From a virus, in the IMG/VR virus record IMGVR_UViG_3300042881_000722, positions 1 to 36,261 of that record: DNA of 36,261 nucleotides; one strand, written 5' to 3'. Below, in pieces: positions 1 to 36,261 of this stretch. The notes beneath the pieces were generated by a model. The model saw only the letters and a list, made by a program, of their open reading frames with translations. It did no database searches and was not told the origin of the DNA. A program made the position numbers and the translations under genes. Positions within the stretch are counted from its first letter, which is position 1. Each line of letters starts with the position of its first letter.

Positions 1-127
1 CCAATCTTTACCGAAGTCGAAGGGTTCCGGCAAACCAAGTTCGACGCGGGATATTTCGCGGTGAACTGTTGCAAGTTGTTGATTTAGATTTCTTACTTCG
101 GCCCAGAGCCTTTGCAGATTTTCTTCC
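1..127. repeat. Terminal direct repeat, copy 1 (contig overlap)
   Basis: Bases 1-127 are identical to bases 36135-36261. The length is 127, a usual maximum k-mer of de Bruijn assemblers. The repeat lies inside coding sequence, and a small gene reads through the join without interruption. I infer a circular assembly written with its k-mer overlap rather than a physical terminal repeat. The unique length is then 36,134 bp. A true short terminal repeat of the T7 kind is possible but would split a gene. Confidence 0.95.
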
Positions 128-132
128 TTCAT
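1..132 (-). CDS. Small coiled-coil phage protein, 5' part of a gene cut by the window edge
   Basis: An ATG at 130-132 (complement) opens a frame that runs off the window at base 1 and continues from base 36134 to a TGA at 36066-36068, giving 66 residues in the circle. GGAG lies 9 bases upstream of the ATG. An in-frame ATG at 139-141 sits directly on that GGAG and is less likely. Residues about 4-30 look like a coiled coil with Leu/Val heptads, followed by a Pro-rich stretch (LGLPEPFDFGKDWIPPYL). Function is unknown. It overlaps the C-terminal half of the gene at 8-268 in another frame, so one of the two may be wrong there, or the two may be joined by a frameshift. Confidence 0.6.
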   Translation of the reverse strand, partial: MKEENLQRLWAEVRNLNQQLATVHREISRVELGLPEPFDFGKDW

Positions 133-268
133 CGATGCCATCTCCTAGTTTCTGAATGAGCTTTCGAACTGTGTTCTTGTTTTCTATCTCGATGATGATC
201 GAGTGGTATTTCGTATTCCAACAACGGTGACTGTACTCGACACCGCAGACTTCACATCGCTTTGACAT
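8..268 (-). CDS. Small Cys/His protein of unknown function
   Basis: This 86-residue protein follows rusA with a 17-base overlap. The N-terminus carries CEVCGVEYSHRC, a possible zinc-binding CxxC...H...C cluster, and then a charged helix up to about residue 43. After that the composition becomes Ser/Arg-rich and less protein-like. Exactly there a second frame with a good coiled coil begins (ATG at 130-132). Either two genes overlap by about 125 bases or the true product switches frame near base 135. The first 43 residues are the better supported part. No function is assigned. Confidence 0.55.
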   Translation of the reverse strand: MSKRCEVCGVEYSHRCWNTKYHSIIIEIENKNTVRKLIQKLGDGIDEGRKSAKALGRSKKSKSTTCNSSPRNIPRRTWFAGTLRLR

Positions 269-614
269 ACGGTCTGATTCTCACAATCACTTTGCCATCC
301 TCACAGGCGTCATGCCGGGTGATGGATAGCGCGTCAATCAAGCTGTCGTCCTCGATAACGTCAGCGGCTACGATCGCATCGAGCAGCGCCTTCTGGATGT
401 TGTCCAGATCCCGGCGTCTCTTGTCTGGCGGGTACGCATCGATCGTCACTTGCAGCCGGCAGTTAAGGTTGTCCCGCGGGATTCCCTGCTCGAGTATCCG
501 ATAGGATACGTCCAGCCTGTACTGCCGACCTTCGCTCGAGATCACGGTGCGGCCACGATAGTTGCGCCAGTAATGGTTAATCGAAGGCGGCCAAGGTAGG
601 GTTAGCTCTAACAC
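252..614 (-). CDS. rusA: RusA-family Holliday junction resolvase
   Basis: RusA is a dimeric, metal-dependent endonuclease that cuts four-way DNA junctions during recombination and before packaging. The 120 residues have the family plan: an N-terminal PWPPSINHYWR (the PPSxN signature), a central RRRDLDNIQKALLDAI with the paired acidic residues DxDN, and a downstream DDSLI segment. Length matches E. coli RusA (about 120). The start is GTG at 612-614, behind a strong GAGGAGGGG site, and the gene overlaps its upstream neighbour by 38 bases. It lies at the far side of the control region from the other recombination genes, on the opposite strand, consistent with later expression when junctions need resolving. 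Confidence 0.93.
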   Translation of the reverse strand: MLELTLPWPPSINHYWRNYRGRTVISSEGRQYRLDVSYRILEQGIPRDNLNCRLQVTIDAYPPDKRRRDLDNIQKALLDAIVAADVIEDDSLIDALSITRHDACEDGKVIVRIRPYVKAM

Positions 615-840
615 GACCCCTCCTCAAAATCTCTGATCGTCCTGCTCGAGTCATGCATAAACGCTGCACCTCGTTGTAGTTGTAATCGAGCATATCGCAG
701 ATCCAGCGCAAACTTCCGGCTTCATCGTGCGGTGAATAGATCCAATGCAGGGCTGCTCGAGCGATGCCTTTACGATTCGCATCAGCGATCGCCTGATACA
801 GCACAGAGGCCCAGAGCCTGCGGTATGCGTCGTCATGCAC
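577..840 (-). CDS. Conserved phage protein of unknown function
   Basis: The product is 87 residues, starting at GTG (838-840) just downstream of GGGAGAG. The end of the DUF3310 gene overlaps this start by a few bases, and its own end overlaps rusA. The sequence is predicted mainly helical and rich in aromatic and Arg residues (YRRLWASVLYQAIADA, SLRWICDMLDYNY). The C-terminus is basic. It resembles small proteins often found beside phage resolvase or antiterminator genes, but I do not recognise a family and no catalytic motif is visible. Translational coupling with rusA and DUF3310 suggests joint expression. Confidence 0.75.
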   Translation of the reverse strand: MHDDAYRRLWASVLYQAIADANRKGIARAALHWIYSPHDEAGSLRWICDMLDYNYNEVQRLCMTRAGRSEILRRGRVRANPTLAAFD

Positions 841-1051
841 GAGGATCTCTCCCGGCTAGCAGCATTGCGTACCACAGCAGCTTGGCTGCGTCTTGTTCGA
901 CGGAATCCTTCAAGCCTAGTCGCCAGTTGTATTTAGCGATCTGGCCTCGAAGGTATCCGCGCCACTCGGTCGGTGATAACTGAGCTTGAATGGCATCGAT
1001 GCACTCGATGTCACCAGCCTTATAGTGCGATGGATTGATAGCGTCGTTCAT
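833..1051 (-). CDS. DUF3310 family protein
   Basis: The protein has 72 residues and the DUF3310 signature: NPSHYKAGDIECIDAI near the N-terminus, then a helix with YLRGQIAKYNWRLGLKD. DUF3310 proteins are common in podoviruses and siphoviruses and are sometimes labelled nucleotide kinase-like, without firm proof. I chose the ATG at 1049-1051 rather than the far upstream start at 1120. The conserved region begins right after it, GAGAGGG lies about 7 bases upstream, and the ATG overlaps the TGA of the preceding gene (ATGA at 1048-1051). Confidence 0.88.
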   Translation of the reverse strand: MNDAINPSHYKAGDIECIDAIQAQLSPTEWRGYLRGQIAKYNWRLGLKDSVEQDAAKLLWYAMLLAGRDPRA

Positions 1052-1374
1052 GCCGATGCCCTCTCTTTCAACCGATCGACACCGCGTTGACCGAACAGTT
1101 GTCGCACGAGGCCAATGCAATCAGGATCACCGAGAACCTTGGCAGCACCGATCTCTCGGATCAGTTCACCAGCACGAACCTTGATGGATTCGACATCGAC
1201 ACCGGGTCTAGCAAGTTTGGCATCGAGTAGACGTAGACGATTGAGGGGATTTTCACTAACTGCTGTAGCCCAGTACTCTGCTGAATTCTTAACAGCATAG
1301 TCACTACGATCTTCAGTTTTCTTCTCAGGTTTCTGTGTGTAGACACTAGGTGTATACATGAACTCATCACCCAT
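1048..1374 (-). CDS. Hypothetical phage protein, head of the rightmost minus-strand block
   Basis: The product is 108 residues and soluble in character. Its ATG is at 1372-1374, with AGGAG about 8 bases upstream. The N-terminal 25 residues are polar and probably disordered (YTPSVYTQKPEKKTEDRSD). The rest looks helical, with a pattern resembling a small replication- or recombination-accessory protein, but I recognise no family. It ends in an ATGA overlap with DUF3310. It is the first gene after a 129-base stretch without a convincing gene (1375-1503), so a promoter may lie there, though I could not pick one with confidence. Confidence 0.75.
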   Translation of the reverse strand: MGDEFMYTPSVYTQKPEKKTEDRSDYAVKNSAEYWATAVSENPLNRLRLLDAKLARPGVDVESIKVRAGELIREIGAAKVLGDPDCIGLVRQLFGQRGVDRLKERASA

Positions 1375-1503
1375 GACTTTCTCCTGTAGTTATTGATTTA
1401 GACCAGATGACTGATGGTGAACTCTGCACGGAGCATAGACGGAATACGCCTAACGCTGGATCGTGCAGAGGATTGATGACTGACGGAGCCACCCTGCTGT
1501 CGG

Positions 1504-1770
1504 CTACATTTCATCGGATTGCTCCGATTGCCATTTGCGCTTCCCGACGACACGCTGCGCACCCACAGGCTGGCCGCCCCGGTGTGGGTTTAAGGATTCT
1601 CTGCGCGTTGTTTCCCCGTCCAGAGATCCCGAGCTTCTTGGCGTAACAGAGTTGTTGACAGAACCAGAACGGTTCATCAGAATTCCATCACGCTCGAAAT
1701 GCAACCCAAGCGTAATGCCATCCCCCGGCAGCGTCAAGCCCCCGAAAGGGGGTTTGTCGTTTATGGACAT
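1504..1770 (-). CDS. Doubtful 88-residue ORF downstream of cro
   Basis: The ORF starts 2 bases after the cro stop codon with an imperfect AGAAAGG site. Its first codons (KPPFGGL) are simply the translation of the GC hairpin at 1736-1755, which is a warning sign. The remainder is polar, rich in Ser, Arg and Gly, with no domain I recognise. Other frames over the same DNA are also open. If real, it is co-transcribed with cro. If not, 1375-1772 is a non-coding stretch carrying only the hairpin. Confidence 0.3.
   Translation of the reverse strand: MSINDKPPFGGLTLPGDGITLGLHFERDGILMNRSGSVNNSVTPRSSGSLDGETTRRESLNPHRGGQPVGAQRVVGKRKWQSEQSDEM
1736..1755. terminator. GC hairpin, probable terminator after cro
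   Basis: Five C, a GAAA loop and five G (1739-1752), flanked by AAG and TTT, form a strong short hairpin. On the + strand it is followed by TTTGTCGTTT, a moderate U tract. On the - strand the tail is CTTGACG, a poor one. Its place 18 bases beyond the cro stop suggests it limits cro transcription into the structural operon, but the U-tract polarity leaves direction uncertain. Confidence 0.55.
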
Positions 1771-1772
1771 TC

Positions 1773-1991
1773 TCAGCCTTTCTCAGCCCATCGACGAGCA
1801 GCCTCGACTTGTAGGCGTTTGCGCTCCTGCCGACGCTCCTGCGGGCTCTGGTTACGCTCAAACTGCAATACGCGCAGCTCCGGCACCACGCCTGTCTTTG
1901 CCCATCGATTGACCGAGGCACGACTGACGCCATACGCCCGGGCGATCTCTGCTTGTGTCCCATAGTGGGACAGTAGTTCCGTGAATGTCAT
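1773..1991 (-). CDS. Cro-type helix-turn-helix repressor
   Basis: This 72-residue DNA-binding protein has an HTH at about residues 10-32 (TQAEIARAYGVSRASVNRWAKTG), the pattern of Cro/YdaS-like phage repressors. The C-terminal third is strongly basic and Glu/Arg-rich (QERRQERKRLQ), perhaps a helix or flexible tail. The ATG at 1989-1991 follows AGGAGG by about 5 bases. It is divergent from the early operon, with the operator-like repeats (2029-2070) between them. It is the only recognisable repressor in the genome, with no CI-size partner. It probably represses the early promoter and possibly its own. Confidence 0.85.
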   Translation of the reverse strand: MTFTELLSHYGTQAEIARAYGVSRASVNRWAKTGVVPELRVLQFERNQSPQERRQERKRLQVEAARRWAEKG

Positions 1992-2008
1992 AGATCCTCC
2001 TGCCGCGC

Positions 2009-2037
2009 ATGATGCCCAGAAAATAATTTGTTAGCAA
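2009..2037 (-). promoter_or_regulatory. Possible cro promoter
   Basis: On the minus strand TTGCTA (complement of 2032-2037) and CATCAT (complement of 2009-2014) are 17 bases apart, a weak sigma70-type pair. The -35 overlaps the TGTTAGCA repeat at 2029-2036, as expected for autoregulation. The leader before the ribosome binding site would be very short, which lowers confidence. Confidence 0.35.
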
Positions 2038-2070
2038 GTGTTGACATAGAGATAGCAGCCTGTGCTAACA
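2029..2070. promoter_or_regulatory. Operator-like inverted repeats in the divergent control region
   Basis: TGTTAGCA at 2029-2036 is repeated in perfect inverted orientation as TGCTAACA at 2063-2070. A one-swap variant, TGTTGACA, lies at 2039-2046 and contains the -35 of the early promoter. The outer copies bracket the -35 and overlap the -10. This arrangement suits a Cro-type repressor, but binding is inferred. Confidence 0.55.
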
Positions 2071-2071
2071 T
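2041..2071 (+). promoter_or_regulatory. Early promoter, sigma70 type
   Basis: A perfect TTGACA (-35, 2041-2046) is followed by TGCTAACAT, read as an extended -10 (TG at 2063-2064, TAACAT at 2066-2071). The spacing is 19, or 17-18 if the hexamer is taken as GCTAAC or CTAACA. Transcription would start near 2078, about 30 bases before the first early gene, which has AGGAG at 2097-2101. The overlapping repeats suggest repression by the neighbouring Cro-type protein. Confidence 0.65.
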
Positions 2072-2108
2072 TCTCCCGTCGAGCAAAACAACACACAGGA
2101 GATGCAAA

Positions 2109-2300
2109 ATGAATAACGCATGGTGCTTTCAATGCCAAGTCGCAGAACGAACCTGCGACGACTATTGCGTCGATTGCGAGATCAAGTTTTTCCGCGCCAA
2201 TCCTGACGAGCAGCCTGACTTGCTTGAGCAAGTCGAGCGCGACCCTGTGCGCTTTGCCGAATGGATTCCCGTAGTCAAGGCTTTGCAGGAGGCCGCATGA
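2109..2300 (+). CDS. Small zinc-ribbon-like early protein
   Basis: The 63-residue product starts at ATG 2109, behind a clear AGGAG. The frame stays open upstream to 2028, but that start would lie within the promoter. Two Cys clusters (WCFQC at residues 5-9 and CDDYCVDC at about 17-24) could bind one zinc ion. The rest is acidic and helical. As the first early gene it may be a host-interaction or regulatory protein, but that is guesswork from position only. Its TGA overlaps the next ATG (ATGA). Confidence 0.75.
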   Translation: MNNAWCFQCQVAERTCDDYCVDCEIKFFRANPDEQPDLLEQVERDPVRFAEWIPVVKALQEAA

Positions 2301-2485
2301 ACGCCGATACCAATCCTCGTGCTTACCAGAACGAGCTCGACAACATCGCCAAGGATCTCGCCGATCTCGTCGACAATATGTCGCTCGACCCGCTCATCAA
2401 ACACGCGATCACATACGCCTACGCCCTCGGCAAGGCTGATGGGTACGTCGCTGGCGTACAGGCTATGGCGGGAGAAGAACGATGA
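2297..2485 (+). CDS. Small early protein, helical
   Basis: This 62-residue acidic protein is predicted to be helical throughout (LDNIAKDLADLVDNMSLDPLIKHAITYAYALGKADGY). The start is the ATG at 2297, overlapping the preceding stop, which fits the coupling seen along this operon. No family is recognised. Small helical early proteins of this type are often inhibitors or adaptors, but nothing in the sequence identifies a partner. Confidence 0.7.
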   Translation: MNADTNPRAYQNELDNIAKDLADLVDNMSLDPLIKHAITYAYALGKADGYVAGVQAMAGEER

Positions 2486-2601
2486 AGTCGCCTTGGCCGC
2501 AGTTCATCGGGTTCATCGTCCTATTCTTACTGGCTGCCGCACTCGACCCGTGCGGTGACGGCGGCTGCTCACAACAGGAGATCATCAATGCACATCGATA
2601 A
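2482..2601 (+). CDS. 39-residue single-pass membrane microprotein
   Basis: The ATG at 2482 overlaps the preceding TGA (ATGA) and the frame ends at TAA 2599-2601. Residues 8-21 (FIGFIVLFLLAAAL) form one hydrophobic segment after a short positive N-terminus, followed by DPCGDGGC with two cysteines. It could be a membrane anchor or a signal-anchor peptide, and the Cys pair could be a disulphide or a lipobox-like remnant. It overlaps the next gene by 14 bases. No known family comes to mind, and small size limits certainty. Confidence 0.5.
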   Translation: MKSPWPQFIGFIVLFLLAAALDPCGDGGCSQQEIINAHR

Positions 2602-2764
2602 CGCCCCTTGGGGTAACGACGATCAGAGCTGGTGGCACCAGCAGGAGATCGAGGCGCAGGAACGCGACGAGCAGGAGCGTATCGCCGCCTGCGACCGGGC
2701 GCTTGCCGAGCTAAACGCAATAATCGAAACCGAACTCGACAAGATCTACAGGAGCCTGCCGTGA
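2588..2764 (+). CDS. Small acidic early protein
   Basis: The product is 58 residues from ATG 2588, with AGGAG about 9 bases upstream, inside the end of the preceding microprotein gene. The N-terminus is rich in Trp and acidic residues (NAPWGNDDQSWWHQQ) and the rest forms a Glu/Arg-rich helix, possibly a coiled coil. It ends in a GTGA overlap with the annealing-protein gene, so the two should be translated together. No function is visible. Confidence 0.65.
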   Translation: MHIDNAPWGNDDQSWWHQQEIEAQERDEQERIAACDRALAELNAIIETELDKIYRSLP

Positions 2765-3279
2765 GCGAATTACTCAAGATCAACGTCAACGACCACGTTG
2801 AGAAGAAGCTCGGTCTCTCGTATCTGAGCTGGGCGTGGGCTTGGGCAGAGGTACTCAAGATCGACCCGACCGCCCGATACACGGTTCACGAGTACGACGG
2901 CCTGCCGTTGATGTATCTCAAGGATGGCACCGGGATGGTCAAGGTCTCGGTTGAGATCAAGGGCGACATCAAGACTTGCCTGTTGCCGGTGCTCGATGCC
3001 AAGAACAAGGCGATCGAGAATCCGAACAGCTTCTCGGTCAACACCGCCATTATGCGCTGCCTTGCCAAGTGCATTGCGATCCACGGCCTCGGCCTCTACA
3101 TCTACGCTGGCGAGGATCTGCCGGAAGCAGAGAAAGACGAGATGGAGACCAAGCTCGATGCCCTCCTCGCTGACTGCAACACGCTAGAGGAGCTGACTAC
3201 GCTGTACCAAACCCTGCCGTTAGATTTTGCCAAGAATCACGCTGCCAAGTTTTCGGCTCGCAAGAAGGAGCTTGCCTAA
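2761..3279 (+). CDS. Sak3/DUF1071-type single-strand annealing protein
   Basis: The product is a 172-residue recombinase of the Rad52-like annealing superfamily. The family signature is clear: an N-terminal ELLKINVNDHVEKK, then LSYLSWAWAWAEVLK, VKVSVEIKG, and NTAIMRCLAKCIAIHGLGLYIY with GEDLP after it. Such proteins form rings on single-stranded DNA and anneal complementary strands. The start is the GTG at 2761, overlapping the upstream stop. The open frame extends back to 2632, but conserved sequence begins at this GTG. The YqaJ exonuclease two genes downstream would supply its ssDNA, a Red/RecET-like pair. Confidence 0.9.
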   Translation: MSELLKINVNDHVEKKLGLSYLSWAWAWAEVLKIDPTARYTVHEYDGLPLMYLKDGTGMVKVSVEIKGDIKTCLLPVLDAKNKAIENPNSFSVNTAIMRCLAKCIAIHGLGLYIYAGEDLPEAEKDEMETKLDALLADCNTLEELTTLYQTLPLDFAKNHAAKFSARKKELA

Positions 3280-3821
3280 TGCTCTACACCCACGCAGGGG
3301 CGCTGCCAGCGCACCAGTACGTTTGGGTGGAGCCCAATGCCCTCGGCCAGCACGACTGGCTGCAGGGCGTCTGGTTTGGCCTGACTTGCTACCCGGGCCG
3401 TGCCTTTGGCTGCCATGTCATGCTTGAGTGCGGAGCGGTTTACCGTAACGTCCCGTTGCATCAGGTTGCACACCGTAACGCCGCGGCACCGTGGACTGCT
3501 GCCGACGCCCAAACATGGGACGCCTACGGCTACGAGTTCAGCATGATCGAGTACCCGTATCTTGCTGGCATGAACGGCAAAGCCAAGTGCAAGAGCGGCG
3601 AATATCAGGGACACTATCTGTTCACTTTGGTGCCGATCGGTGATGCGTTTAGCGCCACACCGACGCAATCCAAAGAATTCTATTTCATGCAGCTCACCAA
3701 CGGGCGATACACCGCCCAGCCCACGAACCATGTCCTGCTCGAGGATCGCTCGTTTACGGACACCCTTACATGGCCGACGTTTCTGCGCCGGCAAACCGAT
3801 TGGCATTCAGCGGAGGAATAA
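3279..3821 (+). CDS. Conserved hypothetical between annealing protein and exonuclease
   Basis: This 180-residue soluble protein is rich in Tyr, Trp and His, with probable beta structure (GCHVMLECGAVYRNVPLHQVAHR; YLFTLVPIGDAFS). It starts at an ATG overlapping the preceding TAA, and its own TAA overlaps the exonuclease start. I recognise no enzyme motif. Position between the two halves of the recombination pair suggests an accessory role in recombination or ssDNA handling, which is inference. It is a good candidate for a new recombination cofactor. Confidence 0.78.
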   Translation: MLYTHAGALPAHQYVWVEPNALGQHDWLQGVWFGLTCYPGRAFGCHVMLECGAVYRNVPLHQVAHRNAAAPWTAADAQTWDAYGYEFSMIEYPYLAGMNGKAKCKSGEYQGHYLFTLVPIGDAFSATPTQSKEFYFMQLTNGRYTAQPTNHVLLEDRSFTDTLTWPTFLRRQTDWHSAEE

Positions 3822-4420
3822 TGGAACAACGATCACCAGAATGGTACTCAGCTCGTCTCGGTCTCGTGACCGGGAGCGCGATATCCAATGTCCTGATGGA
3901 CAGCAGCAAAGCCGGGTATCGCAACTATCAGGCGCAGCTCGTCTGCGAGCGCCTCACAGGAGAGGCCACCGAGACGTATGTCAGCCCCGCGATGCAGCAC
4001 GGCATCGACACCGAGGATGAAGCGCGCGCCGCCTATATGGCTCGTAATGCGGTCATCGTCGATCAGACCGGATTCGTCCGGCACCCGAAGCTCGAGGCAG
4101 GCTGCTCACCGGATGGCCTTGTCGGCGAGGATGGGTTGATCGAGATTAAGTGCGTCCAGCCGGCGACCGCCTTGGACTTGCTCGAGTCGAAGAAAGTTCC
4201 GACCGACCATTACAACCAGATCCAATGGCAGCTCGCCGTGACCGGCAGAGACTGGTGCGATTACGTCGTATATCAGCCAAAGCTGCCGGAGCGCCTGCGC
4301 CTCAACGTGATTCGCGTGACGCGCAACCAAGCCGACATTCTGAACATGACCGAGAAGGTCGAGAAGTTCCTTGATGAAGTTCGACGTAAGACTAAAGCCC
4401 TTAAGGAGATGACCCTGTGA
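3821..4420 (+). CDS. YqaJ-like (lambda exonuclease family) 5'-3' exonuclease
   Basis: The 199-residue nuclease has the PD-(D/E)XK core of the YqaJ/lambda Exo family. An N-terminal RSPEWYSARLGLVTGS leads in, TEDEARAAY lies near 65-72, and the catalytic acidic residue D98 is in CSPDG. E108-I-K110 in LIEIKC supplies the ExK half. A later DHYNQIQWQLAVTG matches the family's substrate-side helix. It would resect dsDNA to leave 3' overhangs for the annealing protein encoded just upstream. The start is ATG 3821, with GGAGG before it and overlapping the previous stop. The frame is open further upstream, without family similarity. Confidence 0.93.
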   Translation: MEQRSPEWYSARLGLVTGSAISNVLMDSSKAGYRNYQAQLVCERLTGEATETYVSPAMQHGIDTEDEARAAYMARNAVIVDQTGFVRHPKLEAGCSPDGLVGEDGLIEIKCVQPATALDLLESKKVPTDHYNQIQWQLAVTGRDWCDYVVYQPKLPERLRLNVIRVTRNQADILNMTEKVEKFLDEVRRKTKALKEMTL

Positions 4421-4698
4421 AGCAATTCGATAACACCAACCGTGGATTGTTAGCCAAGAACGATCGCAAGCAGAGCGAGAACCAGCCGGACTACACCGGC
4501 AGCATCAACATCAACGGCGTCGAGTACTGGCTCAACGGCTGGCTCAAGACCGGGCAGAACGGCAGGCTGGCAGGGCAGAAATACTTCTCGCTGTCCGTTA
4601 AGCCGAAGGACGGCCTCGCTGAGCCGCGGCAGGCACCGAAGCAGCAGCAAGTCGTCGAGACGTTTAGCGACGACGACATCTCGGATATTCCGTTTTGA
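4417..4698 (+). CDS. Small SSB-like protein with acidic C-terminal tail
   Basis: This 93-residue protein starts at GTG 4417, overlapping the exonuclease stop and behind AGGAG. Residues 25-62 carry a small beta domain (YTGSININGVEYWLNGWLKTG...KYFSLSVKPK), seen in a family of small phage proteins. The C-terminus, after a Gln-rich linker, is DDDISDIPF. That resembles the acidic, Phe-terminated tip by which bacterial SSB recruits repair proteins. I infer an ssDNA-binding or SSB-mimic role. The fold assignment is not proved. The operon context (exonuclease, NinB) supports it. Confidence 0.72.
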   Translation: MKQFDNTNRGLLAKNDRKQSENQPDYTGSININGVEYWLNGWLKTGQNGRLAGQKYFSLSVKPKDGLAEPRQAPKQQQVVETFSDDDISDIPF

Positions 4699-5105
4699 AA
4701 CGAGTATTTCCTCGCGGCACTCAACCAGACCAGATCGCTTCGGCGATCTCGGTCTTGGTGCGGGGGCTCGACCCTGCCATCTCGTGGCAAGTCACGATCG
4801 AAGCATTTAAGCCGAAACGATCCGACAGGCAGAACGCATTCCTATGGGGCGTGATATATCCATCGATCCTTGAGGGAGGCGGTGAGATGCTGCGAGGCTG
4901 GACGGCAGACGATCTGCACGAATACTTCCTGATCGAAGCATTCGGCTCCGAGGTCATCGAGGGCTTTGGCCGCAAGCGACACAAGCCGATCCGCAGATCG
5001 AGCAAGCTCACCAAGCAGGAGTTCAGCGATTACCTCGCATTGATCGAGGCCAAGTGCGCGGAGCTCGGCATCCACATACCGGAGCCATCGTATGAACAGG
5101 CATGA
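4695..5105 (+). CDS. ninB: NinB/Orf-family recombination mediator
   Basis: The product is 136 residues, close to lambda Orf/NinB (146). Family features in order: WQVTIEAFKPKRSDRQNAFLWG, LHEYFLIEAFGS, RKRHKPIRRSSKLTKQEFSDYL, and the C-terminal LGIHIPEP. Orf binds ssDNA and SSB and stands in for RecFOR functions during Red recombination. The start appears to be TTG at 4695, overlapping the preceding TGA. No stronger start lies nearer the conserved region. Adjacency to a protein with an SSB-like tail is notable, because Orf is known to contact SSB. Confidence 0.92.
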   Translation: MKRVFPRGTQPDQIASAISVLVRGLDPAISWQVTIEAFKPKRSDRQNAFLWGVIYPSILEGGGEMLRGWTADDLHEYFLIEAFGSEVIEGFGRKRHKPIRRSSKLTKQEFSDYLALIEAKCAELGIHIPEPSYEQA

Positions 5106-5433
5106 GGAGATGAGGCAGCAAGTCGCTGAGTTCCATCGGCGGCATCCCGAGGTGTGGGAGATGTTTGTGCAGTTCACATTCCAGATGATCGATCGCGGAT
5201 ATAAAAACTATTCCGTGAATGCGATCTTCGAGCGCATACGTTGGGAGAAGGATAGCGTCGGCGGCGACGGCCTAACCTCATTCAAGCTGAACAACAACTA
5301 TCGCGCTTTCTACTCGCGTCGATTCATGAAGATGTACCCAGACCATGCAGGCTTTTTCCGCACCCGGCAGCAGACATCTGAGGATCAGTCTGCAACGGCA
5401 ATGCGAGAACTCACGCCAGCTTATTACGCATGA
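5092..5433 (+). CDS. Conserved phage protein of unknown function
   Basis: The product is 113 residues from ATG 5092, overlapping ninB by 14 bases. The strongly patterned core is VWEMFVQFTFQMIDRGYKNYSVNAIFERIRWEK, followed by FKLNNNYRAFYSRRFMKMYPDHAGFFRTR. I remember very similar small proteins from many phages and prophages next to recombination or antitermination genes, but no function is known to me. Its basic aromatic core could contact nucleic acid. Its TGA overlaps the next ATG. Confidence 0.82.
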   Translation: MNRHEEMRQQVAEFHRRHPEVWEMFVQFTFQMIDRGYKNYSVNAIFERIRWEKDSVGGDGLTSFKLNNNYRAFYSRRFMKMYPDHAGFFRTRQQTSEDQSATAMRELTPAYYA

Positions 5434-5714
5434 ATCTACGCAACGAAGCTCGAGGCCGTCCCTGCATGGTGCGCATCCCAGAGGTGTGCAATTGCAACAG
5501 CGAGACAGTCGTGCTCGCCCATATCCGTATGGCTGGCATATCTGGCATGGGGATCAAGGCAGACGATCTGCTCGGCGCTTGGGCCTGCTCTGCCTGTCAC
5601 GACGCGATCGATCGGCGCGCAGACATGGGACTATCCAGAGACTATGTGCGGATCGCGCATCTCGAGGGAATGGTGCGCACCATCAACCAGCTACGCAAAG
5701 AAGGCAAAGTGTGA
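5430..5714 (+). CDS. DUF1364 family, HNH-like nuclease-type protein
   Basis: The protein has 94 residues and the DUF1364 pattern: RNEARGRPCMVRIPEVCNCN, then VLAHIRMAGISGMGIKADD, and WACSACHDAID. The His in LAH and the CxxCH with a following Asp form an HNH-like metal site with paired cysteines. Lambda-like phages carry this family in the nin region. A nuclease role is inferred from the motif, and no activity is known to me. Coupled to neighbours by ATGA upstream and GTGA downstream. Confidence 0.87.
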   Translation: MNLRNEARGRPCMVRIPEVCNCNSETVVLAHIRMAGISGMGIKADDLLGAWACSACHDAIDRRADMGLSRDYVRIAHLEGMVRTINQLRKEGKV

Positions 5715-5920
5715 ACTGCCGCAGTTGCCGACACTCCAAACACGACGGCAAGCAGTTATTCTGCTACGCCAATGATTGGCCGGCAGACTATCGCTGCAAC
5801 CATTTCAGTTACGAACCGGGAACCGATGAGGTCGAATATGACGATCGACAATCAAAGCCCAGCGGGAGCGTGGGCAGACGAACTCAAGGCCGCGCCGTGG
5901 GGCTACGGCCAAGAGCGTGA
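5711..5920 (+). CDS. Cys-rich microprotein
   Basis: The 69-residue product starts from GTG 5711 in a GTGA overlap. Cysteines at residues 3, 6, 18 and 29 (NCRSCRH, FCYA, YRCNHF) with nearby His could form a zinc site. The first 45 residues look like a compact domain ending in YEPGTDE. The Arg/Gly-rich tail overlaps the start of the next gene and may be under little constraint. No function known. Confidence 0.62.
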   Translation: MNCRSCRHSKHDGKQLFCYANDWPADYRCNHFSYEPGTDEVEYDDRQSKPSGSVGRRTQGRAVGLRPRA

Positions 5921-6068
5921 CTGGCGCATCGATAACGCACTAGCCAATGTCAGGATGCGTGGCCTCTGGAGCGAGGCCAGCACCCTAGCGAATGAGATCA
6001 ACAGCCTAAAGGCTGAGATCCACCGGCTGCGTCAGACGATACCAACCCAAGAACCGGCGCGCTTCTGA
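5838..6068 (+). CDS. Last early gene, small helical protein
   Basis: The product is 76 residues from ATG 5838, with TGAGGT 6 bases upstream. An ATG at 5826 is possible, and the frame is open from 5772. The C-terminal half (EASTLANEINSLKAEIHRLRQTI) is a probable coiled coil. It ends 37 bases inside the convergent tailspike gene on the other strand, and I see no hairpin terminator between the two operons. Function unknown. Confidence 0.62.
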   Translation: MTIDNQSPAGAWADELKAAPWGYGQERDWRIDNALANVRMRGLWSEASTLANEINSLKAEIHRLRQTIPTQEPARF

Positions 6069-7954
6069 TAGATGGTGGTCAGCGCACCACCGTCAGATCG
6101 GAAGTAGAAGTCACCGTTGTTGCCGTTGCCGTTGCTTGGAGCGCCTTCGCCAGCAAGCAGACCAGCCTTGTCTTGGTCAGAGCCACCGCCTGTGCCGGGA
6201 TACAGATGACTCTTTGAGAACAGCTTCCCGTCGGCCTTCAAGACGTAGAAGTTCGGCGATGCGCGAGTGCCGCCCCAGTAGAAGTTACCTGACGGGTTGA
6301 TCGAGCCGATGTACGACCCGTTCTGCATGATGTTGAGGTAACCTTCAAAGTTGTTGAAGTACCCGTTCCAGATGTCGTAATACTTGCTTGACCCCAGCGA
6401 GTTGCCGAAACGGATGTTCGACTCCGGGCTAAAGTTCAACTGTAGATACGCCGTATCCACAAAGTTCGTGATTGAACTATTGACGATAGCCGTTGCCGTA
6501 CCCGGCAGCGTCGAGGCCGAATCCAGATACGAGAACGTGCAGTTCTCCACCCAGAATGATCCCTGACCAGACTCGGAAGTATTCAGATACAAATCAGCAT
6601 GAGTCGCGTTGCCAATCGTGCTGCGGCAAGCGCGGAATGCGATGTTATTGGACGACGGGCCAGAGGCTCCCTTGTCGACCTTGAACACCGGAGCGCCGAT
6701 TGCGATCGAGGAGTCATAGGTTGTGCAGTCCTCGATGATGGAGTTCGCGCATGAGAGCAGATGAATACCGCCGCTCGATGCGTACTCCAACACGCCTTGC
6801 TTAATGTAGACGTTGAAGGCAGCGCCAGCCGCATTCGTGCTTTCAATCCAGATGCTAGGCTGACCAGCGGAGCTCTGCCCGTTTGCCGTACTCCAGAAGT
6901 TCGAGATTGATATCGAGTTGATCGTAAAGGCCTTGAGATAAATAGCCGGCACCGAGTTTGTCGGGACGTACTCATACTCAAAGTCATGCAGCCAGATGGA
7001 GAAGATGCCATCGCTAGCACCGCCACCCATGTTGCCGTAGATCACCGACTTGGCAGCATTCTTCTGCACCAAGCAAACACCGGACATCTCGATCTTGGCG
7101 ACGACACCCGCATTCGACCAGTTGAAGATATGACCGCCACCAGAGGCCGACTCAATGAACAGATCGCGGAAACAAGTTCCGGTAATCAGCGTTGCTGTGT
7201 TGGTAAAGACATCGCTGGTGCTGCTGAACAAGCGGCTTCGGCCAGCGTTGTACGCGCCAAGTTCTGCGCGCATCGGCCCCTGATAGGTGATACCCGGAAG
7301 CATCGGGATTGCCGCGCTGATCTTGTACTCGCCCGGCGGGAAGTAAACCGTCGCGCCACCGATTGAGGCAGCATAGTTCTGCGCGGCCACAATCGCGGCA
7401 CGGTCATCAGTCGTTCCGTTACCGACAGCGCCGAATGACTTCACGCTAACGACGTTCTGCTCAAGGTTGGCCGAGGTTGTCGGCGCGCCCGTAGAATCAA
7501 ACGCCAGATACTTGCCAGCGCGCTGCGCAGATGACGGGAGCGTAGAGGATATGGATGTGGAATCCGTTACCGGAAACTTGAGCGTCCGATCCGTAGCTTC
7601 ATCGAGCTGCTGCGTAATCATCGTCAGCTTGTCGATGGACTGCTCGAGCGTCTCGGCAGGTAGTCGATCGTTCGGCTGAAGATCGGTCTCCTGCGTCAGC
7701 GGGACGTTGCGCGAGATAACGAGCGTCGTGCCGGATGCAGGAGCAGCCGTCATCGTAACGGTGCCGCCAGTCAGAACGCCTGCACCTGTGACGGTGTAGT
7801 TAGTTCCGAGCACCTGTGTCGTCTCTGCTCCCGTTGACGAGCGCAGCACAACCAAGAGCTGGCTGTTCGCAAGGAAGTAGAACGGGACAGCAAAGGCTTG
7901 TGTCGAGCCGTTGCCGGAATAGGATACTTTCGCAGTCGATGATGAAACGGTCAT
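6032..7954 (-). CDS. Tailspike: T7-fibre-type N-terminus plus pectate-lyase beta-helix
   Basis: The protein has 640 residues. Residues 1-130 match the virion-binding head of T7-like tail fibres (YSGNGSTQAFAVPFYFL; LPLTQETDLQPND-type segment at about 84-98). From about 171 (VKSFGAVGNGTTDDRAAI) a pectate-lyase/right-handed beta-helix region begins, the usual fold of capsule- or O-antigen-cleaving tailspikes. The C-terminus has NFYWGGTRASPNFYVL and a short Gly-rich end. It would sit on the tail and bind, perhaps degrade, host surface polysaccharide. It is the last gene of the virion operon, 3 bases after the ejection-protein gene. No catalytic residues can be assigned by eye. Confidence 0.9.
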   Translation of the reverse strand: MTVSSSTAKVSYSGNGSTQAFAVPFYFLANSQLLVVLRSSTGAETTQVLGTNYTVTGAGVLTGGTVTMTAAPASGTTLVISRNVPLTQETDLQPNDRLPAETLEQSIDKLTMITQQLDEATDRTLKFPVTDSTSISSTLPSSAQRAGKYLAFDSTGAPTTSANLEQNVVSVKSFGAVGNGTTDDRAAIVAAQNYAASIGGATVYFPPGEYKISAAIPMLPGITYQGPMRAELGAYNAGRSRLFSSTSDVFTNTATLITGTCFRDLFIESASGGGHIFNWSNAGVVAKIEMSGVCLVQKNAAKSVIYGNMGGGASDGIFSIWLHDFEYEYVPTNSVPAIYLKAFTINSISISNFWSTANGQSSAGQPSIWIESTNAAGAAFNVYIKQGVLEYASSGGIHLLSCANSIIEDCTTYDSSIAIGAPVFKVDKGASGPSSNNIAFRACRSTIGNATHADLYLNTSESGQGSFWVENCTFSYLDSASTLPGTATAIVNSSITNFVDTAYLQLNFSPESNIRFGNSLGSSKYYDIWNGYFNNFEGYLNIMQNGSYIGSINPSGNFYWGGTRASPNFYVLKADGKLFSKSHLYPGTGGGSDQDKAGLLAGEGAPSNGNGNNGDFYFRSDGGALTTIYQKRAGSWVGIV

Positions 7955-7957
7955 GGT

Positions 7958-10900
7958 TTACTCCACTACTTCAGATGGGGCCAGCAAGAACTCTTGTCCC
8001 TGCTCGCGCTCGACCCTGCGCTCCATACGTTGCAGGCTGCCCGGGTCGAGGGCCTCCTGAATCTGATAAAGGATCAGGTAATCAAGAACTATACGGGTAT
8101 AGAACAGGTTCATAAACGGCGTGTTGGCTATCAACATACGGAACGCCGAAGAGGCCACATCGTCTCCACGCATGGCTCTCTGGCGAAGCTCATCAAGATC
8201 ACCGATGACGCCAAACGTCGGGCCAACCAGAGTGTCGATAATGTTTCTGCCGAACCTGTTGGATTGACCCAACAAGAAGTCACCGTAGATACCGAGCGCG
8301 CCGCCTTGCAGCATGGCGGCAGTCCATGTCTGCGGCTGTGTCGGATCTCGAGGCTCCTTGCCTTTGATTAAATCCTTGGCAGCCATCGCGATATAGCCGA
8401 ATGCGGTCATCGCCAGAATCATCTGCGCAAGTCCCAACATATCGCCCTTGCCATACTTAATGTATTCGCCGAGCGAGTTATATCCGCGGCCATAAATCTC
8501 TCGACCAAATACTTGACGGGTGAGCGCGGTTGGGAAGCCCTTAAACTGAGCGATGTATCGAGCGATCTCACCCCAGAACGTGCCGGGCTTGATGCCGCGA
8601 GTCCAGAAGTATCGAGACCGAATATCCGGCTCGATGACAGCAGTCATGGCTTGATCGACGATGAAGTTGCGCAGTCGATCGGACAGATCGCGTCGAGCAT
8701 TGATAACTGCCGTCTCAGTCGTCGAGCGGCCAATCGTATTGAGGTACGACAGTATTGCGTCCTGCGGCAGCTTGCTGACCGCTTCCGGCACGACGTAGAA
8801 CTTGCCTTTGCTGTCAGACACAAACCCGCGACGTAACAGTTCCCACTCTGGAGCCGTAATTCCGTATTGCTCAAACAATCGCTTTGCGCTCGCATCAAGC
8901 CCGTCAAAGCCGGTGTTACGCAAGTTACCGAGCCAGTTAGCGGTGCCGAGCTCCATGCCTTCTCGCAGGGTGTCAGTCCACCAAGCCAGTCCGTTGAGAC
9001 GGAAGAAGATTCGCATCAAATCAGCAGACCCGGCAGACATGATGTCATCCGAATCAAAGCGCATCGCGACGCCGCCGATAATCCCCTCGGCTACGCTGTC
9101 GATCATGTTCAAGATCTGCTTGCGCTCGCCTTTAGCGCGACCTTGGAGCAGATTGCTGATGCCCTCGCCAATGCCAGAGAGCAAGCCGCCGCGGCCCTGA
9201 TATCGAATCTGGCTGGCGTATACGGGGAGATCCGTGACCGCCGAGATCACAGCGCCGCCGAGTTTTGCCATCGACTGCACGACTCGAATGTTAGATCCAA
9301 CTCGAGCACTAATCTGGCTGCCCGGCACATTGGCTCTTCCGTCCAACATCGTTAGCAAATTGGTTGCTTCGTCTTTGGAATCTGCAAAGTTAGCTCGAGT
9401 TTCTGGGTCTCCACGCAAGGATGCTTCAATCTCGGCCATTGATGCCTTGAGCGTGTATTCCGGATTCGGGCCAAGAATGCGCATCATGCCGGCCTGCTGT
9501 GCAGCGCGGCTTAGGTCGCCGAGAATAGCCTCGTTCAATTTGCCGGAGCCGAACTTCTCAAGATAGTCGAACTCTGAGTCAGCATCGAGGAAATAGATTA
9601 CGCGAGACTGTGACGCGCGACGGGCAAGTGAGCCCGGCGTCGTATACGCAGCAGCTTCCGCATCAACAGCAGACAAGTGCCGACCGGCAGCCAAATCGTC
9701 GTAAACAATATCGAGGAACTCTTCGAGATTTTGCCCCGGCTCCAGAGTGCGCTCGACATCAAGTCGCTGCCGAACAAAAGCCTTCCACTCTTCCGCGCCA
9801 GCCGTGCGGATCTTGGTGAAGTCGTGCTGCTGCCGGGTGATGTATCCAGTCAGGTCACGAATCCATGCGCCAAACCGATTGCGAGTGTTGCGAGCATCCT
9901 CGCGATACTTGTAAACAATCTTCGCAATCGTCACGGCCTCGGGAACAATACCCTCAAGCCGCGGGTTTGGCCGGCCCATCTGATACAAAGCACGAGCGAC
10001 ATCGCGGCCATAGGCGTTGCTCATGAAAGCCTCGCCGACACCAGCCTGCTCGAGCTCTGCCAGCATCCCCTTTGTCCAGCGCGTGAAGTAGGTGCGCTGC
10101 CAATGGAATACAGAATCCTTCGATCCGAACCGAGCGAACGACGAACCACCAAGAACCGACAGGATTCCTTCCCGCGGGTTTTGCGCAAACTGAGAAATGA
10201 CCCGGCCAACGATCTTGGTTCTGGCAGCCAGCGTCAGAGCAGCATTGCGAGCAGCGATAGTGGCGTCGAGCTTGACGTTATTGGCGACAGCATTGGCTGC
10301 GCGAATAGCATCGCTCTGGAGCGAATCAGCAGTCTCGTCTGCGGTGAACTGAGCTTGCGCTTTCTTCAGCCGTGAACGAACCGTGCGATTCTCGGTCTTG
10401 AGCTGCTCAAGTAATTGGTCGATCTCGTATGCGCCGAGCTGGTTGTTGGTCGCGGCCTGCATCGCAGCACGAGCAGCGTCGTCATTGCCGATACGCTCTG
10501 CCGCGGCGCGAACCGCGCGAGCATAGATATCAGCTCGCTGTATAGCATCGTTGAACGGGCGCAGCTCTGCGTTAGATTCCGGCGCGTTATATACGCCACC
10601 CTCTTCGGCAACCGAGCGCATACGCTTGGCATCCTCAAGAGAGACTTTGCGCAGATAGTCAAACGCAGGGCTGGTGTCTGGGGATACTCGAGCGCGACGA
10701 TCTTGCGGAAACGGCGAGCGCATACCGGGATTGGACGCTGTGATGTATCGGCCATCCGGAGAAATAAATACGCGATCAACAACGAAGTCTTGAATCGCGT
10801 TGAGAGTCTCCATGTTTTTGCCGATAGCAAACAGAAACTCGCCGCGAGCCTCAAGAGCCGTTCGCATCAATGCGGTTTTTGCGGCAGCGGTTCCTTTGCG

Positions 10901-13900
10901 TAACTGTTCACTCGGAAGCACAGCTAAGTTACGCACCACCATTTGCGCATTAGCAACGGCAATAACAACCGCGTCCTCATCAACCTCAATTTGCTTGGCA
11001 ATGTTGACAAGTTTATCTGGGCCTGTGATTGGCTTGCCGCCAATATCCATCAGCTTCTTTGGATCTGCCTGCCCAAAATCCTTGTCGATTGTTTTTGCGT
11101 TGCCATCTGCATCGATCACCGTGTACTGATTCGTATCAACGATGACATGGCCTTTTGGGTCAACACCCATTTTAGCAATAAACTTCGACACGCTACGAGT
11201 GAAGTCAATGTCTGCCGTGCTCGCGGTTGGATTGGTGCTCGGGTGGTTGTGCAGCATATACACCCCCTTTGCGCCCAAGAAGATAGCGCGCTGCACTAGC
11301 TCACCCAAGAATTGTTCGCCTTCGCCAATAAAGCCAACAGCAGATCCCGGCAAGCGCGATGTCAGGCCAGCTTGCGCGATGATGTTATCGTTACGGTCAA
11401 CAAAGAAATACCGCAGCGTCTCAAAGCGAGGATCGCGATAAACTTGCGCTAGTACAGCGAGGTCGGCGTAATCGGTTACTTTTTGCCCGACGAGCGAGAC
11501 TCTCTGGCGCTCTGAATACTGATCAGAGAGGGAGAGGGCGAGTATAGAGTCGGCTGATCGTAAGTCCTCAACGGCCCTAACCGCTTGCCGTTGGGCAGCA
11601 GCTGCCCCCGGGCCAGCCTGCGTTCGAACAGGGCCTTCGGCGAGGTAACGCTGGAGTCCTTCATTTACGGTTAAGCCTCGAGAAACCTCGAGATCTCCTC
11701 GTCCTGCTCGTCTTGCGAGTTGCTCGGCCTGTAGCTCTTCGTCAACAGCTCGAGTGACTCCGGAGATTGCGTCTCTGGAGATTCCTCGCTGCTCGGCGAG
11801 CTTGGCTGCTGCGTTTGCGTAGTCTGGGGCTGCGTCGTCTGCATATCCTGCTTCGACTTCTGCATCTGATGCTCCTGCTGCGTCGTATAGTCGCTTTTCC
11901 GGATACCAAAGTAAAGCCTGCAAGTCGGCCATCGTCAGGTCTGGGTTATCGCGCTGGAGCTGCTCCAATGCGGCATTAAACACCTTGCGAATACGGCCAC
12001 GCTCTGGCGGCCCGTCCGGCGCTTCTTTTTGGCCGTCGAGGTATTTCGACAGGGCGTTGCCTGCTTTGCGGATCTCGTCACCAAGACCGACGCGAACGTC
12101 ACCCTTCTTCGGCGCACCGACAATAGCGTTAATCTGATCCTGATCAAATCCACGGGCAATGTCGTTCATGATCGCCCGGTTCTCAGGCTTTTGGCTTGCC
12201 TTGGCTATGGCGAAGGCGAGCTCATCAGGCCGAGAAACGGCAATCTTTTTGCGAAGCACTTGCTCGAGAGACTTGCGCTGCTCTTTGTCCAGCAGCTTGA
12301 CCAAGGCCACAAGCGACTTGCGCTTGGCTTTGACTTGTACCGGATTCTCTTCAATCAGGGTGCCAGTCCAGCGACCCCAAGTACGCATCAGCCAACGATC
12401 CATCGTAAGCTGTTCAAAATTGCCATACAGATTCGAGAAGAATCCGTTGCCGATTTTCGGGCCGAGGATGGCAGATCCGTAGACCTCGGTTCCCATGTTT
12501 TCGCCAGTCACCTTCAGCCCAGAGAATCCGGTGATGTTCTTCACCGTATCTTTGCTGCGCATGAACTTCTCGAGAGCATCGAATCCGTGTTGCTCGAGCA
12601 TGACGTTATAGAGCTTGAGGCCGTCGTTGATCTTTCCGCCAGCGGTGCCGATACCGACATCGGTCGGCATCTTGCCGGTCTTTTTCCAGCCTTCGTATGC
12701 CTTCATGGCAAGCTCGAAGTTCTTGTCTACCTTCAAGCCGTTCGACGTAACAGCAAGCGCCCAAGTAAAGGCCAGCCGATCCTCACGGCTCGACAAGATC
12801 TCGGGATGAATCAGCGAGATGATGCGCAGGGCTTTGGTAACTTTCTCGTTGTACCAGCCAATCGCATTGGAGTTGTCGCGCATAGCGATGCGAGCCTCGC
12901 GCACAGCGGTACGAATCAGGTACCGCTCAAGCGCCGGGGTCATCTCGGTCAGGCTGACTCCAGCCTCTTTAGCCGCGGCATTGACCGCATCTTGAATCTC
13001 TTTCTTAAACTCACGCTGTTGAGCAAACTTCTTTCCTTTTGCTCGCTCGAAGGCAGCTTCGACGTTCGACACATTGTCGACGCTGGTCGGGATATCACCG
13101 TATTCGGCAGCCTCTTCCTGCACCAATCGATTCGCGCGGAACTGGCTCTCAGTATTGACCGCGGCCACAGCTTCATCAGCAGCAGCCACGGCCTCATCAA
13201 GAGCCTGCGCAGCGGCATCAAGGGCAGGCACAGCTCGCGGCTCCGGGATCTCTGCGGCAGCCTCAAAGTCCACCATCGCGGCTTGATCTGGGCGAGCGTT
13301 CTCAATAGCTGCATTGCGAGCAGAGGTAAGCGGATCTACCGGGCTCTTCTGTCGCTGCGACGGGTCAAGTCCGACGATCGGCTCGACGTTGATCTGGCGG
13401 CTATCCATCGCCTGAGCAACACCGGCAGACAGGGCAGCGCGCCGAGTCTCGGGCAGCACTTGCTCAGCAATATTGCGAGCACTACCCGGCATGGTCTCTG
13501 CGTCAATTGCGCGCAGGATTTCCATGTCCTCCGCTGACAGCGGCTTGTTGGCTTCTACCTTATCCAGCAAGCGACGAGCCTCTTGTGCTCGAGCAAGACG
13601 CAGCACCTCGCGCTGTGCGCGCTCAGACCGAGCCTTAGCGTCAATCTGCAAGTCAATCGATGAATCCTCTTCGGCGCGCAGTTCGGCTTCGGCTTGTTTG
13701 CGAGCGGTGCGCTGACGCAGGCGACGAACCTGTCTGCTATCGGCCTGATCCGGCCCATAGACTGCAACGTCCTCGTCTCGCAATCGAGCTTCGATCTGAG
13801 CGATGCGAGCATCTAGCGGCAGAGTAGATCCAGCCTGATCGGCAACACGAGCAAGCGCGGTCTCGGCGTCATCCAGCTCGCGCAGCAACTGCTGCCGGTT

Positions 13901-14770
13901 TATGGCCGGTGCATCAGCAGCACGAGCGATCAGCTCCTCGCGCGTTCTGGCAACAATTACGTCGTCTGGATCAATTGCTCGCGGAGTCGGCTCAAGCTCT
14001 CCGATAGGAGGCAGGCTCTGGTCGGCTTCAATGGCCTGACGCACGGCAGCATCGACAGGACGCTCCACAGGCAACGGAGGGAGCCCCTGAGAGCGCCTGT
14101 AAGCCTCGGAGACAGCGCCGCCTATGCTGTGCAGGCCGCCGCCAATAGCGGCTCCAAATGCGATATTGAGAAGCGAGTCAGAAGCGTCGTAATCGGACTG
14201 CTCTGCCCGCGCTGCGGATAGAATGATGGGCTCGATAAGTGCGGCACCAGCCACGCCTTCTGCCGCGCCGATACCAGCTCTGACCGCTGTGCGACCACCG
14301 ATGCCAGCTCGAGCGCGCAGCATCGCGGCATATCGAGACTGACTCACAACCGGGACAAAGCCGGAAGCGATGTTGATCGGGTCAAACAACGACACGCCAA
14401 AACCAACCGCTAGACGGGCAGCTCCGCGGCCAAACCCGCCGGGACTTCTGGAATAAAGGTCAGCTCTCTGGTTCTCGATTTGCTTGCGGCGCACCAAGAT
14501 ATCGAGCGCCTCTTGAGTGATGCCTTGATCTGGCACCGTCAACTGCTTATCAAGCCCGGCGTTTCGAAGCTGCGATCGAGCACTATCTGCCGAAAGGATG
14601 TTGTTCGTGCGATATGCAGCAGCAAGATCCTCCTGCCGCTGGATCGATTGAACCGGATTAAACTCAAACGTCTCTCGAGCTGTTTCGATCAGCTCCTCGC
14701 CAAGTGCGGGCTCGCGAACAGCAGACTGCGGCTCGCGCTTCTGAAGAGTGAGCAATCCTTCAAAACTCAT
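7958..14770 (-). CDS. Giant internal virion (ejection) protein with embedded JAMM peptidase motif
   Basis: At 2270 residues this takes nearly a fifth of the genome. In position it replaces T7 gp16 (1318 residues). In content it is a large polyvalent-type protein. Residues 110-220 are Gly/Ala-rich and amphipathic, 260-550 are Glu/Arg/Ala coiled coil, and about 640-810 hold a conserved block (KNFELAMKAYEGWK...GTEVYGSAILGPKIGNGFFSN). About 1080-1225 is a RadC/JAB-like domain with H1174-N-H1176, S1184 and D1187 (exact HxH-x7-S-x2-D). The end (PFMNLFYTRIVLDYLILYQ...RRMERRVERE) is typical of phage ejection proteins. I see no lytic transglycosylase motif. Confidence 0.88.
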   Translation of the reverse strand: MSFEGLLTLQKREPQSAVREPALGEELIETARETFEFNPVQSIQRQEDLAAAYRTNNILSADSARSQLRNAGLDKQLTVPDQGITQEALDILVRRKQIENQRADLYSRSPGGFGRGAARLAVGFGVSLFDPINIASGFVPVVSQSRYAAMLRARAGIGGRTAVRAGIGAAEGVAGAALIEPIILSAARAEQSDYDASDSLLNIAFGAAIGGGLHSIGGAVSEAYRRSQGLPPLPVERPVDAAVRQAIEADQSLPPIGELEPTPRAIDPDDVIVARTREELIARAADAPAINRQQLLRELDDAETALARVADQAGSTLPLDARIAQIEARLRDEDVAVYGPDQADSRQVRRLRQRTARKQAEAELRAEEDSSIDLQIDAKARSERAQREVLRLARAQEARRLLDKVEANKPLSAEDMEILRAIDAETMPGSARNIAEQVLPETRRAALSAGVAQAMDSRQINVEPIVGLDPSQRQKSPVDPLTSARNAAIENARPDQAAMVDFEAAAEIPEPRAVPALDAAAQALDEAVAAADEAVAAVNTESQFRANRLVQEEAAEYGDIPTSVDNVSNVEAAFERAKGKKFAQQREFKKEIQDAVNAAAKEAGVSLTEMTPALERYLIRTAVREARIAMRDNSNAIGWYNEKVTKALRIISLIHPEILSSREDRLAFTWALAVTSNGLKVDKNFELAMKAYEGWKKTGKMPTDVGIGTAGGKINDGLKLYNVMLEQHGFDALEKFMRSKDTVKNITGFSGLKVTGENMGTEVYGSAILGPKIGNGFFSNLYGNFEQLTMDRWLMRTWGRWTGTLIEENPVQVKAKRKSLVALVKLLDKEQRKSLEQVLRKKIAVSRPDELAFAIAKASQKPENRAIMNDIARGFDQDQINAIVGAPKKGDVRVGLGDEIRKAGNALSKYLDGQKEAPDGPPERGRIRKVFNAALEQLQRDNPDLTMADLQALLWYPEKRLYDAAGASDAEVEAGYADDAAPDYANAAAKLAEQRGISRDAISGVTRAVDEELQAEQLARRAGRGDLEVSRGLTVNEGLQRYLAEGPVRTQAGPGAAAAQRQAVRAVEDLRSADSILALSLSDQYSERQRVSLVGQKVTDYADLAVLAQVYRDPRFETLRYFFVDRNDNIIAQAGLTSRLPGSAVGFIGEGEQFLGELVQRAIFLGAKGVYMLHNHPSTNPTASTADIDFTRSVSKFIAKMGVDPKGHVIVDTNQYTVIDADGNAKTIDKDFGQADPKKLMDIGGKPITGPDKLVNIAKQIEVDEDAVVIAVANAQMVVRNLAVLPSEQLRKGTAAAKTALMRTALEARGEFLFAIGKNMETLNAIQDFVVDRVFISPDGRYITASNPGMRSPFPQDRRARVSPDTSPAFDYLRKVSLEDAKRMRSVAEEGGVYNAPESNAELRPFNDAIQRADIYARAVRAAAERIGNDDAARAAMQAATNNQLGAYEIDQLLEQLKTENRTVRSRLKKAQAQFTADETADSLQSDAIRAANAVANNVKLDATIAARNAALTLAARTKIVGRVISQFAQNPREGILSVLGGSSFARFGSKDSVFHWQRTYFTRWTKGMLAELEQAGVGEAFMSNAYGRDVARALYQMGRPNPRLEGIVPEAVTIAKIVYKYREDARNTRNRFGAWIRDLTGYITRQQHDFTKIRTAGAEEWKAFVRQRLDVERTLEPGQNLEEFLDIVYDDLAAGRHLSAVDAEAAAYTTPGSLARRASQSRVIYFLDADSEFDYLEKFGSGKLNEAILGDLSRAAQQAGMMRILGPNPEYTLKASMAEIEASLRGDPETRANFADSKDEATNLLTMLDGRANVPGSQISARVGSNIRVVQSMAKLGGAVISAVTDLPVYASQIRYQGRGGLLSGIGEGISNLLQGRAKGERKQILNMIDSVAEGIIGGVAMRFDSDDIMSAGSADLMRIFFRLNGLAWWTDTLREGMELGTANWLGNLRNTGFDGLDASAKRLFEQYGITAPEWELLRRGFVSDSKGKFYVVPEAVSKLPQDAILSYLNTIGRSTTETAVINARRDLSDRLRNFIVDQAMTAVIEPDIRSRYFWTRGIKPGTFWGEIARYIAQFKGFPTALTRQVFGREIYGRGYNSLGEYIKYGKGDMLGLAQMILAMTAFGYIAMAAKDLIKGKEPRDPTQPQTWTAAMLQGGALGIYGDFLLGQSNRFGRNIIDTLVGPTFGVIGDLDELRQRAMRGDDVASSAFRMLIANTPFMNLFYTRIVLDYLILYQIQEALDPGSLQRMERRVEREQGQEFLLAPSEVVE

Positions 14771-16827
14771 TCGGGGCGTCCACCCATTTCGATGTCAAGG
14801 CGGCGAATCCGCTCGCCCTTGGTTGCGGAACGATTCTTGATCTGCTGCCAAGAATACTGGAACAGAGACCCGTCTGCTCGCTCAACAGGCTGACCGTCTC
14901 GCATCAAAACGACTCGATTGTCATCGGGCATGGTTTGCCAGTAAGAGCCTCGGATCGTGCCAATTCCAAGCTCCTTGATCGCCTCATTTCTGAACTCACG
15001 AAGACCAGTTCGAAGCTGCGCATTTGACACAGATTCCGTCACCGGAACTCGCACAATGGCATCGTCGATCTCTGCCAGCGCGTAACGCTCTCCGACAACC
15101 TCCTGATATGCAAGCTGGGCAGCGTCTGCCGCGCTCTTGCCATTTCGCGTGTAATCGACAGCAAGCCGATAAATCGCATTCTGCAAGATCAGACTGGTAT
15201 TGAGATCGCCGCCCTGCCCGACATAAGACGCGCTAATATCTTGAGCAATGTCAGATATCTCATCCTGCAAGTCTTTCGGCGAAATCTTCGACGGAAGCAG
15301 TTTGTTAAGATCCTCGTCCTTAATCGCAGATATTTCGATCAAGCGATTCGACGGGCCTTCGCGCATTCCAGCGCCGATGACCGCGGCATCAGCAGGCAAT
15401 TTGGATGCAATCTGCGAATACACATTCGGCCAATAGCGGCCCCACTTGCGTCGCTCTTCAATAATTGCGCCTGCGCCAACGATCGCGCCATCGCGCTCGG
15501 TGCGACCATAAGAGCGGTTGATTAAGTCATCGGCCAATGCTTTCGGGATCACAGCCTTGTTGTTGATTCCGATTCGGCGAGACTCAATGTCAACAATCGC
15601 GGCAAAACGTTCTGACGCAGCAGCTTGCTCTGCCGGCGTCGTAGCGCGACCGATCGCATCATAAGCATCACGAATCGCAGGATTGCGCTCAACAAGATAC
15701 CCAGCAGGATCGGCCTCTTGAGCCTGCACCATCTTGGTGTAAGCGTCAGAAACCATCTCAAATCTCTTTAGACTGCCGGCAGCGCCTTTTTCTTGGGTCG
15801 GGCGCATAGATTGAATCTTTTCCGCAGCTTCCGCTCGAGGCATCGTCGAGAGCGACACTATGGTGGCACTCGCGTTATACGTTGCTCGATAGTCCTCGTA
15901 TCGATCAGCAATACCAGCAGCAGCGAACTGCGCCTTTGTCAGCATCTTGTCAGGCGTGATGCCGACACTCATGTACGCAACCTGATCATCGATCTGTGTG
16001 CGCAGCACCTCTCGAGCCTCAGCTTCTCGAGCTCGGCGCTCCTGCTCCATGATCGCGATACGGCGCTCTGCTGTTGCTTTGACGTTATCAACAGAGTCTG
16101 CATCTAAGGCATCGAGATAAGTAAAACCAGTCTGCCCAGCAGGCTTATCAAGCGCAGCAAGAATCTGACGAGGGTTTTTGTCGGCAGCGGCAACAGCAGC
16201 ATCTTGGGCAAGTATCGCGCGCTGCTGAGAGTAAAACTTAGAGGCCGCAGCCTTATCAGGAATGCGAGAAGCAATCAGCTCAAGATCGCCGGCAGCCTGC
16301 GAAAACTTACTCGGATCTATCTGCACAACACGACGCGCAGAGTTAGCAGACTCATCTGCAACTCGCACCGTCTTTTCGACAGAGCTGCGAGCCTGATAAA
16401 CAGAGGAGTTTTTCTGGACATCCAAGCCTTGAATGCCAGCTCTTTCGCTAAACCATGCACGAGCCTTGTCAGATTTTAGATTCGGCAAATACTCATTAAC
16501 GAGCTCTTGGTATCGAGCCTGAGCTTTATCTGAAAATCCCTCAAAATCGTCGGCTTGTTCTGCCTCGCTTCTGAGGCGCTGCTCTTCTTCGATCCACCGG
16601 CTAGTTAGTTCGATAGACTTTGACGAGGCATCAATTGCTGCGTCATCTTCGCGGCGCTTCTCAATCTCTAAATTGCGGCGCTCGACCATCTGGCCGGCAA
16701 CCACAGCACCTCGAGCTATTGCTTCGCCGGTTTGCGCTAAACCAGACTGGATGCGCCCGAGCCCTCCGACATCGGGAGCAATGACGCGCGGCGTCGTCTG
16801 CTGTCGATAGAACTCGAGCTTTGCCAT
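14767..16827 (-). CDS. Internal virion protein, gp15-like position
   Basis: This 686-residue, mainly helical, Ala/Glu/Arg-rich protein is close in length to T7 gp15 (747) and lies between gp14-like and gp16-like genes. The N-terminus (YRQQTTPRVIAPDVGGLGRIQSGLAQTGEAI) is typical of podovirus core proteins, followed by long coiled-coil stretches (about 50-280). It probably forms part of the internal core and the channel through which DNA is ejected. It ends in an ATGA overlap with the giant protein. Assignment rests on order, size and composition. Confidence 0.82.
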   Translation of the reverse strand: MAKLEFYRQQTTPRVIAPDVGGLGRIQSGLAQTGEAIARGAVVAGQMVERRNLEIEKRREDDAAIDASSKSIELTSRWIEEEQRLRSEAEQADDFEGFSDKAQARYQELVNEYLPNLKSDKARAWFSERAGIQGLDVQKNSSVYQARSSVEKTVRVADESANSARRVVQIDPSKFSQAAGDLELIASRIPDKAAASKFYSQQRAILAQDAAVAAADKNPRQILAALDKPAGQTGFTYLDALDADSVDNVKATAERRIAIMEQERRAREAEAREVLRTQIDDQVAYMSVGITPDKMLTKAQFAAAGIADRYEDYRATYNASATIVSLSTMPRAEAAEKIQSMRPTQEKGAAGSLKRFEMVSDAYTKMVQAQEADPAGYLVERNPAIRDAYDAIGRATTPAEQAAASERFAAIVDIESRRIGINNKAVIPKALADDLINRSYGRTERDGAIVGAGAIIEERRKWGRYWPNVYSQIASKLPADAAVIGAGMREGPSNRLIEISAIKDEDLNKLLPSKISPKDLQDEISDIAQDISASYVGQGGDLNTSLILQNAIYRLAVDYTRNGKSAADAAQLAYQEVVGERYALAEIDDAIVRVPVTESVSNAQLRTGLREFRNEAIKELGIGTIRGSYWQTMPDDNRVVLMRDGQPVERADGSLFQYSWQQIKNRSATKGERIRRLDIEMGGRPE

Positions 16828-17342
16828 TACGCATTACCTCGCGCAGATCCACCGCGGTAGTTCAGCGCCATCGTAGATCTGCCAGTTTTAGGCGCTCCCC
16901 CACCAGCCGGCATCTTGCCACCAGCAGCAGAGAACGCCATCAGAGCATTGGTGCCAGCAGACAGAATGGCCGGCCCCCACAGCGGCTTGGCGGCACGAGT
17001 AGCGCCAGCCTCAAACATCAACCCGCGTCGGCGTCCTTCGCCTTCGTATCGGATATTGAGCGCGTCCAACTCGGCAGCAGTTGCAGCCTGCGAGTAGGCA
17101 TCAGCAAAGGATGCTGACTCCAGCAAACCCATCTGCGCACCAGCAGCACGAGTCTCGCCGAACGCCTCACGCGCTTGCCTGCGCTGCGCCTCCTCTGCGG
17201 CTCCAGCCTCCAGAGATGCAGCGCGAGCCTGCCCCTCTAACCCTCGAGCTTGCGCTTCGCCGACCTTGCGAGCCTGCGCCGTTTCGGCGATCGTCGCCGT
17301 AGCGGAGGCAGCAGCAGCGATAAATGGTATGAACTGCGCCAT
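16827..17342 (-). CDS. Internal virion protein, gp14-like
   Basis: This 171-residue Ala-rich protein has an N-terminal hydrophobic stretch (FIPFIAAAASATATIAE), a central helical region with many Ala/Glu/Arg residues, and a Gly-rich C-terminus. This is the usual make-up of the podovirus gp14-type protein that enters the host outer membrane during ejection. Its stop and start overlap both neighbours by one base (TAATG type). Function is inferred from order and composition. Confidence 0.8.
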   Translation of the reverse strand: MAQFIPFIAAAASATATIAETAQARKVGEAQARGLEGQARAASLEAGAAEEAQRRQAREAFGETRAAGAQMGLLESASFADAYSQAATAAELDALNIRYEGEGRRRGLMFEAGATRAAKPLWGPAILSAGTNALMAFSAAGGKMPAGGGAPKTGRSTMALNYRGGSARGNA

Positions 17343-17767
17343 TACTGAATCCTCGAATACATCGCCATATCTTGACCGCTCGTCCCAAACGAGCGCATCA
17401 AGCCTTCAAACTCAAACCGCAGCATCTTTGCCCATCGATGCCCCTGCGGGAAACGAGCATCTACATACGCCTCAATCCGGCGATACGGGCGAGTGTTTAA
17501 GTAGTCGTCGACGATTCGCGTGAGGCCAACCATGTGCGGCCCTGCGTCTTTTGCAAGCCATGCCCATGCGGCGTATCGGTTCGCCCACATCTCTGCCACG
17601 CCTGCGCACATGACGGGCTTTTCGCCAGCCAGTACGGTATAGGCGGGGCCGGCTGCCACAAGCTGCTCGCAATACTCGTCGTCGAATACGAGCGGAGCCA
17701 TGATCTGTTGCGCATCTTGCAGCACCATCGCTCGCAGATATTTAGCGTTGAACGAAACGACTTCCAT
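17342..17767 (-). CDS. gp13-like internal virion protein with GNAT-like fold (DUF2833 type)
   Basis: The 141 residues resemble the phage internal protein A family (T7 gp13), which has an acetyltransferase-like architecture. Features include YTVLAGEKPVMCAGVAEMWANRYAAWAWL and TRPYRRIEAYVDARFPQGHRWAKMLRFEFEGLMRSFG, the beta-strand and helix pattern of GNAT proteins. Catalysis is not established. In T7 the protein is needed for virion maturation but is not retained in quantity. It sits between tail tube B and the gp14-like gene, the T7 order. Confidence 0.85.
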   Translation of the reverse strand: MEVVSFNAKYLRAMVLQDAQQIMAPLVFDDEYCEQLVAAGPAYTVLAGEKPVMCAGVAEMWANRYAAWAWLAKDAGPHMVGLTRIVDDYLNTRPYRRIEAYVDARFPQGHRWAKMLRFEFEGLMRSFGTSGQDMAMYSRIQ

Positions 17768-20541
17768 TAGTCCTCCGTCCTCAACCGCGGGTACATCGCA
17801 ACCACAGTCAGCGGCAGCGGCTGATCAGCCAGTACCCAGATCCGACCATCGGTTTCGTATCCACCCGGATACGGGAATTTTTCGGTGTCGCCGGTCAACA
17901 CAGGCGGCACTTCATCCATATAGTCTGACAGCGATCGATACAGGATGTAATCGGTCGATGACGCATCCGGCCCGACCTTGCCGCCTAGGCTTGCATAGAG
18001 GCGCATCACGATTTGATGGAATCGCTTCGTCTTGCCCTGCGCCGTGCCATCCGTGGCACCCGCATCAATCCTTTGAGTGGCAAGAGTGGACGTATACGGC
18101 TGCCCGATCTGCGCTCGAGCAGTTTTAACGGGGAGCGTTACAGCACCATTGGTCACGGTCAGATTCTCAATCTCCGCGCCGTCAGCCAGAGCAGAGACTG
18201 TCGTGCCTTCCAGATGCCAAAGCCCAGTGATGATTGTTGAGGTCAAGCGCCAGCCATTAAGCGGCAGCTCATCAAGATTCGGAAACGGCGAAAGGATCGT
18301 GCAAAGAACCTCGCTCTCATTCACATAACTAGTGATCAATGCTCGAGCGGTCAGCCATTGCTGCGCAGTTTCATCAAAGTAGCGAACCCGAATCTCGCGG
18401 CCAACATCACCGGCAACAAAAACATCTTCGTTCATCGCGATGAATTCGTCGGCTTCCGTCAACAGAAAATCATTGGCTTCTGTTGTTAGTTCGTAGGCTG
18501 ACGTTACCGTGAAAGAGACATTAGTCGCGTTGCGCGTTGTTGCGCCAGCACCGGGTTGCAAGGTCTCTGCTACTGCGCCGTCAAACTCGAGCGACGAATC
18601 AAGGTACACAGCCCCCTCGATGTCATCGTCCTGCTCAAATCCTTCTGCGAAATACTCCACAAAGCGCCGGGTCGATCCGTTGACCGACTTCTTGGCAATC
18701 ACCCAAACGTCATTGACGCTGGCATCTGGGCTCGTAATGACTTGCACAGACTCGGCTACAGCAGACACCCCGCCGAGCGGATGACGGTGCCAACCATAGA
18801 CGTTCTGCTCTCGGTCATAGGTCATGCCGAGCAGCTTGCCGTTGGCGAGCACGATCCAGATGATATTGTCCGGCTCCTTCTGGTACGCCATCTCGACGAT
18901 GCCAGACTGCGTGATCTCGGGATACAGCACGTTCATATCGCGCGGCACCCAGCTATCGGACTGGATATCGAACCGCAGCTCGATCACCCGACGACCGCCG
19001 ATGCGCACGAACAGCACAGCATCTTCGACTAGCGCCGGCTCCATTTCGCGCGAGCCTTCAGCAGACTGGATCTCGTACTTGACGTTCTCGGGGCCGAGCA
19101 CTTGGTTCGGCGTAATCTCCTGCACGGCAACCTCGGAGCCTGCCGTACCAACCAGCAGCACATCCGATGCCGTCATCCAGCGGATCTTGTCCACCGTGCC
19201 GACCGAAAGCGTCAGCGAGATAGCGTTATCAGCCAAAATCTCACCGAGCGTATCGGGAGCCATCGACGAGTAGTCACCGGCCACCGACGCATAGATTTGC
19301 TGGTTGCCTGACCACCACAGACGATCGCGCCAGAAAGCGACCTTGTACGGGAACGCGGCACCTGTCGCCTCGCCCCACGCACCGATCCGATAGCGGCAGT
19401 CGTCACCGGCAACGATCTCAGCAGGGGCAATGCCCGGGCCGATGATGTCGACGGTTGCATTCTGCGCATCCGTGATCGCCGTCACTTTGACGACGACGTA
19501 ACCGGGATGCAGATACTCCCAAGTCACCGCGCCGTCAGACTCGGTTCCTTCTTCGTGTATAGGGCGCACAGAGCCCGTTGTAGCGGAGTTTGTCGCCTCG
19601 TAATACTTGCCATCAGACTTGCGCAGATTGCCCGCTGTGATCGTCTTATTCGTCTCCCAAGGCGGCGTCGTGATGTTGACCGGCTCCAGCCGGAACAGCA
19701 TTCCAACGTGCTCGTTCTCAAATATGTTCGTGGTGCAGGCGAGCGAGACGCCCGTGCCGGATGACGCGCCGAGCGTGAAATTCTTGTAGGCGAGCGGCTC
19801 GACTTGGAACGGGCCATCAGTCGGAGCGTAGGTCGCAAACGCCCAGCTAGTGTTGCCGCTACGGGTCAACGTGCGCGGCGCATAGCCCTCGCAGCCGATA
19901 TAGAGCACATCACCAGACTGGACGATAGAAAGGGCGCAGCCGCCTTCTGGATTCGTTAAATCGGCTTCGGTGTACGGACTCGCAATCTCGTAGACTTTTT
20001 GCAGATCGCCGTTGAACACATACGCGCCGAAGCTGGTTGTGTTGATGGAGTTGCCGTACCAATCCTTGAGCTCGAAGGTATTCGCGCCGGCATTGACGTT
20101 CGAGACTTGCACATACCGGCCGTTGAGCTCGGTCATGCCCTCAACGCCGACAACCAGAAACCAGTCGCCGTTTGATGGATCGGTGCCGGTGTAAGTCAGT
20201 ACGCCGGGATTGGCATTCGTGATATTGGTGATATCAAGTGTGTCACCGAGTACCACACCGCGATCGGTGAAGAACCGAACGTACTGGTCGCCGAACTCGA
20301 GCACATAGGCTTGATCGAACGAGAACTCAAACCGCTTGAGATAGGACTTCTTGCTCTGATACTTCGTCGGCAGGACAAACCGCGTACCCGGCATTCGCTT
20401 GGCCGGCCCTTGCACAGTCGGAACGAAACGCTCCATCTTGTAGCAGGAACTTGAATACTTCTCGAAATCGACGCGACCAGATAGGAGGGGGCCGACCTCG
20501 CCGCCGTTGAAATTCGAGATCGCAGGCGAAACCTTTGCCAT
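17767..20541 (-). CDS. Tail tube protein B (nozzle), gp12-like
   Basis: This 924-residue protein is close to the 794-residue T7 gp12 plus an insertion. The N-terminus (AISNFNGGEVGPLLSGRVDFEKYSS...VQGPAKRMPGTRF) is the clear family signature of podovirus nozzle proteins. It is followed by FEFSFDQAYVLEFGDQYVRFF and a beta-rich propeller region. It should form the distal tail tube beneath tail tube A and bind the tailspike. Order after tail tube A and before the gp13-like gene is as in T7. Confidence 0.92.
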   Translation of the reverse strand: MAKVSPAISNFNGGEVGPLLSGRVDFEKYSSSCYKMERFVPTVQGPAKRMPGTRFVLPTKYQSKKSYLKRFEFSFDQAYVLEFGDQYVRFFTDRGVVLGDTLDITNITNANPGVLTYTGTDPSNGDWFLVVGVEGMTELNGRYVQVSNVNAGANTFELKDWYGNSINTTSFGAYVFNGDLQKVYEIASPYTEADLTNPEGGCALSIVQSGDVLYIGCEGYAPRTLTRSGNTSWAFATYAPTDGPFQVEPLAYKNFTLGASSGTGVSLACTTNIFENEHVGMLFRLEPVNITTPPWETNKTITAGNLRKSDGKYYEATNSATTGSVRPIHEEGTESDGAVTWEYLHPGYVVVKVTAITDAQNATVDIIGPGIAPAEIVAGDDCRYRIGAWGEATGAAFPYKVAFWRDRLWWSGNQQIYASVAGDYSSMAPDTLGEILADNAISLTLSVGTVDKIRWMTASDVLLVGTAGSEVAVQEITPNQVLGPENVKYEIQSAEGSREMEPALVEDAVLFVRIGGRRVIELRFDIQSDSWVPRDMNVLYPEITQSGIVEMAYQKEPDNIIWIVLANGKLLGMTYDREQNVYGWHRHPLGGVSAVAESVQVITSPDASVNDVWVIAKKSVNGSTRRFVEYFAEGFEQDDDIEGAVYLDSSLEFDGAVAETLQPGAGATTRNATNVSFTVTSAYELTTEANDFLLTEADEFIAMNEDVFVAGDVGREIRVRYFDETAQQWLTARALITSYVNESEVLCTILSPFPNLDELPLNGWRLTSTIITGLWHLEGTTVSALADGAEIENLTVTNGAVTLPVKTARAQIGQPYTSTLATQRIDAGATDGTAQGKTKRFHQIVMRLYASLGGKVGPDASSTDYILYRSLSDYMDEVPPVLTGDTEKFPYPGGYETDGRIWVLADQPLPLTVVAMYPRLRTED

Positions 20542-20544
20542 GCT

Positions 20545-21147
20545 TTACAGCCTCGCCAAGATCCAAGTCTGGTCTGCGAGAGACTCCGGTGGGTTTTCGA
20601 TCGCGTTGGCTATGACGGCATCCTTTATCGAGTTTCGATAATCGTTATAGGCCATCTGCTTTTGCTCTGCGCTCGCCGTCAAAGGCTCGGCGAGAATGTA
20701 CGCAAGGTATGCGGAGAAAGCCATATCAAACGCCGCATCAAACTGTACCGGGTCAGTCACCCGAGACAGATAACGCAGCTTCAAAGGGCCAGCCTGATTC
20801 GAGAGAATGTACTTGCCCTCGACCACATACTCTTGACCGCCGGTCGATATCAGATCCGACAGATCCGGCGATGGATACCATTGGCCGACTTGCAGGATGC
20901 GCATACAGTCGGTGGGCAACGGATACTGATAAGCCCAGTCCCAAAGTGGGACTGTGGTATCCGCAGCGAGATTTGCTCGCTTAATGCAAAAGCGCCAAGA
21001 GAAGCGGCGCTGGAGATAGTCCCGTGTCATATCGAACACGGCATTCACCTCACGGGCAGGCTTGGTGTTGTCCGTGAGATTCAAAATGCGCAAATCCCCG
21101 AGCTTCGTCAGCGCGAGGTTTGCGATTGCTACGTTGCTAGCGGCCAT
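20545..21147 (-). CDS. Tail tube protein A, gp11-like
   Basis: The protein has 200 residues, near the 196 of T7 gp11. Family features: VAIANLALTKLGDLRI at the N-terminus, FDMTRDYLQRRFSWRFCIKRA, and WDWAYQYPLPTDCMRILQV. The gatekeeper ring joins the portal to the nozzle. It is separated by 3 bases from tail tube B. The start at 21145-21147 follows GGTCTCCCG, a weak site, which could mean lower expression than for the nozzle. Confidence 0.9.
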   Translation of the reverse strand: MAASNVAIANLALTKLGDLRILNLTDNTKPAREVNAVFDMTRDYLQRRFSWRFCIKRANLAADTTVPLWDWAYQYPLPTDCMRILQVGQWYPSPDLSDLISTGGQEYVVEGKYILSNQAGPLKLRYLSRVTDPVQFDAAFDMAFSAYLAYILAEPLTASAEQKQMAYNDYRNSIKDAVIANAIENPPESLADQTWILARL

Positions 21148-21165
21148 CGGGAGACCCCGAGACCG

Positions 21166-21357
21166 TTAAGCCGGCGGCCAAGTATCTTGAAGAATTGCTT
21201 CCTTGATCGTGTCAAGAGCAAGCAAAACTTCGAGCTTGCTCATTCCGATAAGGTCTACACGAACCTCAACGTCCGTGGTCGCCGTTGAGGCCGCACCTTC
21301 GGTCACGTTGCGAACGCCTTGTTCGCCGCGATCAATACCGTAAAAACGATCTGCCAT
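21166..21357 (-). CDS. Small conserved protein between capsid block and tail tube genes
   Basis: The 63-residue product is acidic, with a short beta segment (TDVEVRVDLIG) and a C-terminal helix (SKLEVLLALDTIKEAIL). ATG 21355-21357 follows AGGAG by about 6 bases, and that site lies within the 3' flank of the hairpin at 21374-21405. It may be a minor head or head-tail joining protein by position, but no family is recognised. Confidence 0.7.
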   Translation of the reverse strand: MADRFYGIDRGEQGVRNVTEGAASTATTDVEVRVDLIGMSKLEVLLALDTIKEAILQDTWPPA

Positions 21358-21373
21358 GATTCTCTCCTAGGAG

Positions 21374-21405
21374 AAAAGGGCGAGCCGGTTACCCGACCCG
21401 CCCTT
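21374..21405 (-). terminator. Hairpin with short U tract after the capsid-associated gene
   Basis: On the minus strand AAGGGCG and CGCCCTT form the arms around a Pro/Gly-coding-free spacer containing GGGTAACC, followed by TTTTC. The stem is strong but the U tract is only four bases, so termination is probably partial. This would leave the two genes upstream (capsid, 167-residue protein) more abundant than the tail genes. Confidence 0.6.
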
Positions 21406-21410
21406 GTTTC

Positions 21411-21914
21411 TTACGCCGCGTAACGACCGATGAGCTTCACGGTCGCAGTCGCATCAGCGTCTGCGGTGAGCGTGAAAGCCACATCGTAGAACACCGACGG
21501 GTCAGCCGTGAGACCGAGGGCATCCCACAGCTCCTTACCGCTGTTCGCGATCGAGAACACAGCCGACTCGTGCAGAACATCCGTGCCGTTGATCGCGCCG
21601 TCCTTGAGAGACAGAGCCGAGGCAAAGAAGTCAGCATCGACCACAGCGCCGCCGTCCTTGGCCGTGCGATACAGGCCAATGTCGGAAATCGTCGTGGTGC
21701 CGATGTCCGGCGAGTAGATTCGAAGATCCGTCATGACCGCATTCGAAGGAACGCGGAACATACGGTACGTTGAACCCGTGTTGTCGCCAGAGGTGATCGC
21801 AGCGGTCGCTACCTCGATGCGCTCAAAGCCACCGTCTACACGAGGACTATTGAGCACAGCCGGGAGGGCGTCTGCGTTGGTGATAAGGGTTGACTTAACT
21901 GCTACAACTGCCAT
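21411..21914 (-). CDS. Probable head decoration or minor structural protein
   Basis: The 167-residue product is beta-rich and Ala/Thr/Asp-rich (IEVATAAITSGDNTGSTYRMFRVP; DVAFTLTADADATATVKLIGRYA), with the composition of capsid-surface or cement proteins. It lies 14 bases after the major capsid gene and before a partial terminator, so it shares the high expression unit. I recognise no named family. Function is inferred from position and composition. Confidence 0.75.
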   Translation of the reverse strand: MAVVAVKSTLITNADALPAVLNSPRVDGGFERIEVATAAITSGDNTGSTYRMFRVPSNAVMTDLRIYSPDIGTTTISDIGLYRTAKDGGAVVDADFFASALSLKDGAINGTDVLHESAVFSIANSGKELWDALGLTADPSVFYDVAFTLTADADATATVKLIGRYAA

Positions 21915-21928
21915 TTTCGTTTACTCCC

Positions 21929-22816
21929 TTATTCCGCGCAGAGGATGTCAACGACCTTCTTCTCTTCGGTGCGGGTAGCACCAAAGGTGCCCATCAGGTA
22001 AACCTGATACGGGTGCGAAGAAAGGTCACGACGCTGCGTGATGTCAGACATGATGTCGTTCCACATACCGAGGTGAACGCCAGACGGCACCCACACCGGG
22101 CAACGACGGAAGGTCGAGCTCAACGGCAGGCGCTCGCTGTGGATGAAGTTGATGCCAAGGAACTGCATTACCTTGCCATCCTTCATCACCGGAGTGTCGC
22201 TGTTGAAGTCGCTCGAGACCACTTGGATTTGGCCCAAGAGATCGTCGTGCTGCTCGGCAGAGATGGCGCAGTACACCGGCTCCGCGTCGAGATCAACCTC
22301 GTTCTCCATCAGGATGCGACGCGCTTCACGCAGCTTGTCGACCGTGAGGCCCACGTTGCCAGAGGCAGCGTAGTTCACAGCAACGCGCTGGTTGGTCGAG
22401 TCGAACTGCGTGGTCGTGCCGCCAGCTTCGCCCGTCTTGTTGTCGCCGAGCATACCGCTGATGATCACATCGTCCATCGCACGGCCCATCGCGTAGAGAC
22501 CGTTCTGCGCGTAGGCAGACTGCGGGTCAGCGAGGAGACGGAGCTTGTCGAAGTTATCGATCAGGTCAGCCCAATCGAAATCTTCCGGAAACACCCAACG
22601 ACGATTGTTCGGGGTGTTGACCGGGACGATCGGCTGGTAGCGGGTCGAAACCGCACGAGCAGCGGTAGCACCGTACTGCGTGACGACTTCGGAAGCCTTG
22701 CCCTTGTACGAACCAGTCTGCACAGAGGTGCGCAGCTTGGAGCCCTTTTGCTGCAACAGCAGCGAGATGTTAGTGCCGTATTGGACGGCATAAACTGATG
22801 CAATATTGTCGGCCAT
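21929..22816 (-). CDS. Major capsid protein (Phage_capsid_2 type)
   Basis: This 295-residue capsid subunit has the HK97-like fold expected for the family. Features: VYAVQYGTNISLLLQQKGSKLR at the N-terminus, TRYQPIVPVNTPNNRRWVFPEDFDWADLID, then GLYAMGRAMDDVIISGML, and VYCAISAEQHDDLLGQ. ATG 22814-22816 follows GGAGG by about 7 bases. A strong terminator, a possible promoter and a structured leader precede it, giving it a separate transcription unit from the scaffold. No separate decoration fusion or cleavage peptide is seen. Confidence 0.92.
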   Translation of the reverse strand: MADNIASVYAVQYGTNISLLLQQKGSKLRTSVQTGSYKGKASEVVTQYGATAARAVSTRYQPIVPVNTPNNRRWVFPEDFDWADLIDNFDKLRLLADPQSAYAQNGLYAMGRAMDDVIISGMLGDNKTGEAGGTTTQFDSTNQRVAVNYAASGNVGLTVDKLREARRILMENEVDLDAEPVYCAISAEQHDDLLGQIQVVSSDFNSDTPVMKDGKVMQFLGINFIHSERLPLSSTFRRCPVWVPSGVHLGMWNDIMSDITQRRDLSSHPYQVYLMGTFGATRTEEKKVVDILCAE

Positions 22817-22826
22817 GATAGCCCTC

Positions 22827-22960
22827 CAAAAAAACTAAATATGTAGTGTTCTCGGATGGCTTGTCCGTTACCGGGGCCAGAATCCTTGCGAGATACGCTC
22901 TCACCGATCGGTCGTCTTTCCGACTGTCAGCTGGGGCCTTACGGCTTACCCTATCCTGCT
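22827..22960 (-). ncRNA. Candidate structured leader RNA of the capsid gene
   Basis: The minus-strand RNA between the terminator and the capsid start can fold into several short stems. GCC-GUAA-GGC is a GNRA-type tetraloop hairpin. CCAG...CUGG (within GGCCCCAG and CUGGCCCC) can close a junction holding GUCG-GAAAGA-CGAC and GAGA-GCGUA-UCUC. CCG-GUAA-CGG is a second GUAA hairpin, competing with CGGA-CAAGCCA-UCCG. After it come an A/U-rich stretch and the GGAGG site. It fits no riboswitch or tRNA I know. It may be a regulatory leader for capsid expression. Folding was done by eye. Confidence 0.45.
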
Positions 22961-22964
22961 AGCT

Positions 22965-22994
22965 AAAAAAAGGCCCGAGATCGCTCCCGGGCCT
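22965..22994 (-). terminator. Strong rho-independent terminator between scaffold and capsid genes
   Basis: On the minus strand GGCCCG pairs with CGGGCC around GGAGCGATCT (stem 22972-22993), followed directly by seven U. Flanking AGCTAGC/GCTAGCT elements (about 22958-22964 and 22997-23003) are complementary and enclose it in a larger stem. This is one of the best intrinsic terminators in the window. It stops or attenuates transcription from upstream genes, making the capsid leader a control point. Confidence 0.85.
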
Positions 22995-23028
22995 AACAGC
23001 TAGCTCTCACAGGAGATTTACGCCGAGG

Positions 23029-23057
23029 ATAGTACCTCGCGCGTATCACACTAGCAA
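23029..23057 (-). promoter_or_regulatory. Candidate sigma70 promoter ahead of the capsid unit
   Basis: On the minus strand TTGCTA (complement of 23052-23057) and TACTAT (complement of 23029-23034) are exactly 17 bases apart. Transcription would start near 23022, before the terminator at 22965-22994. The transcript would therefore be attenuated unless read-through or an alternative fold occurs. The -35 overlaps the scaffold stop codon region. Confidence 0.45.
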
Positions 23058-23915
23058 CTACTCTGTAAACAGCTCTGGGTTAGCCATTCGCTGCAATCGC
23101 ATCATCTCCTCGATTGCCCCCTGACGGATCTTCTCATCACGGTTCATGTAGCGACCCATGAACTCTTGATCGGCAAACATTCCAGCGATCTTGTTCTTGG
23201 CAGCCTGCGGGGTGAGCGCGCCACCCGATGCCGCCTCCGATGCCACGAACGACCCTTCAGCGAACGATGAGCCGATCGCATGGAACAGCTTGATCATCGG
23301 CCCAGTGCCGATCGCCTGCTCCAATCGCTCGAGACCGTCAGCGTCCAGCCCAGCGTCTGCACCGAACTTGCCGACAGCACGTTTGGCGAGCTCGATGTTC
23401 TGATCAGCCGCGGCCCCCCATTCCCGACGCAACGCTGTGAACTCCTCCTCGGACTTGTTCAAGAATGACTCACGCTCCATCTCTATCCGCTGCGTGGACG
23501 TTTCATTCCACCACTCGGCAAGACCCTTGGCTTGCTTGTTAGTCAGCCCCAGATCGTGAAGCACCGGAGCGACCGCCTGCGCGAACGAGCCATCGTCCCC
23601 TTCCGGTACTGGCAGTTCGTACTTATCGGCGCTCTCCGGGCGTCCTAGGCGGTTATAGACGGCAGACCAGCCCTCGGCGTCGTCATCTGACTTGGGGGCG
23701 AGAATAGTGCGTCCGGCCTTGTCAGCGCCGAACACCTTCTCAAGATTCTGATAGGACAGCAGGGCGTCAGCCGGCCCCTTCCATCCCTTGGCCTTGACCA
23801 GCTCTCCAAGCTGGCTGGCCGTTCCTTGGTCGATCCCTTCCGGCGCGTACCACGCGGGAGCCGCTGCCGGAGCAGTCGGGTTGCCTGCTTCCGCAGACCC
23901 TTGATCGTCACTCAT
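23058..23915 (-). CDS. Capsid scaffolding protein
   Basis: This 285-residue acidic protein lies immediately before the capsid gene, the standard place for scaffold. The N-terminus is Pro/Ala-rich and disordered, followed by helical, Glu/Lys/Ala-rich segments (WWNETSTQRIEMERESFLNKSEEEFTALRREWG) and a C-terminal helix ending in ELFTE. The motif GWKGPADALLSYQNLEKVFG is a common feature of podovirus scaffolds. It should guide procapsid assembly and then leave or be degraded. ATG 23913-23915 overlaps the end of the Bbp19-like gene by 8 bases. Confidence 0.88.
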   Translation of the reverse strand: MSDDQGSAEAGNPTAPAAAPAWYAPEGIDQGTASQLGELVKAKGWKGPADALLSYQNLEKVFGADKAGRTILAPKSDDDAEGWSAVYNRLGRPESADKYELPVPEGDDGSFAQAVAPVLHDLGLTNKQAKGLAEWWNETSTQRIEMERESFLNKSEEEFTALRREWGAAADQNIELAKRAVGKFGADAGLDADGLERLEQAIGTGPMIKLFHAIGSSFAEGSFVASEAASGGALTPQAAKNKIAGMFADQEFMGRYMNRDEKIRQGAIEEMMRLQRMANPELFTE

Positions 23916-24219
23916 CGATGAATTCCTCTTGTAGATTGGTCAAGGTCTTTTCGTCCAGTTGCAGCGCCTCGACAATGAGCTGCACCGTTTCTTGGCGACC
24001 GACCATGCGGCCAACCTCGAACATATCTGTCGCACCGGACTTGTCCACGGCGACAGGCGGTTTTCCGTAACGAGAGAATCGCTTCAGATGGGCGAGGATG
24101 ATTTGCCCGTCTTGCGATAGCTGATTCGTCTTTCCATCGATCAGGGCTCGCTTGTAGGCGCGAGATCGGAACAGCACCCGAGCGACCCGGGCGCGCATCA
24201 CAGCAACCATACTCGGCAT
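23908..24219 (-). CDS. Bbp19-like phage structural or accessory protein
   Basis: The product is 103 residues from ATG 24217-24219, in a TGATG overlap with the preceding gene. VARVLFRSRAYKRALID, DGQIILAHLKRFSRYG and VGRQETVQLIVEAL resemble the short phage domain called Bbp19 (named after Bordetella phage BPP-1), which occurs beside portal or scaffold genes. Its role is not known to me. A second frame (23912-24226) is open over the same DNA but reads as Arg/Cys-rich nonsense and is rejected. Confidence 0.78.
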   Translation of the reverse strand: MPSMVAVMRARVARVLFRSRAYKRALIDGKTNQLSQDGQIILAHLKRFSRYGKPPVAVDKSGATDMFEVGRMVGRQETVQLIVEALQLDEKTLTNLQEEFIDE

Positions 24220-24512
24220 CAATCACCCATCAGTTGTTTGGCGTTGTGAGCAATCACAAACGCATAGAACACATTCAGCGCAAACCAGCCGATCACGGGC
24301 ATCGTCGGAAGCGCAGCAACAAAAAACATCACGAGCATCATTCGAGACAAAACCAGCCCTTCAACCACGCCGACTTTCTCAAATAGTTTGCGCATGATGG
24401 GGTTTAGTTCTCGGCCGCCGCGGCGCAAAATCTCATGCGTCAGCACTCCATCTGTTACCACGAGGCAACAGAGGAACGACAGCAGAATCAGACTCATCGG
24501 TTCCGTAACCAT
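24219..24512 (-). CDS. Three-TM membrane protein (DUF5658-like)
   Basis: The 97-residue protein has three hydrophobic segments: SLILLSFLCCLVVTDGVLTH, LVLSRMMLVMFFVAALPT and GWFALNVFYAFVIAHN. The TD...THEIL...ELNPIMR pattern resembles DUF5658 proteins. The start is ATG 24510-24512, with GGAG 9 bases upstream. An alternative ATG at 24495-24497 forms an ATGA with the phosphoesterase stop. Three TMs could make an accessory holin, but it is remote from the lysis genes. I make no functional claim. Confidence 0.72.
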   Translation of the reverse strand: MVTEPMSLILLSFLCCLVVTDGVLTHEILRRGGRELNPIMRKLFEKVGVVEGLVLSRMMLVMFFVAALPTMPVIGWFALNVFYAFVIAHNAKQLMGD

Positions 24513-25558
24513 GTCAGATACTCCGCGCCTTCTTCTGGCTCCCAGAAAACCTTGATCATGTCTGGATGGCTTGACGGCAATAACGGATTGATTGTCGTCA
24601 GCGCGCAAGGCGAGAGCGCGTTATCGCGGAATCCCTTTTCCTTTGCGTATCGATCGTAAACCTTATAGCTGGCAACCTTCAGAAGGTGCATCGTGATCCC
24701 GTTAATCGGATCTTTCAGCACCGAGTAGGCGCTTTCATGCTTATGGCCTGCGACGTAGATGTGATCTCGAGTGCCGAGCATCGCGGCCTTCATCGGCCCG
24801 TGGGCCGGATTCCACACCGAGGAACCGCTGTGGTCGTGACGAGCATTCACACGCACCTCTGCGCCATTCGGAAACTTCAAGGCAATGCGGGCCTCGCTGG
24901 ATTTGTAGTTTGAGACTTGCTGTTTTGCGATCCATTTCAGCGGATCTCCTGCTCCCGACCATGCGTCATGATTGCCTGCCAACATATAGAGCCAACGACA
25001 GCGATCGACAAACCATTCGGCTAGCTTCCACGCCTGCGCGGCAGATGTCGCCTGCTCACCGTAAAGCCTTGCTAAACGACCAACCCAGTTGTTCGTGGTG
25101 TCGCCGACGTTGCAAGCAAAAAGTCCTTCTACCTTGCGGCAAAGCTCGGTGTGACGCTCGAGCGCCTCGATGTCGGTGCCGTCGTCATCAACGTGCGGAT
25201 CGCCAAAATGTAGCAGACCAATCGGCCCCGCGATCTTGATGCGAATCGGAATGAGCTTGCTCGCCTCCTCGTGCTCGCGCTTGTGCTGGAATTTTCTTTT
25301 GCGCTGCTCGATGAGCTCGTCGATCGATACGTCATCATCCGGTATCGGGGTGAACTCAAATGCTTCCTCGTTCGGGATCTGCCTGCCCGGTTGATACGTC
25401 GAGATCGGGATATCGTATCCGCGCTTTCTCATGCGATTTAATCTCTGTAAAAGAGTGCGCTCGTTCATCCCAAGCTCTAAAGCTACATTGGCACGAATGC
25501 CCTTGTATTTTTGCAGCGTCGCAATGATCTGATCATCAGTCGCCTTGGCGGCTACCAC
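24494..25558 (-). CDS. HTH-fused calcineurin-like metallophosphoesterase
   Basis: This 354-residue protein has two parts. Residues about 7-46 form a helix-turn-helix (ATLQKYKGIRANVALELGMNERTLLQRLNRM), followed by a Glu/Lys-rich linker. From 114 on there is a complete metallophosphoesterase core: GDPH (D120, H122), VGD (D153), GNHD (195-198), HDH (241-243) and GHKH (271-274). Such enzymes hydrolyse phosphoesters, possibly nucleic acids or cyclic nucleotides. The start is GTG at 25556-25558, after AAGAGGTGAT. Its place within the virion operon is unexpected. The HTH could target DNA ends or junctions. Confidence 0.9.
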   Translation of the reverse strand: MVAAKATDDQIIATLQKYKGIRANVALELGMNERTLLQRLNRMRKRGYDIPISTYQPGRQIPNEEAFEFTPIPDDDVSIDELIEQRKRKFQHKREHEEASKLIPIRIKIAGPIGLLHFGDPHVDDDGTDIEALERHTELCRKVEGLFACNVGDTTNNWVGRLARLYGEQATSAAQAWKLAEWFVDRCRWLYMLAGNHDAWSGAGDPLKWIAKQQVSNYKSSEARIALKFPNGAEVRVNARHDHSGSSVWNPAHGPMKAAMLGTRDHIYVAGHKHESAYSVLKDPINGITMHLLKVASYKVYDRYAKEKGFRDNALSPCALTTINPLLPSSHPDMIKVFWEPEEGAEYLTWLRNR

Positions 25559-25562
25559 AGCA

Positions 25563-25835
25563 TCACCTCTTTCTAATTACTTTGATGCCGAGTTCCTTTC
25601 GGCGCTCTTCGGTACGTTCGTCATCGCGCACCGCTGTCCACTCCAAATGCCCATCAACGAGCCGATACTGCTCCTTGTGAGTCAAGGCGCAATCGCAGCA
25701 CTCGGTGAAGGTATAACCTTTGACTCGGTACCAAACCCCGTCATACATCTGGATTACGGGGACAGATACATCCTTGCTTCGTCCTGCCTTCGGCTTACCA
25801 GACCGGGCAGAACCTTTCCCGCGGCTTTTGTCCAT
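25563..25835 (-). CDS. Cys-rich phage protein overlapping the lysozyme gene
   Basis: The product is 90 residues from ATG 25833-25835, with GGAG about 9 bases upstream. It overlaps the last 82 bases of the lysozyme gene in a different frame. A short ATG start at 25748 would avoid overlap but has no ribosome site. The core is VPVIQMYDGVWYRVKGYTF, TECCDCALTH and EWTAVRDDERTEERRKELG. The CCDC plus His could be a zinc site. Similar small proteins are common in podoviruses near lysis genes. Function unknown. Confidence 0.75.
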   Translation of the reverse strand: MDKSRGKGSARSGKPKAGRSKDVSVPVIQMYDGVWYRVKGYTFTECCDCALTHKEQYRLVDGHLEWTAVRDDERTEERRKELGIKVIRKR

Positions 25836-26263
25836 TTCATGAACTCCGATGCAGCGCCCCAATGGTCGCCGCGATTGTGTTTCATGCGCAGCGTCGAACG
25901 CTGGAGATTGCCGAGACCGACGTTGAAGGCAAAGCTCACCAAGGCATCGAACTGGCCTTGACGATCAGGATCAATAGCGCAATATCGGGCCACGCCCGAC
26001 TCAAACCGTTTAAGGTCTTGAGCAAGTAGAGCATCCACTTCGTCAATGTCCCAGACACGGTCGTCCTCTTGTTTTAGCGGATAGTCCCGGCGCAGAGGGA
26101 AATTGCCATTATCGGCGGTACGCACCACCGGCAAACGAGCCTGCTCGGGATAGAGCATATGGCCGACGCCCACCGTCCAAAGTTTGGCGGGGCAAAGATA
26201 CGGTCGCAGGCGCACACCTTCGTGTTTCTTAATCGACGCGAGCGCCTGCTCGCTTGTGTTCAT
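25754..26263 (-). CDS. Endolysin, T4-type lysozyme (GH24) with Cys in the catalytic triad
   Basis: The 169-residue muralytic enzyme cuts the MurNAc-GlcNAc bond of peptidoglycan. Catalytic pattern: E15, then 8 residues, C24, then 5 residues, T30 (HEGVRLRPYLCPAKLWTVGVGH), the E-8-D/C-5-T triad with Cys for the Asp of T4 lysozyme. Later VSFAFNVGLGN and the C-terminal GLVSRRQDEARMYL match family positions. There is no signal peptide or N-terminal membrane anchor, so release depends on the adjacent holin. Its ATG overlaps the holin stop (ATGA). Confidence 0.92.
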   Translation of the reverse strand: MNTSEQALASIKKHEGVRLRPYLCPAKLWTVGVGHMLYPEQARLPVVRTADNGNFPLRRDYPLKQEDDRVWDIDEVDALLAQDLKRFESGVARYCAIDPDRQGQFDALVSFAFNVGLGNLQRSTLRMKHNRGDHWGAASEFMKWTKAAGKVLPGLVSRRQDEARMYLSP

Positions 26264-26745
26264 CTTTTGCTAAATGCCTGTGTCCCGAACCAAAAAGCAA
26301 TGATGCTGGACAGAATCAACATTTCATCTTCGCCAAAGACGTTATCCATAGCCACGGCAAAAGGGATGCCGGTGCTATATGCGTACCATACACCAGTTGC
26401 ATTCAAAACAACAAGTTCCAACACAAAGATATAAGTTACGACAGGTCTGACGCTGGCGCGCAGATTGATGATCCATTGGCTGGCACCCTTGCCGATTGCC
26501 TCGTCGTGCTTGTACAGCGCGACTCGTTCTTCAGCATAAGTCTGAGCCAGCACTTGCTCGGTCTTGATCTCCTCGATCTTTTCCTGCGAGGCAAAGCCCT
26601 TGGCGGCTAGTTCCAGCTCCCGCTCTTTCTGCATACGCAGGATGGCGAGCTCGTGCGATTTGTCTTGCCGATCTTGGAAGAACTCGAGGATCTTCGGGAG
26701 GCCGCCAGCGAGAAATGACAGAAACGTGGAAAGCATAGTCATCAT
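26260..26745 (-). CDS. Holin, three-TM type
   Basis: The 161-residue membrane protein resembles the 3-TM holin family seen in gene-transfer agents and phages. An N-terminal hydrophobic stretch (FLSFLAGGLPKILEFF) is followed by a long charged coiled coil (about 27-80), then a segment around VRPVVTYIFVLELVVLNATGVWYAY and a third (MLILSSIIAFWFGTQAF). It would permeabilise the inner membrane to release the lysozyme encoded just downstream. ATG 26743-26745 has GAGG about 8 bases upstream. Two small TM proteins lie directly before it. Confidence 0.85.
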   Translation of the reverse strand: MMTMLSTFLSFLAGGLPKILEFFQDRQDKSHELAILRMQKERELELAAKGFASQEKIEEIKTEQVLAQTYAEERVALYKHDEAIGKGASQWIINLRASVRPVVTYIFVLELVVLNATGVWYAYSTGIPFAVAMDNVFGEDEMLILSSIIAFWFGTQAFSKR

Positions 26746-26755
26746 GGCGGCAGCC

Positions 26756-26905
26756 TCACTTTTGCTTGTTGATCAGATCGAATAGGGTCTTGATCTTATC
26801 CTCGAGCACGGCGACTCGGAGATCCAGCTTTGACAGGACGATGATCAGCGTAATGAGCGCGAGAATCACCGGCCATGCACGGGTGAAGATCTCGAACAGC
26901 TCCAT
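26756..26905 (-). CDS. 49-residue single-TM protein in the lysis block
   Basis: ATG at 26903-26905, TGA at 26756-26758. After ELFEIFTRAW a single TM (PVILALITLIIVLS) is followed by KLDLRVAVLEDKIKTLFDLINKQK, a short coiled coil. Its C-terminus resembles that of the neighbouring 77-residue protein (LDDIFNLINQL), suggesting related or partner coiled coils. It may be an accessory of the holin, a small inner-membrane spanin-like subunit, or a virion membrane component. It fits no named family that I can assign. Confidence 0.72.
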   Translation of the reverse strand: MELFEIFTRAWPVILALITLIIVLSKLDLRVAVLEDKIKTLFDLINKQK

Positions 26906-26906
26906 A

Positions 26907-27140
26907 TCACTTATCCGCTTTGGTTGTGTTGAGCTGGTTGATCAGATTGAAAATGTCGTCCAGCGTCCGGCGAATGTGGTGGATGTCGTCCCGGTAGTCT
27001 GCTTTCGTAACGTAAACGTGCGGCATATTGCGCACATCCCGATCTAGCTGGTTAATCGAGCGGCTGATGTTGTTCAAAATCCAGCCGCCCAGAAACCCGG
27101 AAACGCCGACCAATACGTTGAAAAGCATCTGCGCATCCAT
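26907..27140 (-). CDS. 77-residue single-TM protein next to portal
   Basis: ATG at 27138-27140 follows GGGAG. A TTG six bases upstream is also open but lacks a site. The N-terminus contains one TM (LFNVLVGVSGFLGGWIL). The rest is a charged helix with YVTKADYRDDIHHIRRTLDDIFNLINQL, similar to coiled-coil tails of small phage membrane proteins. With the 49-residue protein and the holin it forms a block of three consecutive membrane genes. A lysis role is inferred from position only. Confidence 0.75.
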   Translation of the reverse strand: MDAQMLFNVLVGVSGFLGGWILNNISRSINQLDRDVRNMPHVYVTKADYRDDIHHIRRTLDDIFNLINQLNTTKADK

Positions 27141-27142
27141 CG

Positions 27143-28810
27143 TCAAACTCCCGGGATAGCTCTACGCGGGGCCGATGCCGCGATCTGTTCGGCCTTGGCA
27201 AATCGTTCAGCGGCCTGCCCAGCGATCGGAGCCGCGGCCAGCAGGGCTTGCGTCTCTTGCGCTTGAGCGTCGGCAGCGTCCATCTCCTCGAGCTCCTCAT
27301 CGGTGCGCAGCGCCTTGGCAGGCACACCGTTGGCCTCGGCAATGAGTTTGATCGCCTCGTCAGCATTGATGCGACGGAGCACCGACATATCGCCAGATAC
27401 TTGCGCAACCGGCAGCATAGCCTCAATCGTGCGCAGGATTCCCGCGGCCTCTTCGGTTTTCATCAACCGAGCGAGCGGCCCTTGATACTTCGGCAGGATC
27501 TCACCACCCGAGGCGAGGTAATCCATCAGGACAGGCGGCGGTTCCGGCAGCGAGAAGCTGGCAGACAGAAGGTCAAGTTCGCGATCAATGATCGGCCCCA
27601 AGAACTCCGACTGCTGGCGACCCATCGTCGGCCCAAGCAAAGCGCCCTTTTCCTGTGCTCGTTGGAGCACTTCGGTCGCTGTCATCGTGCGCGGTTCCTC
27701 GACAAGGATCTGGAACAGCGTCACCAAGAACGAGTCGTTCACAGCGCGGCGTTTCTGATCCGACATCTCGATGCCGATCGGCAGATTGCCGCCGGTCAAC
27801 AGCGGCTGCACGAGCGGCGTACCGTCGTCTCGGAGATATCCGTAGTTCAACGCATTAGGACGCACGGAGAAGGCGTTTAACGCTCCCTCCTCGGTTAGGA
27901 TGAGCGGCGGGTCGACCATGCGGTGCGCCATCCGAAGCATGGTCTTTTCCATCTCTTGCAGCGATTTGATATCGGCAAGAGCCTCCATCGCCGGAGACCG
28001 TCCATAAATCTCGCGAGGGCCAGTAACGTAGCGGCCGACCGCATACGGCATCACCCGATAACCGCTGTCCTCGAGCAGCACCTGCCCCTCTCGAGAGACA
28101 TAGCGCGAGACGTACTTCATCCCGTCAGCGCCGGCCATGCCTTCCTTGTAGTCGTAGTTCGGGCGAACGCAATGCACGAACTCGAACATCGTGTTCGGCG
28201 CAGTTTTGGCCTGCCCCACAATCCCACGCGGCAGCTTGTCAGCCCAGCCCGGGATCTGCATCGCTTGGCGAGCAGAAAGCTGGAACGAGCGATAAACGGT
28301 ATCGACGCGGCCAACGTGATCGAGATCTATAACAAGCTCTGAGAGAGCCACAGCGCGATATCGCAGCGTGACGCCGGGAACCTCGTCGATAAAAAGGGCA
28401 GAGGTGCCGAACGCACCCAAGCTCATGTAACACTCGAAAGCCTGCGATGCGAAGTTCGCGCTCGGCGAGTACCGCTGCCGAAACATGATGTCTCGCAAGC
28501 TGTCACACCAGCGGCGCACAGCGATATCGTCGTCGAGTTCTGGGATGCCGGTGTACAGCCCGTGCCACATCTGGGTGGCCGGAGTCAGCATCGAATCCAT
28601 CGCAGCAGCAAACCGCGGCAGAGCTCGCTGGGCAGTCGAGTCGAAGATCTTTTCAGATCGCTTCTCACCCGGTGTACGCCAGCCCGTCATCTCGGCCATC
28701 GTCGGCCATACGCGCTCGGCGACTTCCTGCCAATGATTCTCCCATGTACCACGCGCGCCCTTCAGACGATCGTAGCCCTCGAGGACTTCAGCAGCGCGTG
28801 AATCGGCCAT
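27143..28810 (-). CDS. Portal (head-tail connector), T7-like podovirus type
   Basis: This 555-residue protein is close to the 536 of T7 gp8. The head-tail connector family is recognisable from YDRLKGARGTWENHWQEVAERVWP at the N-terminus, then AAMDSMLTPATQMWHGL, SLGAFGTSALFIDE and MRMAHRMVDPPLILTEEGAL-like segments, with a Pro/Ala/Gln-rich C-terminus. Twelve copies form the ring through which TerL packages DNA. It lies 3 bases before the 77-residue TM gene. The upstream neighbours are two small proteins and the LamG adhesin, an order not found in T7. Confidence 0.92.
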   Translation of the reverse strand: MADSRAAEVLEGYDRLKGARGTWENHWQEVAERVWPTMAEMTGWRTPGEKRSEKIFDSTAQRALPRFAAAMDSMLTPATQMWHGLYTGIPELDDDIAVRRWCDSLRDIMFRQRYSPSANFASQAFECYMSLGAFGTSALFIDEVPGVTLRYRAVALSELVIDLDHVGRVDTVYRSFQLSARQAMQIPGWADKLPRGIVGQAKTAPNTMFEFVHCVRPNYDYKEGMAGADGMKYVSRYVSREGQVLLEDSGYRVMPYAVGRYVTGPREIYGRSPAMEALADIKSLQEMEKTMLRMAHRMVDPPLILTEEGALNAFSVRPNALNYGYLRDDGTPLVQPLLTGGNLPIGIEMSDQKRRAVNDSFLVTLFQILVEEPRTMTATEVLQRAQEKGALLGPTMGRQQSEFLGPIIDRELDLLSASFSLPEPPPVLMDYLASGGEILPKYQGPLARLMKTEEAAGILRTIEAMLPVAQVSGDMSVLRRINADEAIKLIAEANGVPAKALRTDEELEEMDAADAQAQETQALLAAAPIAGQAAERFAKAEQIAASAPRRAIPGV

Positions 28811-28812
28811 GC

Positions 28813-29103
28813 TTACTTACTCCACGGAAGCGAAACAGCCACCGGCTCCGGCGGCGGGTTCTTCAGCGATTCCTCGTATTTGGCTGCACGGGCTTCGCAC
28901 TCTGCCTTCGGCGTCTTTGCCCACACCCAACCCAGCACCGTCTCCTCGGTCAACTGGTCAAACGGGATGAAGTCATCAGACGGCAGACTCAAGTTTGTGA
29001 TCGAGTCATACGCCCCGATGCTCCAATGCACGGAGTACACGACATTATCCTTGTCGTTGAGACGCGGATACGCGCTGATTCCTTCAACCTTCCAGTTAGC
29101 CAT
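28813..29103 (-). CDS. Small conserved phage protein (DUF7936-like)
   Basis: The 96-residue product resembles small proteins located beside phage tail or fibre genes (VEGISAYPRLNDKDNVVYSVHWSIGA then IPFDQLTEETVLGWVWAK). The DUF name is given from memory. The TVLGWVW segment and the Pro-rich end are typical. Role unknown. It could be an assembly factor for the neighbouring LamG protein. Stop and start overlap with the gene before it (28813-29103 and 29103-29432 share one base). Confidence 0.75.
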   Translation of the reverse strand: MANWKVEGISAYPRLNDKDNVVYSVHWSIGAYDSITNLSLPSDDFIPFDQLTEETVLGWVWAKTPKAECEARAAKYEESLKNPPPEPVAVSLPWSK

Positions 29104-29432
29104 TAGATAGGCACTCCATCAATCGTGATGTCAAACTCGTCGCTGGCTACAGCAGAGGCGGTGACCGGCGTCGGCTCAATAAACGGCGGCAGCTCGCCCT
29201 CTGGCAACGTCGCAACATACTGGCATTCTACCCAAGCCATCTCGCCGTGGTTCCAGTTCCATTGGTAGCCGGGACGATCCTCGGGCTTAGGATCACGCAC
29301 GACCCACTCGCCGTTTAGCCACGCGACTTCCTTTCCTTCCGCAGCTTCGGGCTTGGCGGGAACTTCATACCAGCCCTTTTTGCTGTCGATCTGCTCGACT
29401 GGGTAGTGGCCTTTGAAACTATAGAGTGTCAT
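29103..29432 (-). CDS. Tail-fibre-associated small protein
   Basis: The 109 residues have a Trp-rich middle (EVAWLNGEWVVRDPKPEDRPGYQWNWNHGEMAWVEC) and a Thr/Ala-rich C-terminus. Proteins of this size and composition directly after fibre or adhesin genes often act as assembly chaperones. I infer that here without a recognised family. The gene lies 8 bases after the LamG gene on the same strand. Confidence 0.6.
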   Translation of the reverse strand: MTLYSFKGHYPVEQIDSKKGWYEVPAKPEAAEGKEVAWLNGEWVVRDPKPEDRPGYQWNWNHGEMAWVECQYVATLPEGELPPFIEPTPVTASAVASDEFDITIDGVPI

Positions 29433-29440
29433 GGTCTACC

Positions 29441-31480
29441 TCAAAGCACCGGGAACGCCGTAGTCGGCGGGGTGAAAGCAGCGGTGTAACGGGCGATGCC
29501 TTTGGTGATGCGGAAGTCGTCGATGTAACCAAAATACGGATCTCCACCATCGGCAGCCATTGATCCAACAGAAAGTGGGACTGTATTGGCTACAAGGGAG
29601 CCGCTTAAAGTTGTATTAATAACTTCAGTCCCATTTAGAAATGCTTTGAATACTGTTCCGTATCTAACAAATGCAACATGGCTCCATGTATTTACAGAAA
29701 TTGATCCACCAGTTGCGTTTACTGCCCAACTTGAGCCACTAGTTGAGAACAAAGCCCAAAGAGCGCCACTACTGATGCCCGGAGAGAACGGACCGTAGTT
29801 TGGTGAAGACGGTCTCTTGCCACAAAATCCCTGAAATCCTGAGACGCTTGTCGGATAAACCCAAGCCTCAATGGTGAAATCCCCTGATCCAAATTCAAAA
29901 TTAGGATTGTGTGGGGCTGTTAAATAATCCCCCGTCCCATCGAAATACATCGACGACCCGCCGAACTTGCTTTGCGTCGTGCTGATCTGCGCGTTACCCA
30001 CCGTCTCAAGGTCGTTCTTGGACGTAGCGTCGTAGATGCCTGCGTTGGTGAAGTTGGTGAGAAGGGATGTACCAGAGACGGCGGTTGGCGGCGCGGTGGG
30101 AACAGTTAAAGTTGATTGAGTTGGATCGTAAACGGCCGTCCCCTTAACCACGCGAAGTCCGCTGATGTATCCATTAATAAGATCCACATTACCAGCGGTA
30201 TTTGTTCCAATGTCTGAATTGTTATCAGTCCAGTTGGTCGAGTTAGTACCTGTTGCTACACGAGAGCCGTTTACATAAATGCTATGCGTCGTTCCGCTTC
30301 TGACATAAACAAGATGGTTCCATTGGCTATTTGGAACAGTGCCTCCGGTTATAACCGTTGCAGAAGAATAAACAAAAAACGCCCCATTTGGATTTATTGC
30401 AAGACCAAACCCTGTTGCAGATGGATTTGCGTTCCTAAAATCTATCAACACATAAGTGGACGCATTTACGCTATAAGTCCAACCTTCAACGGTAAAATTG
30501 CCAGTGCCGAATGCAAAAGCAGAATTTGCTGGGCCGGAAAGATAATCCCCGCTCCCATCAAAATACCCACTCCCGCCATTTGTCGCTGCACTCCACGCTG
30601 CCGTGGGGTTGAACGGGCTGAAGGCTTGGACGGATGGAGAGCCATTTACCGTAATCGCAAACGCATTTGACGAGTTATCAGAAAACCTATTGGATTGGCA
30701 GGTCAACAACGAGGTGCCAGAGATAGCCGTAAGCGGCGTTGTGCTAGGCGTGAAGTTGGTCGTATAGACAGCGGTGCCTTTGACAATACGGGCGTTTGAG
30801 ATGTAACCAATCCATACCTCGCCTGCCGTCGTAGACCCGCCAATCTTCGGGCCGGTTGTACCACCATCGCTTTGAGTAGAAGAATTGGTAAACGATCCAC
30901 TTGAAACACCGTTAATCCAATATGTCCAAGTGTTACCACTACGAGTTAGCGCAACATGATTCCAAAAATTAAATACTAACGAGTTAGTTGAAGCGCCTAC
31001 ATATCCGCTATTTGTAAAGACATTTAAGGTTAGGGCGTTCGCCGGTCTCATAAAAGCAAAACCAGTGGTATTTGCCGCGCTTGTTCGTATTTCAAAAATC
31101 GGCATCGGTGCGCCCGCGTTGGTGCCCGTTGGGTAAACCCACGCCTCTACCGTAAAGTCTCCTGTACCAAAATTAAACGCTGTGTTAGCAACCGTATTTA
31201 AATACTGTCCGCTAGTTCCGTCAAAGTAATTGCTCCACCCCGTCTGCGAGAACGGCGAGAACGTACCCTGCGTCGTGTTGCCGTTGCGGGTGATCGTAAA
31301 GTTGTTCGTTGAGCCGTCAAGGAACGTATTGTTCTGCGCTCCGTTGGTGCCGTTACCGGGCAGCAGCAGAGTGGTGTACTCAAAGTCCGGGTCAGAGACG
31401 ACCGGAGGCAGCGCACCGCTTTCGGTACGATCAAACGTCCGAACACTAGTCCGGCTCGCCGTGCGCTCAAAGGTACGCAT
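29441..31480 (-). CDS. Triple LamG/concanavalin-A-like adhesin
   Basis: The 679 residues comprise a short N-terminus and three tandem LamG-like jelly-roll domains of about 210 residues: about 36-250, 256-460 and 470-675. Each has the string FDG-x-G-x-YL, then FTVEAW/FTVEGW/FTIEAW, W-x-HV/HL, and ends in GYI-x-x-R-KG-A-Y (226-240, 437-451, 651-665). Such domains bind glycans, so it is likely a receptor-binding or adhesion component of the virion. The domain cores are AT-rich (about 33-43% G+C in several 60-base lines) against mid-50s percent elsewhere, a sign of separate origin or relaxed codon use. Confidence 0.88.
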   Translation of the reverse strand: MRTFERTASRTSVRTFDRTESGALPPVVSDPDFEYTTLLLPGNGTNGAQNNTFLDGSTNNFTITRNGNTTQGTFSPFSQTGWSNYFDGTSGQYLNTVANTAFNFGTGDFTVEAWVYPTGTNAGAPMPIFEIRTSAANTTGFAFMRPANALTLNVFTNSGYVGASTNSLVFNFWNHVALTRSGNTWTYWINGVSSGSFTNSSTQSDGGTTGPKIGGSTTAGEVWIGYISNARIVKGTAVYTTNFTPSTTPLTAISGTSLLTCQSNRFSDNSSNAFAITVNGSPSVQAFSPFNPTAAWSAATNGGSGYFDGSGDYLSGPANSAFAFGTGNFTVEGWTYSVNASTYVLIDFRNANPSATGFGLAINPNGAFFVYSSATVITGGTVPNSQWNHLVYVRSGTTHSIYVNGSRVATGTNSTNWTDNNSDIGTNTAGNVDLINGYISGLRVVKGTAVYDPTQSTLTVPTAPPTAVSGTSLLTNFTNAGIYDATSKNDLETVGNAQISTTQSKFGGSSMYFDGTGDYLTAPHNPNFEFGSGDFTIEAWVYPTSVSGFQGFCGKRPSSPNYGPFSPGISSGALWALFSTSGSSWAVNATGGSISVNTWSHVAFVRYGTVFKAFLNGTEVINTTLSGSLVANTVPLSVGSMAADGGDPYFGYIDDFRITKGIARYTAAFTPPTTAFPVL

Positions 31481-31483
31481 GGA

Positions 31484-31771
31484 TTAGTAAGTCGGAGCAG
31501 GAACGCGCAAAGCCATTGCATAGACGCCGGTAGCCGTTGCGATGTTGGCTCGGATTTCACCAGCGCCAAGCTCAAAAATGCCACCGCCGCTTGCAGTCAA
31601 TGTCGTATTAGTGCCGACATCCTGTGCGGTTCCGTTCGGGCCTTTGCATTGCAGCTTGACCGTGCCGCCGCCAAAGGTGCCTTCGACGCGAAACTCACCG
31701 CGACCACCCGGCCACGGAACCCATGAACCAGTCGCGCTAGCGTTAGATGCGAGAACAATACCTACTGCCAT
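31484..31771 (-). CDS. Small beta-rich virion or fibre-associated protein
   Basis: The 95-residue product is Gly/Thr/Ala-rich and beta-like (FRVEGTFGGGTVKLQCKGPNGTAQDVGTNTTLTASGGGIFEL). It occurs between two fibre-type genes. Proteins like this are found in many phages among tail fibre genes. It may form a short trimer. No enzymatic motif is present. It ends 3 bases before the start of the LamG gene, so the two are likely co-expressed. Confidence 0.72.
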   Translation of the reverse strand: MAVGIVLASNASATGSWVPWPGGRGEFRVEGTFGGGTVKLQCKGPNGTAQDVGTNTTLTASGGGIFELGAGEIRANIATATGVYAMALRVPAPTY

Positions 31772-31783
31772 TTCAGTCTCCGA

Positions 31784-32572
31784 TTAGGCGATTCGATTGA
31801 TGTTTGCGATGACCGATGGGGTAATCGGCCTAGTGGGGGAAGTCTGTGCAGCCGTGAAATCCAGCGTGACGGCTGCGTTTGGCGTTGACCACATCACCTC
31901 GATGTAGTCGCTAGCAGCCAACTGAAGCGTGAACACGATCGTTATGACAGCAGTACCGGGGACGCCGCCACCTTGAGCCGGAACCGTTGCGTCAGTATTG
32001 GAGTTGGCGATGTTGGTGCCGTTCTTGCGCAGCCAGAAGCTGACAATATGCGACGAGCTGTCGGTGTTCTTCAGCAACAGATTGAAATCGAACTTGTAGA
32101 ATCCAGCCCGAGTAACCGTGATTCGGCTATTCGACACAACCGAGATGCCACTTGAATAGTCCGTCGTCCCCAAGAGGACAGCGGTAGCTGTGTTGATGGT
32201 AGCCGTCTGATCGGCAAGGCTCGAGAACGCGCCGTAATCGTTTTCGGTAATGCGACCGATCGGAACGCTGCCAACCGTCAGAACGCCATCCTTGCGCACC
32301 GACCACTTGCTCACACCGCCAACTTGGAGATCATCAAGCAGAGAGCCAGCATCCGAGGCGGTATCCGTGACGTTAAACACACGAGCCTTAAACGTCGTCA
32401 GCGCGTTGTTCCAAGTCGCAGCCAGCGCACCGATCGACTTGCCGACGATCGCAGCCGCAGTCGCCTTCTTGGTCTCAGCAGATCCGGTGTCGTTAATCGG
32501 CAATACGTCAGCAGCAGGATCGATGGAATCCTGCGCGAGAGACGTTAGCGCCGATATCTTCTTGGTCGCCAT
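31784..32572 (-). CDS. Tail fibre / receptor-binding protein
   Basis: The 262-residue protein has a fibre-type N-terminus (KISALTSLAQDSIDPAADVLPINDTGSAETKKAT), a short linking helix, and a C-terminal beta domain from about 110. That domain has RAGFYKFDFNLLLKN and VSFWLRKNGTNIANSNT, a pattern seen in C1q-like or head-binding jelly-roll tips of fibres. It is likely trimeric. Its position next to terminase and the LamG adhesin, far from the tailspike, gives the phage two adhesion gene clusters. ATG overlaps the preceding TAA by one base. Confidence 0.8.
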   Translation of the reverse strand: MATKKISALTSLAQDSIDPAADVLPINDTGSAETKKATAAAIVGKSIGALAATWNNALTTFKARVFNVTDTASDAGSLLDDLQVGGVSKWSVRKDGVLTVGSVPIGRITENDYGAFSSLADQTATINTATAVLLGTTDYSSGISVVSNSRITVTRAGFYKFDFNLLLKNTDSSSHIVSFWLRKNGTNIANSNTDATVPAQGGGVPGTAVITIVFTLQLAASDYIEVMWSTPNAAVTLDFTAAQTSPTRPITPSVIANINRIA

Positions 32573-32736
32573 TACATCATCCCACGAGCGCGCTTGGCAG
32601 CCTCATCCTTGCGCTTGGCAATCATCTGGGCAGCATTCATCTCGCCCTGCTTCATGCCTTCTTCCATGCCCTGAGCTTGACCCTTCTTCTTGCCCTTCTT
32701 GTACAGGCCCTTTCCGGCCATAGCCATTGCGCTCAT
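32572..32736 (-). CDS. 54-residue basic protein beyond terminase
   Basis: ATG at 32734-32736, TAA at 32572-32574. The excellent CGGAGGTGG site lies 4-10 bases upstream, and the start shares one base with the stop of the preceding gene. The sequence is Lys/Met/Gln-rich (KGLYKKGKKKGQAQ, then a helical KQGEMNAAQMIAKRKDEAAKR). Small basic proteins here could bind DNA during packaging. No family is known to me. Confidence 0.72.
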   Translation of the reverse strand: MSAMAMAGKGLYKKGKKKGQAQGMEEGMKQGEMNAAQMIAKRKDEAAKRARGMM

Positions 32737-32933
32737 CAGCCACCTCCGAGCAAACGCGAAACCGCAACCGAACCAGTCTGCTGACTACCCGGTGTCGACA
32801 TGATCGTAGATGCGCGGCCACGGCGACGAGCCATGCGGCGCTGCTCGATGCGCGAGAGCTGCGCCTCATCCACCGTCGGAGGCGGGGGCGTCGGCTCGAT
32901 CTTCGGCATCTTCGGCTTAAAAAGACTTGACAT
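32736..32933 (-). CDS. Small conserved phage protein after terminase
   Basis: The 65-residue product has a Pro-rich N-terminal part (PKMPKIEPTPPPPTVDEAQL), then a basic run (RIEQRRMARRRGRASTIM), and a short Gly/Ser/Leu end. Such a peptide is found beside TerL in many podoviruses (the ending SxLLGG is typical). The basic region may contact DNA or the terminase. It is followed by the 54-residue protein with an overlapping start. Role unknown. Confidence 0.75.
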   Translation of the reverse strand: MSSLFKPKMPKIEPTPPPPTVDEAQLSRIEQRRMARRRGRASTIMSTPGSQQTGSVAVSRLLGGG

Positions 32934-32963
32934 CTGGCGCTCCTTTCGGGTTGCGCAAGTAGT

Positions 32964-34340
32964 CTACCCCAGCACCCTGTAGTCTGCTACTGCCACTTGA
33001 TGGCTTGGACGACGGGCTTGTTCCGTACCGCGGAACGGCTTGCGACCCTTGGCGAGATACCGGAATGCGTCTGCGTAATGCGACGTCCAATCGTGCAGCG
33101 GCTTGTCCTTGAACCGCTGGAGCTTATCGTCGTATTCGCGCCTGTACTGCCGCAGGGCGTCGAGAGCGCGAGTCATCCTACCCTTCGCCTCGTCTGCCGT
33201 TTCGCCCGGGAACGGATCTGGTGCGGTATTGAACTCGGTCGCAGGCAGCATCATTCGCGCAGCTTGGATACCATCGTCCACCGAGTCGCGCTCGAGGATG
33301 CGAGGCTTGAGACCGTAGCCAGCAGCGACCTGCACTCGAGACTGCCCAGATCCCCACTCCTGCACAGCGCCGTCATGCGGCCAGATGTGATCGCCGTAGA
33401 CGTAATCCATCGCGAGCAGCTTCTTGACGTACCACTCGAGCCCGACGCCGGAGCCTTCGAGTACGTTGATGATGCGCACCTTGTGACCGATGAGCTGGTA
33501 GAACCAGATGATCGTGGAGTCGCCGACACCGATATCCCATGCCGTGCCGACAGGCTGGCCGATAACGTGCGGGAAGTCGCCGATCCTGCCGTTGGCTTCT
33601 GCGCTGCGGATCAGCTCCGATAGATATGCACCCGGGATGTCTGCGTCGAAGTCGCAATAGTATTCCTGCCGGATGATCGCTTCGGCTTCCTTGTCGCCGC
33701 GCTCCATGCGCAGCTCTTTGCGCTCGCGCTGAATCGTCGCGATCGGAATCGCTTTCGTATCCTCGACGGTGAGCACCTGACCGAACCAGTCAGCATCCTG
33801 CTTGGCGTACTCGACTAGCCGAGCAAAGTGGTTCCTGCCGCGGGGTGTCGAGATGAAGATCGCCCAGCCGCCGTTCTCTGCAAGGATCGGACGCAGGAAT
33901 GCCCACGCATTCGGATCTGCCATCGCGTACTCGGAGAACACGACGCCGACCGGAGGCGAGCCGACAAGGCTGTTGTAGTTGTCCGATCCGACGACTTGCC
34001 ATGTCGAGCCGTTCTTGAACCGGATAAACATATCCTGCTCACGAGTGCTCTCGCGCAGCTCCATCGGGAATGCGTCATCGATGCGGCGCTTGCCGGTGTG
34101 CGGATTGACGGCATCCCAGATTGCTTTGCGCGACTGGTTGGCCTGCGGAAGCATATGCCACACAGATCCGACGCGAGTCATCATGGACACAGCAGCCCAA
34201 TGCAGGCTTATGTCGTCCTTACCGGATCGACGGTGCCAAGCCAGAGCAAGGCGCTTGGTGCCGCTCTCGAGCGCACCCCATGCCCCCATTTGGTACGGTC
34301 TTGGTCTCCAGCCGTTATGCGGCAGGGTTATTGTCGGCAT
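32964..34340 (-). CDS. terL: Terminase large subunit
   Basis: The 458-residue packaging motor has both expected halves. ATPase: Walker A-like HRRSGKD (36-42), Walker B region VGVVFSEYA (131-139, with Ser where many TerL have Asp), and the coupling motif STPRG (164-168). Nuclease: DIGVGD with D269 and D274, later PHDG, and the C-terminal HDWTSHYADAFRYL. It translocates DNA through the portal and cuts the concatemer. The start at 34338-34340 overlaps terS by 26 bases. The Ser variant at the Walker B is common among related podovirus enzymes. Confidence 0.95.
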   Translation of the reverse strand: MPTITLPHNGWRPRPYQMGAWGALESGTKRLALAWHRRSGKDDISLHWAAVSMMTRVGSVWHMLPQANQSRKAIWDAVNPHTGKRRIDDAFPMELRESTREQDMFIRFKNGSTWQVVGSDNYNSLVGSPPVGVVFSEYAMADPNAWAFLRPILAENGGWAIFISTPRGRNHFARLVEYAKQDADWFGQVLTVEDTKAIPIATIQRERKELRMERGDKEAEAIIRQEYYCDFDADIPGAYLSELIRSAEANGRIGDFPHVIGQPVGTAWDIGVGDSTIIWFYQLIGHKVRIINVLEGSGVGLEWYVKKLLAMDYVYGDHIWPHDGAVQEWGSGQSRVQVAAGYGLKPRILERDSVDDGIQAARMMLPATEFNTAPDPFPGETADEAKGRMTRALDALRQYRREYDDKLQRFKDKPLHDWTSHYADAFRYLAKGRKPFRGTEQARRPSHQVAVADYRVLG

Positions 34341-34701
34341 CGGTTAGGCGAACCACGTTGACGGTCAGACCGACGTTGCCGGAGTGCTCGACCTCGGCTT
34401 TGTCGCCGTATCGTTTGGGTAGGAACTTGGACGCGAACCACTTGCGAGCATCCAGCTCGACCCGAGCCTGCTGGGCATCGATGACGCCAGAGCGCATATC
34501 CTCGATGACTTGCTCGGCCTTCTCGACCTGATCCTGCGCCAGAGCTTCTAATGCGCGCGCGTAGTGGTCGCCCGAATTGACTCTCAACGCCGTCGTCCTA
34601 AACGTCGAGCGGCTGATTCCTACTTCCGCGCAGGCCGATCGCTCGGACATTCCGTCCTCGATCAGCTCCAATACGCGCCGAACTTGCTCGGCTTTATCCA
34701 T
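34315..34701 (-). CDS. terS: Terminase small subunit
   Basis: The 128-residue protein has an N-terminal helix-turn-helix (EQVRRVLELIEDGMSERSACAEVGISRSTFRTTALRV, about 5-42), then helices for oligomerisation (YARALEALAQDQVEKAEQVIEDM), and a short C-terminal part. This fits TerS, which recognises phage DNA and stimulates TerL. TGATG overlap with the upstream small gene and 26-base overlap with terL show coupling. The packaging site could not be located. Confidence 0.92.
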   Translation of the reverse strand: MDKAEQVRRVLELIEDGMSERSACAEVGISRSTFRTTALRVNSGDHYARALEALAQDQVEKAEQVIEDMRSGVIDAQQARVELDARKWFASKFLPKRYGDKAEVEHSGNVGLTVNVVRLTDADNNPAA

Positions 34702-34856
34702 CAGCCCTTACGCTTTGCAGCGCCCTTCTTGGCGGCAGCGGATCGCTTCGTAGCGTAGGCGATTGCCACGGCTTGCTTAGTTGGCCGGCCAGCCTTGATC
34801 TCGGTGCGAATATTCTCGCGGAAAGCCTTTGCAGATGAACTCTTGATGAGTGGCAT
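34701..34856 (-). CDS. 51-residue basic phage protein
   Basis: ATG 34854-34856, TGA 34701-34703. The sequence (MPLIKSSSAKAFRENIRTEIKAGRPTKQAVAIAYATKRSAA) is a very recurrent small protein of podoviruses, normally close to terminase. It is helical and basic, compatible with DNA binding. Its role is not known to me. It was found from the DNA sequence because it is too short for most gene callers. It overlaps the terS start by one base. Confidence 0.82.
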   Translation of the reverse strand: MPLIKSSSAKAFRENIRTEIKAGRPTKQAVAIAYATKRSAAAKKGAAKRKG

Positions 34857-34859
34857 GGT

Positions 34860-35162
34860 CTAGTCCTTCTTGGCCTTGTTTCGCGCGCTAATCGCTCGGG
34901 CCTTCGCTCGAGCATCTTCCTTCGAGCTGGCACCCCATGCGCGCAGGGCGAGTGCCAATCGTGTCGGTCGTCCCTTCTCGTCCTTCATCGGGCCGGGAGC
35001 GTTGCCCATTCTCGCGAGGAAGGAAGCGCGCCGCGGGTTGTCACCGGACTTCACGGGAGCCTTGAGGTTCATGCCCTCGGCCTTCGCGGATCGACGGCCA
35101 GCCTCGTTGAGACCACCCTTCGGATTCTGTCCAGCCTTACGCTGCCATGCAGGCGTTTTCAC
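34860..35162 (-). CDS. Conserved small phage protein (DUF6321-like)
   Basis: The product is 100 residues with the strongly conserved opening KTPAWQRKAGQNPKGGLNEAGR, then NLKAPVKSGDNPRRASFLARMGNAPG and ALRAWGASSKEDARAKARAIS. I recall many marine and freshwater phages carrying this protein near terminase. The family name is from memory. It is rich in Lys/Arg and could bind nucleic acid. Start GTG 35160-35162. Function unknown. Confidence 0.85.
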   Translation of the reverse strand: MKTPAWQRKAGQNPKGGLNEAGRRSAKAEGMNLKAPVKSGDNPRRASFLARMGNAPGPMKDEKGRPTRLALALRAWGASSKEDARAKARAISARNKAKKD

Positions 35163-35166
35163 GGGA

Positions 35167-35376
35167 CTAATCTCGTTTCCGTCGACGGCGTGTCGCGATC
35201 TTCGTAGAAGGGGACTCTGCCTTCGGTTCTGCCTCCGAGGCGGGTGGGTGCAACGGCTTGCGCGCCTGCGAGACGAGTTGCTCGAGCCGCAATCGGACGG
35301 AACGCAGCAGCGCCGAGACGGATTTCGCCAGCGATGCCACGCCTGACCGGAGGGAGTTCATTGTCACCCGTGTCAC
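35167..35376 (-). CDS. Hypothetical 69-residue protein, frame uncertain
   Basis: The start is GTG at 35374-35376, overlapping the preceding stop (GTGA). The product has a helical hydrophobic half (NSLRSGVASLAKSVSALLRSVRLRLEQLV) and a very basic tail (RRRRKR). A second frame (35159-35398) is equally long, has GAGG before its start, and overlaps the next GTG (GTGA). I prefer this frame because third-position G+C is higher by hand count (about 71% against about 62%) and rare AGA/AGG/TTA codons are fewer. Either could be right. Confidence 0.5.
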   Translation of the reverse strand: MTRVTMNSLRSGVASLAKSVSALLRSVRLRLEQLVSQARKPLHPPASEAEPKAESPSTKIATRRRRKRD

Positions 35377-35567
35377 CGAGCCGCGCTGACTTTGCCACCG
35401 AATCCTCGCATCAGGAACGATCGCAGTTCAGCCGCGGTCTTAAACTTAACCTTGAGTTCGAGTTCGCCGGCCTCTTCGCCTTCGTCCTCGCTCTCGCCTT
35501 CCTTGTAGTCCTCGCCCTCGTCCATCATCTCGAGGTGCTTTGCGAGCATGGATGCGCCTTTGCCCAT
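35373..35567 (-). CDS. Acidic 64-residue phage protein
   Basis: ATG 35565-35567, sharing bases with the preceding TGA. A GTG one codon earlier is also possible. A very acidic middle (DEGEDYKEGESEDEGEEAGELE) is followed by KVKFKTAAELRSFLMRGFGG, a short basic helix. The charge separation suggests a DNA mimic or a partner for a basic protein such as the 49-residue neighbour. No family known. Confidence 0.72.
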   Translation of the reverse strand: MGKGASMLAKHLEMMDEGEDYKEGESEDEGEEAGELELKVKFKTAAELRSFLMRGFGGKVSAAR

Positions 35568-35716
35568 CACTTCGACCTCATCGCGGTTTTCGCAGATTCC
35601 CGAAACGCCTTCGCTGTCGGCGCACCTTTGCTGCCCGGCTTACGCATCTTCTCGCCGCTTCCGGCCTTGATGCGCTCGCGCTTGGCATGGATGTTTGCGT
35701 AGAGACCTTGTTTCAT
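35567..35716 (-). CDS. 49-residue Lys/Arg-rich phage protein (MKQGLYANIHAKRERI type)
   Basis: ATG 35714-35716, TGA 35567-35569. The sequence begins KQGLYANIHAKRERIKAGSGEKMRKPGSKGAPTAKAFRESAK, a stretch that recurs in very many tailed phages as a short conserved protein. Its role is unknown to me. It is highly basic and could bind nucleic acid. It is too short for automated callers but well supported by similarity and by its tight overlap with the next gene. Confidence 0.85.
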   Translation of the reverse strand: MKQGLYANIHAKRERIKAGSGEKMRKPGSKGAPTAKAFRESAKTAMRSK

Positions 35717-35725
35717 ATCAAGATT

Positions 35726-35914
35726 CTATGCCGCGGTTGGGGGCTCGTCTACCGGCTTTTTGCGTACCCGAGCACCACGGGCAAACTCCAGCACCTTCGC
35801 CGATGGTGGCGGCGGGTTGCAATCGACGCATCTGATCCAATCGCCGTATCCATCGTTGATCCAGCCGCTATTGTTGCAGCCGGGACACGGTGCCAGCTTG
35901 ATTCCATCACTCAC
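35726..35914 (-). CDS. Zinc-ribbon-like small protein
   Basis: The 62-residue product starts from GTG 35912-35914, in a GTGA overlap with the preceding gene and after GGAG. Two CxxC pairs (CPGC and CVDC, about residues 10-32) around GWINDGYGDWIR strongly suggest a zinc ribbon. The C-terminus is Pro/Arg-rich. The longer open frame upstream to 35983 has no family support. No function known. Confidence 0.75.
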   Translation of the reverse strand: MSDGIKLAPCPGCNNSGWINDGYGDWIRCVDCNPPPPSAKVLEFARGARVRKKPVDEPPTAA

Positions 35915-36108
35915 GAATCCAGTCTCCGTTCGTATTCTTTCAACACCCGGCGCGCCCAGATCGAGGGGCCATCGTCCTGCCATCTTGAGATCCGCTTCAG
36001 CACCCGTTCGTATTCACGCATGGTATGCCAAGCGATCGCGAGCGTCACGATGGTATCTACGTTGTTCAATTCTTCGTCGGTAACATCGTCGTCCGTAACG
36101 GTATACAT
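35911..36108 (-). CDS. Small helical phage protein
   Basis: The product is 65 residues from ATG 36106-36108. A TTG ten codons upstream is open, but the ribosome site GAGGGAAGG lies between them and favours this ATG. The sequence is acidic at the N-terminus (TDDDVTDEELNNVDTIV) then helical and aromatic (AIAWHTMREYERVLKRISRWQDD). It is overlapped by the tail of the split coiled-coil gene (36066-36108). Function unknown. Confidence 0.75.
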   Translation of the reverse strand: MYTVTDDDVTDEELNNVDTIVTLAIAWHTMREYERVLKRISRWQDDGPSIWARRVLKEYERRLDS

Positions 36109-36261
36109 GACCCTTCCCTCAAGTAAGGCGGTATCCAATCTTTACCGAAGTCGAAGGGTTCCGGCAAACCAAGTTCGACGCGGGATATTTCGCGGTGAAC
36201 TGTTGCAAGTTGTTGATTTAGATTTCTTACTTCGGCCCAGAGCCTTTGCAGATTTTCTTCC
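36066..36261 (-). CDS. 3' part of the gene split by the window edge
   Basis: This is the continuation of the 66-residue coiled-coil protein whose ATG is at 130-132. In this copy the first two codons are missing because the repeat covers only bases 1-127. It ends at TGA 36066-36068. The last 15 residues (CIPLRTTMLPTKN region) overlap the following gene. In a circular map the gene is uninterrupted, which supports circularity. Confidence 0.6.
   Translation of the reverse strand, partial: EENLQRLWAEVRNLNQQLATVHREISRVELGLPEPFDFGKDWIPPYLREGSCIPLRTTMLPTKN
36135..36261. repeat. Terminal direct repeat, copy 2 (contig overlap)
   Basis: Identical to bases 1-127; see copy 1. One copy should be removed to obtain the circular genome of 36,134 bp. 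Confidence 0.95.

Follow-up and report, generated by a model that had tools for sequence, protein, structure and literature searches.

Probable exchange of AT-rich LamG cores between conserved linkers in a putative phage receptor-binding protein

A gene whose base composition rises and falls in step with the repeats of its product raises the question of what keeps parts of one reading frame so different from the genome around them. The case considered here is a three-repeat LamG gene in a virus genome with a G+C content of 0.563 (record IMGVR_UViG_3300042881_000722, one virus, whose whole 36,261 bases were analysed and are called the window below). The direct terminal repeat of 127 bases means that the record is probably complete, and its genes fit a small podovirus-like phage: a portal gene (Head-tail_con match), a capsid gene (Phage_capsid_2 match), a terminase identified through PHROG, internal virion proteins, and a tail protein that is matched by PHROG tail families and scores below the cut-off of the T7 tail-fibre Pfam model.

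The LamG ORF and its flanking genes, one for a 262-aa protein that matched no family and the other the 109-aa gene of Table 1, are placed between the portal and terminase genes. The 109-aa gene, whose GC3 tracks the genome, was matched by no Pfam, PHROG or NCBIfam family at the thresholds applied; a relative is present, mostly in the same place, in 58 of the 74 loci with room for it (among the best 80 loci described below), and it is a candidate assembly partner of the LamG array. Elsewhere in the window, a 2270-aa virion-type protein (7958-14770) has a RadC-like stretch (aa 1107-1219, below the curated cut-off), the gene at 14767-16827 ranks second in the window for GC3 deficit (z -6.1) and encodes a protein with a partial-length match to a head-protein family, and an ORF with a PHROG match named ferredoxin (3279-3821) is situated between the Sak and exonuclease genes.

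Table 1. Segments of the LamG gene, its downstream neighbour and putative recombination genes of the window
Feature	Position	Strand	Remarks
Three-repeat LamG (Laminin_G_3) protein gene, 679 aa	29441..31480	-	
N-terminus, aa 1-30	31391..31480	-	differs among relatives; low model confidence
Linker 1, aa 31-84	31229..31390	-	conserved; GC3 0.81
Core cassette 1, aa 85-230 (YFDG to GYISNAR)	30791..31228	-	GC3 0.41
Linker 2, aa 231-304	30569..30790	-	conserved; GC3 0.59
Core cassette 2, aa 305-445	30146..30568	-	GC3 0.34
Linker 3, aa 446-510	29951..30145	-	conserved; GC3 0.69
Core cassette 3, aa 511-640	29561..29950	-	GC3 0.33
Closing segment, aa 641-679 (GYIDDFRITKG...)	29444..29560	-	conservation intermediate
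109-aa gene	29103..29432	-	directly downstream of the LamG array, 8 bases away
Sak single-strand annealing protein, candidate recombinase	2632..3279	+	
YqaJ/RecE-like exonuclease	3770..4420	+	
NinB/Orf-like recombination mediator	4695..5105	+	Pfam NinB below its cut-off
RusA-like Holliday junction resolvase	252..614	-	

Composition and predicted fold of the LamG protein

AT-rich LamG cores separated by linkers near the genome value had been noticed in the initial annotation, and sliding-window G+C bears this out, with minima in 200-base windows of 0.395 (core 1), 0.400 (core 2) and 0.420 (core 3) and peaks of 0.53-0.565 between the cores. ‘Linkers’ take in the conserved stretch ahead of each YFDG motif, where GC3 rises past that of the genome, to 0.80-0.87, in the case of repeats 1 and 3. 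Against expectations derived from the residues and from the codon usage of the 18 other window genes, the LamG gene has the largest GC3 departure of the 19 (9.2 s.d. below expectation); a residual below -0.25 occurs in 38% of its 30-codon windows and in at most 5% of those of each of the other 18. The G+C expected from the residues correlates with that observed (0.50) at half its amplitude (s.d. 0.037 against 0.072), and along the gene expected GC3 is nearly flat (0.60-0.68) against an observed range of 0.17-0.87. Amino acids thus do not wholly explain the G+C, and the earlier suggestion that selection for Asn, Thr and Phe codons drives it holds for a minor part, due to amino acid composition, and not for the main cause. 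When synonymous codons were permuted inside the gene, the linker-core GC3 difference of 0.327 compares with 0.007 +/- 0.041, and none of the 5000 permutations reached it.

The protein belongs to the Laminin_G_3 family (PF13385, 174.5 bits against a cut-off of 27.6, in three stretches), and its AlphaFold2 model (mean pLDDT 81.1, pTM 0.58) consists of three beta-sandwiches, to which the linkers add one strand and a short hairpin; large parts of linkers 1 and 3, and the end of linker 2, are modelled with lower confidence. A Foldseek comparison with laminin LG domain arrays (E 3.5e-15, TM 0.21) has tandem LG proteins as the best-scoring solved matches, the resemblance being one of domain fold with a different arrangement of domains, and serum amyloid P is matched with a TMt of 0.69. 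The span of a cassette, set against the predicted sandwiches, suggests that a cassette is nearly one whole domain. The PHROG matches are to virion structural and baseplate proteins, and the protein appears to be of receptor-binding type, with a putative receptor role; the model is a LamG beta-sandwich array and not an adhesin of the T-even gp38 type, with its PGII sandwich and glycine-rich motifs. At 35-41% amino acid identity to each other, the three repeats of the window are too divergent for recent tandem duplication.

The wave and the cores among relatives

Scanning viral contigs with the whole window protein gave a first set, in which the best 80 loci, phage record DSL-LC04 and the window together hold 91 LamG ORFs, 70 of them with three repeats; 69 of the 70 had enough background, and removal of six near-duplicate loci left 63, among which three pairs still have all cores in common and one locus, L023, contributes three ORFs (successive three-repeat ORFs on one contig, at 5377-14637). 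All 63 have a higher GC3 residual in linkers than in cores, and the mean profile has steps at YFDG (aa 85, 306 and 512) and close to the GYIxxxR strand. Cores have a GC3 of about 0.30 and a slope on background of 0.24-0.34, and the linker slope is 0.75-0.80. The difference is smaller on average at lower background (r 0.66), with no fading of the wave on contigs of at most 44% G+C, where 13 ORFs are all positive and each has linker 1 above background. The named phage record DSL-LC04 is a six-repeat version with low-GC3 cores, its values for slots 1, 2, 4 and 5 mixing linker and core since the model edges there start within the linker. Apart from the ORFs of L023, 12 have six repeats.

A second set came from core-only scans (best 80 each) and comprises 200 new ORFs. 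Scored by residuals, those with at least two canonical linkers have a positive linker-core difference in 132 of 154 cases, and in 63 of 63 at background GC3 above 0.45; those without canonical linkers are positive in 18 of 27, with a small core deficit (-0.06). Judged by raw GC3, 162 arrays show a positive difference in 17 of 31 cases at contig G+C of at most 40%, in 51 of 60 at 40-48% and in 71 of 71 above 48%. The second-set wave is thus strongest where the cores differ most from their own genome.

Between phages, linkers are on average 68-80% identical and cores 31-35%. A core is common to two phages at 60% identity or more in 20 of 1953 pairs, 14 of which share exactly one core, three share two and three share all. 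Particular siblings illustrate what differs: L035 and L021 are replaced around core 1, and L015 and L026 around core 2, both pairs being collinear with 94-99% identity on both sides of the replaced block, and L056 and L066 differ in cores 2 and 3, with a 95% match for only 2 kb upstream and 97% over the last 121 bases. The segmentation edges of these blocks (aa 51/303; 257/479; 314, 477, 520 and 653) fall in linkers or near linker ends, and replacement may extend into the adjacent linkers. More generally, 62 of 73 breakpoints fall inside a linker or at most 15 residues from a core edge, where length alone would put 51%, a count biased by the conservation that linkers have anyway, and the case for exchange therefore rests on the sibling pairs. 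A near-identical fragment common to otherwise diverged proteins is what is looked for in mosaic phage proteins, and is found here. Of the marks of a diversity-generating retroelement target (a reverse transcriptase with a template repeat, and adenine-directed variation), no reverse transcriptase match was present among the 29 window ORFs scanned with PHROGs, and array variation takes the form of block replacement.

The core-1 type of the window occurs in nine loci at 70-79% identity (two of them, L094 and L095, with identical figures) and in two same-gene copies at 100%, with no match above 45% below that group among the 80 listed. It occupies slot 1 in L092, L093, L095, L097 and L098, and slot 2 in L096, L099 and L100 (the last cut short), where it follows the slot-2 linker type. 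The contigs carrying it range from 41% to 56% G+C, and its GC3 moves from 0.20 at a background of 0.27 to 0.41 at 0.63, a partial adaptation to the genome. Apart from same-gene copies, and among the matches listed, the nearest relative of core 2 is 47% identical and that of core 3 is 55% identical, on a contig of 43% G+C.

Synonymous codons were compared at identical residues only, in 805 pairs of 41 phages (from 41 of the 63 first-set ORFs). Sharing beyond chance (kappa) is 0.14-0.20 for linkers, 0.12 for the neighbour gene and 0.03-0.07 for cores; sharing in the neighbour gene and linkers correlates (r 0.35-0.51), and with cores r is -0.06 to 0.20, which suggests a codon history common to linkers and neighbour gene and not to cores. 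In the 1916 pairs without shared cores, exact DNA runs of at least 20 bp are found in linkers in 22-32% and in cores in 0.7-6%. Comparison of metagenome contigs, then, shows cores being replaced, assorting independently and changing slot.

The company kept by the array also varies. Nine carrier records were compared with the window terminase, and L095 alone has a matching one, at 35% identity. In the best 80 loci (many short, some from the same phage) there are 15 terminase matches, six to the portal and one to the capsid; a portal search of 14 carriers, run without a positive control, gave no match. So few matches suggest that the array occurs with different backbones, absence from a fragment being no proof. 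For a bacterial source, a scan of genome contigs yielded four loci, 30-39% identical, with no useful donor; core donors were presumably AT-rich phages. As a separate matter, L004 has no differences from the window at 29144-32999 and 197 (about 11%) at 33000-34731, and the abrupt junction, within the terminase gene, means either that the LamG region was exchanged recently or that the pieces were joined in assembly.

A proposed route of exchange and its alternatives

The reading that we consider likely is that of a LamG array of receptor-binding type in which recombination within the linkers or close to them exchanges the cores, with an AT-rich phage pool as their source. The exchangeable cassette would be most of each LamG sandwich, from the YFDG strand to the GYISNxR strand, with the conserved linkers, in fixed order, as sockets. 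DNA identity in the linkers would permit homologous recombination to swap a core, sometimes together with an adjoining linker, the rest staying in place. Cores would come mainly from phages of about 35-40% G+C and, by turning over faster than third positions adapt, would be AT-rich in a phage of 56% G+C, the resident linkers matching genome composition. The benefit may be a change in what the virion binds. Annealing recombinases tolerate short or imperfect homology, and the enzymes might be the phage's own Sak, YqaJ, NinB and RusA proteins or those of co-infecting phages. Among 17 carrier records (window included) Sak was found in two, ERF in two, YqaJ in one and RecT in none; with Sak or ERF in only four of the 17, virus records of unstated completeness, annealing proteins of the Sak, ERF and RecT families are rejected as a general partner, and a phage's own enzyme therefore cannot be assumed for all.

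That the repeats are acquired or recombined as cassettes had been proposed from the composition of the window, and the proposal gains from the sibling core replacements, the independent assortment of cores and the one core type in two slots, and further from the growth of the wave with genome G+C. Persistence of the first-set wave on contigs of at most 44% G+C counts against an AT-rich core pool alone, and both the partial adaptation of the core-1 type and the positive values in 18 of 27 non-canonical arrays count against the reading. A bolder version, in which AT-rich LamG cassettes form a common library passed among aquatic phages that are otherwise unrelated, with linker sockets conserved as DNA for recombination and core codons serving as an arrival clock, is tentative and rather doubtful.

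GC-biased gene conversion might raise the G+C of often-recombining linkers while heterologous cores drift towards AT by mutation bias. The excess of first-set linker GC3 over background, by 0.17 in linker 1 and 0.10 in linker 3, would accord with this, as would the many C- and G-ending codons that are raised, but linker 2 is close to background (+0.03), the difference is almost gone in the AT-rich genomes of the second set, and the bias is not established for these phages, so that this origin is unlikely.

Synonymous-codon selection tied to domain architecture, through the rhythm or accuracy of translation or through mRNA structure, would give AT-rich cores and G+C-rich linkers whatever the genome, as in all 63 first-set ORFs, including the 13 on AT-rich contigs, and with a step of the mean profile at the motif boundary. 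It would also suit the higher GC3 of more conserved columns in linkers and cores alike, though among well-conserved columns (entropy below 1 bit) those of cores are at -0.08 relative to background and those of linkers at +0.13. At odds with such selection, residuals reach only -0.02 to -0.05 in the LamG cores of two phages of 57-58% G+C, Rhizobium phage RHph_Y52 and Synechococcus phage S-CRES3, even if a GC3-rich stretch (+0.17) comes before the second of the two S-CRES3 cores. With a second-set wave that fades where genomes are AT-rich (17 of 31 at no more than 40% G+C) and is small in arrays without canonical linkers, selection of this kind is quite unlikely to be the explanation. The same two phages lead to rejection of AT-richness intrinsic to the LamG fold as the sole cause. 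In Pseudomonas phage SCUT-S3 the deficit covers the core (-0.21) and the stretch ahead of it (-0.17) alike.

Core swapping could instead be an artefact, conserved linkers leading assemblers to join pieces of different phages. The longest exact linker runs in phages without shared cores are 102-116 bp, which is close to assembler word lengths, and as the pairs with swapped cores are metagenome contigs, chimeric joins at conserved linkers could mimic some exchanges. Yet the sibling contigs carry different sample numbers, two of the pairs keep their collinearity to either side of the block, arrays alike in all three cores turn up again across sample numbers (L054/L056, L014/L007 and L077/L078), the codon wave is independent of assembly, and DSL-LC04, its culture status aside, is a named record with the architecture and low-GC3 cores; artefact as the general answer is very improbable. 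That the AT-richness stems from the residues used (Asn, Thr, Phe) is scarcely credible, the correlation of expected with observed G+C notwithstanding, and is refuted as sole cause by the half amplitude, the flat expected GC3 and the synonymous shuffles.

Comparison with known systems

Reportedly, motifs of the T-even adhesin gp38 recombine, a finding said to be that of Tetart et al. in 1998. Adhesin shuffling is in any case already known, and LamG core cassettes would be a variant of it. Domain shuffling in phage proteins has been described in general, and domain mosaicism in phage receptor-binding proteins is a subject of Smug 2023 (PMC10684548), whose main text uses none of the terms LamG, laminin, concanavalin, lectin, GC content and linker. 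For marine phages, the genes of metaviromic islands listed in Mizuno 2014 (PMC3909814) include those for lectin-like domain proteins. In cryoconite phages, according to the relevant passages of Bellas 2020 (PMC7468147), variants of recognition genes shuffle independently, as do two regions of one long ORF; those phages have near-identical core genomes, whereas here different backbones and a composition signature are involved. ‘LamG’ is absent from the main texts of both Bellas 2020 and Mizuno 2014, and in the titles and abstract openings searched, a partial coverage of the literature, neither LamG cassettes nor such a codon wave were found. Concanavalin A-like lectin/glucanase proteins of uncultured Caudovirales phages in BFVD are alike by fold annotation alone, the best match being 40% identical over near-full length with a TM-score of 0.80.

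What the window adds is an oddity of composition tied to modular exchange, across backbones, of a likely host-recognition protein. Since the linkers are aligned resident controls within the same gene, cassette turnover could be measured against codon adaptation, and the rate of receptor-module exchange in natural phages becomes testable from sequence. The closest parallel is with gp38 (PMC12892980), as portrayed there, in having variable recognition segments between conserved motifs; in gp38 these are variable loops of a PGII-sandwich tip, whereas here near-whole LamG sandwiches would be swapped, in ordered slots.
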